Below, one piece after another: positions 1 through 42,860 of a stretch of 42,860 nucleotides of DNA. The stretch's first letter is position 1, and each line of letters begins with the position of its first letter. The translations under genes were made by a program, and so were the position numbers. The notes beneath the pieces are model-generated. The model saw nothing but the letters and a program-made list of their open reading frames with translations, was not told where the DNA came from and did not search any database. This DNA comes from a virus: the IMG/VR virus record IMGVR_UViG_3300002835_000380, positions 1-42,860 of that record; one strand, given 5' to 3'.

Positions 1-99
1 GGGAAGAATGGGAAGAACGGTGGGAAGAATGGGAAGAATGGTGGGAAGAATGGGGGGAAGAATGGGAAAAACGGTGGGAAAAATGGCGGGAAGAACGGA
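1..99 (-). repeat. Low-complexity (PFFP)n coding repeat
   Basis: The plus strand shows GGGAAGAA-type units about 9-12 bases long. On the minus strand they encode repeated Phe-Phe-Pro-Pro in frame with the Fn3 protein. The same Phe-Pro motif recurs in the Pro-Thr fibre gene, near 10360-10420. Confidence 0.85.
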
Positions 100-698
100 G
101 CAATAGTAGTTACGCTACCAGAAGACGCAGATGCAGCAGAATTTCCATTAGCGTTAGTTGCATAAACAGTATATGTTTGAGAAGTATTTGCTTCTTGAGA
201 AACTACCACTGATGTTGAAGCAGTTGAATTAGTTTTTCCATCTGAAGATGTCCATGTATATCCAGTAATCGCCTTACCACCATTTGCTGGGGCGGTCCAA
301 GAAACCGTATCTTGATCTACTCCCGCTGTTGCAGTTGGAGCACTTGGTGTTGCTGGAACAGTTGTTGCTGTCACAGAAGACGATGCTGATGAAGCAGCAG
401 AAGTTCCTGCGGCATTTGTTGCAGTCATTGTAAAGGTATAGGAAGTATTAGATGCTAAACCTGTTACTCTAACTGGAGATGATGCGCCAGTTCCAGTAAA
501 TCCTCCAGGGGAAGATGTAACTGTAAAAGATGTTGCTGCTGGAGAAAGCGCAGGTAATGTAAAAGATACATCAACTGCTCCATCATTAAATGCACGACCT
601 GTTCCTACATCTGTCGCACCAGTAATAGTTGGTGTTAATGGCTCCAAAAAGTCATTTGATGCTTGGGACTTTCTACCTGTCTTCTTGCCTGCTGCCAT
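1..698 (-). CDS. Fibronectin type III fibre protein with Phe-Pro tail (C-terminus beyond window)
   Basis: The gene begins at an ATG at 698 preceded by an AGGAGA ribosome binding site and reads off the left edge, so only about 232 N-terminal residues are visible. After a basic start (MAAGKKTGRKSQ) there are two Ser/Ala/Thr-rich beta-sandwich repeats of fibronectin type III character, with motifs such as SNTSYTFTMTATNAAG and DTVSWTAPANGGKAITGY. It then enters a run of PFFP units that continues to the edge. Fn3 repeats are common in phage tail fibres, where they bind surface sugars or act as spacers. It lies first in line downstream of the fibre gene at 729-2504. The Fn3 call is by eye; the PFFP tail is unusual. 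Confidence 0.75.
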   Translation of the reverse strand, partial: MAAGKKTGRKSQASNDFLEPLTPTITGATDVGTGRAFNDGAVDVSFTLPALSPAATSFTVTSSPGGFTGTGASSPVRVTGLASNTSYTFTMTATNAAGTSAASSASSSVTATTVPATPSAPTATAGVDQDTVSWTAPANGGKAITGYTWTSSDGKTNSTASTSVVVSQEANTSQTYTVYATNANGNSAASASSGSVTTIAPFFPPFFPPFFPFFPPFFPPFFPFFPPFFPFF

Positions 699-728
699 TT
701 TATCTCCTAGTTTCTATTAAATTTTGTA

Positions 729-2504
729 CTACGCTGTTAGATCGCCGTAAACGACCCAAGTGTTTGCTGCTCTCTTTAGGAGGGTAGCAGAAGACCATCT
801 TGTTCTTAATTTCAAACCAGGTGTTGCGTTTACTGTAACTGAACCAGAAACTGGAGCAATTGTAACCTGTCCTGTGTTTGTTTGTAGAATATCAATAGTT
901 GTTCCTACTGGATAGTTTACTGTTGAATCCAATGGAATTGTGAGAGTTGTTGCTGATGTAGAATCTACCTCAATCAACGAGTCTCTATGTGTTAATTGTG
1001 AAAGAGCATATGATGCTGTCTTTTGTACAATTGGAGTTCTTGATGGAACGCCTTCCTTTGTTTGTGTACCGTCTGAGAACACAACACCTGCAGATGGAGT
1101 TACTGTAGTTGCTTCAAGAGCGCCTACTGCAAGTGCATCAAGAGATCCTTCTCCAAATGCTACAACTGTTGAAGGCTCTGTTGCTACATCCTTAAATAAC
1201 TTCCACTTAGCATCAGATACGTCTCTTACGAGGCCTGAGTGCTTTGCTGTACCGTCGTTGTAAGCAACTACTAGACCAAGGTCGACTGTGTTTGCTGCAT
1301 TCTGGTGAGCAAGTTGAACCATGTTATCTTCAATTGTGATAGATGTTGCTGATGCTGAGAAGTTGGTTCCGTTAACTGTAAAGTCTCCGTCTACTACAAG
1401 GTTTCCGTCAACTTCTACGCTACCTGTAAATACTGCGCCTGCAAGAGAAGCCTTTGCATCAAGTGCTGTTTGTGTAGCAGTTGATACTGGCTTATTTGCA
1501 TCTGAAGTATTATCAACATTTGCGAGGCCTACTGAAGACTTTGTAAGTGCTGCTACTGCTGTTGCTATCTTTGTATCTGCTGCTGCTCCTGCTGCTGTTA
1601 TTGCGTCTGCTTCTGCATTATCCGCATATTCTTTAGTTGCAAGAAGTGCTGTATCAGCAATACCGTGTACGTTAGTTGTATCGTCGTTGTGTGTACTTAC
1701 TGCATCGTCTGCATAAGTCTTTGTAGCAATTGTGTTATCAATATCAAATCTTTCGTCTACTGCGTTCCAGTCAATACCAGTTCCTGCAAGTGCTTGCTGA
1801 TCTACGGTTGCTGCAGTAATTGCATTTGCTATGTCTGTTTGTGTTGCAAGAACAGAAGTATCAAGAATTCCGTGAACATTTTCTGTTAGATTTTCGTGTG
1901 CTGTTAATGCTCCAGCAGCATTGTTTGCTGCTGTCTGAACATCAGTTTGTGTAGCAAGAACGGATGTGTCAGCAATTCCATGAACCAGAGTTGTATCTGA
2001 AGCGTGTGTAGACAATGCTGAAGCAGCATCATCTGCTGCACCCTGTACGTCTGTAAGTGTTGCAAGAACAGAAGTATCTGCAATTCCATGAACCAGAGTT
2101 GTATCTGAAGCATGTGTAGATAGTGCTGAAGCAGCATCGCTTGCTGCTGCATTAACATCTGACTTCAGTGCAAGGGCTGCTGTATCTGCAATTCCATGAA
2201 TCATTGTTGAGTCATTTATGTGATTTGTAAGATTTTGTCCAACTGTTGCAAAAAATTGTGGATCGCCATTAATTGCGCCTGCTAGTTCATTTAGGGTATT
2301 AAGAAGATCTGGAGCACCGTCAACAATTGCTGCGAGTTCGGCTGCATTGGCAAAGTACTGTAGTGCAGACCAGGCTGAGGAGCCGTTACCCATTTTAAAT
2401 TTATTTGTATCAGTTTCAAAACCGATTTCACCTGCTGCGAGAACTGGGTTAGCAGCCGTCCATTGTGCTGCAGTTCCTCTGCGCTGTTGCATTCTTGTTG
2501 CCAT
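729..2504 (-). CDS. Long tail fibre / virion structural protein with repeated HASDTT units
   Basis: A 591-residue fibre protein. The N-terminus (RRGTAAQWTAANPVLAAGEI) is the short attachment domain found at the start of many phage tail fibres. Residues about 110-250 hold repeats of roughly 34 residues built on HASDTTLVHGIADTSVLAT, typical of a trimeric stalk. A middle part (DNMVQLAHQNAANTVDLG, NDGTAKHSGLVRDVSDAKW) resembles T4-like and cyanophage structural proteins. The last 95 or so residues form a beta domain ending ATLLKRAANTWVVYGDL, which is shared with the Pro-Thr fibre at 10114-12630. The start has an AAGGAGAG ribosome binding site. The host receptor is unknown. Confidence 0.85.
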   Translation of the reverse strand: MATRMQQRRGTAAQWTAANPVLAAGEIGFETDTNKFKMGNGSSAWSALQYFANAAELAAIVDGAPDLLNTLNELAGAINGDPQFFATVGQNLTNHINDSTMIHGIADTAALALKSDVNAAASDAASALSTHASDTTLVHGIADTSVLATLTDVQGAADDAASALSTHASDTTLVHGIADTSVLATQTDVQTAANNAAGALTAHENLTENVHGILDTSVLATQTDIANAITAATVDQQALAGTGIDWNAVDERFDIDNTIATKTYADDAVSTHNDDTTNVHGIADTALLATKEYADNAEADAITAAGAAADTKIATAVAALTKSSVGLANVDNTSDANKPVSTATQTALDAKASLAGAVFTGSVEVDGNLVVDGDFTVNGTNFSASATSITIEDNMVQLAHQNAANTVDLGLVVAYNDGTAKHSGLVRDVSDAKWKLFKDVATEPSTVVAFGEGSLDALAVGALEATTVTPSAGVVFSDGTQTKEGVPSRTPIVQKTASYALSQLTHRDSLIEVDSTSATTLTIPLDSTVNYPVGTTIDILQTNTGQVTIAPVSGSVTVNATPGLKLRTRWSSATLLKRAANTWVVYGDLTA

Positions 2505-2559
2505 TTATCTCTCCTTATGGGTTCTGCCCATGAACTTATCTTATTATAACATCAATTTT

Positions 2560-3015
2560 TTAATTGAAATTATCTACTACACTACCGCCATCAAACACGA
2601 CTGTCCACTCTGTTGTATCTGGTCCACCTGCGTCTATTCCTATTCCAAGCGGGCTGTTAAAAGATCCACCTTCATAGAATTGAGACACGATAAATCCAGT
2701 TCCATCAATTGCGGTATCGTGAATGTGCTGCGGAAGATTATTTGTATCATCAATAGTTGCTTGGGTATACCAAGTACCATTGTAATAGAAGTTAACTCGA
2801 TTTGTTAGAGTATCTAACCACTGAGTTCCATTAGTTGGGGATGAAGGAGCAGTTGAGCCTACAGCCATAGATCCTGTTAGGGAGTCTACATACTCCTTGG
2901 TTGCTGCATGTGAAGCAAGAGTTGGTGCCCCTACTGTTACTGCGCCTCCGAATGTACCGCCGTTAGTTACGGCTAATCCATTCTTTACCTTGAAGTCTTT
3001 ATCGACTGTTGCCAT
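2560..3015 (-). CDS. Short tail fibre-like protein
   Basis: A 151-residue protein starting MATVDKDFKVKNGLAVTNGG, nearly the same start as the next fibre gene (3048-4667), so the two are probably paralogues sharing an attachment tip. It contains the fibre motifs SHAATKEYVDSLTG and SSPTNGTQWLDTLTNRVNFY (a surface-loop domain common in phage tail proteins). The start has an AAGGAG site. It lies between two larger fibre genes on the same strand and probably belongs to the same late transcription unit. The exact position in the virion cannot be told. Confidence 0.75.
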   Translation of the reverse strand: MATVDKDFKVKNGLAVTNGGTFGGAVTVGAPTLASHAATKEYVDSLTGSMAVGSTAPSSPTNGTQWLDTLTNRVNFYYNGTWYTQATIDDTNNLPQHIHDTAIDGTGFIVSQFYEGGSFNSPLGIGIDAGGPDTTEWTVVFDGGSVVDNFN

Positions 3016-3047
3016 TTACTGCTCCTTCTTCCAACTATTTATTTTTT

Positions 3048-4667
3048 TTACTTCAAAAGAGTTCCGATAACAGCAACTGTTGAGTTGTTGTTAAGGGTTG
3101 CGACACGAAGACGAACATCGTTGCCAGAAACATCTGCTGAAACTGATCCAAGATCACCGTTTGTTCCAACCATTGCGTATTCTGTGATTGCGATATTATC
3201 TGATGTGTCAAGTGTCAAGATAACTTTTGAAACCTCTGTATGAGATCCGTTAGCAATCTTAACAAGGAATTCGGCAGAACGATAGTTTGCCTTGGCCCAT
3301 GAAACTGCTGTGTTTGTGCTTGCAGTAGGAACAGATGCTTCTGCTGCTACCTGCTTTGCTACAGAGGCAATCTCTACTGCAGGGAAATCTGGAGTTACTG
3401 CTTCAAGAGCAGAAACTGCACGAGCATCTGTGAAGTAAAGGTTTGTTCCTTCTACAAGGTCAGTTGTTGTAGAATCTGCAACACCGTTTTCTGCGGTAAT
3501 TGTAAGATTGTTTGATCCGTCCTTTGTGATTACAATGTTTGTCTTTGTTGCATTTGCAAGAAGCGTTGCTGCTTCTGCCTTTGCACGAGCATCAGTGTAA
3601 TAAAGGTTTGAACCTTCTGCTACATCGTCTGTATCAAGTGCTGCAATAGTTCCATTTATTGTTGAAGCAAGTCCATCTGCATATGTCTTAGCATCTGCTT
3701 CTGCTGTGTCAGCGTATGACTGATAAGCAGTTGTAATTGCTGTCTCACGAGTATCTGTATATGCTTTTGCGTCAACTTCAGCCTGATCTGCATATGCATT
3801 AGCATCTGCCTCTGCTGCATCAACATATTGCTTTGTTGCTGCACCAAGGTTTGCTGATGGATCTGCTGAAAGGACAAGAAGTCCAGTCATTGTATCGCCA
3901 GCCTTAGAAACCTTTTCTCCTACTGAAGTAGCGAGGTTTGCTGCAAAGTTGGCGTCATCGCCAATTGCTGCAGCCAATTCGTTGAGTGTATCAAGAAGTG
4001 CTGGTGCAGAATCTACAAGATCTGCAACCTTTTGATCAGCATAAGCCTTTGCGTCTGATTCTGCTGTATCTGCATATGATTGATATGCTGTTGTAATAGC
4101 AGTCTCACGAGTATCTGTGTAAGCCTTTGCATCTGCTTCTGCAGTATCTGCATAAGACTTAAGAGAAGCATCAAGTGAAGAAATTTCTCCATCTGTGTAA
4201 TCATTTGCATCTTCAAGTGCTGCGTTAGCCTTTGAAGTAGCATCTGCTGCTGCGTCTGCAATTGCTTCTCCCTTAGCGGTAGCAACTTCTGCATCTGTTG
4301 CAAATGAACCATTTAGGGTTGTAGAAATTTGTACATTTTGTGTACCATTAAAATTAACTTGACCAGTTACATCACCAGTAAGTTCAATTGTGCGAGAAGC
4401 CTCAAGCGCTGTTGCTGTATCTGCATTACCAGTTACATCACCAACGAGGTCTGCTGTTACTACTCCCGCTGCAAAGTTGCCAGAAGCATCACGCTTTACA
4501 ACCTTGTTTGCTTCGTTTTCTGAGGTGGCTGTTCCACCAATTAAATTGACGATATAGTTTTGATCGTCTGTCTTCTTTGTAAGAACGTCAAAATTGTTTA
4601 CTGTTGCTGTTGTGCCTTCGACAATGAGACCATTCTTTACTTTAAAGTCTTTTGTTACTGTTGCCAT
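3048..4667 (-). CDS. Long tail fibre protein with alanine-rich stalk
   Basis: A 539-residue fibre. It has an N-terminal MATVTKDFKVKNGLIVEG tip, a T4/cyanophage-like segment (LVGDVTGNADTATAL, ELTGDVTGQV) and a long Ala/Asp/Tyr-rich stalk repeating YADTAEADAKAY and DTRETAITTAYQSYAD. It also has two YYTDARAKAEA/YFTDARAVSAL units and a C-terminal beta domain (VILTLDTSDNIAITEYAMVG). That last domain is shared with the next gene (4684-5130), which suggests swapped receptor-binding or chaperone tips. It starts after an AAGGAGAT ribosome binding site. It is a structural protein of the tail apparatus; its receptor cannot be read from sequence. Confidence 0.82.
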   Translation of the reverse strand: MATVTKDFKVKNGLIVEGTTATVNNFDVLTKKTDDQNYIVNLIGGTATSENEANKVVKRDASGNFAAGVVTADLVGDVTGNADTATALEASRTIELTGDVTGQVNFNGTQNVQISTTLNGSFATDAEVATAKGEAIADAAADATSKANAALEDANDYTDGEISSLDASLKSYADTAEADAKAYTDTRETAITTAYQSYADTAESDAKAYADQKVADLVDSAPALLDTLNELAAAIGDDANFAANLATSVGEKVSKAGDTMTGLLVLSADPSANLGAATKQYVDAAEADANAYADQAEVDAKAYTDTRETAITTAYQSYADTAEADAKTYADGLASTINGTIAALDTDDVAEGSNLYYTDARAKAEAATLLANATKTNIVITKDGSNNLTITAENGVADSTTTDLVEGTNLYFTDARAVSALEAVTPDFPAVEIASVAKQVAAEASVPTASTNTAVSWAKANYRSAEFLVKIANGSHTEVSKVILTLDTSDNIAITEYAMVGTNGDLGSVSADVSGNDVRLRVATLNNNSTVAVIGTLLK

Positions 4668-4683
4668 TTTTTTATCTCCTTAG

Positions 4684-5130
4684 TTATGCCTTAAGTCCAA
4701 TTCGTGCATAACGAACTGTGACTGGCTTAATCGCAGGATCTGGAGTAACCGTTAAGGATACTGTATTTCCAGCCCTGGAGACGCTAATGGTGCCAATATT
4801 CCCATCATTGTCTATCGTGCCATACTCAGAGACGTTTACATTTGTACCGTCTACAAGTATGGTCAACTCTGTTGCGTAGAATTTATTGTCCCCTGCTGTT
4901 GTCTTAGCAATAGAAACAATATATTTAATCATTCGCCATTCTGTGGCGTCAAAATTATCAATTACTGTGGCATTTTCAATACCAGAAATTGTATTTTCAT
5001 TATTACCCATTGAACCAAGGTCGGTTGAACGGGCTGAGGCAGAATCAATTAAGTCCTCATAGTCTTGCTGCGTGGGGCGATCCCCAGTCTCAAACTTTGT
5101 CTTTAGATTAGGTATTGATATCTTGGCCAT
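4684..5130 (-). CDS. Small fibre-tip protein sharing the C-domain of the neighbouring fibre
   Basis: A 148-residue protein. A short N-terminal helix region (FETGDRPTQQDYEDLIDSAS) precedes a beta domain (KFYATELTILVDGTNVNVSE, YGTIDNDGNIGTISVSRAG) that aligns by eye with the C-terminus of the fibre at 3048-4667. The promoter is TATAAT six bases before the ATG (hexamer 5137-5142 read on the minus strand), so the transcript is predicted to be leaderless, although an AGGAG lies just upstream. Probably a separate receptor-binding tip or a fibre partner. Confidence 0.65.
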   Translation of the reverse strand: MAKISIPNLKTKFETGDRPTQQDYEDLIDSASARSTDLGSMGNNENTISGIENATVIDNFDATEWRMIKYIVSIAKTTAGDNKFYATELTILVDGTNVNVSEYGTIDNDGNIGTISVSRAGNTVSLTVTPDPAIKPVTVRYARIGLKA

Positions 5131-5153
5131 GGTGATATTATAACTCCTTTTTA

Positions 5154-5402
5154 TTATAAAATATAATTGCTATATCCTATAATTTGCAACGGTATTGGGG
5201 GTGGATTATTCTTAGAATACCCAAACACGCTAACATTAATAAACTGAACACGAAAAGGCAAAACCTCTTCTATTTTTGCTTTTGGTTGTATATAGTTAAT
5301 TCTGACATATTTTTTGTCTAACTCTTTTATTTGAGCATGTGCTACTTTGTGAGTTGTATTATAGACTTGTTCACTTATTGGAAGTAAATTTTGATTGATC
5401 AT
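5154..5402 (-). CDS. Hypothetical small protein in tail block
   Basis: An 82-residue protein (MINQNLLPISEQVYNTTHKV) of unrecognised family. It overlaps the end of the LtfC-like gene (5399-5788) in an ATGA arrangement, so it is probably translated by coupling to that gene. The context suggests a minor virion or tail assembly role. No membrane segment or metal motif is visible. Confidence 0.55.
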   Translation of the reverse strand: MINQNLLPISEQVYNTTHKVAHAQIKELDKKYVRINYIQPKAKIEEVLPFRVQFINVSVFGYSKNNPPPIPLQIIGYSNYIL

Positions 5403-5788
5403 TGTGTAACATCTTCAAGGATAACCATAGAACCTTTGGCTACCGTCCAGACTCTTCCCTCAGACAAAAGTTCTGTGAGTTGAATATCAAAGATATCTCC
5501 TGTCTCTAAAAGTTCTGATTGTGAAGATGTTAGGTTTACCGTGAAACTTCCTTCTGTGTCTTGAAATTCAATTGGCTCTGGCAATAATGTAACAATTACA
5601 TCATCAGTTGATGGACGATAAATATCCATCTTAATTTCCCAGTCTTCTAAATATAATGGCTCTCTTGCATCATTTGTTACATATACTCTAAATGCTGCAG
5701 AGTCTCCTCTAACTACCGTCCAACGTACCTCTGGTGGTGCTGCGCCAAGAGCGTAAGAATCTGTGGGTTGATTTCTGAAGGTAGCCAT
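5399..5788 (-). CDS. LtfC-like tail beta-sandwich protein, copy 1
   Basis: A 129-residue protein whose core WTVVRGDSAAFRVYV ... ILEDVTQ matches the gene at 16051-16446 (WSVVRGDTGTLRVEF ... VLGDVT) and, more weakly, 13246-13728. This resembles the LtfC-like/gp6 beta-sandwich family of actinophage minor tail proteins; the family name is from memory. The promoter TATAAT (5795-5800, minus strand) sits exactly six bases before ATG 5788, so the message should be leaderless. It heads a two-gene unit with 5154-5402. Confidence 0.7.
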   Translation of the reverse strand: MATFRNQPTDSYALGAAPPEVRWTVVRGDSAAFRVYVTNDAREPLYLEDWEIKMDIYRPSTDDVIVTLLPEPIEFQDTEGSFTVNLTSSQSELLETGDIFDIQLTELLSEGRVWTVAKGSMVILEDVTQ

Positions 5789-5800
5789 AATTGTATTATA

Positions 5801-6373
5801 TCACGACAACCCGTCTTTAAGGGCTCCCCATGTTCCGTTTCCTTTTGTCTGAACAACAATCATACCGCCATTTGGTTTTGTTGCTTGGATTGCAACTACG
5901 CCAACATATCTTGCTGGTCCAGTTGAGGGTCTTCCTCCAATAATGTTTCCAGTTTCGTTTATATAAATTTTTGTTCCAGCAGGACCAAACTCAGTTGTGT
6001 TAATTTGTATAATTCCAGATACTACAGCGATTCCATCTCCACCATTTGCACCTGCAGGAAGCATGTCTGCTTGCAATAAACCAAGGATTGGGAAATTTGG
6101 ATTGTGATCAACACTTGATGGATTATATCTTTGCACAAGTGGTTTTAATTTTCCATCATGTGAAATGCTACCAGAAATAAACACTGGTGTTCCTGCGGGT
6201 AGTGTAAGAGAAGAACTTGCATTTCTTACAGGAGAAGCAACACTTGTCATTCCAAGCGGTGGAAGAATATTGTTCAAAGCATCAACTAATACTTTAAAAT
6301 CTCCGTGTACATTAACGGGATCTGAAGCAAGCGGGTACTTCATAGTAGGATAATTAGATGAACCTTGTGGCAT
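5801..6373 (-). CDS. Virion-associated hypothetical protein
   Basis: A 190-residue Gly/Pro/Ile-rich beta-type protein (KYPLASDPVNVHGDFKVLVD; AGTPVFISGSISHDGKLKPL) with no membrane segment. The composition and its place among fibre genes suggest a structural protein, perhaps a head- or tail-surface decoration, but I do not recognise the family. A TATAAT (6381-6386, minus strand) lies seven bases upstream of ATG 6373, so the leader is at most one or two bases. It is transcribed divergently from the lysozyme gene. Confidence 0.6.
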   Translation of the reverse strand: MPQGSSNYPTMKYPLASDPVNVHGDFKVLVDALNNILPPLGMTSVASPVRNASSSLTLPAGTPVFISGSISHDGKLKPLVQRYNPSSVDHNPNFPILGLLQADMLPAGANGGDGIAVVSGIIQINTTEFGPAGTKIYINETGNIIGGRPSTGPARYVGVVAIQATKPNGGMIVVQTKGNGTWGALKDGLS

Positions 6374-6399
6374 AATCTTTATTATACCACCCTATCAAG

Positions 6400-6429
6400 T
6401 TGACTTTTGACATAATTTTGTGTTATACT
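6400..6429 (+). promoter_or_regulatory. Promoter of lysozyme gene
   Basis: TTGACT (6400-6405), an 18-base spacer and TATACT (6424-6429). The predicted start is near 6436, which puts the hairpin at 6436-6455 at the extreme 5' end of the transcript. Confidence 0.7.
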
Positions 6430-6435
6430 AGGTAG

Positions 6436-6455
6436 TAACACCTACCAAGGTGTTA
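6436..6455 (+). promoter_or_regulatory. 5'-terminal hairpin in lysozyme leader
   Basis: A perfect 8-bp stem (TAACACCT / AGGTGTTA) with loop ACCA. It begins at the predicted transcription start and ends about 10 bases before the AAGGAGG ribosome binding site. It could stabilise the mRNA, act as an operator (it is a DNA palindrome), or control translation of the lysis gene. Confidence 0.6.
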
Positions 6456-6476
6456 TTGTTTTCTAAGGAGGAAACT

Positions 6477-7040
6477 ATGATTAAATTTATCGAAAGAAAC
6501 AAAGAGATCATTAGCACACTCAGTATATTGGCTTTAGTAGTGACTTTATCGAATGCTGCTAATGCTGAAGAAATAACAACTAAGAACAATTTAAGTACTG
6601 AACAGGCTCAGAAGACAGAAGATACCTCGAAAGAGGTTTTTTTGGTTTCTAAGGCTAAAAAATTAGAGAGTTTTGAAAATAAAACTTCTCTTACAGATAT
6701 TGAACTAAAGCAACTCCTACACCTTGTTGGTTTTAGGGGTCAAGACTTGGTTGTAGCCTGGGCTATCGCCAAGAAGGAATCTAATGGTCGCCCACTTGCA
6801 TTTAATGGCAACCATAAGACTGGAGACTCTTCTTATGGGGTCTTTCAAATTAATATGATTGATAACTTGGGTCCAGACCGTAGAACTAGGTTTGATTTGG
6901 ACTCTAATGCTGAACTATTCAATCCCGTAAAAAATGCAGAAATTGCATACTATATGTCACAAGGTGGTGACGACTGGTCTTCTTGGAAAGGCATTACTCC
7001 AAGAACTAAAGAGTGGATGAAGAAATTTCCACGTAACTAA
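6477..7040 (+). CDS. Secreted lysozyme / SLT-like transglycosylase (candidate endolysin)
   Basis: 187 residues from ATG 6477, chosen because AAGGAGG lies seven bases upstream; an upstream GTG at 6450 would lie inside the leader hairpin. Residues 1-30 form a signal peptide (KEIISTLSILALVVTLSNA then ANA|EE). The catalytic part is a lysozyme-like fold: AIAKKESNGRPLAFNGN contains the probable catalytic Glu, followed by GDSSYGVFQINM, the typical SLT/goose-lysozyme core. It would cleave peptidoglycan outside the membrane during lysis or entry. It is the only plus-strand gene in the left block and has its own promoter. No separate cell-wall-binding domain is evident. Confidence 0.8.
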   Translation: MIKFIERNKEIISTLSILALVVTLSNAANAEEITTKNNLSTEQAQKTEDTSKEVFLVSKAKKLESFENKTSLTDIELKQLLHLVGFRGQDLVVAWAIAKKESNGRPLAFNGNHKTGDSSYGVFQINMIDNLGPDRRTRFDLDSNAELFNPVKNAEIAYYMSQGGDDWSSWKGITPRTKEWMKKFPRN

Positions 7041-7984
7041 TTTATAACAATTTGTCTCAGTTCTTGATGGTTATACATCCAATGCGGTGTGTTTCCATCA
7101 AAGAACTGGACATCAACTTCTTCAAACTTATCATTTCTTCCATATATAGATTGACGATCCATTACTGGACTGTAGATTTTTGCCGTTGGGGATAGAAAAC
7201 AAGCCCACCAACTAAAACTACTGTTTGCACGAAAAACAGTTCTAGCAAAATAAATCTTTAAAAAATCTTCAAGCCAATCAAATATTTTATCTTCTTTATA
7301 AGTTGATCCTACTGGATAAGACCAGCCAAACCTTTCTGATTTTGGTCTATCCTTATGCCATTTATTTATATAATCATCAGACACCCAAATTATTTTTTCT
7401 GGATCAAATCCTCTTTGTTTAAAAGCATTTAAATACGAATTCATAGAAATTACCGAATAGCCTTGAACATTATTCTTATTAAAATCTGGATTAGAGATAT
7501 CGTCTCTTCTCAAATGAGCCAAATCATATGTTCCTTGAAGCGCTGACCAATATTTATAAGATTCAGTATTTTTTACTTCATCAGAAAACTCAAACACATC
7601 TAGCAAATGATTTTTTAACATTGGATAATAAATATCGTTTCCATAAGCACAAACGCTATCAAAATATACTGGATAATCATACTTTAAATAATTTTCTGGG
7701 CTTTGCTCTGGATTAATTAATTTAATATTTTTAAAAGAATTATCTAGTACATTTTTAATTCTGTCTGGATTATTTGCACCAGGAAAACTCTGATTAAGTT
7801 CAAACCTAACATTATCGTTTTCCAATACTCTGTGGTGTTGATTTTTAAATAGTCTGGTTCCTTCCCAATCAGACGGCAACAAAAACTCAGTTCCAGTTAC
7901 CCTAGAATATGTTGCTCCGTAGGCATATTGATGCATTCTGTTGCCAAACCTGCCATGCCAATGGGATAGGAGGATAAAACTCAT
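7037..7984 (-). CDS. GT11-like alpha-1,2-fucosyltransferase family protein
   Basis: A 315-residue glycosyltransferase with the family hallmarks: GRFGNRMHQYAYG at the N-terminus (cf. GGLGNQMFQYA), the donor-binding HxRRxD motif as HLRRDD near residue 160, and NSSFSWWACFLSP near residue 255. GT11 enzymes transfer fucose or related sugars from a GDP-sugar, and the next gene encodes a GDP-mannose 3,5-epimerase-like enzyme that could supply a GDP-hexose. The promoter is inside the end of that gene: TATAAT (7991-7996, minus) six bases before ATG 7984, predicted leaderless. The acceptor could be a phage fibre or the host envelope; this is inference. Confidence 0.82.
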   Translation of the reverse strand: MSFILLSHWHGRFGNRMHQYAYGATYSRVTGTEFLLPSDWEGTRLFKNQHHRVLENDNVRFELNQSFPGANNPDRIKNVLDNSFKNIKLINPEQSPENYLKYDYPVYFDSVCAYGNDIYYPMLKNHLLDVFEFSDEVKNTESYKYWSALQGTYDLAHLRRDDISNPDFNKNNVQGYSVISMNSYLNAFKQRGFDPEKIIWVSDDYINKWHKDRPKSERFGWSYPVGSTYKEDKIFDWLEDFLKIYFARTVFRANSSFSWWACFLSPTAKIYSPVMDRQSIYGRNDKFEEVDVQFFDGNTPHWMYNHQELRQIVIN

Positions 7985-7991
7985 GAACTAA

Positions 7992-9008
7992 TTATATCTT
8001 AGTCTTTATCCAATTATATGTTTTTGTAATACCATCTTTTAATGATATAGAATAGTCCCATTGAAGTTTTTCTCTGACTAGATCGTTATTTGAGTTTCTG
8101 CCACGAACACCAGTTGGACCATCTACATGCTTTTTACTTAAAGTCTTGCTCTCAACTGATGAGGCAATGTCAACAAGATCATTTATAGTTACCATTTCTT
8201 CGGATCCAATATTGACTGGACCAGTAAAATCAGACTTCATTAGTCTTCTTGTTGCCTCTATGCATTCGTCTATATACAGAAATGAACGAGTTTGCTCTCC
8301 ATCCCCCCAAATTTCTATAGAGTCTGTTCCAATAATAACTTTTCTACAAATTGCTGCAGGAGCCTTTTCTCTACCGCCGTTCCATGTTCCTTCTGGGCCA
8401 TAGATATTATGATATCTTGCAACTGCAACTGGAATATTGTAGTTTTTGTTAAATGCTAAGAACAGTCTCTCGCTAAATAATTTTTCCCATCCGTACTCGC
8501 TGTCAGGATTTGCTGGGTATGCATCTGATTCTTTAAGTCCAGGATTATCTGTAGACTCTTGAATATGGGAGGGATACATGCATGCAGAACTACTGTAAAA
8601 AATTTTTGTTTTGTTTACATTATTTTTTTGATTTAATCTTAGTTGTGCTCTTAATAAGTTAAGATTAATCAATGCAGAATTTTCCATTATGTTTGCATCA
8701 TTTTCACCTGTAAAAATATATCCTGCTCCGCCCATATCTGCAGCAAACTGATATATCTCATCAAAAGTATCTATAAACTTTGGTGCCAAGTCTACATAAA
8801 AATTTCCCTGATATCCTTTAAATTGAATTACTTTTTCCATATTAGAATATTCAGAAAGATCTCTAATTATAAACTCATCTGCTTTTGTTTCAGAAAATTC
8901 TGGATTTTTTATATCAACTCCACGAACCCAGTATCCTTCCGACTTAAGTCTTTTGACCATGTGGGATCCTATAAACCCCCCTGCACCAAAAACTAAAGCA
9001 GTCTTCAT
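7992..9008 (-). CDS. GDP-mannose 3,5-epimerase-like NAD-dependent SDR enzyme
   Basis: 338 residues from ATG 9008, which shares its A with the TAA of the upstream gene (TAATG coupling); a TTG at 9020 is less likely. It shows the Rossmann GAGGFIGSHM, AADMGGAGYIF, SSSACMYPS, catalytic YGWEK and RYHNIYGPEGTWNGGREKAP, the last almost diagnostic for GDP-mannose 3,5-epimerase (GME), which makes GDP-L-galactose/gulose. Other extended SDR epimerases are possible but match less well. Together with the GT11-like gene it forms a sugar activation and transfer pair set between virion fibre genes. Confidence 0.82.
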   Translation of the reverse strand: MKTALVFGAGGFIGSHMVKRLKSEGYWVRGVDIKNPEFSETKADEFIIRDLSEYSNMEKVIQFKGYQGNFYVDLAPKFIDTFDEIYQFAADMGGAGYIFTGENDANIMENSALINLNLLRAQLRLNQKNNVNKTKIFYSSSACMYPSHIQESTDNPGLKESDAYPANPDSEYGWEKLFSERLFLAFNKNYNIPVAVARYHNIYGPEGTWNGGREKAPAAICRKVIIGTDSIEIWGDGEQTRSFLYIDECIEATRRLMKSDFTGPVNIGSEEMVTINDLVDIASSVESKTLSKKHVDGPTGVRGRNSNNDLVREKLQWDYSISLKDGITKTYNWIKTKI

Positions 9009-9619
9009 TATCTTAGCCAACTCACAACAGAATACCTTGTTCCTTCTTGTACTGGAAGAACGGAGTGATTATATACATAAGTTGATGGGAAAATAACCAT
9101 TTGGTTTGCCTTTGGTTTTAGAGTAACATTAAATCTTGGGAAAAACAGTTCTCCTCCAGAGTAATTGTCATTTATGTAATAAAGGGTAGATATTCTTCTA
9201 TGATATTCTGGATGATCGTCTATATGATTAACAAATTTTTGACCAACTCCGTATTTTAAAATACCATAAACATCATGCCATGTTGTAAATATTCCATAAT
9301 TGTTTTTATAATCATTTTCTAATGGACCAAAACTTTCTAAAAAAATATTAGACAAACTATTTTGAAATGCATCTATTAGATTTGTATGATCATTTACTAT
9401 GGTATCAGAATAACGAATTCCAATCTTCATTGTATCTCTTTTGGTTTGATCTGTTTGTTCCACATCACCATTTTCTTTTCTTCCAGAATAAACACCTGCC
9501 AAACTCCATTGAATATTTGCAGACTTCATTCCTTCCTCTATATCATCAACTAGCGTTTCTGAGTCTTTTATAACATTATCATAAATCATAATTCCTGGAG
9601 CAATTTCATTTTTTATCAT
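9008..9619 (-). CDS. Prolyl-4-hydroxylase-like 2OG-Fe(II) oxygenase
   Basis: A 203-residue double-stranded beta-helix enzyme. The Fe ligands are visible: HxD in FVNHIDDHPEYH, a distal His in YNHSVLP, and the 2-oxoglutarate-binding Arg in GTRYSVVSW. The P4H-type segment TLYYINDNYSGGELFFP lies between them. It probably hydroxylates a protein side chain. It is coupled by TAATG to the epimerase downstream and follows a small zinc protein upstream. Next to it is a fibre gene with hundreds of Pro and Thr residues, a plausible substrate by analogy with hydroxyproline-rich glycoproteins (inference). Confidence 0.82.
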   Translation of the reverse strand: MIKNEIAPGIMIYDNVIKDSETLVDDIEEGMKSANIQWSLAGVYSGRKENGDVEQTDQTKRDTMKIGIRYSDTIVNDHTNLIDAFQNSLSNIFLESFGPLENDYKNNYGIFTTWHDVYGILKYGVGQKFVNHIDDHPEYHRRISTLYYINDNYSGGELFFPRFNVTLKPKANQMVIFPSTYVYNHSVLPVQEGTRYSVVSWLR

Positions 9620-9620
9620 A

Positions 9621-9857
9621 TTACCACTTTCCTAATGGACAGGTTGCTGCCTGTAATTTAGTCTTAACAGCCATAAAGCAGCCACACTTTTTGCACTGTT
9701 TTGTTAATTTGATCAATTCTGGACATGACTGACAAATAGAGTATCTATTTACGGCTATTTCAGAAGAGGCCCACTCAGTTGTTGGATTAACCAAATCCCA
9801 AGGTCTGGTTTCTCCTAAATTTTCTTTATATTTTTGCCAGGCAGATTTTTCATTCAT
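9621..9857 (-). CDS. Small zinc-ribbon-like protein
   Basis: A 78-residue protein. After a Trp-rich N-terminal half (WQKYKENLGETRPWDLVNPT) it has a Cys cluster CQSCPEL ... CKKCGCFM ... TCPLGKW, which looks like a zinc-binding ribbon. Proteins of this shape occur near glycan and 2OG-oxygenase genes in several phages, but the role is unknown. It is followed one base later by the oxygenase ATG. Confidence 0.65.
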   Translation of the reverse strand: MNEKSAWQKYKENLGETRPWDLVNPTTEWASSEIAVNRYSICQSCPELIKLTKQCKKCGCFMAVKTKLQAATCPLGKW

Positions 9858-9864
9858 GAAAAAA

Positions 9865-10071
9865 TCACCCTTCTATAAAATTAGTTCCATCCCATTTCCA
9901 ACCTAAATTAACATTCAGATCAGACGGAATTTCAATAAATGTTGGTTGAGAACTAAGTCCAGCGATTATTCTTTCTCCTGCTTCGCCATCTTCTCCTTGA
10001 TACTCGCTATCAATTACAAATATTGTAAAAATATCTCCATCAACAATTCCTGCAAACTTTTTAATTGACAT
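9865..10071 (-). CDS. Hypothetical small protein
   Basis: A 68-residue acidic protein (MSIKKFAGIVDGDIFTIFVI) ending in GWKWDGTNFIEG, a short Trp-rich tail similar to those of phage structural or fibre-assembly proteins. The start has a strong AGGGAGGT ribosome binding site and a TATACT further upstream, unlike its leaderless neighbours. Function not recognised. Confidence 0.6.
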   Translation of the reverse strand: MSIKKFAGIVDGDIFTIFVIDSEYQGEDGEAGERIIAGLSSQPTFIEIPSDLNVNLGWKWDGTNFIEG

Positions 10072-10113
10072 AACTACCTCCCTTTAAATAAAGTATACCA
10101 TAATCAAAGCAAA

Positions 10114-12630
10114 TTAGTAAGCGCAACTAGATCCAGTCCAGAATCCACCACTATTTACACAGGATGTACAGTTACTGCATGCCACCGATGTTGCTGTATA
10201 TTCTGGGCAGGCAGCACATTGATTTGCTGGTGTCGGAGTTGGGCTAGGTGTAGGCGTTGGAGTTGGGGTAGGCGTTGGCGTTGGGGTTGGAGTTGGAGTT
10301 GGGGTAGGAGTTGGAGTTGGGGTAGGAGTAGGTGTTGGGGTTGGTGATGGCGTTGGTGTAAAAGTTGGGAAGAACGGGAAGGACGGTGGGAAGAACGGGA
10401 AGGACGGGAAGAATGGTGGTGCAGGTGTAGGTGTCGGAGTTGTCCATGGTGTTGTCGAGCATTCTCCAAATGTTGTTGAATAATAATATCCGCAAGCCTG
10501 GCATTGAGACTGGTTATAGGCCCATGCATTGTCTGGGCTACATGTTGGTGTCGGAGTCGGTGTCGGAGTTGGTGTCGGAGTTGGTGTTGGTGTTGGTGTT
10601 GGTGTTGGTGTTGGTGTTGGGGTACAAGGAACACTCTGGAAGTATTCTCCACAACTTCCATTTGCATAAACACCAATTCTACTTCCATTAGAACATGGAG
10701 AATCCCAAGCAATAAATGTTCCAGAAGGTGGGCACGTTGAAGTTGGAGTAGGTGTTGGAGTTGGTGTAGGGGTAGGTGTAGGGGTAGGTGTTGGAGTTGG
10801 TGTTGTCCATGGTATTGTTGAACATTCACCAAATGTTGTTGAGTAGTAATATCCGCAAGCCTGGCATTGAGACTGGTTATATAAATATGCATTGTCTGGT
10901 ACGCAACTAGAGGTTGGTGTTGGGGTAGGTGTTGGGGTAGGTGTTGAGCATCCAAGGCCTATATAAAACTTAATAGAACTTGTTGATCCATCAGAACACT
11001 TATACCATGCTTCTTGATAATTACTACATCCTGAGCAAGATCCATCTGGACAGGATCCACTATAAACTCCACCTAGAGTTTGTCCATATTGAGATCCACA
11101 GGAAACTGTTGTAGTTGGAGTAGGAGTTGTTGGGGTTGGTGTTGGTGTTGGAGTTGTCGGTGTTGGAGTTGGGGTAGATCCACAATTTGCTGCCGATACT
11201 GAAGGCGTGTTTGAATTTCCTGGAGCACAGTTCCAACCACTTCCAACCTCACCTAAAGCGGTGTGGTACTGTAGTGCTTGTGAGCAAGTTCTTGTGTCGT
11301 CAAAATTAGGTCCCATAACTGTTCCTGGATCATATCCTGCTCCAACATTAGCACAATATGTATACCAAACTCCAGAAGTTCCTGGAGTAACACATGGAGT
11401 TGTTCCAGCACCGCCACTACCTCCACAAGAACTTACGTTAGTTGCAAGACAGTTTCCAAATCCAAGGAATGTTCCAGTCCCTGGTGCTGCTTCAACACAA
11501 ACTTGGTATGAGCCATCGGAGCATGTTTTTCTTGTTCCTTGGAAAATTCCTTCATAAGAGTCCTCACCATTACATGTTGGAATTGTTACTGTATATGCTT
11601 CACATGGTCCACAGGTGACTGTTTCTGTTGGTGTAGGAGTTGTTGGGGTTGGAGTTGGTGTTGTTGGGGTTGGAGTAGGAGTTGTTGGGGTTGGTGTTGT
11701 TGGGGTTGGAGTAGGAGTTGTTGGGGTTGGAGTAGGCGTTGGGGTTGGAGTAGGCGTTGGGGTTGGTGTTGGTGTTGGTGTTGGAGTTGGAGTAGGCGTT
11801 GGTGTTGGTGTTGGAGTTGGAGTTGGAGTTGTAGGCGTTGCCACACCTTCATAGATATCTCCGTATAAAACCCACGAGTCGGTATCTACTTTTATTAATG
11901 TTGCTTTGCCGTATTCTGCATCAATCCATTTTTGATTATTTTTACTATTTACCATTACTCCGCTTGCTGGGCTAAATAATGTTCTTCCATAATTAAACTG
12001 TATAAAATTATATTGATATCCTATAGGAATTTGTACAGAGGTATTGTTTGGAACAGTTACAGTCACTGTTACTGGTGGATTTGGGTCACCAGGAATTGGA
12101 GATATAACTGGTCCTGAATATGAAAGCAATATAGTTTTTGCAACATCACCAAGTTCTAATGTAAAATTATTATCTTTTGTTATTACTGTATTTATATTTG
12201 CAATTCTTGGCTCAAGATCAAACTGTTCATCAACAGAATTCCAATCAATACCATTTCCTGCAAGGGCTGGGTATCCTCCAGTAGCACCACTTATTGCATT
12301 AGTTATTGCTGTATTAACAAATGATTGCGTTGCTAAATCTGCTGTATTTGATATACCGTGGACATCTGTGGTATCTGAGTTGTGTGCTGAAATTGCTGCA
12401 TTTCTATTTACTATTTCTGCAGCATCTGCATCTACAAGATTTTGAAGGTGTTTTGCAATTGACGGGGTAACAAGATTATTGGGGTTTGTATTTGCCCCAT
12501 CATAAACATATGATCCATAGTGATATAGTCTTAAGGCTGCCTGAATGTCGGCTGCGTCTGAAAGACCTGGAATTTTAGTATTGAAGAGTCCACTACCGTT
12601 GACGGTATTATCGATATTCTCTTCTGCCAC
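10114..12630 (-). CDS. Giant Pro-Thr-repeat tail fibre with Cys-rich modules
   Basis: An 838-residue protein. Residues 1-260 repeat the architecture of the fibre at 729-2504: an [20 protein letters not shown] stalk unit, [14 protein letters not shown], and a beta domain ending [17 protein letters not shown]. From about residue 265 it changes to long (PT)n runs separated by Cys-rich modules. Two modules are near-identical ([20 protein letters not shown]), and a [17 protein letters not shown] stretch echoes the protein at 1-698. The C-terminus is Cys-rich. It starts at GTG 12630 after GAGAGG. It looks like a fibre fused to a long, stiff, possibly glycosylated and disulfide-bearing adhesin. Confidence 0.82.
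10210..11840 (-). repeat. (Pro-Thr)n coding repeats and duplicated Cys modules
   Basis: Hexanucleotide-type repeats (GGTGTT/GGAGTT/GGGGTA variants on the plus strand) encode Pro-Thr in blocks at about 10210-10350, 10545-10625, 10740-10805, 10917-10947, 11115-11175 and 11625-11835. The block near 10430-10540 is duplicated near 10800-10905. Synonymous variation among the repeats argues for selection on the protein rather than mere slippage. Confidence 0.85.
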
Positions 12631-12649
12631 TATAAATCACCTCTCGCCA

Positions 12650-13246
12650 TTATACCACTGTAATAAACAAATGAACACGCTTAGGACCAGCCATTGGCTG
12701 CCAGGCGTTATCAATATATTCTACACCCTTTATTTCAAGTGGTAATGCCAAAAACCCCTGGCTGGTAATTAAATCTTTTATTATAAGATTTGTAGCCAAA
12801 GGCCCAGAGGAATCTGATGACGATATGGAATACTGAACATTAAAAACCTGAGATGTTGCAGATGTGATACCAGAAGAGCCGTATATCTCTGCTACATTTA
12901 TTGGGGGTACTGTAAGTGTTCCATTAACAGCAGTAACATCTTTAATAGATGAATAATAGTTTGTTTTTAAACTAACAAGTGGTGTCCACTGTAATGAACC
13001 TCCACTAGAAACTTTTTGAAAAACTGTTTTATACGTTGTAGATGCTGGCTGATAATCTATAGCAATATCTAGGGCCTGGGTATCTTGAACAATTGTAGAA
13101 GCAACATTTGCATCTCTGGGGTCTCCAAGTACTCCAATAATTATGCTACCACGATCTCCTTGTGGGCCAATATCTAGGTCTAAACTTATGCTTTCTGGAC
13201 CACCAAAAATTGTTAAATCGTCATTAGATAAAAGTATATCTGCCAT
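12650..13246 (-). CDS. Minor virion protein, hypothetical
   Basis: A 198-residue protein with one collagen-like fleck (LDIGPQGDRGS) near residue 25, then a Ser/Val-rich beta-type body. It is coupled by TAATG to the LtfC-like gene upstream. Its position between LtfC-like and fibre genes suggests a tail-tip or baseplate component. No known catalytic motif is visible. Confidence 0.6.
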   Translation of the reverse strand: MADILLSNDDLTIFGGPESISLDLDIGPQGDRGSIIIGVLGDPRDANVASTIVQDTQALDIAIDYQPASTTYKTVFQKVSSGGSLQWTPLVSLKTNYYSSIKDVTAVNGTLTVPPINVAEIYGSSGITSATSQVFNVQYSISSSDSSGPLATNLIIKDLITSQGFLALPLEIKGVEYIDNAWQPMAGPKRVHLFITVV

Positions 13247-13728
13247 TATGCACCTGGCTGAGTAGCAGAAGTAGCACCAGTAACCTGATCTGTAACAGTT
13301 ATTGTACCTGTAAGTAAGGTTTGAACAACTTCATATTGACCACTTCCTGGTAATCCTGCTGGCTTTCTAACTTCGACGTCATAAACATATTCTGTTCCCG
13401 CAACCAATTGATTTCCCTCTGCTGGTCTAATTGCACATTGAACAAAGGTATTATCATCCGATACTCTAGCAAAACATTTAATTGGAACTGCTGGCTGTAC
13501 AACTCCATTAACGGTCCTTGTTGCACCACGAAATTCTGCAATAGTAAACTGTGCACTATCGTATGGTGCTGTAGTATCCGTTACATCATCTGGGTTATTT
13601 GCAAAATTAGTTGGCACATAAAATTGGCTTAAGTCAAAAACCGTACCATCATTCTTTTTAGGATAGATACGAAACTCAAAGGTGTCACCCTTATAATAGT
13701 TAAAGTCATAGGTCGATGGAAATGCCAT
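13246..13728 (-). CDS. LtfC-like tail beta-sandwich protein, copy 2 (divergent)
   Basis: A 160-residue protein beginning FPSTYDFNYYKGDTFEFRIY and ending in a TGTITVTDQVTGAT strand. The plan matches the other two LtfC-like copies: a GDT/GDS turn, a long beta body and a closing V-x-D-V-T strand. Residues 60-120 are longer than in the others. A TATAAT (13735-13740, minus) is exactly six bases before ATG 13728, giving a predicted leaderless message. It heads the operon with 12650-13246. Confidence 0.62.
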   Translation of the reverse strand: MAFPSTYDFNYYKGDTFEFRIYPKKNDGTVFDLSQFYVPTNFANNPDDVTDTTAPYDSAQFTIAEFRGATRTVNGVVQPAVPIKCFARVSDDNTFVQCAIRPAEGNQLVAGTEYVYDVEVRKPAGLPGSGQYEVVQTLLTGTITVTDQVTGATSATQPGA

Positions 13729-13735
13729 GCAATTA

Positions 13736-14455
13736 TTATACCACGCTGACGTAGATAGAATTCATAATTACGGATGAGTCGTAGTCGGTTCTAATTTGAG
13801 GCACCGCTCCAGAATTCCACATAGCGTCATCCTCTATAAAGAAGTGCTGCGTGACATACATATTATAGACATACTGATATTTTAGGGATGCCACGAACTG
13901 CGAAATTTCGGTGGTAGATTTAGGGAAAAACGTCCTCATCCAAACCTCTGTATTGTTAGACTCAGTAGTGAGTTCAAAGTTATAGGTTACGAATACCTGT
14001 GATCCAACCTTAAGGCCATGGAAGTTAAGCATTCTTTGTTCTGCATTCCAGAGGCTGGTACATCCTTCTGGCAGGTATTTTTCATTTGTATTGCTACCCT
14101 TGGAATCTACCCAAACCTTTACCCATCCATCATCTCCATAATTGACACCAAGGTTTATAGGTTTTCTATTTAAGTTAAAGTAAGAAGCCCATCCTGCTTG
14201 TTGTCCAGAAGAAGACAAGGAACTTAGTCCGTCTTTTCCAGGAGTTCCTCTTTCTCCTTTTGGTCCTGGTAACCCATCTTTACCTGCAGGGCCTTGCGGT
14301 CCAGGCATACCAGCAGGTCCAACTGGACCCATAGGACCAGGGACAGGAACATAATTAATTAATACATCGGTATTTGTTGTCTGTGTTTCTACAACCTGCG
14401 CTGCGTAACTTGATTTTTTGCTTGTGGGAAAGTCCATGGATTTAGAAACTGGCAT
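13736..14455 (-). CDS. Collagen-like virion protein, copy 1
   Basis: A 239-residue protein with about 13 Gly-X-Y triplets at residues 39-77 ([19 protein letters not shown] then [18 protein letters not shown]), so it probably trimerises as a collagen helix. A C-terminal beta-rich head of about 150 residues follows. The X-Y positions are rich in Pro, as in hydroxylatable collagens. The -10 hexamer GATAAT is six bases before the ATG, so the transcript is predicted leaderless. Likely a fibre or spike; the receptor is unknown. Confidence 0.75.
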
Positions 14456-14472
14456 GTAGACATTATCTCACA

Positions 14473-14916
14473 TTATTCAGAAATATAAGAAAAGGACATA
14501 TGGAACTTATCATCAGTAGATGCATTAAACGGAACATTTTTTGTCATTGGAACATCTTCTGAAGATCCAGCATGCTGCCAAAGAGTCATTATAGAACTTG
14601 ATGGAGTTAAATGCCCTTTTAAACTATAGTGTTTTAAATTTGGCAGGGTATCATGAGCAGACCCACCATAAACATCTGTGTGATACTTAGAAGCAAACGG
14701 AAGTGTTAAAGAATACTGACCAGTTCCAAAGTTTGTAACATTAGTATACAAAACATCTATTTGAACAATTACTAAATTACCAATTTTTACATAAGAACCA
14801 GTTGCTGGAGAGTTTGTAAATGTTAATCCTGTACCAGACCAAACTGGATTATAAGAATTAATTTTTGTAGTAAGCCCACCTACATCACCAAATGCGGGAT
14901 GCGTAAATCTTGCCAT
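14473..14916 (-). CDS. Fibre head-domain protein
   Basis: A 147-residue beta-rich protein (SYVKIGNLVIVQIDVLYTNV ... YSLTLPFASKYH) that matches the C-terminal head of the collagen-like protein at 15197-16051 (YYKIGELVYFDLSVNLG ... KLPFPVHSS). It is therefore a stand-alone copy of that receptor-binding-like domain. Its ATG overlaps the previous TAA (TAATG), so it is translationally coupled. Confidence 0.65.
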   Translation of the reverse strand: MARFTHPAFGDVGGLTTKINSYNPVWSGTGLTFTNSPATGSYVKIGNLVIVQIDVLYTNVTNFGTGQYSLTLPFASKYHTDVYGGSAHDTLPNLKHYSLKGHLTPSSSIMTLWQHAGSSEDVPMTKNVPFNASTDDKFHMSFSYISE

Positions 14917-15197
14917 TAGTTCTGACTCTCTAGACCAGTCTGAATTATTGCTAGATTCATTGATGTTGAGCCTATAGCATACAACGCATCAAAACTTGGA
15001 AGTTCAAAAGAGATTGAGTGGTTTGGCATAATCCTAAAACCATAATTTGTTGAAGAAAGATTTTCATTACCTCCAACATAAATATATCCTGTATCATTTA
15101 CGTTTTGTAGAGTTATATCCATACCACCATGCTTACCGTTTGGAGTAAGTCTTACTGGTGTTACACTTGTTAATGCTACGATAGAATGTTGTGCCAT
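14916..15197 (-). CDS. Small virion-surface protein
   Basis: A 93-residue protein (SVTPVRLTPNGKHGGMDITL ... PSFDALYAIGSTSMNLAIIQ) of the small beta-barrel type often seen next to phage tail fibre genes. TAATG overlaps at both ends place it in a single coupled operon with 15197-16051 and 14473-14916. No catalytic residues are visible. Confidence 0.62.
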   Translation of the reverse strand: MAQHSIVALTSVTPVRLTPNGKHGGMDITLQNVNDTGYIYVGGNENLSSTNYGFRIMPNHSISFELPSFDALYAIGSTSMNLAIIQTGLESQN

Positions 15198-16051
15198 TAT
15201 GATGCTGTCCTATATGTTCCAGAAATTCTTAACCTACTTGCTCCTAGTCCAGTTTGTATATTTGCTGGTTGTGTAAAATCTTTTGGATAAACAGAAGTAA
15301 CTGCTCTAAGTTCTCCTGGTGAATAGCCAGCATATTGAGATTGAGAAACAGTGTGAAGATATACGTAAGTATTGCCACCATATTGCTCAAGTTGTCCAAA
15401 TACTATATTTTGTCCACCATCATTAGCAGTTCTTTCAGCAACGTCTTCTGCAAGTGAAGAGTCATGTATCATACCAGTAAAAGAAAGATTTGTAGATGAA
15501 GAATTATGCATACTTCCAGAAGAATGAACTGGGAATGGAAGTTTAAATTGCCAGTGTGGCCACAAAATAGTGCCATTATTGTCTATTGGTGTTCCCCAAT
15601 CTGAAACATGTCCCAAATTAACACTTAAGTCAAAATATACCAACTCACCAATTTTGTAGTAATCAGCAAGCACATCGTATGTGCTGGTTGTTAAAGAACT
15701 TAGTTCAAAAAAATCATGACCCCAACTTCCTGAAGTTGGAGTTATTTCGCTTGAAGATCCTTCTGCGTCAGCACCCTTTGCTGCAATTAAATCAAATTTT
15801 GTAGTATCAGTTGGAAGTGTTCCTACAGTTGTAGTTGCTTTTGTATAATATAGTTGTCCTTGATAAGTTACTAAATCTCCAACTGCATAGGAAGCGTTTG
15901 ATTGCCATGCACCGTTATAGTGCCATAGGGCATCTGCACCTGCTGGTCCAGTTGCACCGATTGGTCCCTGTGGTCCTTGTGCGCCAGTTGCACCAGCGTC
16001 TCCTTTTTGTCCTTCTGCGCCTGGCATAGGAACAATCTTAATAACTGCCAT
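15197..16051 (-). CDS. Collagen-like fibre with carbohydrate-binding-like module, copy 2
   Basis: A 284-residue protein. Residues 8-36 are Gly-X-Y triplets (GAEGQKGDAGATGAQGPQG). Residues about 40-90 (HYNGAWQSNASYAVGDLVTY then QGQLYYTKATTTVGTLPTDT) look like the CBM5/12-type chitin-binding module common in phage fibres. The remainder is the head domain shared with 14473-14916. It is coupled by TAATG to the LtfC-like gene upstream. Likely a trimeric glycan-binding fibre. Confidence 0.75.
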   Translation of the reverse strand: MAVIKIVPMPGAEGQKGDAGATGAQGPQGPIGATGPAGADALWHYNGAWQSNASYAVGDLVTYQGQLYYTKATTTVGTLPTDTTKFDLIAAKGADAEGSSSEITPTSGSWGHDFFELSSLTTSTYDVLADYYKIGELVYFDLSVNLGHVSDWGTPIDNNGTILWPHWQFKLPFPVHSSGSMHNSSSTNLSFTGMIHDSSLAEDVAERTANDGGQNIVFGQLEQYGGNTYVYLHTVSQSQYAGYSPGELRAVTSVYPKDFTQPANIQTGLGASRLRISGTYRTAS

Positions 16052-16446
16052 TATAGTGTACCCCCTGGTGTAACGTCACCTAAAACTTGTATTGTGCCTA
16101 TAACTGGAGTCCAAACAATATCTTCAATTTCTTCTGGAATAATTACCTGCAAATCAAAAGGTAGTTGAGCCACGACTGAAGAATATTTTGATCCCCAATT
16201 TTTTGTAACAGAAGGATAAGCAGTAATGTCGACAAATCCTTCACCAGGTTCACAATCTAAGGCATCTAGGACATTTCCAGATTGATCATAAGCGGTTGCT
16301 CTAAAAATCCATCCAGTTGTATCATAAAAATCTATTTCGTTAGACTCGTAGAATTCCACACGAAGGGTTCCTGTATCTCCTCTAACAACGCTCCACTGCA
16401 TAGTGACAGGATCTGCACCAAAAGCAAGGGTATTGTGAATAGGCAT
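16051..16446 (-). CDS. LtfC-like tail beta-sandwich protein, copy 3
   Basis: 131 residues from ATG 16446. This start is chosen because TATAAT (16453-16458, minus) lies exactly six bases upstream, with TTGGTA 17 bases before that; the frame stays open to 16572 but the extension is hydrophobic and unlike its paralogues. The core WSVVRGDTGTLRVEF ... IGTIQVLGDVT pairs it with 5399-5788. It heads the operon of collagen-like and head-domain genes. Confidence 0.72.
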   Translation of the reverse strand: MPIHNTLAFGADPVTMQWSVVRGDTGTLRVEFYESNEIDFYDTTGWIFRATAYDQSGNVLDALDCEPGEGFVDITAYPSVTKNWGSKYSSVVAQLPFDLQVIIPEEIEDIVWTPVIGTIQVLGDVTPGGTL

Positions 16447-16697
16447 ACTGCGATTATACCATAAAAATTGACTAATACCAAGGCTGGTGGGTATGAGACA
16501 AACCAAGGTATTAGCCAACAATAAAATTATACCATAAAGGACAAAACGGACATCTAGATAAAAGTTTACCAAATTGTTACAATACCAAATGTCCGATTTG
16601 TCATGTTATGTCTTTTATGCCAGGATTGGGATGGTGTATACTTTAATATATATAAAGAAAAAGAATATCTTTATAGTTTTAAAAACTATCTTATATA
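16447..16697. other. Intergenic spacer with regulatory motif and hairpin
   Basis: No gene is seen. It contains the minus-strand promoter of the LtfC-like copy 3, one copy of the TGTCCGATTTGT motif (16590-16601) that recurs at the hubs between 21 and 29 kb, and a 7-bp hairpin ATAGTTT/AAACTAT (16673-16689) just beyond the GT32-like gene's stop. That hairpin could terminate or protect the transcript. The remainder is very AT-rich. Confidence 0.55.
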
Positions 16698-17369
16698 TTA
16701 TATATAGTATATAGGGAAATTATTATTTTCGCAAAGAGTTTTATAGTTTATTATCTTACCATTAAAACTAACATGCCTATTTATATCAAAAGACGTTTTA
16801 TGCACTTCTGAGTGAGAAAAATATTTATTATTAAAATATATAAGATTTTCATTGTCTTGTGCTATTTTTGAAAATGTATAGTTTTCTGGAAAACCGAAAC
16901 CAAGTTTTGGAACATCTTCTATTTTTATATCCTTAAACTGTAAAATCAAAGAGTCTATTATTGACTTTATTATTTTACTATTTTTAATTGCTCCAAAATT
17001 TGAATTATTAATTCCAGAGTGCTGAAATCCTTTCGAAGAACATATAAGTTCTTCTCCTTTGTAGCCTTTGCCTATTGAGTACTCTATTGTCTCTAAGCAT
17101 ATAGAATCCATATCAGCGTAGAATCCTCCGTGTGTGTATATAGCAATTAATCTCCAGATATCTGATTTATGAATATTATCCAATTCTATGTAGCAACTGT
17201 ATAAAAAATCATTATATTTTTTTACAGTTTCGCATCTTTCTTCAGCGTCAACATAACTGTGTTCCCAGCCAGGATTTAGGTTTTTCCATGTACCTATTAT
17301 ATTTTTTTGAAATGCTGGCAAATCGTTATATTTTTTTTCGTGAGTTTGCCAAATAATTTTTGGTATCAT
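16698..17369 (-). CDS. GT32-like (Gly_transf_sug, OCH1-type) glycosyltransferase
   Basis: 223 residues from ATG 17369, five bases after the stop of the upstream gene. Family signatures are IPKIIWQTHE at the N-terminus, SDIWRLIAIYTHGGFYADMD with the metal-binding DxD (ADMD), and an FGF-containing acceptor region. GT32 enzymes transfer mannose or galactose from a nucleotide sugar. It could add to the phage glycan system at 7-9.6 kb or alter host surface sugars. The context is the end of the virion block. Confidence 0.82.
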   Translation of the reverse strand: MIPKIIWQTHEKKYNDLPAFQKNIIGTWKNLNPGWEHSYVDAEERCETVKKYNDFLYSCYIELDNIHKSDIWRLIAIYTHGGFYADMDSICLETIEYSIGKGYKGEELICSSKGFQHSGINNSNFGAIKNSKIIKSIIDSLILQFKDIKIEDVPKLGFGFPENYTFSKIAQDNENLIYFNNKYFSHSEVHKTSFDINRHVSFNGKIINYKTLCENNNFPIYYI

Positions 17370-17373
17370 TATG

Positions 17374-17637
17374 CTACTTAGACTTAGAAATATGCTCAAT
17401 TAAAATCTTGTACATTTCGTCAAGTTTCTTTTCTTGACGTTCTCTAGATCTTGCAGATTCTTCTTTTTGTTCGTTCAAACCATTTTCAAGTCGTGAAACT
17501 GCATCTCTAAGGCTGGATCCCGAATTCGGCTTAAGTTCGACTAGATAATGTTTTACTAGCCACTTGATTGCTAGGGCAACTGATGATACAATTGTTAGGA
17601 TGGCGACAATTAATGCTGCCCAATCTTGAATTGTCAT
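17374..17637 (-). CDS. Small membrane protein, candidate holin
   Basis: 87 residues from ATG 17637; the longer reading frame upstream lacks a start signal and overlaps the divergent gene. One clear membrane helix (IVAILTIVSSVALAIKWLV) is followed by a charged coiled coil (SRERQEKKLDEMYKILIEHI). The shape fits class III-like phage holins and other phage membrane proteins; holin is only a suggestion, as the lysozyme gene is 10 kb away. TATAAT lies nine bases before the ATG, giving a leader of about three bases. Confidence 0.55.
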   Translation of the reverse strand: MTIQDWAALIVAILTIVSSVALAIKWLVKHYLVELKPNSGSSLRDAVSRLENGLNEQKEESARSRERQEKKLDEMYKILIEHISKSK

Positions 17638-17671
17638 AACTGAAATATTATAAGGGGTATATTTAATAAAA

Positions 17672-18442
17672 ATGAAAACGGACATACTTAGCACACTAGA
17701 GCATTCTCGAAATCTAATAATATCCCCAGATATGGATGGCTTTATGTCCGCAAAATTATTGGAGCGTTTTAACGGTTCGCAAATAGTCGGTTCGTATGAC
17801 AAGAATCTTTTATGTCTCGCCGACGGGATAGATCCAGAAGATTGCCTGTTCCTGGACTGCGACATGAATAGATATAACTTTGTTTCGCTCGGAAATCACA
17901 TGCGCTTACTAGAAGATAGTATGTCATATAAGTCTTTCAATCCGAATGTACACTTCGGCGTAACGACATATAGCGACAAGTTTCCTTTCGCAACCGCTTT
18001 TTTGATTTCGTTCGCAACAGAGGTTCAAACCTCCAATACAGACCTAACACGCATGGCTTTTGCTGACTCAACTCTCAAGAACATGGAGAAGTACAGCAAC
18101 AACATGCGAAACTGGTCTGATAGGATGGATCACCCTGCAGTTCGGTACATAATGGACAATTCGGACATTGCAAGAGCAAATGATGCACAGGCAAGGTTTG
18201 ACTATGTTGATCAATCTTTCACCTCAAAACGGTATGGCAAGGAACGATATCTGAATACCCTAAATAGGGCCCTAGAAGCGCAGGGGATGAAGTTTCAAAC
18301 CTTAACTAGGGGTAACAAATACCTTTGCGACAAAGTGGGCCTAAACACCCTTACAAGGTATAATAAGGATATAATTTCATATGCGGAAATATTCACAGGA
18401 GAATATAGCGTAACATATGACCAGGAGATAGAGTGGAGATAA
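17672..18442 (+). CDS. DHH-like phosphoesterase (tentative)
   Basis: A 256-residue protein. The N-terminus NLIISPDMDGFMSAKLLERF resembles the first DHH-family motif (DxDG followed by a helix), and FLDCDMNR could be the second metal-binding strand. The DHH motif itself is not clear (the nearest is MDHP near residue 150). Phage proteins of this type are often called DHH phosphoesterases, with nuclease or cyclic-nucleotide phosphodiesterase activity. It starts 34 bp from the divergent gene and overlaps the methyltransferase downstream by 10 bases. Confidence 0.5.
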   Translation: MKTDILSTLEHSRNLIISPDMDGFMSAKLLERFNGSQIVGSYDKNLLCLADGIDPEDCLFLDCDMNRYNFVSLGNHMRLLEDSMSYKSFNPNVHFGVTTYSDKFPFATAFLISFATEVQTSNTDLTRMAFADSTLKNMEKYSNNMRNWSDRMDHPAVRYIMDNSDIARANDAQARFDYVDQSFTSKRYGKERYLNTLNRALEAQGMKFQTLTRGNKYLCDKVGLNTLTRYNKDIISYAEIFTGEYSVTYDQEIEWR

Positions 18443-19116
18443 AGTTTTATTGTCAGGACGCCAGAAAACCTTTTTTGGAGCCAGATAGCGTAGATTTGTT
18501 TTTGACACACCCACCTTTTTTAAATAGACTAGTGGCTGAGTATGGTGGAGATTTGTCTAGTCAAATACAAAATTCTGATACCGTCGAAAATTTTGCCAAA
18601 TCGATTTCTGATTTTGTCGGCAATATGGAAACTGCTTTGAAGGATAGTGGGGCGATACTTTTAATCTTGCCAAACACCCGTACCTTTTTTCATATAGTTA
18701 AATTTATAATTCAAAATACAAACTTGGTGATTAATCGTGACATCATTTGGAATTTTGAACAAAGTGAGTTTATAAATGAATTATCTGGAAACGAAATAAA
18801 TCATATTTTGTATATGACTAAGAACAAAGATGTTAGCCAACCGCTCAAAAACCTTAAAAGCCTTGTTATAGATCAGGACTGGACTACTTTTGATAATTTT
18901 GACTCTTTGCCCGAAAAAATGATAGAAGAACTTATCTTGGTATTTTCCAAAGAGGGCGATGTCGTTGTAGATCCTATGGGAGGAACTGGCACTGTGGCTG
19001 CTGTATCTTTAAAAAATAACAGAAAGGCAATATACAACGACGTTTCGCCTTTACAGGTTGATTTGGCAAAAAAGAGACTTTATGATACAATTGGATATAA
19101 AGAAATACTAGACTAG
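18433..19116 (+). CDS. Beta-class DNA methyltransferase (orphan)
   Basis: A 227-residue SAM-dependent methyltransferase with the circularly permuted order of the beta class. Motif IV comes first as LTHPPFL (normally D/S-PP-Y/W/F) and the SAM-binding motif I last as VVDPMGGTGTVAAV, followed by YNDVSPLQVDLAKKRL. It would methylate adenine N6 or cytosine N4. The THPP variant is unusual, so the specificity cannot be inferred. No restriction partner is next to it. It uses GTG 18433, overlapping the DHH-like gene. A role in anti-restriction or DNA marking is plausible. Confidence 0.72.
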   Translation: MEIKFYCQDARKPFLEPDSVDLFLTHPPFLNRLVAEYGGDLSSQIQNSDTVENFAKSISDFVGNMETALKDSGAILLILPNTRTFFHIVKFIIQNTNLVINRDIIWNFEQSEFINELSGNEINHILYMTKNKDVSQPLKNLKSLVIDQDWTTFDNFDSLPEKMIEELILVFSKEGDVVVDPMGGTGTVAAVSLKNNRKAIYNDVSPLQVDLAKKRLYDTIGYKEILD

Positions 19117-19128
19117 AAAGGTATGCTA

Positions 19129-19314
19129 ATGACAAAAGATGAAGCAGTAGCGCTAATGCTAGAGAGCATTAATGCAGATAATCGTGAGATGGGTAAGCAG
19201 GCTGGAATTAATGAATCAGATTTAGAGACACAGATCTCTCAGAGTCAGCCAAGTCTATCTTTTATGATGTCAAACATCTATGACAAGTTGAAGGCGAGTG
19301 GTGTAATTGCCTAA
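19129..19314 (+). CDS. Small hypothetical protein
   Basis: 61 residues from ATG 19129, seven bases after GAAAGG; an ATG at 19123 is too close to that site. It is helical and acidic (TKDEAVALMLESINADNREM) with no recognised domain. It is co-transcribed with the methyltransferase upstream and overlaps the next gene by eight bases. Confidence 0.6.
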   Translation: MTKDEAVALMLESINADNREMGKQAGINESDLETQISQSQPSLSFMMSNIYDKLKASGVIA

Positions 19315-19510
19315 GTATTATTACAAGCCAGTTCTTAGTGTTATTGAAGAAATGTATTTAAAGAATGCTGGAACAGACTTCAAACCATCTATCAATATCG
19401 AAGAAAGTGTTCGTATTGTAGTTGAAGCAGACTCACAAGAGGCTGCAGACAACTCAAGAATTGGCTACGTAGATATTCGTATGTGGGAACTAGATAAGGT
19501 TGAAGACTAA
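19307..19510 (+). CDS. Small hypothetical protein with TTG start
   Basis: A 67-residue protein (MPKYYYKPVLSVIEEMYLKN) read from TTG 19307 inside the end of the previous gene. The ATTGCC start context is the same as for the zinc microprotein at 22743. It is a small alpha/beta protein of unknown role. Its stop overlaps the convergent gene 19507-19671 by four bases. Confidence 0.55.
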   Translation: MPKYYYKPVLSVIEEMYLKNAGTDFKPSINIEESVRIVVEADSQEAADNSRIGYVDIRMWELDKVED

Positions 19511-19671
19511 GATCCTTTACGGATGAATTGTGCTATATCGTGTGATGCGTTATGGTACATACCGTGAAATTTTTGCTCAACTTGTTTTGCTATAACAGAT
19601 CTTAGTTTTTGTTCAATCTGAAATAATAGAATGGCCTGTACCTGCTCTGGCGTTAATTGCTGCTCATCCAT
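19507..19671 (-). CDS. Helical microprotein (54 aa)
   Basis: A 54-residue protein beginning MDEQQLTPEQVQAILLFQIE, amphipathic and helical. Its ATG overlaps the stop of 19664-19858 (ATGGATGA), so it is the last gene of a coupled minus-strand operon with the sulfotransferase-like gene. Function unknown. Confidence 0.55.
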   Translation of the reverse strand: MDEQQLTPEQVQAILLFQIEQKLRSVIAKQVEQKFHGMYHNASHDIAQFIRKGS

Positions 19672-19858
19672 TTTTGCAACTACAATCCTGACAGCAGGTT
19701 TCTGAAAATATTTTTGCAGCCAAGTTTGGATATTCTGGTCTTCCTAAATCTTCCCAAAATTTTTCTCTGCCCATAGCATCTGTTTCTGGAATTGGTTTTG
19801 ACTCTAGCGATAAGTTGTCATCCCATGCATTTTCTAAATTTTCTAAAAACCCCATCAT
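19664..19858 (-). CDS. Small Cys-tail protein in sulfotransferase operon
   Basis: A 64-residue protein (MMGFLENLENAWDDNLSLES) ending in ETCCQDCSCKNG, a four-Cys tail that could bind metal. It overlaps the sulfotransferase-like gene upstream in an ATGA arrangement. Unrecognised family. Confidence 0.6.
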   Translation of the reverse strand: MMGFLENLENAWDDNLSLESKPIPETDAMGREKFWEDLGRPEYPNLAAKIFSETCCQDCSCKNG

Positions 19859-20484
19859 CTTGATTCCTCTTTATAGTATCTTTCATATAGTTTGTCTATT
19901 TTTGATTGTATGCTATCTAATTCATTTTTATAATTAGATAGAAACATCTGCTTTATATCCTCATGTTCTTTTGCCAAAGGACGAGGAAAGTTGCTTAGAT
20001 ATGTATTTCTTGATCCATAATGTTGATCACAAACATCTAATATTTCTTCCGCAGTAAGTTTTTGCTTAATCGAATATTGAGGATATTTTTTTACTATTGT
20101 CTCAACTACCCTTAGTGGGTTTTTTGTAAATTCATGAAATGGTGCAATGAACAATTCTTCGTGCTTAACCAGGTAATCTATATACTCTGTGTATCTTTCA
20201 ATAAGTTCTTTTGGGTCCCCCGTTCTTTCGTGCTTTCTTCCCATAATCTTATCTTGTCTTGGAAGGTTATTTGCCCATTGGTAATCTCTATATAGTTTTG
20301 CAGAAATTATGGAAGGCAGAACGTCTCTAACTGGAATAATATATATAGAATCTTTTTCTCTTTCTTCAAGAGCAGAGACAAGGTGATATTTTTCAGCAAC
20401 TGCATCAGACTCAGTAGTTAGGCCTATGGCAAATGCAAGGAATGTGTTTCCTGATCTTTCTAGCCCATCTATATGTATTGTCAT
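19855..20484 (-). CDS. Sulfotransferase-like P-loop protein
   Basis: A 209-residue protein. The N-terminus IDGLERSGNTFLAFAIG is the PAPS 5'-phosphosulfate loop typical of sulfotransferases (RSGTTxL-like), and YIIPVRDVLPSIISAKLYRD matches the 3'-phosphate-binding region (RDPRD...S). It would transfer sulfate from PAPS to a sugar or protein. It may belong with the glycosyltransferases in this window as a surface-modifying enzyme. It heads a three-gene overlapping operon. Confidence 0.72.
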   Translation of the reverse strand: MTIHIDGLERSGNTFLAFAIGLTTESDAVAEKYHLVSALEEREKDSIYIIPVRDVLPSIISAKLYRDYQWANNLPRQDKIMGRKHERTGDPKELIERYTEYIDYLVKHEELFIAPFHEFTKNPLRVVETIVKKYPQYSIKQKLTAEEILDVCDQHYGSRNTYLSNFPRPLAKEHEDIKQMFLSNYKNELDSIQSKIDKLYERYYKEESR

Positions 20485-20505
20485 TTAAAATACAAATATT
20501 CTGGG

Positions 20506-20607
20506 TTATTCTTCGTCTGAATTTGGTAGTGGAGGAACTGAACTGTGACTGTTGGTGCATGTACAGGTGTCGCAGCACAATTTCAACTTTATAGTTTCTT
20601 CTGTCAT
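20506..20607 (-). CDS. Cys-rich microprotein (33 aa), leaderless
   Basis: A 33-residue protein MTEETIKLKLCCDTCTCTNS... with a CCxxCxC cluster, probably metal-binding. It is supported by a TGC-TATAAT extended -10 (20614-20619, minus) exactly six bases before ATG 20607, giving a predicted leaderless message. No homologue is recognised. Confidence 0.55.
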   Translation of the reverse strand: MTEETIKLKLCCDTCTCTNSHSSVPPLPNSDEE

Positions 20608-20765
20608 GGATCCATTATAGCACAATTCTGAATATTTTTATAAAACCCAGTACCCCCAAAATCTGAATATTTTGTCCAGATGCATGATACATAAATAAAC
20701 AAAAAATGATCAAAAAAAATAGTGCGCCCATAACTGGACACACTTTTAGATTTTGTGTTTATTGC
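20608..20765. other. Spacer with no gene seen
   Basis: It carries the promoter of the 33-aa protein at its left end. A plus-strand reading frame here lacks a ribosome binding site and overlaps two credible minus-strand genes, so it is not annotated. Nothing else is supported. Confidence 0.4.
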
Positions 20766-20882
20766 CTATTGTGGCTCTGTGCAACCACAAGGCTCTACTG
20801 CGTAGTCTTCGTTATCACCATAAAAGATGACTCCTACGCCATTGCAATCAGAACAATCTATAACCTGTACCGAGTTTATCAT
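20766..20882 (-). CDS. CxxCxGxG zinc microprotein (38 aa)
   Basis: A 38-residue protein MINSVQVIDCSDCNGVGVIF... with a DnaJ-like CSDCNGVG knuckle and CGC near the end, so probably a single zinc site. It starts directly after the TAA of the previous gene (20883-21029). It resembles the longer plus-strand protein at 24203-24415 (CDLCYGKGY ... CEC). Confidence 0.6.
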   Translation of the reverse strand: MINSVQVIDCSDCNGVGVIFYGDNEDYAVEPCGCTEPQ

Positions 20883-21029
20883 TTACTTGACCTCCATACT
20901 TAGAACATCATAGCCATGAGCAACAAGGCTATCCATGAGGTCATTTATTTGACGCTCATTTATCATGAGTTTATTTATTTCGGAAAGTTCAATTCCGTCT
21001 TTTTCAATTGTGTAATTTAGTGTTAGCAT
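20883..21029 (-). CDS. Small hypothetical protein (48 aa)
   Basis: A 48-residue protein MLTLNYTIEKDGIELSEINK..., helical and acidic. A GAAAGG site precedes it, and a member of the repeated promoter class lies at 21060-21082 on the minus strand. It is co-transcribed with the zinc microprotein that follows. Confidence 0.6.
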   Translation of the reverse strand: MLTLNYTIEKDGIELSEINKLMINERQINDLMDSLVAHGYDVLSMEVK

Positions 21030-21059
21030 TTTTGCTACCTAACCTTTCTTAGTAATCTA

Positions 21060-21082
21060 ATCTTATCTTATCCCGCCGACAT
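21060..21082 (-). promoter_or_regulatory. ATGTCG-N11-TAAGAT promoter (minus strand)
   Basis: A variant of the repeated WTGTCAG-N11-(-10) promoter, reading towards the genes at 20766-21029. The spacer is exactly 11 bases, as in eight other sites. Confidence 0.55.
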
Positions 21083-21109
21083 TTTGGGGAGGCGTATCGG
21101 CGTGTCGCC

Positions 21110-21125
21110 TGTGAAGTGTATCACT
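21110..21125. promoter_or_regulatory. CRP/GlxR-like palindrome 1
   Basis: TGTGA-AGTGTA-TCACT, one mismatch from the TGTGA-N6-TCACA consensus. It overlaps the 3' end of the microgene 21121-21213 and lies upstream of the minus promoter at 21060-21082. Confidence 0.45.
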
Positions 21126-21213
21126 TGTGGATACATTCACTCTCAATCTCGTGACCGAACTCCTCAACGAGTTCCTCATAGATTTCATCCATATAATCTA
21201 AATAGTCTGACAT
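21121..21213 (-). CDS. Acidic microprotein (30 aa)
   Basis: A 30-residue very acidic peptide MSDYLDYMDEIYEELVEEFG... with a GAAAGG ribosome binding site and the promoter at 21242-21264. The strong acidic helix recalls DNA-mimic inhibitors, but that is only a shape-based guess. Confidence 0.5.
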   Translation of the reverse strand: MSDYLDYMDEIYEELVEEFGHEIESECIHK

Positions 21214-21241
21214 ATTTTGTCCTTTCTAACTAACTAATACT

Positions 21242-21264
21242 ATCCTAACATAGACCACTGACAT
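21242..21264 (-). promoter_or_regulatory. ATGTCA-N11-TAGGAT promoter (minus strand)
   Basis: ATGTCAG element, 11-base spacer, TAGGAT. It drives the 30-aa acidic microgene and possibly the genes beyond it. Confidence 0.6.
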
Positions 21265-21301
21265 TTTTGGGTGTTTTTCGGGTGTGTCGCAAAACTATTT
21301 T

Positions 21302-21317
21302 TGTGATGTCTATCACA
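21302..21317. promoter_or_regulatory. CRP/GlxR-like palindrome 2
   Basis: TGTGATGTCTATCACA, a perfect TGTGA-N6-TCACA. It is followed directly by the tandem ATGTCCGAAATGTCCG (reverse copy at 29828-29843). Confidence 0.6.
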
Positions 21318-21352
21318 TGTCCGAAATGTCCGATTTTATACAGCACGGGCGG

Positions 21353-21373
21353 TTTTCCACAGGCTGTGGATAA
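21353..21373. promoter_or_regulatory. Inverted pair of DnaA-box-like sites
   Basis: TTTTCCACA (21353-21361) faces TGTGGATAA (21365-21373), the reverse complement of the perfect DnaA box TTATCCACA. One of five such pairs in the window. Confidence 0.6.
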
Positions 21374-21377
21374 CTAA

Positions 21378-21393
21378 TGTGATAAGAATCACA
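21378..21393. promoter_or_regulatory. CRP/GlxR-like palindrome 3
   Basis: TGTGATAAGAATCACA, a perfect TGTGA-N6-TCACA. It is five bases from the DnaA-box pair and eight bases before a TGTCCGATTTGT motif (21401-21412). Confidence 0.6.
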
Positions 21394-21448
21394 CTAAAAA
21401 TGTCCGATTTGTACGCATTTTGGATTTGCTTTTTTGGGGTAAGTGTGT

Positions 21449-21454
21449 TAGACT
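21449..21454 (+). promoter_or_regulatory. -10 hexamer of operon starting at 21487
   Basis: TAGACT with TTGCTT 17 bases upstream (21426-21431). It lies downstream of the first composite hub and 32 bases before the ATG. Confidence 0.5.
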
Positions 21455-21486
21455 TACAGAGTAAGAAAATAAAGAAAGGGGCTAAA

Positions 21487-21654
21487 ATGCTCACTGAAAA
21501 AACACTAAATAAAATCGTCTATGAATACCAGCATGGTGGTGTCCAAAATTATCACCCTGAAATCTCACTATCTGAGCGCATGGCGTTGATAAAGTATCTC
21601 GCCAAAATGCCCTCTAAGTGTGCGCCTGAGTGTGAGGCAAGTCACACAAACTGA
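21487..21654 (+). CDS. Small hypothetical protein (55 aa)
   Basis: 55 residues from ATG 21487 with GAAAGGGG upstream; the frame extends upstream through the regulatory hub but without a start signal. The protein (MLTEKTLNKIVYEYQHGGVQ) is helical with two C-terminal Cys and unknown function. First gene of the rightward accessory block. Confidence 0.6.
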   Translation: MLTEKTLNKIVYEYQHGGVQNYHPEISLSERMALIKYLAKMPSKCAPECEASHTN

Positions 21655-21728
21655 TCGGCGTGTCGCCTTGACTTTTACAAGTAAATATGAAATAATAGCA
21701 CTATAACAAAATGAAAGAAGGTAGCAAA

Positions 21729-21923
21729 ATGTCTGCTAATCTATATAATATCGAAAGCCTGCTAATTGGTAAGGCTTACCGCTCTCGCTCTGTTGAGGGT
21801 ATCATTCAGGACGCTGAAAAATCAGATGTCTTCTACGCTGACGCTGAGGCGTATCGTGTTCGTATCCGCCCTACTCATGGGCTTCGTGATACTTATCGCA
21901 TAGTGGCGGTGAGTGTGGCGTAA
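21729..21923 (+). CDS. Small protein, paralogue of 23044-23241
   Basis: 64 residues from ATG 21729, after GAAGGT. The sequence YNIESLLIGKAYRSRSVEGI lines up with YSIEDLLVGQFYRPTSLARR of the gene at 23044, and both end in an AxRVR/AxRF ... AVSVA/AVRVS strand. This looks like a small beta-barrel fold duplicated in two operons. A likely promoter is TTGACT-N17-AATAAT just upstream. Function unknown. Confidence 0.65.
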   Translation: MSANLYNIESLLIGKAYRSRSVEGIIQDAEKSDVFYADAEAYRVRIRPTHGLRDTYRIVAVSVA

Positions 21924-21956
21924 GTCACATTCCCAATACCCCCAAAATCCCCCAAT

Positions 21957-21979
21957 TTGTCAGACCCCCCTGCTAGACT
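21957..21979 (+). promoter_or_regulatory. TTGTCAG-N11-TAGACT promoter
   Basis: TTGTCA (21957-21962), 11 bases ending TGC, TAGACT (21974-21979). The TGn before the -10 makes it an extended -10 promoter. It drives the operon 22010-22838. Confidence 0.65.
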
Positions 21980-22009
21980 TACTAAATAACAAAACGAAAG
22001 GAAGTCAAA

Positions 22010-22207
22010 ATGACTTACACTATGACACTAGAAACCTTCAATGGTTCTACTAAAAAAATTAGCCTGCCTTCTAAAGGTGCGGTTGCTCAATTCATAACAA
22101 CTTACCCAAGCCAACTACCTGTCGGCGTAGCGGTAAAAGTATCCTGCGACACTCTCGCAATTCGTGGCACAATTCGTGGCACACTTATCCCAACAAACTC
22201 AAACTAA
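22010..22207 (+). CDS. Small hypothetical protein (65 aa)
   Basis: 65 residues, Thr/Ser-rich beta type (MTYTMTLETFNGSTKKISLP) with a GAAAGG site. The C-terminus contains IRGTIRGTL. Unrecognised. Confidence 0.6.
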   Translation: MTYTMTLETFNGSTKKISLPSKGAVAQFITTYPSQLPVGVAVKVSCDTLAIRGTIRGTLIPTNSN

Positions 22208-22224
22208 GAATAGGAAAATAATAA

Positions 22225-22488
22225 ATGACTAACACAAATTTCAAAAACTATCCCTTCAATTTCAAGGGCATAAACTTTATTTCAAAAGTAGATACCACTC
22301 ACCCTATCTACAACGCAATTAGCAAACTAACTGAACAAGAATTCGTGAATATAAATTCAATGGCTCTTTCAGAATATCTTTCAGATGTAGAAATTTCAAT
22401 TGATAACCTTCAACAAATTCAAGATGAACTAAACAAACTAAACGACGGTGGAACTTATGCGTTTATTGCATTAGGAGAAAATAAGTAA
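22225..22488 (+). CDS. Small hypothetical protein (87 aa)
   Basis: An 87-residue helical protein (NYPFNFKGINFISKVDTTHP) with an acidic C-terminal half. The ribosome binding site is weak (AGGA). Its stop overlaps the next ATG. Confidence 0.6.
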   Translation: MTNTNFKNYPFNFKGINFISKVDTTHPIYNAISKLTEQEFVNINSMALSEYLSDVEISIDNLQQIQDELNKLNDGGTYAFIALGENK

Positions 22489-22679
22489 TGATGACTAGAA
22501 AAGACTATATCAAAACTTCAAACATTCTAAAAGGATTTGCTGATGAAATTCATCCGCAAGTTTTTGAAGATTTAGTTGAAGAATTCGCACAATACTTTCA
22601 AGCAGATAACGAAAGATTTGATAAAGCAAAATTCGAAAAGGCTTGCGGAATTGACGAGTTAGGACTAATACCAGCATGA
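22488..22679 (+). CDS. Small helical protein (63 aa)
   Basis: A 63-residue helical acidic protein (HPQVFEDLVEEFAQYFQADN) coupled by TAATG to the gene before and by ATGA to the one after. No family recognised. Confidence 0.6.
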   Translation: MMTRKDYIKTSNILKGFADEIHPQVFEDLVEEFAQYFQADNERFDKAKFEKACGIDELGLIPA

Positions 22680-22762
22680 GCAGATTTCTAACAACACTTG
22701 TTCAAATTTCTTTGTTGCTTTCTATTTATTGGATAATTAGAATTGCCAAAAAAGAAATTTAG
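22676..22762 (+). CDS. Single-pass membrane peptide (28 aa)
   Basis: A 28-residue peptide with one hydrophobic helix (TTLVQISLLLSIYWIIRIA) and a basic end. It overlaps its neighbours on both sides, as expected for a real member of the operon. One of five tiny membrane peptides in this window. Confidence 0.5.
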   Translation: MSRFLTTLVQISLLLSIYWIIRIAKKEI

Positions 22763-22838
22763 ATTTGAAACATGTAAGGTCTGCGGTAGAATTTTTATCG
22801 CAGATCTAAAATGTTTTGTGTGCGCTGCTAAACAATAA
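22743..22838 (+). CDS. Zinc-ribbon microprotein (31 aa), TTG start
   Basis: Read from TTG 22743 inside the end of the membrane peptide gene. A basic start (PKKKFRFET) is followed by CKVCG ... CFVC, a classic four-Cys zinc ribbon. The TTG context is the same as at 19307. Confidence 0.55.
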   Translation: MPKKKFRFETCKVCGRIFIADLKCFVCAAKQ

Positions 22839-22868
22839 TTGAAATTTCAACAAAAAGCCCCCGTGGGG

Positions 22869-22889
22869 TTTTCCACAGGTTTATCCACA
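22869..22889. promoter_or_regulatory. Tandem DnaA-box-like sites
   Basis: TTTTCCACA (22869-22877) and the perfect box TTATCCACA (22881-22889), preceded by a CCCCCGTG motif also found at two other hubs. Confidence 0.6.
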
Positions 22890-22898
22890 GGGCGATTT

Positions 22899-22914
22899 TG
22901 TGATATTTATCACT
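22899..22914. promoter_or_regulatory. CRP/GlxR-like palindrome 4
   Basis: TGTGATATTTATCACT, one mismatch from TGTGA-N6-TCACA. TGTCCGATTTGT follows at 22959-22970. Confidence 0.5.
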
Positions 22915-22989
22915 TTACGCAGCGATGTGATTTTTCCCACAAAAATATTTTTTCAAAATGTCCGATTTGTTATGATTTTCGATTTGAAA

Positions 22990-23012
22990 ATGTCAGACCA
23001 AAATGATAGGCT
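22990..23012 (+). promoter_or_regulatory. ATGTCAG-N11-TAGGCT promoter
   Basis: ATGTCA (22990-22995), 11 bases, TAGGCT (23007-23012), with TTGAAA immediately upstream of the element as a normally spaced -35. Drives 23044-23241. Confidence 0.65.
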
Positions 23013-23043
23013 GGAAGCCTAGAAAGTAAGAAAGGAGTTTTCA

Positions 23044-23241
23044 ATGAGAAGTTATTCAATTGAAGATTTATTAGTAGGACAATTTTACAGACCTACTTCG
23101 TTGGCTCGCCGTTATCAAGGTGGAGAAATAAACTACGCTACTAAGCGTGATGACATTTGGGTAGGAGAGAATTTTCAAGCCTACGCTATTCGCTTCAATG
23201 GTCATAAATGGGCGACTATTGCGGTCAGGGTGTCCGACTAA
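23044..23241 (+). CDS. Small protein, paralogue of 21729-21923
   Basis: A 65-residue protein MRSYSIEDLLVGQFYRPTSL... that aligns with the 64-aa protein at 21729. The start has AAAGGAG. It stands alone between two promoters of the repeated class. Function unknown; the duplication implies a dosage or specificity role. Confidence 0.65.
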   Translation: MRSYSIEDLLVGQFYRPTSLARRYQGGEINYATKRDDIWVGENFQAYAIRFNGHKWATIAVRVSD

Positions 23242-23264
23242 ATGTCAGACCCCAATGCTAGGAT
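23242..23264 (+). promoter_or_regulatory. ATGTCAG-N11-TAGGAT promoter
   Basis: It begins directly after the stop codon of the previous gene; ATGTCA (23242-23247), 11 bases ending TGC, TAGGAT (23259-23264). Drives 23290-24131. Confidence 0.65.
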
Positions 23265-23289
23265 TAGAAAAGAAAGAAAGGATAACTAA

Positions 23290-23478
23290 ATGAAAACTAA
23301 TATGTCGCTTAGAGAAATTGAAGATTTAGGTTTCTCACTTCAGGATAATATCTGCGTGTTTTGTTCAGCAACAATGAATAAGGAAATGCGAATTTGCTTC
23401 GGTTGCGGAGAATATAAAGGTGTAATAAATATTGTTGAGGCAGTAGGATACTATGGAAAGGAAGTTCTACCACTATGA
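23290..23478 (+). CDS. Zinc-ribbon small protein (62 aa)
   Basis: A 62-residue protein with CVFC ... CFGCGEYKG, a four-Cys zinc ribbon at residues about 22-43, flanked by short helices (MSLREIEDLGFSL). It overlaps the next gene by four bases (ATGA). Likely a small nucleic-acid- or protein-binding module. Confidence 0.65.
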   Translation: MKTNMSLREIEDLGFSLQDNICVFCSATMNKEMRICFGCGEYKGVINIVEAVGYYGKEVLPL

Positions 23479-23633
23479 AAAAAAATGTTCTAATTAGTTT
23501 TGTTACTGAGGCTGATACCGATTTACAGGCGGTATTCAACCTAAATAAAATTTTGTTCCAATTGTCTGATAGCGATTTGGTAAAATTTGATGTTTTTGAT
23601 GTTGTTGAGTGTGACGGAGTAGGAGTAAAGTAA
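23475..23633 (+). CDS. Small hypothetical protein (52 aa)
   Basis: A 52-residue alpha/beta protein (MKKNVLISFVTEADTDLQAV) whose ATG overlaps the previous stop and whose TAA abuts the next ATG. Both contacts support it as a real gene. Function unknown. Confidence 0.6.
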   Translation: MKKNVLISFVTEADTDLQAVFNLNKILFQLSDSDLVKFDVFDVVECDGVGVK

Positions 23634-24131
23634 ATGGGATTAGATATGTATCTTCATGCTAAGAAGTATGTTGAAAAAATCGACTGGACTAAGTTAGATC
23701 GAGATAATGGTCTAGGTATGGATAGTCCAGAAGTGGTAAATCCACTTTGGAATGAAATTGTCGATACCGCTGGAATGTCAGATGTCGCTACCGATATCTA
23801 TGGCGTTCATGTTGAAGTAACTTGTGCCTATTGGCGTAAGTCTAATCAAATTCATAAATGGTTTGTTGATAATGTTCAAGGCGGTAACGATAACTGCGGT
23901 GAATACTATGTTTCTAATGAGAAACTAAATCAACTTAGAGAAACTTGTCGTCAAGCCTTATTTGCTAAAGACCCTTCACTATTGCCACCACAGGCAGGAT
24001 TTTTCTTTGGCTCATACGATATAGATGAATGGTATTGGCAGGATATCAAGGACACTATCAAGAAAATCGACAGAGTTTTGGCTCTGCCCGATATGTCCAA
24101 ATTGTCCTTTTACTACACTTCATCGTGGTAA
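23634..24131 (+). CDS. MGLDMYL-family phage protein
   Basis: A 165-residue protein starting MGLDMYLHAKKYVEKIDW, with AYWRKSNQIHKWFVDNV and CGEYYVSNEKLNQL. These are the conserved blocks of a widespread phage and bacterial family that has no firmly established function. Conserved Trp, His and Cys residues suggest a ligand- or metal-binding pocket. It is the last and largest gene of its operon. Confidence 0.7.
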   Translation: MGLDMYLHAKKYVEKIDWTKLDRDNGLGMDSPEVVNPLWNEIVDTAGMSDVATDIYGVHVEVTCAYWRKSNQIHKWFVDNVQGGNDNCGEYYVSNEKLNQLRETCRQALFAKDPSLLPPQAGFFFGSYDIDEWYWQDIKDTIKKIDRVLALPDMSKLSFYYTSSW

Positions 24132-24151
24132 AGGCTTCGGGGGATTTGATT

Positions 24152-24174
24152 TTGTCAGTCCCCCATGATAGGCT
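24152..24174 (+). promoter_or_regulatory. TTGTCAG-N11-TAGGCT promoter
   Basis: TTGATT, then TTGTCA (24152-24157), 11 bases ending TGA, TAGGCT (24169-24174). Drives 24203-25310. Confidence 0.65.
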
Positions 24175-24202
24175 CTAGGTATTGAACGAAAGGAAATGAA
24201 AA

Positions 24203-24415
24203 ATGGATAAATTAGAATACGCACTAAGGACTATTGCTAACTGCGACCTATGCTACGGCAAGGGTTATCAAGGTTGGGCTAATGGCGAGGACTTTGATAT
24301 TGAGGACTGCGAGTGTAATATTTATGGAATTATTTTAGATGATGACGGCTCAGTAATCTATGATAATGGTTTGCTAAGTGAGCCAGAATTATTTTTGACT
24401 AGAGAGGCTAACTAA
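24203..24415 (+). CDS. CxxCxGxG zinc-binding small protein
   Basis: A 70-residue protein with CDLCYGKGYQGW and CECN, like half of a DnaJ zinc-finger repeat. The C-terminal half is acidic. It resembles the 38-aa protein at 20766-20882. A role as a mini-chaperone or adaptor is speculative. Confidence 0.62.
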   Translation: MDKLEYALRTIANCDLCYGKGYQGWANGEDFDIEDCECNIYGIILDDDGSVIYDNGLLSEPELFLTREAN

Positions 24416-24416
24416 A

Positions 24417-24716
24417 ATGGGAAGTAATTTTGCTAACGAAATGGCTAGTGGCGTGTTAGATGATTTAGGTATTCACTTAGATTTGGAAACTCAGATAGGA
24501 ATTCACTTGTCGTCTAATCACTATCCGCCAGTGCCTAAATTTATGGTTCCAATTTGTATTGAAGCGATAGATGCCGTCAATGATGCGGGACTTTGGGATT
24601 TAGAAATTCCTATGCCTGAAGGAGTGACCTATAAAGGTTTGACTGCTGCGCCAGCATGGGCTATTATTGAACAACACCACTTACAGGCTTGGCTAATTGA
24701 AAGAGAGGAAGTCTAA
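24417..24716 (+). CDS. Hypothetical protein (99 aa)
   Basis: A 99-residue protein (MGSNFANEMASGVLDDLGIH) rich in aromatic residues, ending EQHHLQAWLIEREEV. One base separates it from the previous gene, and its stop overlaps the next ATG. Unrecognised family. Confidence 0.6.
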   Translation: MGSNFANEMASGVLDDLGIHLDLETQIGIHLSSNHYPPVPKFMVPICIEAIDAVNDAGLWDLEIPMPEGVTYKGLTAAPAWAIIEQHHLQAWLIEREEV

Positions 24717-24856
24717 TGAAATTTGATGAAATGCTAGGAAAGGTGCTTGAAATATTCCCTGAAGCACTATTCCATGATGATGAAACAGGTGAGGTAGTAA
24801 TCTCAACAGGCTTCAGACTTGTAAATGACGAATTAGTAGCAATGGAGGAAATCTAA
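24716..24856 (+). CDS. Small acidic protein (46 aa)
   Basis: A 46-residue acidic protein (MKFDEMLGKVLEIFPEALFH) overlapping the previous TAA by one base (TAATG). Family unknown; the tight coupling supports it. Confidence 0.6.
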   Translation: MKFDEMLGKVLEIFPEALFHDDETGEVVISTGFRLVNDELVAMEEI

Positions 24857-24857
24857 A

Positions 24858-25067
24858 ATGGAATACACTTATTCACTTACCACTTCCTATGACGGAAGCC
24901 TTGTAAATACCCTGCGAGTTTCAGACTTACTTGAAGCCGTAAATGCGTGGGATAAATGCGTAGACTTTGGCGATGCTAATGAATACGCAACCTATAATCT
25001 TTCAGACCCAACAGGAAAAATGTATACTAAAACTTTTTATCGTAATGGAGAGGTAGTGGTGCGCTAA
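24858..25067 (+). CDS. Small hypothetical protein (69 aa)
   Basis: A 69-residue protein (MEYTYSLTTSYDGSLVNTLR) with an alternating strand-helix pattern and conserved-looking Trp and Cys. A member of the tightly packed 24203-25310 operon. No known domain. Confidence 0.6.
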   Translation: MEYTYSLTTSYDGSLVNTLRVSDLLEAVNAWDKCVDFGDANEYATYNLSDPTGKMYTKTFYRNGEVVVR

Positions 25068-25310
25068 ATGTCTGATACAATAAATAGCATGAAGTTAGTT
25101 CCAGCGGATCTACTAAAGCCAGACCAACTAATGGAGGGCGACCTAATAAAAATCGGTGAAGATATTGTAGAAGTAATTGAAATATCTAGCGATGGCGCTG
25201 CCGATAATTGGTTTATTGAAACTAAAGATGAGTTTGGTGAAAAAGAAACTTTTACTTTTCACTATACTGAATCTATTCCGCTTTATGTATTTATTGAAAC
25301 AATGGAATAA
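25068..25310 (+). CDS. Small beta protein (80 aa)
   Basis: An 80-residue protein. The central part LMEGDLIKIGEDIVEVIEIS looks like an SH3/OB-type small barrel. It starts directly after the previous stop. It may bind nucleic acid or another phage protein, but nothing specific is recognised. Confidence 0.58.
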   Translation: MSDTINSMKLVPADLLKPDQLMEGDLIKIGEDIVEVIEISSDGAADNWFIETKDEFGEKETFTFHYTESIPLYVFIETME

Positions 25311-25381
25311 ATAAAAAGTATTTTGTGTGCTTCCCCGCACAAAATGCCCCCGTGCTGTCCGATTTGTACCAATTGTTCTCA

Positions 25382-25397
25382 TGTGTTTAAGATCACA
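25382..25397. promoter_or_regulatory. CRP/GlxR-like palindrome 5
   Basis: TGTGTTTAAGATCACA, one mismatch in the left half-site. Confidence 0.45.
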
Positions 25398-25433
25398 TTA
25401 AAAAGCCCCCCGAAATCTCCCCCTGGATTGAAA

Positions 25434-25456
25434 TTGTCAGTCGCTTCTGATAAGAT
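25434..25456 (+). promoter_or_regulatory. TTGTCAG-N11-TAAGAT promoter
   Basis: TTGAAA as the -35, then TTGTCA (25434-25439), 11 bases ending TGA, TAAGAT (25451-25456). Drives 25482-26184. Confidence 0.7.
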
Positions 25457-25481
25457 TATTTATCTAAACGAAAGGCAAGAA

Positions 25482-25754
25482 ATGTTATCAACCGCATTAG
25501 CAATACAGACCGCAACAAAAGACGCAGTTCATGACGAGGAAGTTATGGGAATGGCGTCTGCTATATTTCACCATAGAAACGAAATGAGCGATGAAGCATT
25601 TGCTCAAGCAATGTATATGTATTCTGCTCATCTATCAGCGATGACTGCTACTCTAGTTACTCATGCCTGCTTGACTGAAAGTCAGATAGGCGATATGCTA
25701 GAAACTATCAAAGAATTTGACTCACTAGGAAAGGACATAACAAATGGAAACTAA
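25482..25754 (+). CDS. Helical hypothetical protein (90 aa)
   Basis: 90 residues from ATG 25482 after GAAAGG; the upstream extension of this frame covers the hub and is not coding. The protein is all-helical and Met/Ala-rich (FAQAMYMYSAHLSAMTATLV), with His residues that could bind metal. It overlaps the next gene by 11 bases. Unknown function. Confidence 0.62.
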   Translation: MLSTALAIQTATKDAVHDEEVMGMASAIFHHRNEMSDEAFAQAMYMYSAHLSAMTATLVTHACLTESQIGDMLETIKEFDSLGKDITNGN

Positions 25755-26184
25755 TGAAACAGTAGCGCCTGAGCATTATAACCCCAACCAACTCGTAACC
25801 TATAAAGTTATTGAGAGTGGTACTGCAAAATATCCAACTGTAAAGGTTGTAGATCTTGAATGGGATTTACATCAGAATCGTTCGAATGTTGCAAACCTAT
25901 CTCAATATATTTCTAAAGTAAATCAGTTAGAGAATCAACTTGCTAACTATCTTGAAATGGATTCAGAAGAAATTGTTTCAGATATTTGTAGCATCTTTGG
26001 ATTCAATCCAACTAAGGAAATTGAATTTGAAGCAACTGCAACAATTACTGGTCGTGTATTAGTTGCACTATCAGACCTTGCAAACTTTGATATTGATGAC
26101 ATTGATTTGACTGTTTATGCAGATTCACACTCACATGATGTTGAAGTTGATGTGGAGGTTGACCACATTAGTCGCATAGACTAA
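25744..26184 (+). CDS. Hypothetical protein (146 aa)
   Basis: A 146-residue protein. The N-terminal half has a coiled-coil-like stretch (LSQYISKVNQLENQLANYLE), and the C-terminus is a beta domain rich in Asp, Val and His (SHSHDVEVDVEVDHISRID). No family recognised. Last gene before a conserved hairpin. Confidence 0.6.
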   Translation: METNETVAPEHYNPNQLVTYKVIESGTAKYPTVKVVDLEWDLHQNRSNVANLSQYISKVNQLENQLANYLEMDSEEIVSDICSIFGFNPTKEIEFEATATITGRVLVALSDLANFDIDDIDLTVYADSHSHDVEVDVEVDHISRID

Positions 26185-26194
26185 AAAAAAGACC

Positions 26195-26217
26195 TGAGCA
26201 AGTCTATAAACTGCTCC
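26195..26217 (+). terminator. Conserved GAGCA...TGCTC hairpin, copy 1
   Basis: CCTGAGCA, an A/T-rich loop and AACTGCTCC just after the stop at 26184. It is one of four clear copies at 3' ends. There is no U-tract after the stem, so a processing or stability role is as likely as termination. Confidence 0.5.
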
Positions 26218-26230
26218 TGCCCACGGGCGG

Positions 26231-26246
26231 TGTGATCTTTATCACA
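26231..26246. promoter_or_regulatory. CRP/GlxR-like palindrome 6
   Basis: TGTGATCTTTATCACA, perfect TGTGA-N6-TCACA, ten bases upstream of the -35 at 26256. That is a position where an activator could contact RNA polymerase. Confidence 0.6.
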
Positions 26247-26255
26247 TTTGAGATT

Positions 26256-26284
26256 TTGACATTTTTTTGTGTTTATGATAAGAT
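26256..26284 (+). promoter_or_regulatory. TTGACA-N17-TAAGAT leaderless promoter
   Basis: TTGACA (26256-26261), 17 bases, TAAGAT (26279-26284), six bases, ATG 26291. The predicted start is the A of the ATG. Confidence 0.75.
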
Positions 26285-26290
26285 TATTTT

Positions 26291-26440
26291 ATGAAGAAAA
26301 CACCAGAGGAATTACGCAGGCTTATGGAATTACGCCGTAGCAATGCTGCCTCTGCCGTACCCTCAAAAAAGAAATACAATAGAAAGAAAAGTCAGTCCTC
26401 GCTGATACAATTGAGGAAAGAAAGGGCCCCCCATGACTAA
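26291..26440 (+). CDS. Basic microprotein (49 aa), leaderless
   Basis: A 49-residue, very basic protein (MKKTPEELRRLMELRRSNAA ... KKKYNRKKSQSS), possibly nucleic-acid-binding. The promoter geometry fixes the start. Its end overlaps the GP88 gene start by eight bases, and the GP88 site GAAAGGGCC lies inside it. Confidence 0.65.
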   Translation: MKKTPEELRRLMELRRSNAASAVPSKKKYNRKKSQSSLIQLRKERAPHD

Positions 26441-27155
26441 ACTAAAACGCTCTAATGATAGGAAAGTGGCTAATGCTGTATCAAAAAACGGAAAGACCCC
26501 AACAATTGCCAACACTTTTGGATTGCCTAGTGGTAAGGCTTACTCATGTCCTGGTGAAACCTCTGTATGCAGCAAAGTATGCTACGCAGGAAAACTCGAA
26601 AAGATCTACAAAGGTGTAAGAGATAATCTATTACACAATTGGAATTTACTAAAAGACGCTAACTATGAAGAGATGTATGACTTACTTTCTGCAATGATAA
26701 AAGAGTTTATTGTTGATTGTGAAAAGAAAGACGCTCCTAAACTATTCCGCATTCACTGGGACGGAGATTTCTTCAATGATGAATACGCAAGGGCCTGGAA
26801 GCATGTCATTCTAAATAATCCTGATGTTCAATTCTGGGTATACACTAGAGTGAAATCTGCTGCCCTAATTCTCAAGGGTATGGATAATTTGTCTCTATAC
26901 TACTCTGCAGATAGCGAAAATGTCAAAACTGCTGTAGACCTAAAACTAAATCATGGTGTACGCATGGCATACCTTGCACAAAACTTTGCAACTGGTAAAG
27001 CAGATGTAAAAGAAATGATTGGAAGACCTGCTGCTAAGTGTCCTGAAAATGCAAAACAAATTCCACTAATCTCAACTAAGGGCTCGGCTTGCGTTTCTTG
27101 CTCACTTTGTGTATACTCTAAGAGCGACATAATTTTCTCTGCGAGTAAGAAATGA
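26433..27155 (+). CDS. GP88 family phage protein
   Basis: A 240-residue member of the GP88 family known from mycobacteriophages and plasmids. Typical blocks are CPGETSVCSKVCYAGK near residue 38, FRIHWDGDFFNDEYARAWKH, VQFWVYTRVKS, and C-terminal CVSCSLCVYSKSDIIF. The two Cys clusters could hold a metal or Fe-S centre, and the fold may be TIM-barrel-like, but no activity is established as far as I know. It is co-transcribed with the basic 49-aa protein. Confidence 0.75.
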   Translation: MTKLKRSNDRKVANAVSKNGKTPTIANTFGLPSGKAYSCPGETSVCSKVCYAGKLEKIYKGVRDNLLHNWNLLKDANYEEMYDLLSAMIKEFIVDCEKKDAPKLFRIHWDGDFFNDEYARAWKHVILNNPDVQFWVYTRVKSAALILKGMDNLSLYYSADSENVKTAVDLKLNHGVRMAYLAQNFATGKADVKEMIGRPAAKCPENAKQIPLISTKGSACVSCSLCVYSKSDIIFSASKK

Positions 27156-27160
27156 GATAA

Positions 27161-27223
27161 ATGGATACCAAACAAGTTATTTTATTATTGATGTTTTTAT
27201 TTATTTTCTTTTTATATCAGTGA
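27161..27223 (+). CDS. Tiny membrane peptide (20 aa)
   Basis: A 20-residue peptide MDTKQVILLLMFLFIFFLYQ, almost entirely a membrane helix, five bases after the GP88 stop. There is no clear ribosome binding site except a weak GAGA. Small size keeps confidence low, but similar membrane peptides follow other operons here. Confidence 0.35.
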   Translation: MDTKQVILLLMFLFIFFLYQ

Positions 27224-27323
27224 AAGGGCGGCACGTCCGCAAAATCTTTGGTTTGTCAAGTCATTATAATGTGATTATAAACACTTTATAAATCCCCCCG
27301 CAGATCCCCGCTGAATTGTATTT

Positions 27324-27350
27324 TTGACATTTTTCTGCTAGACTTATACT
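27324..27350 (+). promoter_or_regulatory. Promoter of 27384 gene
   Basis: TTGACA (27324-27329) with TGC-TAGACT (27339-27344) and TATACT (27345-27350) behind it. The spacing to TAGACT is short (9), so TATACT at 15 or a neighbouring hexamer may be the true -10. Confidence 0.5.
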
Positions 27351-27383
27351 ATAAGAAATAACCCCACAACGAAAGGAAACACA

Positions 27384-27554
27384 ATGACCCTCGGAGGATA
27401 CACTTATCAGATTGGTGACCTATTCACCACCAGCAAGACAGGCGTTACAGGTCGTATCGCAAGTTTCGCACCAATGTCTAACAGTGTTACTAGAGTTAGT
27501 CTTGTCTTGGCAAATGGCTCTCGCCGTTTGGCTATGGTAAAGACCAGCAAGTAA
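27384..27554 (+). CDS. Small barrel protein (56 aa), paralogue of 27654-27818
   Basis: A 56-residue protein MTLGGYTYQIGDLFTTSKTG... with a GAAAGG ribosome binding site. It pairs with the gene 100 bases downstream: both have YxxGDxxTTxK then VTG.I and end in a short basic strand. Probably an SH3-like small barrel of unknown role. Confidence 0.62.
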   Translation: MTLGGYTYQIGDLFTTSKTGVTGRIASFAPMSNSVTRVSLVLANGSRRLAMVKTSK

Positions 27555-27585
27555 TCTCAAAATGTGAGAAATGTCAGACCTAGAT

Positions 27586-27614
27586 TTGACATTTTTCTAC
27601 AATAATGTCATAAT
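27586..27614 (+). promoter_or_regulatory. TTGACA-N17-CATAAT promoter
   Basis: TTGACA (27586-27591), 17 bases, CATAAT (27609-27614). Drives the 54-aa gene. Confidence 0.6.
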
Positions 27615-27653
27615 TATACAATAAGCAATAACCCCTAACAGAAAGGCAACACA

Positions 27654-27818
27654 ATGTCAGTAGCAACAGCAACATACAAGGTAGGCGACACCTACACCAC
27701 ACAGAAGTCAAAGGTCACAGGAGTAATCACAGAGATTACACCACAAGCCAATGGTAATGTTCGTGTGAAACTTGATGTCAATGGTAAGTCACGCTATACC
27801 ACTTGGACAGCAAAGTAA
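27654..27818 (+). CDS. Small barrel protein (54 aa), paralogue of 27384-27554
   Basis: A 54-residue protein MSVATATYKVGDTYTTQKSK... with VTGVITEITP and RYTTWTAK. It is a tandem duplicate of the 56-aa gene, but each copy keeps its own promoter and GAAAGG site, so both copies are probably used. Confidence 0.62.
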   Translation: MSVATATYKVGDTYTTQKSKVTGVITEITPQANGNVRVKLDVNGKSRYTTWTAK

Positions 27819-27839
27819 TTCCTAATACAGGAAAAGTCC

Positions 27840-27864
27840 TGAGCACGACTACTAAAACTGCTCA
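27840..27864 (+). terminator. Conserved TGAGCA...TGCTCA hairpin, copy 2
   Basis: TGAGCA (27840-27845) and TGCTCA (27859-27864) form a 6-bp stem 21 bases after the stop at 27818. Confidence 0.55.
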
Positions 27865-27870
27865 ACAAGA

Positions 27871-27893
27871 TTGTCAGCGCAAAGTGCTAGACT
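27871..27893 (+). promoter_or_regulatory. TTGTCAG-N11-TAGACT promoter
   Basis: TTGTCA (27871-27876), 11 bases ending TGC, TAGACT (27888-27893). It lies only six bases after hairpin copy 2 and drives 27924-28349. Confidence 0.65.
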
Positions 27894-27923
27894 AAATACC
27901 CCACAAACGAAAGGACAGACCCA

Positions 27924-28349
27924 ATGGCAAGAGGACAAAAAGCCATTAGTGTAAAGATTGCTACAACCAAAGTAATCAAGGCACTAGAAACTAAGTTAGA
28001 CCAAATCAAGAAAGATAAGGCTAACCAAAAAACTAACGAGGAGAAGTATCAGAAGGCTTACGAAAAGTGGCTAAAAGATGTTGCTAAACTTTCTCTCGCT
28101 CAAATCTCAAAGGCAGAAAACCTACGAGCAAGTGTTCGCTATAATGGCAACATAAATGTAGATTTTGATTTGCCTAAGTCTGCGGTAGCAGATTTCCCTG
28201 CTGAACCTGAAAAGGATTTTGAGACTTTTCACGATTGGCAATACAAGGAAATGGTAGAAGAAATTGAGAACGCAATTCGTATTCTCAAGATGACAGATGA
28301 GGAAGTAGTTTCCACATCTACTTACAACGCTATCGCAAGATACTTGTAA
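27924..28349 (+). CDS. Lys-rich helical protein (141 aa)
   Basis: A 141-residue protein. The N-terminal two thirds is a highly charged coiled coil (LETKLDQIKKDKANQKTNEE), followed by a short beta strand pair (SVRYNGNINVDFDL) and an acidic helical end. It could be a scaffold or nucleic-acid-associated protein. Family not recognised. GAAAGG precedes the ATG. Confidence 0.62.
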   Translation: MARGQKAISVKIATTKVIKALETKLDQIKKDKANQKTNEEKYQKAYEKWLKDVAKLSLAQISKAENLRASVRYNGNINVDFDLPKSAVADFPAEPEKDFETFHDWQYKEMVEEIENAIRILKMTDEEVVSTSTYNAIARYL

Positions 28350-28360
28350 TAAAACTTTCC

Positions 28361-28383
28361 TGAGCAAGAAATAAAACTGCTCA
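28361..28383 (+). terminator. Conserved TGAGCA...TGCTCA hairpin, copy 3
   Basis: A 6-bp stem TGAGCA/TGCTCA with an AAACTGCTCACC tail, 12 bases after the stop at 28349. Nearly identical to copy 4 before the tRNA-Asp gene. Confidence 0.55.
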
Positions 28384-28506
28384 CCAATAAAACTAAATAA
28401 AATTGGGTGACAGCCTGCGTTCAAGGCAGATCTATCTGCGAAAGTCCCCTGGCACTCCCTAACACCTGAGTATGGAGGAAATCCTTTAGTGTCTAAACTG
28501 CTCCAC
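28384..28506 (+). ncRNA. Candidate structured non-coding RNA
   Basis: About 120 bases without a credible gene but with several possible pairings: CTGC/GCAG around GTTCAAG, GCAGA/TCTGC around TCTA, and a longer GGCACT (about 28451) with AGTGTC (about 28489). It ends in an AAACTGCTCC block like the conserved hairpins. Its base composition is less AT-rich than the flanks. It could be an RNA gene or a decayed element; no known RNA family is recognised. Confidence 0.35.
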
Positions 28507-28526
28507 CTCAAAATCCCCCCGTGCCG

Positions 28527-28546
28527 TTATCCACAGGTTATCCACA
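28527..28546. promoter_or_regulatory. Tandem perfect DnaA boxes
   Basis: Two exact TTATCCACA boxes (28527-28535, 28538-28546) in the same direction, 11 bases apart start to start. Confidence 0.65.
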
Positions 28547-28548
28547 GG

Positions 28549-28564
28549 TGTGAATTTGATCACA
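28549..28564. promoter_or_regulatory. CRP/GlxR-like palindrome 7
   Basis: TGTGAATTTGATCACA, perfect TGTGA-N6-TCACA, two bases after the DnaA boxes and nine bases before TGTCCGATTTAT (28574-28585). Confidence 0.6.
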
Positions 28565-28606
28565 TTTACGATATGTCCGATTTATCCCTTATCTAACTAT
28601 CCAGAT

Positions 28607-28635
28607 TTGCATTTGTCAGACTAGACTGCTATACT
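28607..28635 (+). promoter_or_regulatory. TTGCAT / TTGTCAG-N11-TATACT promoter
   Basis: TTGCAT (28607-28612), TTGTCA (28613-28618), 11 bases ending TGC, TATACT (28630-28635). Drives the DUF932 gene. Confidence 0.68.
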
Positions 28636-28667
28636 TGAAATTCAACAAACAATAAGGAGAAAAACTC

Positions 28668-29684
28668 ATGGCACATGACCTAGAAACACAAAACGGCAAG
28701 ACATCTTTCGCATCTTTCCGTGAACCCGCATGGCATGGATTGGGTACTGTCTTTACAGAAGAAAAAACAACTGCAGAAATGCTAGAGGCTGCAAACCTCA
28801 ATGGTTGGAATGTTCGTCTTGAAGATATGTCTATTCCATCTCATCTAACAAGCGACAAGCAATACCAATATGTTGTTCGCACTAACCCTACCGATAACAC
28901 ACAAACCGACATTCTTGGTGTCGTTGGTGAGCGTTATCATGTTCTGCAGAATGAAGACCTATTTTCATTCGGTGATAATATTCTTGACGGCGGAGGTCGT
29001 TGGGAAACTGCTGGTGCAATCAAGGGTGGTCGTGTTGTATTCGGCTCACTTGCACTAGAGCGTGAAACCGTATTAGACCCTAGCGGTGTTGCAGATAAGG
29101 TAAAGACTTATCTTCTCATCAATACCTCACATGACGGCTCAATCGCTATTCAAGCATCAATCACACCTGTTCGTGTTGTATGCGCTAATACTCTCAATCT
29201 TGCACTAGGTGGCAAGAAAAAGAAGAATGGCATCAAGCAATCATTCAAGATTCGCCACACACAAACTGCCAATGGTAAAGTGCAGATTGCTCGTGAAACT
29301 CTTGGTCTTGCTAATGCATACATGGACGAATTCGACATCATGGCTAAGGCTATGTTCGAGAAGGAAGTCAATGCTCAACAATTCAATGACATCATTCTTG
29401 CTGCGTATCCAAAGCCTGATAAAGATGCTAAGGGTTCAATCAAGAAGTGGGAAAACAAGGTTGATGTTATCAATGACATCTATACTGGCGAATTCAATGG
29501 TATGATTGCTGGTAATGCTTGGGGTGCTTTCAATGCACTAACCGAACGCCTTGATTGGTATCGTACCGCAAGAGGTGGTTCTAACGAATCAATTCTTGCA
29601 TCTGCGAGTGGATTTGACCCTGCTATCAATGCAGAAAAAAATCGTTTGCTAAAAGTTGTGCAAAATGTAATGCAGATTGCATAA
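28668..29684 (+). CDS. DUF932 (TIGR03299) phage/plasmid-like protein
   Basis: A 338-residue protein of the DUF932 family. Hallmarks are REPAWHGLGTVFTEEKTTAE near the N-terminus, YHVLQNEDLFSFGDNIL, SHDGSIAIQASITPVRVVCA and a C-terminal NAWGAFNALTERLDWYRTAR. The family is common in actinophages and plasmids; the function is not established. It has its own regulatory hub with DnaA and CRP-like sites, and its transcript runs to a conserved hairpin and the tRNA-Asp gene. Ribosome binding site AAGGAG. Confidence 0.85.
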   Translation: MAHDLETQNGKTSFASFREPAWHGLGTVFTEEKTTAEMLEAANLNGWNVRLEDMSIPSHLTSDKQYQYVVRTNPTDNTQTDILGVVGERYHVLQNEDLFSFGDNILDGGGRWETAGAIKGGRVVFGSLALERETVLDPSGVADKVKTYLLINTSHDGSIAIQASITPVRVVCANTLNLALGGKKKKNGIKQSFKIRHTQTANGKVQIARETLGLANAYMDEFDIMAKAMFEKEVNAQQFNDIILAAYPKPDKDAKGSIKKWENKVDVINDIYTGEFNGMIAGNAWGAFNALTERLDWYRTARGGSNESILASASGFDPAINAEKNRLLKVVQNVMQIA

Positions 29685-29697
29685 ATAAAAAAATTCC

Positions 29698-29720
29698 TGA
29701 GCAAGAATAAAAACTGCTCA
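29698..29720 (+). terminator. Conserved TGAGCA...TGCTCA hairpin, copy 4
   Basis: A 6-bp stem TGAGCA/TGCTCA seven bases before the tRNA-Asp gene and 14 bases after the DUF932 stop. It may mark a processing site that frees the tRNA. Confidence 0.55.
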
Positions 29721-29726
29721 CCAATT

Positions 29727-29802
29727 GGTTCCGTAGATTAGTCTGGTTTAAATCGCTACACTGTCACTGTAGAGATCGTGGGTTCAAATCCCATCGGAAT
29801 CG
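29727..29802 (+). tRNA. tRNA-Asp (GTC)
   Basis: A complete cloverleaf: acceptor GGTTCCG/CGGAATC, D-arm GAT/ATC, anticodon stem CTACA/TGTAG with loop CTGTCAC (anticodon GTC), and T-arm GTGGG/CCCAT around TTCAAAT. The discriminator is G. The 3' end is followed by CAAAG, so CCA is not encoded, unlike the tRNA at 42717. It stands alone in the middle of the accessory block. Confidence 0.9.
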
Positions 29803-29924
29803 CAAAGAAAATCGGGACGTGGGGATTCGGACATTTCGGACATAAAAATATCAATCTTAAATTAAATTACGAAGAACGAAATAAATCCCCAAAAATATCA
29901 AAACCAAAAACAATTACGATAGAG
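29803..29924. other. Spacer with reverse TGTCCG tandem
   Basis: No gene is seen. It contains CGGACATTTCGGACAT (29828-29843), the exact reverse complement of ATGTCCGAAATGTCCG next to CRP-like site 2. The rest is AT-rich. Confidence 0.45.
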
Positions 29925-29953
29925 TTGACATTTCCCTGATTTTCTGCCATAAT
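29925..29953 (+). promoter_or_regulatory. TTGACA-N17-CATAAT leaderless promoter
   Basis: TTGACA (29925-29930), 17 bases ending TGC, CATAAT (29948-29953), six bases, ATG 29960. Confidence 0.72.
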
Positions 29954-29959
29954 TTATAC

Positions 29960-30121
29960 ATGACCCAAACATACAAACCATACACCATAGATGAACTGGT
30001 GACAGAAATCTATGAGGACAACCTGTCACACTTTGAATTTGAGGAAAACATGGGTGGAGAGCCCTGTGACTGCTATCTACATAACACTATGAATACTATC
30101 ATGAAATACTGGGGGGAATAA
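29960..30121 (+). CDS. Small acidic protein (53 aa), leaderless
   Basis: A 53-residue protein MTQTYKPYTIDELVTEIYED... with an EPCDCYLHNT motif. The promoter puts the transcript start at the ATG. It is coupled by TAATG to the next gene and heads a four-gene operon. Function unknown. Confidence 0.65.
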   Translation: MTQTYKPYTIDELVTEIYEDNLSHFEFEENMGGEPCDCYLHNTMNTIMKYWGE

Positions 30122-30321
30122 TGAACCAACTAATTGAATATATAAAGATACATATCATTAGCCTAGAGCAAGACCTAGAGCAAATCTCTAATGAAATGGA
30201 AGCACTTGACCCTGCCTCTAAGGATTATACTGAGTTAGATTTTGAATATAATCATATGAGTGGACAACTTCTTTCTGCCCGCCATATTTTGTCAGTGGCC
30301 GACGGTATACTAGAGGTATGA
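30121..30321 (+). CDS. Coiled-coil small protein (66 aa)
   Basis: A 66-residue helical protein (IISLEQDLEQISNEMEALDP), probably a short coiled coil that dimerises. The ATG shares its A with the preceding TAA, and the stop overlaps the next gene. No known family. Confidence 0.62.
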   Translation: MNQLIEYIKIHIISLEQDLEQISNEMEALDPASKDYTELDFEYNHMSGQLLSARHILSVADGILEV

Positions 30322-30605
30322 TGAACACTACACAACTAGAACCAAGACTGCAGAAACTAATAGACCTAGGGGAATCAGGCACTGACATCCTCCATGGTGA
30401 ACTCAAAAACCTTATGTATGAGGCTGAAAAGGAATTGATTGAGGCCCAACGCATTGAGGAAGACAATGACTACAGCGACGCCATGGAATCTATGGAGCGA
30501 AAGTACTGGGAGGGACAGTTAGACGCTATGTCTCATGTATATGGTTTGACCTATGCCCTGGCCTTTGCAATCTCAGAGCGAAGGAGCAAGCAATCTAATG
30601 AGTGA
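30318..30605 (+). CDS. Helical hypothetical protein (95 aa)
   Basis: A 95-residue acidic helical protein (MMNTTQLEPRLQKLIDLGES ... YGLTYALAFAISERRS). ATG 30318 or 30321 may be used. It overlaps genes at both ends. Unrecognised. Confidence 0.6.
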   Translation: MMNTTQLEPRLQKLIDLGESGTDILHGELKNLMYEAEKELIEAQRIEEDNDYSDAMESMERKYWEGQLDAMSHVYGLTYALAFAISERRSKQSNE

Positions 30606-30759
30606 TGTAATAATCTTAACAGATAGAGATGAGATTGAGGACCTGATAGGGGATCAGATCTCTGACGAGCAATGGCTAACTATCAAAGAAAAGATTGCTA
30701 GAAATAAACATATCTGGCAAGTTATTGATGAGGCCCTCAACGATATCATCTCTGAATGA
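30598..30759 (+). CDS. Small acidic protein (53 aa)
   Basis: 53 residues from ATG 30598, overlapping the previous stop. It is helical and very acidic (VIILTDRDEIEDLIGDQISD) with a Trp in each half. Last gene of the 29960 operon. Function unknown. Confidence 0.58.
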   Translation: MSDVIILTDRDEIEDLIGDQISDEQWLTIKEKIARNKHIWQVIDEALNDIISE

Positions 30760-30771
30760 CATTAAGAAGGC

Positions 30772-30800
30772 TTGATTTATTTTCCCGATTCTGCTAGAAT
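30772..30800 (+). promoter_or_regulatory. TTGATT-N17-TAGAAT promoter
   Basis: TTGATT (30772-30777), 17 bases ending TGC, TAGAAT (30795-30800). The extended -10 is like those of the WTGTCAG class, but the WTGTCAG element is missing. Confidence 0.6.
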
Positions 30801-30829
30801 TGGATTACGACCACTAGAAAGGACCCCAC

Positions 30830-31564
30830 ATGCCAAACTGGGTATATAACTCGTTAGCAATAGAAGCAATAGAGGCTGACCCTAGTCAGATTACTAAACT
30901 AGTTTCTCAAGTCAATCAACCATTTCAACGACAGCATGACCAATGGAACTCTGATACACATCAAATGGAATTGTTAGATGTTGAGTATTCCAATCCTGTC
31001 TTTGCATTCTGGAACATTGTCAAACCTACAGACCTAGAGACTTATGCTTTGCAGAAAGACCCAAACCATGATGATTCTATTATAGATTTTCAAGGTAACA
31101 ACTGGTATGACTGGAATGTGCGTAACTGGGGAACTAAATGGGATGTTGCTGTTCATGATAAGGAACAGTATCCTGAAACTACTATGGAGCATGGTGATAA
31201 GTCAGTTATTTATAGTTTCAATACTGCTTGGTCCCCTCCGATTCCTGCGGTGCTTGCCCTATCAGAGCAGTATCCTGATTTAGTCTTTCATCTGTTCTAC
31301 CAAGAAGAAACAGGGTGGGGTGGAGACATGCAGATTATGGGTGGTGCCACAATCAGAGAGCAACACTATGAATCACAGTGTAGAGATTGTGATGCAACTG
31401 ACTGCATGGAGTATTGCGATAACGACTGCGGTGAGATTTGTAATGAGTGTAACTATCTAGGTGAGGCTGACCTTGATGCAGTATCAGAATGTGAGATTCA
31501 CAAGGCATACCTAGACGAGGAACATGTGCCCGAATACCGCAGACTTGACAAAGCCAACGCATAA
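30830..31564 (+). CDS. Api92-like / DUF1281-type protein
   Basis: A 244-residue protein starting MPNWVYNSLAIEAIEADPSQ, with FAFWNIVKP, NWYDWNVRNWGTKWDV and FNTAWSPPIPAVLALSEQYP ... WGGDMQIMGG. These are the conserved blocks of the Api92-like/DUF1281 phage family, which has a ferredoxin-like fold of unknown role. The C-terminus is extended by a Cys cluster (CRDCDATDCMEYCDNDCGEI) that probably binds metal and that I do not recall as standard in the family. GAAAGG precedes the ATG. Confidence 0.75.
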   Translation: MPNWVYNSLAIEAIEADPSQITKLVSQVNQPFQRQHDQWNSDTHQMELLDVEYSNPVFAFWNIVKPTDLETYALQKDPNHDDSIIDFQGNNWYDWNVRNWGTKWDVAVHDKEQYPETTMEHGDKSVIYSFNTAWSPPIPAVLALSEQYPDLVFHLFYQEETGWGGDMQIMGGATIREQHYESQCRDCDATDCMEYCDNDCGEICNECNYLGEADLDAVSECEIHKAYLDEEHVPEYRRLDKANA

Positions 31565-31598
31565 TGAGATAATTGAACAAACGACCCAAGGAGATAAT

Positions 31599-31925
31599 AT
31601 GGCAAAAATAGATATGGATAAACTAGAACTAATCGGCAGTTTCGGTGTCGACAGTGGACAAGCAATGGTAGGTGACCCCTGCTATCTTGATGAGTGGAAA
31701 ACTAATCGTGATGAGGAGTGGGACTTGGCAGGCAAGATAGGCCAATACTCCTATCAAGGTGCTAGTGCCACCACTATTGATAGTTCTGCTGGAGTATTAG
31801 GCAACGGTAGGTCAGTAGTATTCAACACAGGCTACGGCGACGGCGTCTACCCTGTTTATGCTGAATTCAATGATGACGGCAGAGTTGCTCGTATTGTTAT
31901 TGAATTTGTTAGTGATGAGGAGTAA
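31599..31925 (+). CDS. Hypothetical protein with VDSGQ...DPCYL motif
   Basis: 108 residues from ATG 31599 (AAGGAG upstream). FGVDSGQAMVGDPCYLDEW is a motif seen in a family of small phage and bacterial beta proteins, possibly related to DUF4241; the assignment is from memory. The rest is beta-rich (FNTGYGDGVYPVYAEFNDDG). Co-transcribed with the Api92-like gene. Confidence 0.62.
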   Translation: MAKIDMDKLELIGSFGVDSGQAMVGDPCYLDEWKTNRDEEWDLAGKIGQYSYQGASATTIDSSAGVLGNGRSVVFNTGYGDGVYPVYAEFNDDGRVARIVIEFVSDEE

Positions 31926-31928
31926 TTA

Positions 31929-32021
31929 ATGGAAATCATTCTAGTAGTACTATTTGTAATCTGGTGCCTAGGTGCACTATCAGGTGGCCTAACTGGATAC
32001 ACAGGAGAGGTAAAGAAATAA
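31929..32021 (+). CDS. Single-pass membrane peptide (30 aa)
   Basis: A 30-residue peptide with one membrane helix (IILVVLFVIWCLGALSGGL) and a short polar tail. Its TAA shares a base with the next ATG. The coupling supports expression; the role is unknown. Confidence 0.5.
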   Translation: MEIILVVLFVIWCLGALSGGLTGYTGEVKK

Positions 32022-32380
32022 TGGGAGCCCGCTGTAATTTCGTTTTTAAACAATCAGAGGACCTAGCAGTTACGTTGTACAGCCACTGGGACGAAGACCA
32101 TATGCATGAACTCCTGGCAGCAGCCCTGCAGCATGCAATGCCACGCATTCAAATGGGTGACACAGCCTATGCGACTCGTATGGCCATTAGTTACATCATC
32201 AAGGATTCCATTCTGGATGAGACAGGTTATGGTATTACAGCCATGGACCCCTCAGACCAGGGATTCTTGGACCATCCAATCACAATTGATTTAACTGATA
32301 TGACAGTAGGCAGCGGTGAAGACTGGCACAATATCGAGGACTTCATTCACTACCACACAGGTTTAATTGCGAAGGTCTAG
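32021..32380 (+). CDS. Hypothetical protein (119 aa)
   Basis: 119 residues from ATG 32021 (TAATG). The N-terminus MGARCNFVFKQSEDLAVTLY plus SHWDEDHM is typical of a small actinophage family of unknown function. His and Asp residues are frequent (EDWHNIEDFIHYHTG), so a metal site is possible. End of the 30830 operon. Confidence 0.62.
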   Translation: MGARCNFVFKQSEDLAVTLYSHWDEDHMHELLAAALQHAMPRIQMGDTAYATRMAISYIIKDSILDETGYGITAMDPSDQGFLDHPITIDLTDMTVGSGEDWHNIEDFIHYHTGLIAKV

Positions 32381-32421
32381 GTTGGGTCACCTGGATCTTG
32401 GGTGGAGGGGGCAGCGTGGGG

Positions 32422-32450
32422 TTGCCCTTTCCACCAACTTTTGGTACAAT
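32422..32450 (+). promoter_or_regulatory. TTGCCC-N17-TACAAT promoter
   Basis: TTGCCC (32422-32427), 17 bases, TACAAT (32445-32450), followed by GGAGGAGG and the ATG at 32468. Confidence 0.55.
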
Positions 32451-32467
32451 GATAATGGAGGAGGACT

Positions 32468-32674
32468 ATGCGTATCAGACGAATACTAACTGAAGAAGAA
32501 AAAGTTGCTAAGAAGATTGGCAATGAGATTGCTGACCTCAGAGTAGACTTAGAACTAGTAGGTCAGTATATGGCACAGTCACAGCCTTATGTGGTGTATA
32601 ATCGTTTACAGGTAATAGCAGAAGCAGCCAAGGAAACCAAGGAGGGCACCAACTATGCCAGAAACAACTTTTGA
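32468..32674 (+). CDS. Basic helical protein (68 aa)
   Basis: A 68-residue protein (MRIRRILTEEEKVAKKIGNE), basic at the start and helical throughout. It has a strong GGAGGAGG ribosome binding site and overlaps the next gene by 20 bases. Function unknown. Confidence 0.6.
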   Translation: MRIRRILTEEEKVAKKIGNEIADLRVDLELVGQYMAQSQPYVVYNRLQVIAEAAKETKEGTNYARNNF

Positions 32675-32918
32675 GAACAAGGCCCTTATATTGGGACAAC
32701 TCTGGTTAAACTATAAATCAGATGATGAGTTAGCAGATTTCTTTGAGTACAACGACTTGGGGCTGCCGCTTGCCTTTGCATTTGCCGAGGGGATAATTAA
32801 TAGTACTCCTACACTAGAGCAGTATATCAACGAGTCCTGGTTCTTATTGCTAGAGGGACTGGGTGTTGAGGATACAGGGTTTGAAGACATCACCGATCTT
32901 CTGGAGGAGGAGGCGTAA
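32655..32918 (+). CDS. Acidic helical protein (87 aa)
   Basis: An 87-residue acidic protein (LADFFEYNDLGLPLAFAFAE) with a helical, Leu-rich pattern and an acidic tail. It is probably a partner of the basic protein it overlaps (inference from opposite charges and coupling). Confidence 0.58.
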   Translation: MPETTFENKALILGQLWLNYKSDDELADFFEYNDLGLPLAFAFAEGIINSTPTLEQYINESWFLLLEGLGVEDTGFEDITDLLEEEA

Positions 32919-32944
32919 AATCGCCCGTGCCATACTTTTATCTG

Positions 32945-33590
32945 TTTGTCAAACCTTCAAACCTTATTACGAAAAGGCATTACGAACCCCTAAACCGTAG
33001 CCCCCACTGAAAGATTACGATCCAAACCTTTATATCCCCAAACCTTATACCATGGATATCCTGGTTTGTCAAATAGGTGTATAATTGTATTATGCCAAGA
33101 CACTTTGCAAACCTTTATAGCCAGAGATCTCATAGGCATGACTCTAAAAGAGATTACGATCAATTCACTGAAGACATGAATACTCTAACAGGTATGTTGT
33201 ATTCTATTGTTACCCTTAAGGGTTTCTTTCCTTTCTTTAGATCCCCCGCCAAAAACGCAGATCTTGCGGGCGGGCCCGCTCCCTATCCTACCCCGCTCGA
33301 AAATGCGGGGGATAAAGAGTAACCAAACTACCCCCTATAGAATAACAAACCTTTTCTCCTGGTTTCCTATATATTTTATAAAGTTTTGTTAAAAAACATT
33401 ACGATATTGGCAAATTTTCCCCTGGTTTTGGTAGATTTTTATGGGCAATTTCATGCATATAAGACACTTGACAAACCACTATTTTGCATGTATAATGCCC
33501 AAACCTTATATCAGGATATGATGGTTTGACAATATCGGGCATATGTGGTACAAAGGTTTGAAGGTTTGGGATATGAAGGTTTTTCGATTT
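32945..33590. repeat. AAACCTT / GGTTTGTCAA short-repeat region
   Basis: At least ten AAACCTT or AAGGTTT heptamers occur here (32951, 32959, 33024, 33040, 33109, 33347, 33501, and reversed at 33553, 33561, 33576), mixed with GGTTTGTCAA/TTGACAAACC and ATTACGA motifs. They flank and enter the 76-aa gene. They may be protein-binding sites or part of a replication or packaging region. Apart from that gene, 33323-33749 holds no credible gene. Confidence 0.55.
33092..33322 (+). CDS. Small basic protein (76 aa), leaderless
   Basis: 76 residues from ATG 33092, which lies six bases after TATAAT (33080-33085). A His/Arg-rich start (MPRHFANLYSQRSHRHDSKR) is followed by a hydrophobic patch (MLYSIVTLKGFFPFFRSP) and a Pro/Gly-rich end encoded by unusually GC-rich DNA. 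No recognisable -35 is present. Function unknown. Confidence 0.5.
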   Translation: MPRHFANLYSQRSHRHDSKRDYDQFTEDMNTLTGMLYSIVTLKGFFPFFRSPAKNADLAGGPAPYPTPLENAGDKE

Positions 33591-33689
33591 GACATTACGA
33601 ACGCCATATGGTAAAGGGTTCCCTACTCCACTATCCTCCACAATCCTCCACTTTAACCCTATCTAATAATATCATCAGTAACATTTTTC

Positions 33690-33710
33690 TGTGGATAAAC
33701 CTGTGGATAA
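33690..33710. promoter_or_regulatory. Tandem perfect DnaA boxes (reverse orientation)
   Basis: TGTGGATAA at 33690-33698 and 33702-33710, both the reverse complement of TTATCCACA, five bases before the -35 of the nuclease-like gene. Confidence 0.65.
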
Positions 33711-33715
33711 CATAC

Positions 33716-33743
33716 TTGACAAACCATCCAAACCAGATATAAT
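33716..33743 (+). promoter_or_regulatory. TTGACA-N16-TATAAT leaderless promoter
   Basis: TTGACA (33716-33721), 16 bases, TATAAT (33738-33743), six bases, ATG 33750. Confidence 0.75.
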
Positions 33744-33749
33744 TGATAT

Positions 33750-34193
33750 ATGAACAAACCATTCAGTCCTAAACTATACGCCGATAACGATGATGCCAAG
33801 ATACTTGTAATAGATTATCTAGAGGCTAATGGATTTTCGGCGGGGATCAATTCAGATGACTACGGCATAGACCTATTGGCCAAACACCTTAAAACCAACA
33901 AAGACTATGAACTTGAAGTTGAGGTTAAGCATAACTGGAAAGGCCATATGTTCCAATATAAAACCTTACACTTTCCTGGCCGTAAACTTAAATTTGTCAA
34001 GGATTCCGACCAAACCGTATTCTTCATTCTAAACCATGAGAGAACCCATGCCTATTGGGTAAAAGGCAGTGTATTGGCCAAATGCCCTATAGTGGTAAAG
34101 GACACCATCTATACCAGAAATGAAAGGTTTATAGAGGTGGCCATAGATAACTGCCATCTCCTAGACCTTAGCAAACCCCTATCCCTGATATAG
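33750..34193 (+). CDS. PD-(D/E)XK nuclease-like protein
   Basis: A 147-residue protein. An N-terminal helix (AKILVIDYLEANGFSAGINS) leads to DDYGIDLLAK and YELEVEVKHNWKG, matching the D...(E)xK core of the restriction-endonuclease-like fold, with catalytic candidates Asp in GID and the ExK of EVEVK. It probably cuts or binds DNA, perhaps as a phage recombination or host-DNA nuclease. Predicted leaderless, with DnaA boxes just upstream. Confidence 0.65.
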   Translation: MNKPFSPKLYADNDDAKILVIDYLEANGFSAGINSDDYGIDLLAKHLKTNKDYELEVEVKHNWKGHMFQYKTLHFPGRKLKFVKDSDQTVFFILNHERTHAYWVKGSVLAKCPIVVKDTIYTRNERFIEVAIDNCHLLDLSKPLSLI

Positions 34194-34210
34194 GCACTAT
34201 AGACGATACT

Positions 34211-34270
34211 AACCGATAGTGCTCTTATAGAGCATATGAAAGTTTGTTATTCTATTTTCCGCCGAACTTT
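34211..34270 (+). repeat. Duplicated hairpin element, copy A
   Basis: AACCGATAGTGC, a hairpin GCTCT-TAT-AGAGC (34221-34233), then T-rich DNA and TTTTCCGCC. Copy B at 38226-38284 has the same flanks but a compensated stem. It may act as a terminator for the nuclease-like gene. Confidence 0.55.
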
Positions 34271-34292
34271 ACATACCGCCGAAATTTGAACC

Positions 34293-34313
34293 TGTGGATA
34301 AACCTGTGGATAA
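34293..34313. promoter_or_regulatory. Tandem perfect DnaA boxes (reverse orientation)
   Basis: TGTGGATAA at 34293-34301 and 34305-34313. The spacing and AAACC linker are identical to those of the pair at 33690-33710. Confidence 0.65.
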
Positions 34314-34334
34314 CTATGATACAATGGGATTATT

Positions 34335-34454
34335 ATGATTAGAATACTATGCTACAAGTGCGGAGTCGTATTTGAAAAAGATTACGATACCAAGACTTTA
34401 TGCCCGAACTGCGAAGATAAACTATTCGAGCAACAATCCTCTTTTGAAGAATAA
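34335..34454 (+). CDS. Zinc-ribbon microprotein (39 aa)
   Basis: A 39-residue protein with CYKCG ... CPNCED, a rubredoxin-like zinc ribbon. TACAAT lies nine bases before ATG 34335, giving a leader of about three bases. It is similar in design to other zinc microproteins in the window. Confidence 0.62.
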   Translation: MIRILCYKCGVVFEKDYDTKTLCPNCEDKLFEQQSSFEE

Positions 34455-34478
34455 TACAGTGCTATAATATTTTTGTAT

Positions 34479-34625
34479 ATGGATCAAGAAATGCTAGACA
34501 AGATAGCCAAGATCATATCTCCCTATCTTAAGACAAAGCACAAAGAAAAAGAGTCTCACGACTTGGCAAAACGAATATTTGAGGAGTTGAAAGAAAATTA
34601 TGACAACATTAGAAGTTTTCAATGA
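34479..34625 (+). CDS. Small helical protein (48 aa)
   Basis: A 48-residue charged helical protein (MDQEMLDKIAKIISPYLKTK) with TATAAT ten bases upstream. It overlaps the following oxygenase gene by 26 bases, so it is probably co-expressed with it. Function unknown. Confidence 0.55.
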   Translation: MDQEMLDKIAKIISPYLKTKHKEKESHDLAKRIFEELKENYDNIRSFQ

Positions 34626-35154
34626 ATCTCCATACAAACTTGTAAAAAACTATTTTAAGATAAATACAGATTGGGAGACAGCGCTTACTCTTTTGTATAA
34701 AAATTCTGACAAATCTCAGCATAGTCCTGGCGTTCTGTGGTTTAAGATTAAAAACCGTAAAATATTTAAAGAAATACCAGACCTAAAAACTTTTTGTGAA
34801 AATATAAATAAAGATTCTAACTCAGAGTTTTTTGAAAATTGTTCGTTCAATGACGATTGGTATTCAGGATATTGTGATTGCTCTGGTTTATGGCATCTAG
34901 ATGGACCTGTTTTATCTTTAGACTATCAAGGCATGCAATCTCACAAAGATGTATTCGATACAGCATATATTCAAATTTTGGGAAATTCTTTTTGGACACT
35001 TGGAGGAGAAATAGAGGTAACACTAAACCCAGGAGATCTTCTATATGTATCTAAAAAAATAACTCACGCAGTAAAAGGCGAAGGACCAAGATTTGGTGCG
35101 CTAATTGTTGCCCCCAGATATAAGGGCAGTACAAACCTCAAAAACTCCATGTGA
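34600..35154 (+). CDS. JmjC/cupin-like 2OG-Fe(II) oxygenase
   Basis: A 184-residue protein. GLWHLDGPVLSLDYQG carries an HxD pair like the JmjC/cupin hydroxylases, and LNPGDLLYVSKKITHAVKG supplies the distal His. N-terminal Trp-rich motifs (GVLWFKIKNRK) pack around the core in such folds. The likely substrate is a protein side chain or small molecule. Its 3' end overlaps the convergent Cys protein gene by 54 bases. Confidence 0.65.
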   Translation: MTTLEVFNESPYKLVKNYFKINTDWETALTLLYKNSDKSQHSPGVLWFKIKNRKIFKEIPDLKTFCENINKDSNSEFFENCSFNDDWYSGYCDCSGLWHLDGPVLSLDYQGMQSHKDVFDTAYIQILGNSFWTLGGEIEVTLNPGDLLYVSKKITHAVKGEGPRFGALIVAPRYKGSTNLKNSM

Positions 35155-35433
35155 CACAAAATGACCGCAAGGGCACGGCTCTGTTTTGCATGTGCAATCT
35201 TCTGGTTTAGGCAAATACTGTTTGTCGTTAGCAGTTTCAATAACATTGCAAGGCTTATTTGATTGATGTGCAACATATTCACCGCATGGACAAAACCCTA
35301 TTTTACCCCATTGGCCTGTATGACCACCACCACCAACCTGAACTACCTGACCATCATCACCAACATTGGCACTTCCAGAACATGTTCTAATATCTGTGCT
35401 ATATTGCTGATTGGGGTGCTTATTTCGTTTCAT
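35101..35433 (-). CDS. Double CPCGxxVxH zinc protein, leaderless
   Basis: 110 residues from ATG 35433, set by TAGACT six bases upstream; ATG 35439 would lie inside the -10 spacing. Two repeats, CPCGEYVAHQSNKPC and CPCGHFVSHGVFEVC, each give a C-x-C-x4-H-x6-C knuckle, so two zinc sites are likely. A Gly-rich linker (VVQVGGGGHTGQWG) lies before them. Function unknown. Divergent from the oxygenase at 35481. Confidence 0.6.
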   Translation of the reverse strand: MKRNKHPNQQYSTDIRTCSGSANVGDDGQVVQVGGGGHTGQWGKIGFCPCGEYVAHQSNKPCNVIETANDKQYLPKPEDCTCKTEPCPCGHFVSHGVFEVCTALISGGNN

Positions 35434-35480
35434 AATCATAGTCTACCATACAGACCAAATGATGGTATAATTAAATCAAC

Positions 35481-36062
35481 ATGGAAAATTTCAACAAAAT
35501 CTACTTAGAAGAAAATATCTTTTACATAGAAAATTTTATATCAGATACTGACATAGAAGAGGTTCTTGCTAATGTCGGATCTTGGACTCTCAGAAGACAA
35601 GATCATCATGAAAAGATATCATTTTCTATATTTGAGTCAGAAGAGGCGATTAATAAATTTAAAAAACTCGTCGAGGATAAAGTTTCTATTGTAACAAACA
35701 ATAAAGATCAAAAACTAAGAAAGATATCCATGTTGCAAAAATATAGCCCTACCGACTCATCTCCATTGGCTTTAGGGTATCACTACGAAAACCACCCAGA
35801 ATGTGATTACGAATCTAGATGGATCACCCTTGGTGTTGTACTATACCTAAATGATGGATACGCAGGTGGAGAGTTAATATTTGAACACAAACCTATTGAG
35901 TTTGCCCCTAAGAAGGGAACACTAATAGTGTTTCCAGCAAGTGAAGAATATAGTCATGCTGTAAAACAGGTCACAGGCAAGGATCGTATTGTATATTCTG
36001 CATTCGTATATGCTAAACAATATTGGGACATATTAAATAGAGCAGGGTTTACTGACTTTTAA
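35481..36062 (+). CDS. P4H-like 2OG-Fe(II) oxygenase with HxE
   Basis: A 193-residue protein. LGYHYENHPECDYESRWITL then VVLYLNDGYAGGELIF aligns with the oxygenase at 9008-9619, but the metal motif is HxE instead of HxD. Distal His in EYSHAVKQV and Arg in DRIVYSAFVY are present. HxE can still bind iron in some family members. TATAAT is nine bases before the ATG. It overlaps the convergent oxygenase gene by 14 bases. Confidence 0.72.
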   Translation: MENFNKIYLEENIFYIENFISDTDIEEVLANVGSWTLRRQDHHEKISFSIFESEEAINKFKKLVEDKVSIVTNNKDQKLRKISMLQKYSPTDSSPLALGYHYENHPECDYESRWITLGVVLYLNDGYAGGELIFEHKPIEFAPKKGTLIVFPASEEYSHAVKQVTGKDRIVYSAFVYAKQYWDILNRAGFTDF

Positions 36063-36603
36063 TAGCATTATCAAGAAACATCTGCAAAGTAACTCTTAGG
36101 TTATTACCTAAAACTGGGGTTGTATAGTGCAATTCAAACTTATCGTTGTAGACCAATAGCCCACGCTTAGGGGTTATTATGTTCCACTCTTGAGTCTGTT
36201 CATCCTTGTAGTGAAACATACCACCGTTATTAATACTCCACTCTTGGTTAAGATATACTGTTATTGGCTTTCTGCTATCTCCTACTTTGCCATCCTTATG
36301 AGGAGGTATATAGGATCCAGGGGTAAATAGGGTTACCTGTGCACCCACAGCATCACCTTTCTTTATAATTCCAAGGTCAATCAACTCATCTGATATTAAA
36401 TCACACAACAAATCAGGGACTATGTAGAGTATGGCTATGTGACTGTGCTCTCTTACATTTTCAGGCCAAGACATATTCGTAGTGGTTACAACTGGATTGG
36501 GGTATCCAAACTTAGATATTTCTGAGGCATTATAGTAACTCATAGCAAAATTGTATAGTTCCTCACACAGGCTATCGCTAAGGCCTTTATCGTATATCTT
36601 CAC
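36049..36603 (-). CDS. 2OG-Fe(II) oxygenase
   Basis: A 184-residue protein with GSYIPPHKDGKVG (HxD), distal His in FELHYTTPV and Arg in NNLRVTLQMF, and a YLNQEWSINNGGMFHY strand between. It starts at GTG 36603, four bases after the stop of the GIY-YIG gene, and a TACAAT overlaps that junction. The substrate is unknown; the closest design is aspartyl/asparaginyl-hydroxylase-like P4H folds. Confidence 0.72.
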   Translation of the reverse strand: MKIYDKGLSDSLCEELYNFAMSYYNASEISKFGYPNPVVTTTNMSWPENVREHSHIAILYIVPDLLCDLISDELIDLGIIKKGDAVGAQVTLFTPGSYIPPHKDGKVGDSRKPITVYLNQEWSINNGGMFHYKDEQTQEWNIITPKRGLLVYNDKFELHYTTPVLGNNLRVTLQMFLDNAIKSQ

Positions 36604-36606
36604 GCC

Positions 36607-36921
36607 TTATTGTACCATTTTGATCGCTTTATTAATCATGCGTATCAAACCTCGTCTGGTTATCTTTGAGGCATCAAAGGTCTCTGTATAGCCTCCCTGT
36701 GGCATATATTCCTTGTCTAGGAAAGAACCATGTTTTTCCCTTAGTGTTCTTAGTACTAGTGTTTCTACGGCTCTTGCCTTATCCCGTTCGGAAAACCACC
36801 AATACTTAATCAATACCCAACCCTTAGTCCTATGGCTTGCAAACCTTCTTCCGCTTACATCTGATATACCTATCTTGACAGCCTTATATACAGGGCTATA
36901 AAGTATATAAAGTAAAGTCAT
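36607..36921 (-). CDS. GIY-YIG nuclease family protein (T5orf172-like)
   Basis: A 104-residue protein. LYILYSPVYKAVKIGISDVS is the GIY-YIG core with a catalytic Arg in SGRRFASH, and ARAVETLVLRTLREKHG supplies the metal-binding Glu. It is a short stand-alone domain, as in the T5orf172/MUG113 group. Possible roles are a homing-type nuclease or DNA repair. TATAAT (36928-36933, minus) six bases before ATG 36921 predicts a leaderless mRNA. Confidence 0.7.
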   Translation of the reverse strand: MTLLYILYSPVYKAVKIGISDVSGRRFASHRTKGWVLIKYWWFSERDKARAVETLVLRTLREKHGSFLDKEYMPQGGYTETFDASKITRRGLIRMINKAIKMVQ

Positions 36922-36948
36922 GTCTTTATTATACCCCGTCGAAAATGA

Positions 36949-37578
36949 CTATTTAAAAAGCACTTCTCTTGTTGAGTCTTTGGTAAACCACATGGGGATA
37001 GTATATCTGTCTTCGTTTGTAATATTTATTTGATGAACCATATCAACATTGTGCGATGGAAAAATTACTAAATTCCCTAAACTTGGCTTGATTGACAAAT
37101 TCATAGTTGGAAAATAAAGTTCTCCACCATCATTTACTGTATTTAAATATAAAATAGAACTATAAGCAAAATGTTGTTGATACCCACTTCCCACATCAGA
37201 ATGAACCCTTAGCCAATCACCCTTTAAATGTTTAGCCAACCACAAAGAGGTCAGATACTGGGTCTCTTTTTCCTCATATAATTCTTTTATATTTGTTTTT
37301 GCTTTTTCAACTATACTTTTGATTAAATCCTCTATGTCTTCAAGCCTTGTTATAAATTTTTCTGGTTTATACGTTTTCATTTCGTCGTCTTGTCCAAACC
37401 TTCTTTTATAAAATCTATTTTCAAGATAAACAAAGTTTGGACTTGATCCATCGCTCATCCAAGGTTCGGCATTAATAATATTACGATTTATATAATTAAT
37501 TATTTTATTTGATTCTTCCGTGTTTATAAAATTTTCAACGATTTTTACTTTTTCTTCTGGATCTTGAAATGCTGTCAT
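36949..37578 (-). CDS. P4H-like 2OG-Fe(II) oxygenase, leaderless
   Basis: A 209-residue protein with WLRVHSDVGSGYQQHFAYSS (HxD), ILYLNTVNDGGELYFP, distal His in VDMVHQI and Arg in DRYTIPMWF. All iron and cosubstrate residues are intact. It aligns with 9008-9619 along the core. TACAAT (37585-37590, minus) is six bases before ATG 37578. The gene fires divergently from the membrane peptide at 37611, only 32 bases away. Confidence 0.8.
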   Translation of the reverse strand: MTAFQDPEEKVKIVENFINTEESNKIINYINRNIINAEPWMSDGSSPNFVYLENRFYKRRFGQDDEMKTYKPEKFITRLEDIEDLIKSIVEKAKTNIKELYEEKETQYLTSLWLAKHLKGDWLRVHSDVGSGYQQHFAYSSILYLNTVNDGGELYFPTMNLSIKPSLGNLVIFPSHNVDMVHQINITNEDRYTIPMWFTKDSTREVLFK

Positions 37579-37610
37579 TTATCTATTGTATCATAGGGTA
37601 TAATTAATAT

Positions 37611-37706
37611 ATGAATGAACAAAAAATAAAACAAAGCGTTAGGGCTTTAACAGTCCTATTTGGAATATTTATTGCCGTAACCATAATTGCAGCCATATTT
37701 GCTTGA
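37611..37706 (+). CDS. Single-pass membrane peptide (31 aa), leaderless
   Basis: A 31-residue peptide with a short basic start and one membrane helix (ALTVLFGIFIAVTIIAAIFA). TATAAT (37599-37604) is exactly six bases before the ATG. Its end overlaps the -35 of the next gene. Confidence 0.6.
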   Translation: MNEQKIKQSVRALTVLFGIFIAVTIIAAIFA

Positions 37707-37731
37707 CATATAGCCATAAACCTGTCATACT
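37703..37731 (+). promoter_or_regulatory. TTGACA-N17-CATACT leaderless promoter
   Basis: TTGACA (37703-37708), 17 bases, CATACT (37726-37731), six bases, ATG 37738. Confidence 0.72.
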
Positions 37732-37737
37732 AGTAGT

Positions 37738-38253
37738 ATGCAAACATTTCTACCATCTCAAGACTTTACCCAGTCTGCCCAAATACTAGACTCAAAGCGC
37801 CTTAACAAACAAATATTAGAGTGCTACCAGATTCTCAATGTTCTATCTGGCAAGTCGCCTACAGGTGGATGGCGTAATCATCCAGCAGTATTGATGTGGC
37901 GTGGCTTTGAGCGAGGTCTATGGGCGTATGTGCAGGCTATGATTGTGGAAGCCAAGTATCGTGGTATCAAGACAGAAAACAATGAGACAAACCTGAACAG
38001 ACTTAAAGACCAGTGTTGGGATGATTGGGGTAGCGATGCTCCAGCATTTTGGTTTGACAACAACAAATTGTCTAGGGTTACTACTACACACAAGGTAAGT
38101 TTGTTTAACAAAGATCCTTTGTATTATGCAAGGTTTCAGCCACATGTTAATAGTTTCTTTAACTCCCCTTGCTGTCCTGAGCGTAAGTTGCCGTGTAAGT
38201 ATTATTGGCCAACACACGAAAAAGTAACCGATAGTGCCCTTGTAGGGAATTGA
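37738..38253 (+). CDS. Pyrimidine-dimer DNA glycosylase-like protein (MSMEG_6728 type)
   Basis: A 171-residue protein. MQTFLPSQDFTQSAQILDSK then RLNKQILECYQILNVLSG and WRNHPAVLMWRGFERGLWAY are the conserved blocks of the MSMEG_6728 family, related to T4 endonuclease V (Pyr_excise). Such enzymes cut UV-induced pyrimidine dimers. The N-terminal Thr/Gln region fits the usual N-terminal active site. A protective role in sunlit water is an inference. The last codons lie in the duplicated hairpin element B. Confidence 0.75.
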   Translation: MQTFLPSQDFTQSAQILDSKRLNKQILECYQILNVLSGKSPTGGWRNHPAVLMWRGFERGLWAYVQAMIVEAKYRGIKTENNETNLNRLKDQCWDDWGSDAPAFWFDNNKLSRVTTTHKVSLFNKDPLYYARFQPHVNSFFNSPCCPERKLPCKYYWPTHEKVTDSALVGN

Positions 38254-38284
38254 TAAGTTTTTTTTATTTTCCGCCAAAATTTAA
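38226..38284 (+). repeat. Duplicated hairpin element, copy B
   Basis: AACCGATAGTGC, a hairpin CCCT-TGT-AGGG (38237-38247), then eight Ts and ATTTTCCGCC. It starts inside the coding end of the glycosylase gene. The stem differs from copy A by a paired T-A to C-G change. It looks like a terminator. Confidence 0.58.
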
Positions 38285-38303
38285 AACATGATATAATCTA
38301 GAT

Positions 38304-38429
38304 ATGGAAAAATCAAGGTGTCATTTTTGCGATAAAGAAGCACAATACTACGATGTTGTGCTAAAAAACGCCGAATACATTGTGGGCGATGTTTGCGTAG
38401 ATCACCTTTCCGTAGAATTTGTATCCTAG
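38304..38429 (+). CDS. Zinc-finger microprotein (41 aa), leaderless
   Basis: A 41-residue protein with CHFCDKEA near the start and CVDHL near the end, fitting a C-x2-C...C-x2-H zinc site. TATAAT (38292-38297) is six bases before ATG 38304. It is followed by the next leaderless promoter. Confidence 0.62.
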   Translation: MEKSRCHFCDKEAQYYDVVLKNAEYIVGDVCVDHLSVEFVS

Positions 38430-38452
38430 AAACTGGATGGTATAATAAAAAA

Positions 38453-39223
38453 ATGACATATAGTGCTGAAGACTACAAAGAAAGAAATGTAACTAAACTG
38501 GTAGAGATTTGGGAGCCAAGAAAAGAATACATTGAAAAAGACCTGTGGGTAATAAGAAACTTTCTTTCAGATGAAGAATTGGTTTGGTTAAATAAAGAAG
38601 CAAATAATCCAGTTGGGTGGTACACCACAATGAGATCACCTTATGGGGGTAATACTAAAAACAAATTTTTAGGTTATATACCAGATTACGATCCCGTCAG
38701 TGGGGCTATGCTTGTTCCTAAAGACAACTCTAGGTGGGGATACAAAGATCCCGTAGGATATTTTGAGCCTAGATTAGAGGCTGTAATGCCTAAGTATTTT
38801 GCTGGTGCTGGTGCACTTCAATCTTTTTTTGAAGTTCCTGAAGAGCAGATTATTGCAGAACTTGGCAGTACTGTTGACTATGCTATGGACTGGCACTGGG
38901 AAAGAGACGATAATGACGATGAAGAGCAGCAAAGAACAATTGTAGTAAATTCAAAAACTCAAGGGAAAAGAATATTAAGTGAAGCAAAGATTTCTGCATC
39001 TTTGAGCATTTATATAAATGATAACTTTGATGGTGGAGTTCTTGAGTTTAAGAATAAAGATTATGTAATCAATCCAGAGCCAGGCATGCTAGTTAATGTT
39101 CCTTTATATAAAGAGTTTGAGCATAGAGTTACAAAAGTTACTAATGGAAATCGACACACTATATATGGAAGATGTTGGGATAGTTTAGAAGGAATCTACA
39201 AGTCAACAGATGAAGACTGCTAA
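38453..39223 (+). CDS. 2OG-Fe(II) oxygenase-like protein with HxE, leaderless
   Basis: 256 residues from ATG 38453; TATAAT (38441-38446) six bases upstream rules out the longer frame from 38393. MDWHWERDDNDDEE has HxE in place of HxD, SASLSIYINDNFDGGVLEF is the P4H-like strand pair, and the distal region FEHRVTKVTNGNRHTIYGR supplies His and Arg. A long N-terminal part (about 140 residues) is unique to this copy. The substrate is unknown, and activity should not be assumed. Confidence 0.7.
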   Translation: MTYSAEDYKERNVTKLVEIWEPRKEYIEKDLWVIRNFLSDEELVWLNKEANNPVGWYTTMRSPYGGNTKNKFLGYIPDYDPVSGAMLVPKDNSRWGYKDPVGYFEPRLEAVMPKYFAGAGALQSFFEVPEEQIIAELGSTVDYAMDWHWERDDNDDEEQQRTIVVNSKTQGKRILSEAKISASLSIYINDNFDGGVLEFKNKDYVINPEPGMLVNVPLYKEFEHRVTKVTNGNRHTIYGRCWDSLEGIYKSTDEDC

Positions 39224-39454
39224 ATGAATAAAAGAATATTAAAAGATGGATCAGAAGTAGATTCATATGATAAGCCAGTTGATTTAATTATTCATACAAA
39301 AGCACCTGGAAAATGGAAATTAATAGATTTAGAAACTGGTCAAGAATATCTTGGATCAGAAATACCGCATGGTACATTTTCAGAAGTTTTAAGAAACAAA
39401 GTTTTAAATGGTATCATCGGCTCTTGGTTCAAAACCAAGGGTAGAGATATTTGA
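39224..39454 (+). CDS. Small hypothetical protein (76 aa)
   Basis: A 76-residue protein (ILKDGSEVDSYDKPVDLIIH ... GKWKLIDLETGQEYLGSE) with a beta pattern. It starts directly after the oxygenase stop and is co-transcribed with it. Possibly its accessory protein; no family recognised. Confidence 0.6.
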   Translation: MNKRILKDGSEVDSYDKPVDLIIHTKAPGKWKLIDLETGQEYLGSEIPHGTFSEVLRNKVLNGIIGSWFKTKGRDI

Positions 39455-39479
39455 CAAACCAATCACAGTAAGGTATACT
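39451..39479 (+). promoter_or_regulatory. TTGACA-N17-TATACT leaderless promoter
   Basis: TTGACA (39451-39456), 17 bases, TATACT (39474-39479), six bases, ATG 39486. Confidence 0.75.
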
Positions 39480-39485
39480 TAAAAT

Positions 39486-39737
39486 ATGGAACAATGGGTA
39501 AACGACTACGCATCATATGTGCTTGTTTTAAGCGGTGCTGCTGCTATGTTTGTAATTGGCAGAAAGAAAAGATTTGGCTGGCTTTGGTTTATATTTAATG
39601 AATTTATGTGGACTGCATATGCTCTAATTACAAAGCAGTATGGGTTTATACTTGGTGCTATCCTGTATGGTGTAGTGGGAGTTAAGTCTTTCATTCATTG
39701 GAAAGAAAAAGATAAAACAGAAAGGTTAATGCATTAA
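39486..39737 (+). CDS. Multi-pass membrane protein (83 aa), leaderless
   Basis: An 83-residue protein with about three membrane helices (YVLVLSGAAAMFVIG; WLWFIFNEFMWTAYALIT; GFILGAILYGVVGVKSF). The WLWFIFNEFMWTAYA ... YGFILGAILYG pattern recalls small PnuC-like or phage transporter-type membrane proteins; this is a resemblance, not an assignment. A charged C-terminal tail follows. Confidence 0.65.
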   Translation: MEQWVNDYASYVLVLSGAAAMFVIGRKKRFGWLWFIFNEFMWTAYALITKQYGFILGAILYGVVGVKSFIHWKEKDKTERLMH

Positions 39738-39739
39738 TT

Positions 39740-39829
39740 ATGATTAGTTTATTTTTTTTAATTCCAGCATTTGTTGCTGGATATATAGTTTGTTACCTAG
39801 TTATGACCTGGGGAGTTGATCAAAACTAA
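39740..39829 (+). CDS. Single-pass membrane peptide (29 aa)
   Basis: A 29-residue peptide (MISLFFLIPAFVAGYIVCYL), mostly one membrane helix, two bases after the previous stop. It is followed four bases later by the stop of the convergent oxygenase gene. Tentative. Confidence 0.48.
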   Translation: MISLFFLIPAFVAGYIVCYLVMTWGVDQN

Positions 39830-39833
39830 GTTT

Positions 39834-40475
39834 TTAAGAAAGGCTATTTCTAAATTCACAAATATTTTTAAAAACTTCATCATTTGGCCATAATTTTTGT
39901 AAATCAGAATAGTCAGTCGGATTTTCTTTTTTTGCAAATCTAAAAAAAATCATTTTTACAAAATCTCCATCATTAAATATTTTGTTGGGTCGCCAGTGTG
40001 CAGTTTTATTTGGATTAAAAACTAGGGCAGAGTTGTTTTTAATTTCATAAGTTTCAAAATTTACACCAATATCCCATCTTGTGTTTGAGTCAAATTGATA
40101 GTTAACTATTAAGTCGTTATTGTCACCATCATAATGCGGAGGCAGACTTGGTGTTCCATACCTAGAACTATATTCTACATATGTGATAGAGGATAGCGTT
40201 AGATCAAGGCCAGAGATATAGTTTGCAAGTTTTGTCAATCTTATAGTGAGTGATTTGTCCGCAAGTTCTAAGTTTTTAACAGGAAATAAATCTGAAATAT
40301 TATTGATATTAAATTGTATTCTTCCGAGATACTTTGAAACAGAAATATATGAATCTTGATCATCAAATATAAAATTTCCATATTCGTCTTTTGGTGCTTC
40401 AAGATCTTTTGTTATATTATTAAATATTGAAATTTCTTTTTCAGAAAGTAAATTATCAATAATTTTTGTATCCAT
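39834..40475 (-). CDS. 2OG-Fe(II) oxygenase, leaderless; paralogue of 41730-42683
   Basis: A 213-residue protein with YVEYSSRYGTPSLPPHYDGD (HxD), NYQFDSNTRWDIGVNFE, the distal His in ALVFNPNKTAHWRPNK and FVKMIFFRFA. It aligns end to end with the first 200 residues of the gene at 41730. TATAAT (40482-40487, minus) is six bases before ATG 40475. Divergent from the zinc-finger gene at 40534. Confidence 0.75.
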   Translation of the reverse strand: MDTKIIDNLLSEKEISIFNNITKDLEAPKDEYGNFIFDDQDSYISVSKYLGRIQFNINNISDLFPVKNLELADKSLTIRLTKLANYISGLDLTLSSITYVEYSSRYGTPSLPPHYDGDNNDLIVNYQFDSNTRWDIGVNFETYEIKNNSALVFNPNKTAHWRPNKIFNDGDFVKMIFFRFAKKENPTDYSDLQKLWPNDEVFKNICEFRNSLS

Positions 40476-40498
40476 TCTGTAATTATATCATGCAGAAT

Positions 40499-40527
40499 TT
40501 GACAAAACTGCTATTTTACGATAAAAT
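40499..40527 (+). promoter_or_regulatory. TTGACA-N17-TAAAAT leaderless promoter
   Basis: TTGACA (40499-40504), 17 bases, TAAAAT (40522-40527), six bases, ATG 40534. It lies back to back with the oxygenase promoter. Confidence 0.72.
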
Positions 40528-40533
40528 TATATT

Positions 40534-40638
40534 ATGAGTAGACATATAACATGCCCAATTTGCAAAAAAGAGTGGGAACTAAGGTGGGGAATTATGGCAA
40601 ATGAGTCCTTATCCAGACATATGAAGGAGCATAAGTGA
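40534..40638 (+). CDS. C2H2-type zinc-finger microprotein (34 aa), leaderless
   Basis: A 34-residue protein MSRHITCPICKKEWELRWGI... with CPIC and, 19 residues later, HMKEH, giving a CxxC...HxxxH finger like eukaryotic and Ros-type fingers. It ends overlapping the next gene's GTG (GTGA). It could bind DNA as a small regulator (inference). Confidence 0.65.
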   Translation: MSRHITCPICKKEWELRWGIMANESLSRHMKEHK

Positions 40639-41084
40639 AACCACTAGCACACATATACGATGTTGACGGAACTCTTGCGAATGTAGATCCATTTTTACAC
40701 CATGTTCGTGGTGGCAACAAAGATTACGATGCTTTTCACTATTCTTCCATTGATGCCCTGCCAAATTTTGATGTAATTGAAATGTTAAATAATTCTTATA
40801 ATGATAAATATTCAGTCATCATTGTTACATCAAGAAAAGAAAAGTATCGTGGAATCACATCTCTATGGTTGCAAAAAAACAATGTAAGAAGCCATGCCCT
40901 GTTTATGAGAGCGGACAATGACAACAGACCAGACTATGAAGTTAAAAAAGACATACTAGATAAAATAAATGAACTATGGAACGTAACACATGCAGTTGAT
41001 GATAACCCACATGTAATAAAACTATGGGAAGAAAATAATATCCCTACCACAAAAATAGGCACATGGGACGGAGATCGTAGTTGA
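40635..41084 (+). CDS. HAD-family phosphatase (PNKP 3'-phosphatase-like)
   Basis: A 149-residue protein. HIYDVDGTLANV is the HAD motif I (DxDGT), IIVTSRKEKYRG is motif II, and AVDDNPHVIKLW is motif III/IV. The size and layout match the phosphatase half of T4 polynucleotide kinase and related nucleotide phosphatases. It may repair DNA or RNA 3' ends or hydrolyse nucleotides. GTG start coupled to the zinc-finger gene. Confidence 0.72.
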   Translation: MKPLAHIYDVDGTLANVDPFLHHVRGGNKDYDAFHYSSIDALPNFDVIEMLNNSYNDKYSVIIVTSRKEKYRGITSLWLQKNNVRSHALFMRADNDNRPDYEVKKDILDKINELWNVTHAVDDNPHVIKLWEENNIPTTKIGTWDGDRS

Positions 41085-41115
41085 CCTCAAGAGTTGGCTA
41101 TGGTATGATTACTAT

Positions 41116-41286
41116 ATGAAAAAAACTAACAACAAAGTATCACAACATAAGGCAAAGCGTTACGCTAAAAATAAAAAGAGGCTTAAAGATAAACCACATC
41201 TTTCTAAGTTTGAGCGCCAACAAATTGCAAAAAGGGCAGAAATTTTAGGCGCATCGTTGCAAAGCATGACTAACCATGCTAGATAA
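41116..41286 (+). CDS. Very basic protein (56 aa), leaderless
   Basis: A 56-residue Lys/Arg-rich protein (MKKTNNKVSQHKAKRYAKNK), probably nucleic-acid-binding. The promoter is TTGACC-N17-TATGAT (41104-41109), six bases before ATG 41116, so it is predicted leaderless. It overlaps the next gene by 11 bases. Confidence 0.65.
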   Translation: MKKTNNKVSQHKAKRYAKNKKRLKDKPHLSKFERQQIAKRAEILGASLQSMTNHAR

Positions 41287-41539
41287 TATAATCAAACTTA
41301 TATTTTCTTGGGAAAAACTTAGGCTTGCAGTTTTTGCTGAAGTAGATTGGTATAATTCAATTACCAGAACACTAAACGATCCAGACTCTATGAAAACTGC
41401 TTCCGCTTTTTGGTGTGAAGAAGATGGATGGCGTGGCTGGGGCATTAAAGATGATGGCTCATATTATTTTCACGATGTACCAGAAAAACACCTTAGTGAT
41501 ATATTTGATATAATAATAGATAAAGAAACAGTATACTAA
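41276..41539 (+). CDS. Hypothetical protein (87 aa)
   Basis: An 87-residue protein (MLDNIIKLIFSWEKLRLAVF) with SAFWCEEDGWRGWGIKDDGS, rich in Trp and acid residues. It overlaps the basic protein before it, perhaps a charge-complementary partner. Unrecognised. Confidence 0.58.
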   Translation: MLDNIIKLIFSWEKLRLAVFAEVDWYNSITRTLNDPDSMKTASAFWCEEDGWRGWGIKDDGSYYFHDVPEKHLSDIFDIIIDKETVY

Positions 41540-41551
41540 AGGAGATGCAGT

Positions 41552-41737
41552 ATGGCATGTGGATGTGGATTTTCAACTGAGTACCCAGCCTGTAACGGAA
41601 CTCATAAAGTTGTAAAGGCTGTAAAAGATAAAATTATTGCTGACATTGAGGCAATCGATATATCTGATGGAAAGTTAAACGGCTTGGGCATGAAAATGCT
41701 TGTGATTGAAGCGGTTAAAAAGGTAAAGGGTGTATGA
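41552..41737 (+). CDS. CDGSH-type iron-sulfur protein (61 aa)
   Basis: A 61-residue protein. Residues 3-18 read CGCGFSTEYPACNGTH, which matches the CDGSH motif C-x-C-x2-S-x3-P-x-C-D-G-T-H exactly except that Asp is Asn. CDGSH proteins bind a redox-active 2Fe-2S cluster with three Cys and one His. The rest is a helical tail with no membrane anchor. AAAGGAG lies before the ATG. It is next to a 2OG-Fe(II) oxygenase gene, so an electron- or iron-supply role is conceivable (inference). Confidence 0.7.
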   Translation: MACGCGFSTEYPACNGTHKVVKAVKDKIIADIEAIDISDGKLNGLGMKMLVIEAVKKVKGV

Positions 41738-42683
41738 CTTGACTATTTTTTACAACGAATGCGTAAAAAATAAAAATGTTTGGAAAATAGAAAATGTTTT
41801 TTCAGATACAGAATTAAAAAACATTTATGAAAAAGTTAATCAAAAAAGAAACGAGTTTGATGAAAATTTTGTTTTTCATGGAGACTCTAGCCTAGAAGAT
41901 GTAAGCGGAATAGGACCAGATCCAGACCTTGGCAGGTTTAGAATTGGAAGAATAGAAATAACACAAGAAGTTTTTAAAAAAATAAACGATTTATTAAAAG
42001 ATAAAACAAATAAAAATTTAAAACTAAGCGGTATAAGTTGTGTTGAATACAGCAATGAATACGGGGATCCAAATTTACCACCACACTTCGATTCTTGCGA
42101 AACAGATTTAATTATAAACTTTCAATTACAATCTAATACCGAATGGGAGTTAGGATTAAATTTAGAAGTTTATAAACTCGAAGACAATTCAGCATTAATT
42201 TTTAATCCTAATGAAATAATTCACTGGAGGCCTTTTAAAAAATTTAAAGATCAAGAGTTTGTCAAGATGATTTTTTTTAGATTTACAGATTACAAAACAG
42301 ACAATAGTCATTTAATGCTAAGTCAAGACGACGAAATTTTTAGCGAAGTTCTTAAATATAGAATGAGTTTGTGTCATAACTTACAAGACTGTGACTGCTT
42401 TTGTGATGATTGCAAAAAGGCACAAAAAAATATTATAGATAAAATTATTGAAGAGTATAGAACTTGTCCAAATATAGTTCAATCAGAAGACAGACTATTT
42501 TGTTATACATGGTGGAGACATGACGATTGTGAAAGAATTAGAGAGTTGTTGTATAGGATTACTAAAAATCGTTTATATACCCTGCCAGAAATAAGACCAT
42601 CAGTTAGTACTGCCATAGAAGAAATGATTAATGATCCAGATACCGCAGAAATATTACGAAGACTTGAAGACAGCGGTATTTGA
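41730..42683 (+). CDS. 2OG-Fe(II) oxygenase with Cys-rich C-terminal extension
   Basis: A 317-residue protein from GTG 41730, overlapping the CDGSH gene by eight bases. Residues 1-200 are the oxygenase: SCVEYSNEYGDPNLPPHFDS (HxD), ALIFNPNEIIHWRPFKK (distal His) and FVKMIFFRFT, paralogous to 39834-40475. Residues about 215-317 are extra, starting with a Cys cluster (CHNLQDCDCFCDDCKKAQK) and continuing as helices with two more Cys (EYRTCPN, HDDCERIRE). The extension probably binds metal or a partner. Confidence 0.75.
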   Translation: MYDLTIFYNECVKNKNVWKIENVFSDTELKNIYEKVNQKRNEFDENFVFHGDSSLEDVSGIGPDPDLGRFRIGRIEITQEVFKKINDLLKDKTNKNLKLSGISCVEYSNEYGDPNLPPHFDSCETDLIINFQLQSNTEWELGLNLEVYKLEDNSALIFNPNEIIHWRPFKKFKDQEFVKMIFFRFTDYKTDNSHLMLSQDDEIFSEVLKYRMSLCHNLQDCDCFCDDCKKAQKNIIDKIIEEYRTCPNIVQSEDRLFCYTWWRHDDCERIRELLYRITKNRLYTLPEIRPSVSTAIEEMINDPDTAEILRRLEDSGI

Positions 42684-42708
42684 CAAGCAGTACAATACAA
42701 ACTATAAT
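42680..42708 (+). promoter_or_regulatory. Promoter of tRNA array
   Basis: TTGACA (42680-42685), 17 bases, TATAAT (42703-42708). The predicted start is 42715, two bases before the tRNA 5' end. Confidence 0.75.
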
Positions 42709-42716
42709 TAAATAAT

Positions 42717-42793
42717 GGAGCAGTAGCCAAGTTGGTCAAGGCCCCGAACTCATAATTCGGCTATCGTAGGTTCAAGTCCTACCTGCTCTACCA
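42717..42793 (+). tRNA. tRNA with CAT anticodon (elongator Met, or Ile2)
   Basis: Cloverleaf with acceptor GGAGCAG/CTGCTCT, D-arm GCC/GGC, anticodon stem CCGAA/TTCGG with loop CTCATAA, T-arm GTAGG/CCTAC, discriminator A and encoded CCA. The anticodon stem lacks the GGG/CCC of initiators. A modified CAT tRNA for Ile AUA codons cannot be excluded, and would suit an AT-rich genome. Confidence 0.9.
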
Positions 42794-42794
42794 T

Positions 42795-42860
42795 GTCTCC
42801 ATCGTCTAGTGGCCTAGGACTCTGCCCTTTCACGGCAGCAACACGGATTCGAATTCCGTT
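42795..42860 (+). tRNA. tRNA-Glu (TTC), truncated by window end
   Basis: GTCTCCA acceptor strand, TCGTCTAGTGGCCTAGGA D-arm, anticodon stem CTGCC/GGCAG with loop CTTTCAC (anticodon TTC), and the T-arm up to the edge. It starts two bases after the CCA of the previous tRNA, so a tRNA array continues beyond the window. Confidence 0.88.

Follow-up and report, generated by a model that had tools for sequence, protein, structure and literature searches.

Hydroxyproline-rich glycoproteins of plants and algae are made in the eukaryotic secretory pathway, and among viruses Mimivirus L230 is a collagen lysyl hydroxylase-glucosyltransferase, both activities residing in one bifunctional protein. The plant and algal proteins (AGPs and extensins) are described as X-Pro repeats with small X, modified by P4H and then by glycosyltransferases (PMC7960765). 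In Dictyostelium, Skp1 is reported to undergo prolyl 4-hydroxylation in the cytoplasm, after which a glycan is built on the hydroxyproline (PMC3515798). Bacteria and viruses were said, in the relevant passage of a 2012 study of phage-borne collagens, to lack prolyl hydroxylases for collagen hydroxylation (PMC3368898). Virion glycans have been reported on the capsid and tail tube subunits of mycobacteriophages (Freeman 2023, cited in PMC12619734), and cyanophage S-SCSM1 is described as carrying a GDP-mannose 3,5-epimerase together with NodZ- and O-FucT-like genes, which its authors interpret as cell-wall genes (PMC9602691). Here we analysed a 42,860-nucleotide stretch of viral DNA (IMG/VR record IMGVR_UViG_3300002835_000380; hereafter the window). 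Our analysis suggests that this freshwater phage, like many of its relatives, equips its own particles with fibres that are hydroxyproline glycoproteins resembling those of plants.

Results

A Pro-Thr fibre gene and three enzyme genes form one run

ORF and sequence reading of the window places a fibre gene and three enzyme genes in one tightly packed minus-strand run. This agrees with the first-pass annotation, which had described an oxygenase, an epimerase and a glycosyltransferase as coupled or adjacent, beside a fibre with very long Pro-Thr runs. The fibre (10114..12630, minus strand), our proposed substrate, was delineated by its ORF, tandem repeats, P/T runs, codon counts and PHROG matches. 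It is 838 residues long and consists of a conserved N-terminal part followed by (PT)n runs with small Cys-containing stretches between them; six pure P/T runs of 11-71 residues each total 187 residues, and TP occurs 97 times. Because codons within these runs are mixed (Pro: CCA 60, CCT 21, CCG 5; Thr: ACA 43, ACT 31, ACC 20, ACG 7), they are not a plain DNA microsatellite. The name fibre is suggested by the position of the gene among tail-fibre-like genes; its four PHROG matches comprise three families without an assigned function and one labelled polysaccharide deacetylase (E 0.0043).

Several minus-strand neighbours are relevant. Directly upstream of the fibre lies a conserved anchor gene (12650..13246), recognised by alignment and scan and used for the comparative test below. 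Downstream, a small ORF read from the sequence (9865..10071) lies between the fibre and a Zn-ribbon-like gene encoding a Cys-rich, DUF6171-like protein (9621..9857), whose DUF6171 score is below the Pfam cut-off. This companion gene is present in 34/34 anchor groups, and in one relative (L270) its product is fused to a PF11397 GlcNAc-transferase-like domain. An FFP-repeat Pro-rich protein, read from a left-edge ORF (1..713), is truncated by the window edge.

Fold and active-site conservation of the three enzymes

The oxygenase (9008..9619, minus strand) was classed as a prolyl-hydroxylase-like 2OG-Fe(II) enzyme, here the OG1 family, from PF13640, its predicted structure and conserved residues. 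It matches PF13640 with E 2.6e-18 in Pfam. Its AF2 model (pLDDT 92) aligns best in VIA with 3gze, an algal P4H with (Ser-Pro)5 (Z 18.6, rmsd 2.5 Å, 173 aligned), in a near-tie with 6f0w (18.5) and 4iw3 (18.4) and with the PKHD-type oxygenase 3dkq close behind (Z 17.2); the Foldseek list is likewise led by prolyl hydroxylases, Dictyostelium PHD 6t8m being first. Across 20 family members, the HxD...H iron triad is conserved at H132 and D134 in all and at H185 in 19, and the basic 2OG-binding residue is R195 in 18 and Lys in two; the oxygenase of one relative (L040) is without the distal His. The fold models as closest to prolyl hydroxylases, in keeping with the original assignment, and peptidyl-proline hydroxylation is predicted.

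The epimerase (7992..9008, minus strand), identified by sequence and its match to 2c59, begins with an ATG at 9008 that shares one base with the oxygenase stop codon, the ORF listing having given a TTG at 9020. It matches the Arabidopsis enzyme 2c59 with E 2e-89 over query residues 10-342, against E 1.5e-24 for the first match outside GDP-mannose 3,5-epimerases. Its SSACMYP, YGWEK and GGREKAP motifs align to SSACIYP, YGLEK and GGREKAP of 2c59, positions that we take to be the catalytic Cys, Tyr/Lys and Lys motifs. The match and the aligned motifs confirm the earlier GDP-mannose 3,5-epimerase-like call, and the expected product is GDP-L-galactose/L-gulose.

The third enzyme (7037..7984, minus strand), previously described as GT11-like, is a glycosyltransferase by PHROG 2644 (E 3.5e-9) and a predicted GT-B fold; membership of GT11 did not hold, PF01531 giving no match at E ≤ 10 and Pfam as a whole no family at E ≤ 1. 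Seven of 24 family members match PF01531 weakly (best E 0.0011). In VIA, the AF2 model (pLDDT 88.6) scores highest against AtFUT1 (Z 13.4), FUT8 (11.6), POFUT2 (10.9) and NodZ (10.6), its best 43 rows holding GDP-fucose enzymes only, protein O-fucosyltransferases included; Foldseek returned NodZ (E 1.4e-6, TM about 0.5). The structure models as a GDP-fucosyltransferase-type GT-B fold with a loose resemblance to GT11.

Taken together, we lean, by a little, towards a cassette whose product, made in the host cytoplasm, is a fibre of hydroxyproline glycoprotein, with prolyl hydroxylation followed by glycosylation on the virion. The oxygenase would hydroxylate Pro in the X-Pro repeats of the fibre, where X is mostly Thr, Ala, Val or Ser. 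The epimerase would convert host GDP-mannose to GDP-L-galactose, and the fucosyltransferase-like enzyme would add this L-sugar to the fibre, most likely on hydroxyproline and possibly on neighbouring Thr.

2OG genes accompany Pro-rich fibres across phages

Loci were fetched by the anchor gene adjoining the fibre, giving 34 groups with at least 5.5 kb downstream, one of them counted in two states. A 2OG-type gene (OG1 or OG2) lies downstream in 31/33 Pro-rich entries, and in 35/37 anchor groups with at least 4.5 kb; its start lies a median of 281 bp beyond the ORF richest in Pro, and within 702 bp in 33/35 groups. OG2, which had no Pfam match and no PDB sequence match, is a putative 2OG enzyme on the basis of an HxD...H motif and similarity to phage 2OG proteins. 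The anchor-only scan, with too few Pro-poor entries, did not reach significance (P 0.06-0.24, depending on the threshold and length filter applied). In a wider set selected on neither 2OG nor Pro, a 2OG gene was found in 46/48 Pro-rich vs 3/8 Pro-poor entries (Fisher 2.8e-4). Among loci selected on the epimerase alone it was present in 16/17 with a Pro-rich ORF vs 3/44 without, and this persisted after deduplication at 95% (9/10 vs 3/40, P 8e-7) and at 90% (3/4 vs 3/34, P 0.009). The Pro-rich threshold was chosen after looking at the data, and phylogeny was controlled by deduplication and one matched pair only.

In that pair, L261 and L262, the anchor proteins are 96.6% identical, and the N-terminal parts of the fibres share 64.8% identity across 250 residues. 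The L262 fibre (131 Pro, 87 Thr) is accompanied by OG2, whereas the Thr/Ala-rich L261 fibre (44 Pro, 157 Thr) comes with a PF11397-type glycosyltransferase and no 2OG gene; fibre type and 2OG change together, as predicted. There are exceptions in both directions: L270 and L281 have Pro-rich fibres and no detected 2OG gene, and L031, L040 and L302 have one with Pro-poorer repeats.

Threonine, alanine, valine and serine make up about 83% of residues on each side of Pro (2983 prolines, 38 groups). The tobacco P4H site consensus is reported to start [AVSTG]-P-[AVSTG] (PMC7960765); (PT)n agrees with the first positions of the consensus as given there, not with the last, which excludes Thr. Repeats vary in type across relatives, from (PT)n to (PTPVA)n, (PVT)n and (APAPV)n. 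The sugar genes vary as well, while the Pro-rich fibre and oxygenase are kept.

Candidate substrates and the role of the sugar genes

Loci without the epimerase keep 2OG genes and carry other glycosyltransferases (PF11397 GlcNAc type, GT61 and, weakly, GT8). This persistence is consistent with two separate modifications, in which hydroxylation by the oxygenase makes the X-Pro repeats stiffer or more stable, the epimerase and glycosyltransferase serve to glycosylate Thr/Ser, whether in the fibre or in another virion protein, and hydroxyproline is not the sugar acceptor. We regard this as unlikely, although it fares best among the alternatives: Thr is the commonest residue adjoining Pro, the glycosyltransferase resembles POFUT-like folds, which transfer to Ser/Thr, and the Pro-poor L261 fibre has kept a glycosyltransferase and no 2OG gene. 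Against it stands L079 (= L284, one contig), with APAPV repeats whose Pro-rich stretch is 8% Ser+Thr, and with OG1, OG2, the epimerase and two GT-like genes retained downstream of the fibre. These repeats are nearly free of Thr/Ser, and therefore a glycan there would need hydroxyproline.

A rather improbable reading is that the epimerase and glycosyltransferase act on glycans of the host surface, for instance as a barrier to superinfection, the oxygenase and fibre being chance neighbours or separate. The cell-wall interpretation offered for S-SCSM1 favours it, as does an epimerase 60-80% identical in 38/133 matching phage records. However, the genes are packed in a tail-fibre run, and sugar-gene swaps across phages fall at the same place within it. 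In addition, GP88 resembles mycobacteriophage genes, so the host is likely actinobacterial, without LPS.

The oxygenase might instead act on collagen-like proteins, as the title of its PDB entry indicates for vCPH of Chlorella virus, which is among its structural matches in both Foldseek and VIA. The two genes that the first-pass annotation had called collagen-like lie in the same run: 13736..14455 passes PF01391, and 15197..16051 passes CBM_5_12 and falls below the PF01391 cut-off (both minus strand). They are possible but disfavoured substrates, and we consider this reading improbable, since collagen-like ORFs lie upstream in 41/42 testable groups, including 3/3 without 2OG, and so do not track the oxygenase; their suggested part as co-substrates was not borne out. 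Of two further enzymes suggested to extend the glycan, 16698-17399, described as GT32-like, is a glycosyltransferase by PF04488 (E 1.7e-12), and for the sulfotransferase-like protein proposed at 19855-20484 no sulfotransferase family was matched in Pfam, PHROGs or NCBIfam.

Pro-rich repeats could also be ordinary flexible spacers, the adjoining enzyme being one more auxiliary 2OG of such phages. The right arm of the window has four further PF13640-like genes, two below the Pfam cut-off, with no Pro-rich neighbour, and a Pro-Thr pattern scan found a matching 2OG in nine of 120 viral loci listed and not in 111, so that as a rule PT repeats can do without such an enzyme. The position and association of the 2OG genes make this explanation very unlikely, and the lineage has a second such pair: in L024, an FFP-repeat protein (15145-16035), equivalent to window 1..713, has a separate 2OG oxygenase gene after it (16123-16839). 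Least credible is DNA hypermodification, as in TET/JBP-type phages where a base is oxidised by an oxygenase and a sugar then added, for despite a weak resemblance to Tet_JBP (window oxygenase, E 0.072; 1/20 members, E 0.00067) and a DNA methylase gene at 18433, the nearest structures are prolyl hydroxylases, PF13640 fits 20/20 members and the genes sit in a tail run.

Discussion

The proposal that this phage modifies its own fibre draws on the structure match, the 2OG/X-Pro association, the L261/L262 pair and the L079 repeats; the analysis lent no support to the collagens as co-substrates, to GT11 membership of the window glycosyltransferase or to a sulfotransferase as glycan extender. Because sugar enzymes are swapped among relatives, variability would reside in the glycan, as the part that faces the host or its defences. 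We tentatively extend this, short of calling it probable, to a widespread group of aquatic, probably actinobacterial phages, which may build extensin-/AGP-like fibres with O-glycans on hydroxyproline. The X-Pro fibre, its DUF6171-like companion and one or two 2OG enzymes would form a hydroxylation core that hardly changes, combined with sugar cassettes that can replace one another (GlcNAc-type PF11397, GT61, GT8-like, or epimerase plus fucosyltransferase-like); in fibres that have become rich in Thr/Ala, such as that of L261, the hydroxylase would be lost and the GlcNAc-type transferase would stay.

If true, phages carry a protein hydroxylation and glycosylation pathway like those linked to plants, algae, amoebae and animals, and put it to use on the virion surface. 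It would parallel, in viruses of prokaryotes, the cell-wall glycoproteins of plants and the Skp1 pathway. Some of the many unexplained aquatic-phage 2OG oxygenases (PHROG 61 and relatives) would thereby gain a function, the placement of Pro-rich fibres beside sugar genes would be explained, and there would be a source of compact cytoplasmic prolyl hydroxylases and L-sugar transferases.

Among known systems, Mimivirus L230 is likewise encoded by a virus and hydroxylates and then glycosylates a repeat protein, but it acts on collagen Lys. Chlorella virus PBCV-1 vCPH (5c5t) is a virus-encoded prolyl hydroxylase of the same fold, but from a eukaryotic virus, and the comparison made here concerns the enzyme fold. 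S-SCSM1 shares the epimerase and fucosyltransferase gene kinds and differs in the cell-wall reading given in its description, and mycobacteriophages share virion glycans, the account in PMC12619734 mentioning no hydroxylation step where it treats them. AGPs and extensins resemble the window fibre in X-Pro repeats with small X, and the algal P4H with (Ser-Pro)5 holds the top VIA score, tied with others; the phage protein, however, would be modified in bacterial cytoplasm, with L-galactose predicted in place of arabinose or arabinogalactan. The Skp1 pathway (PhyA, Gnt1, later glycosyltransferases) matches the proposed order of hydroxylation and then a hydroxyproline glycan, Foldseek ranks a Dictyostelium PHD first, and related phage loci carry GlcNAc-type enzymes of PF11397, the family (GT60) to which Gnt1 presumably belongs. 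Unlike that pathway, the window has an epimerase and a fucosyltransferase-like enzyme, and whereas Skp1 is modified at one regulatory Pro in a signalling protein, the candidate sites here lie in extended X-Pro repeats of a viral structural protein.

The Pro-Thr fibre is followed by a compact enzyme cassette

The window, an IMG/VR virus record, is linear, spans 42,860 bases and is possibly a fragment. Its tail-fibre-like genes form a minus-strand run between 16 kb and 7 kb, with the fibre-modification genes at the end of that run. A conserved gene (12650-13246), which we call the anchor, lies just upstream of the Pro-Thr fibre (10114-12630), whose six stretches of nothing but P and T, 11 to 71 residues long, are encoded by mixed codons. 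A small ORF (9865-10071) separates the fibre from a Cys-rich gene (9621-9857) whose likeness to DUF6171 falls below the Pfam cut-off, and there follow a 2OG-Fe(II) oxygenase (9008-9619; PF13640, 2.6e-18), a GDP-mannose 3,5-epimerase (7992-9008) and a glycosyltransferase without a confident family (7037-7984), all on the minus strand. As read from the sequence, the DUF6171-like gene and the oxygenase lie 1 base apart, the oxygenase and the epimerase overlap by one base (TAATG), and 7 bases separate the epimerase from the glycosyltransferase; this tightness makes it likely that the four genes are co-translated. The core observation of the first-pass annotation, that these enzymes and the Pro-Thr fibre share one cluster, is thereby borne out by gene order, families and folds. 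Upstream of the fibre gene run, the GT32-like glycosyltransferase (16698-17399, minus) has a genuine match to PF04488 (DXD sugar-binding region), but no test linked it to the fibre; an N6/N4 DNA methylase-like gene (PF01555, E 4.3e-19) lies at 18433-19116.

The oxygenase has a predicted prolyl-hydroxylase fold

A PDB profile search with 20 oxygenase relatives returned bacterial prolyl 4-hydroxylases at about 1e-10. Prolyl hydroxylases were also the first structural matches of the AlphaFold2 model (mean pLDDT 92), the Foldseek top five including Dictyostelium PHD, a Pseudomonas P4H with EF-Tu and an algal P4H with (Ser-Pro)5. VIA gave a tie between 3gze, 6f0w and 4iw3 (Z 18.6, 18.5 and 18.4), with other 2OG enzymes close behind (PKHD-type 3dkq, 17.2; PiuC and OGFOD1, about 16). 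A shared prolyl-hydroxylase fold, here a modelled one, is not proof of substrate. Among cellular-genome relatives (best 80 of 119 confirmed) the closest was 31% identical, and no near cellular source was found.

The iron triad is complete in 19 of 20 family members, the exception being the related IMG/VR locus L040, which lacks the distal His. Its gene (6929-7528) has Ser at that position and Lys in place of Arg, next to a Thr-rich, Pro-poorer fibre, and is possibly a decaying oxygenase. Two PHROGs labelled 'ferrochelatase', 2954 and 3531, match HxD...H 2OG-type proteins of these phages; the label looks wrong.

2OG-type genes accompany proline-rich fibres

Related loci were collected by scanning IMG/VR with the oxygenase (19 loci), the glycosyltransferase (45), the epimerase (best 80 of 599) and a Pro-Thr codon pattern (at least 120), and with the anchor (best 80 of 209), the last providing a selection independent of enzymes and of proline content. 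Clustering at 95% anchor identity sorted the anchor matches into 40 groups, and 34 of these had at least 5.5 kb downstream; the 6 shorter groups (3 of the 40 below 4.5 kb) were left out, as were 3 of 58 groups in a wider set (below 4.5 kb) and 15 of 76 epimerase-selected loci (below 9 kb). An ORF was called Pro-rich if some 40-residue window held at least 11 prolines, a threshold picked after the data had been seen. Each distinct state of a group was counted once in the final counts, one group being mixed (L260, L261, L262, L273 and L327).

The oxygenase family of the window (OG1) occurs in 26 of the 34 anchor groups and a second 2OG-type family (OG2) in 19; all 34 have the DUF6171-like gene. 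OG2 is less firmly identified as a 2OG protein than OG1. In the wider set, fetched by glycosyltransferase, epimerase or anchor and so by neither 2OG nor proline, a 2OG-type gene accompanied 46 of the 48 entries that were Pro-rich and 3 of the 8 that were Pro-poor (Fisher 2.8e-4); across thresholds of 9 to 13 prolines, P ranged from 1e-4 to 1.3e-3 (at least 4.5 kb) and from 8e-4 to 8e-3 (at least 5.5 kb). Among epimerase-fetched loci (from the best 80 of 599) the counts were 16/17 Pro-rich versus 3/44 others (raw Fisher 8e-11), falling to 9/10 versus 3/40 (P 8e-7) after deduplication at 95% epimerase identity and to 3/4 versus 3/34 (P 0.009) at 90%, and phylogenetic dependence remains in all these counts. 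An early contingency of 47/49 versus 3/8 took in oxygenase- and pattern-fetched loci and is not main evidence. With the anchor alone, OG1 or OG2 lay downstream in 31 of 33 Pro-rich and 1 of 2 Pro-poor entries of the 34 groups, a contrast that falls short of significance, Pro-poor entries being so few. A 2OG-type gene was present in 35 of the 37 anchor groups with at least 4.5 kb downstream, starting at a median of 281 bp past the most Pro-rich ORF and within 702 bp in 33 of the 35. Exceptions ran both ways: L270 and L281 are Pro-rich without a detected 2OG gene, and L031, L040 and L302 have one beside Pro-poorer fibres, those of L031 and L040 still containing TP inside Thr-rich repeats. Counting against the hypothesis, among the matches listed for the Pro-Thr pattern only 9 of 120 had a matching 2OG gene anywhere in the fetched stretch. 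Three loci (L020, L297 and L299) carry one Pro-rich fibre followed by two OG1 genes.

A matched pair of loci from the mixed group displays the same association. The anchor proteins of L261 and L262 are 96.6% identical, and their fibres agree at 64.8% of positions across a 250-residue N-terminal alignment. In L262 the fibre (706 residues) is Pro-rich, with 131 Pro, 87 Thr and PTPVA repeats, and OG2, an O-FucT-like gene and an epimerase lie downstream, whereas the L261 fibre (706 residues in open frame) is Thr/Ala-rich, with 44 Pro, 157 Thr and TTAAPATT-type repeats; here no 2OG gene was found over 7.5 kb, where a gene of the PF11397 GlcNAc type occurs instead. This is the contrast predicted by fibre hydroxylation, in a single pair. 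The repeats switch together with the downstream sugar and 2OG genes, a modular exchange of fibre and enzymes.

Repeat types differ by group (PT, PTPVA, PVT, PVTPA, TPPS, APAPV, and FFPP in some) with proline as the common element, and about 83% of the residues flanking it on either side are T, A, V or S. The collagen-like proteins, earlier put forward as partners of the oxygenase, are not the feature that tracks it.

Sugar enzymes of the cassette and its relatives

The epimerase closely resembles its plant counterpart, GDP-mannose 3,5-epimerase, and matches 133 phage records, 84 of them from Synechococcus phages; neither the glycosyltransferase nor the anchor had a match in the phage collection. 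For the glycosyltransferase, PDB sequence searches by single query and by profile likewise gave none, and the predicted structure alone was informative: the model (pLDDT 88.6) matches NodZ, POFUT1/2, AtFUT1 and FUT8, all GDP-fucose enzymes. The earlier GT11-like label was dropped, as the protein has no GT11 family match, and the model points instead to a GDP-fucosyltransferase-like GT-B enzyme. GDP-L-galactose is GDP-L-fucose plus a 6-hydroxyl, so that the epimerase and a GDP-fucose-type fold would make a coherent L-galactosylation pair, with GDP-L-galactose as the putative donor. A sulfotransferase, proposed to extend the glycan, is without family support.

Across the 34 anchor groups, an epimerase was found in 12, a window-type glycosyltransferase in 3, an O-FucT-like one in 9, a further glycosyltransferase-like gene in 3 and a PF11397 GlcNAc-type gene in 14. 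Thirteen groups, one representative each, had a 2OG gene and no glycosyltransferase recognised by our seeds. Six of these were checked in Pfam: GT61 scored above the cut-off in L259 and L264, GT8 (L306) and mannosyltransferase (L310) matches fell below it, and L276 and L326 had no glycosyltransferase family among the ORFs searched. The L264 protein (13145-14767, 541 aa), downstream of OG1, joins the GT61 domain to a weak C-terminal cupin match. L270 carries, at +1850 counted from the anchor, a fusion of the DUF6171-like gene with a PF11397 GlcNAc transferase domain; DUF6171-like proteins may be adaptors of the modification machinery.

In L079 (the same contig as L284), Ser and Thr make up 8% of the Pro-rich stretch, with repeats APAPVAPAPV, next to OG1, OG2, a cupin-like gene, an O-FucT-like glycosyltransferase, an epimerase and another glycosyltransferase-like gene (the cupin and glycosyltransferase labels were given by eye, through likeness to genes of L276 and L059). 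If these repeats are glycosylated, hydroxyproline is the plausible acceptor.

Other 2OG genes and the host

L024, a near relative of the window (glycosyltransferase 97% identical), has a gene for an FFP-repeat protein (15145-16035) and, 87 bases beyond it, another 2OG gene (16123-16839). The left edge of the window (1-713, minus) holds an FFP protein of this kind, cut by the record end; one phage lineage thus has two pairs of Pro-rich protein and 2OG gene. The right arm of the window (34600-42683) carries a cluster of cupin/JmjC- and 2OG-like genes (34600, 35481, 36049, 36949 and 38393) away from structural genes, with PHROG 2954-like genes at 39834 and 41730. The 2OG-like genes at 35481 and 36949 score above the Pfam cut-off, those at 36049 and 38393 below it. 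None has a Pro-rich neighbour (at most 7 prolines in 40 among ORFs beyond 30 kb), so 2OG genes of these phages have other roles too.

The host is likely actinobacterial, judging from GP88 (26433), 57% identical to mycobacteriophage proteins, and from the lysozyme-like gene (6450), which matches phages of Streptomyces (5 records, the best), Gordonia (3), Prochlorococcus (17) and Xanthomonas (1). Because assembly of tail proteins takes place in the cytoplasm, we infer that the phage has to supply the enzymes for such fibres itself.

Discussion

The first-pass annotation proposed that the phage hydroxylates and then glycosylates its own fibre. That interpretation is upheld in part and extended, without its collagen and sulfotransferase components. 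The hydroxylation half gains from the association across loci and the matched pair, and the fibre is tied more strongly to the 2OG genes than to the sugar enzymes. Taking both steps together, we lean slightly towards fibre hydroxylation followed by glycosylation; that the cassette instead serves DNA hypermodification is improbable. Cassettes arranged in this way turn up repeatedly among the aquatic phage loci sampled and are no peculiarity of the window.

Against the hypothesis, the tobacco P4H consensus quoted in PMC7960765 does not accommodate (PT)n at its last position. Among the open-access papers listed, none was seen to describe hydroxylated or hydroxyproline-glycosylated phage fibres; the nearest account is that of Phold (PMC12774648), by which phage 2OG proteins resemble human EGLN3.
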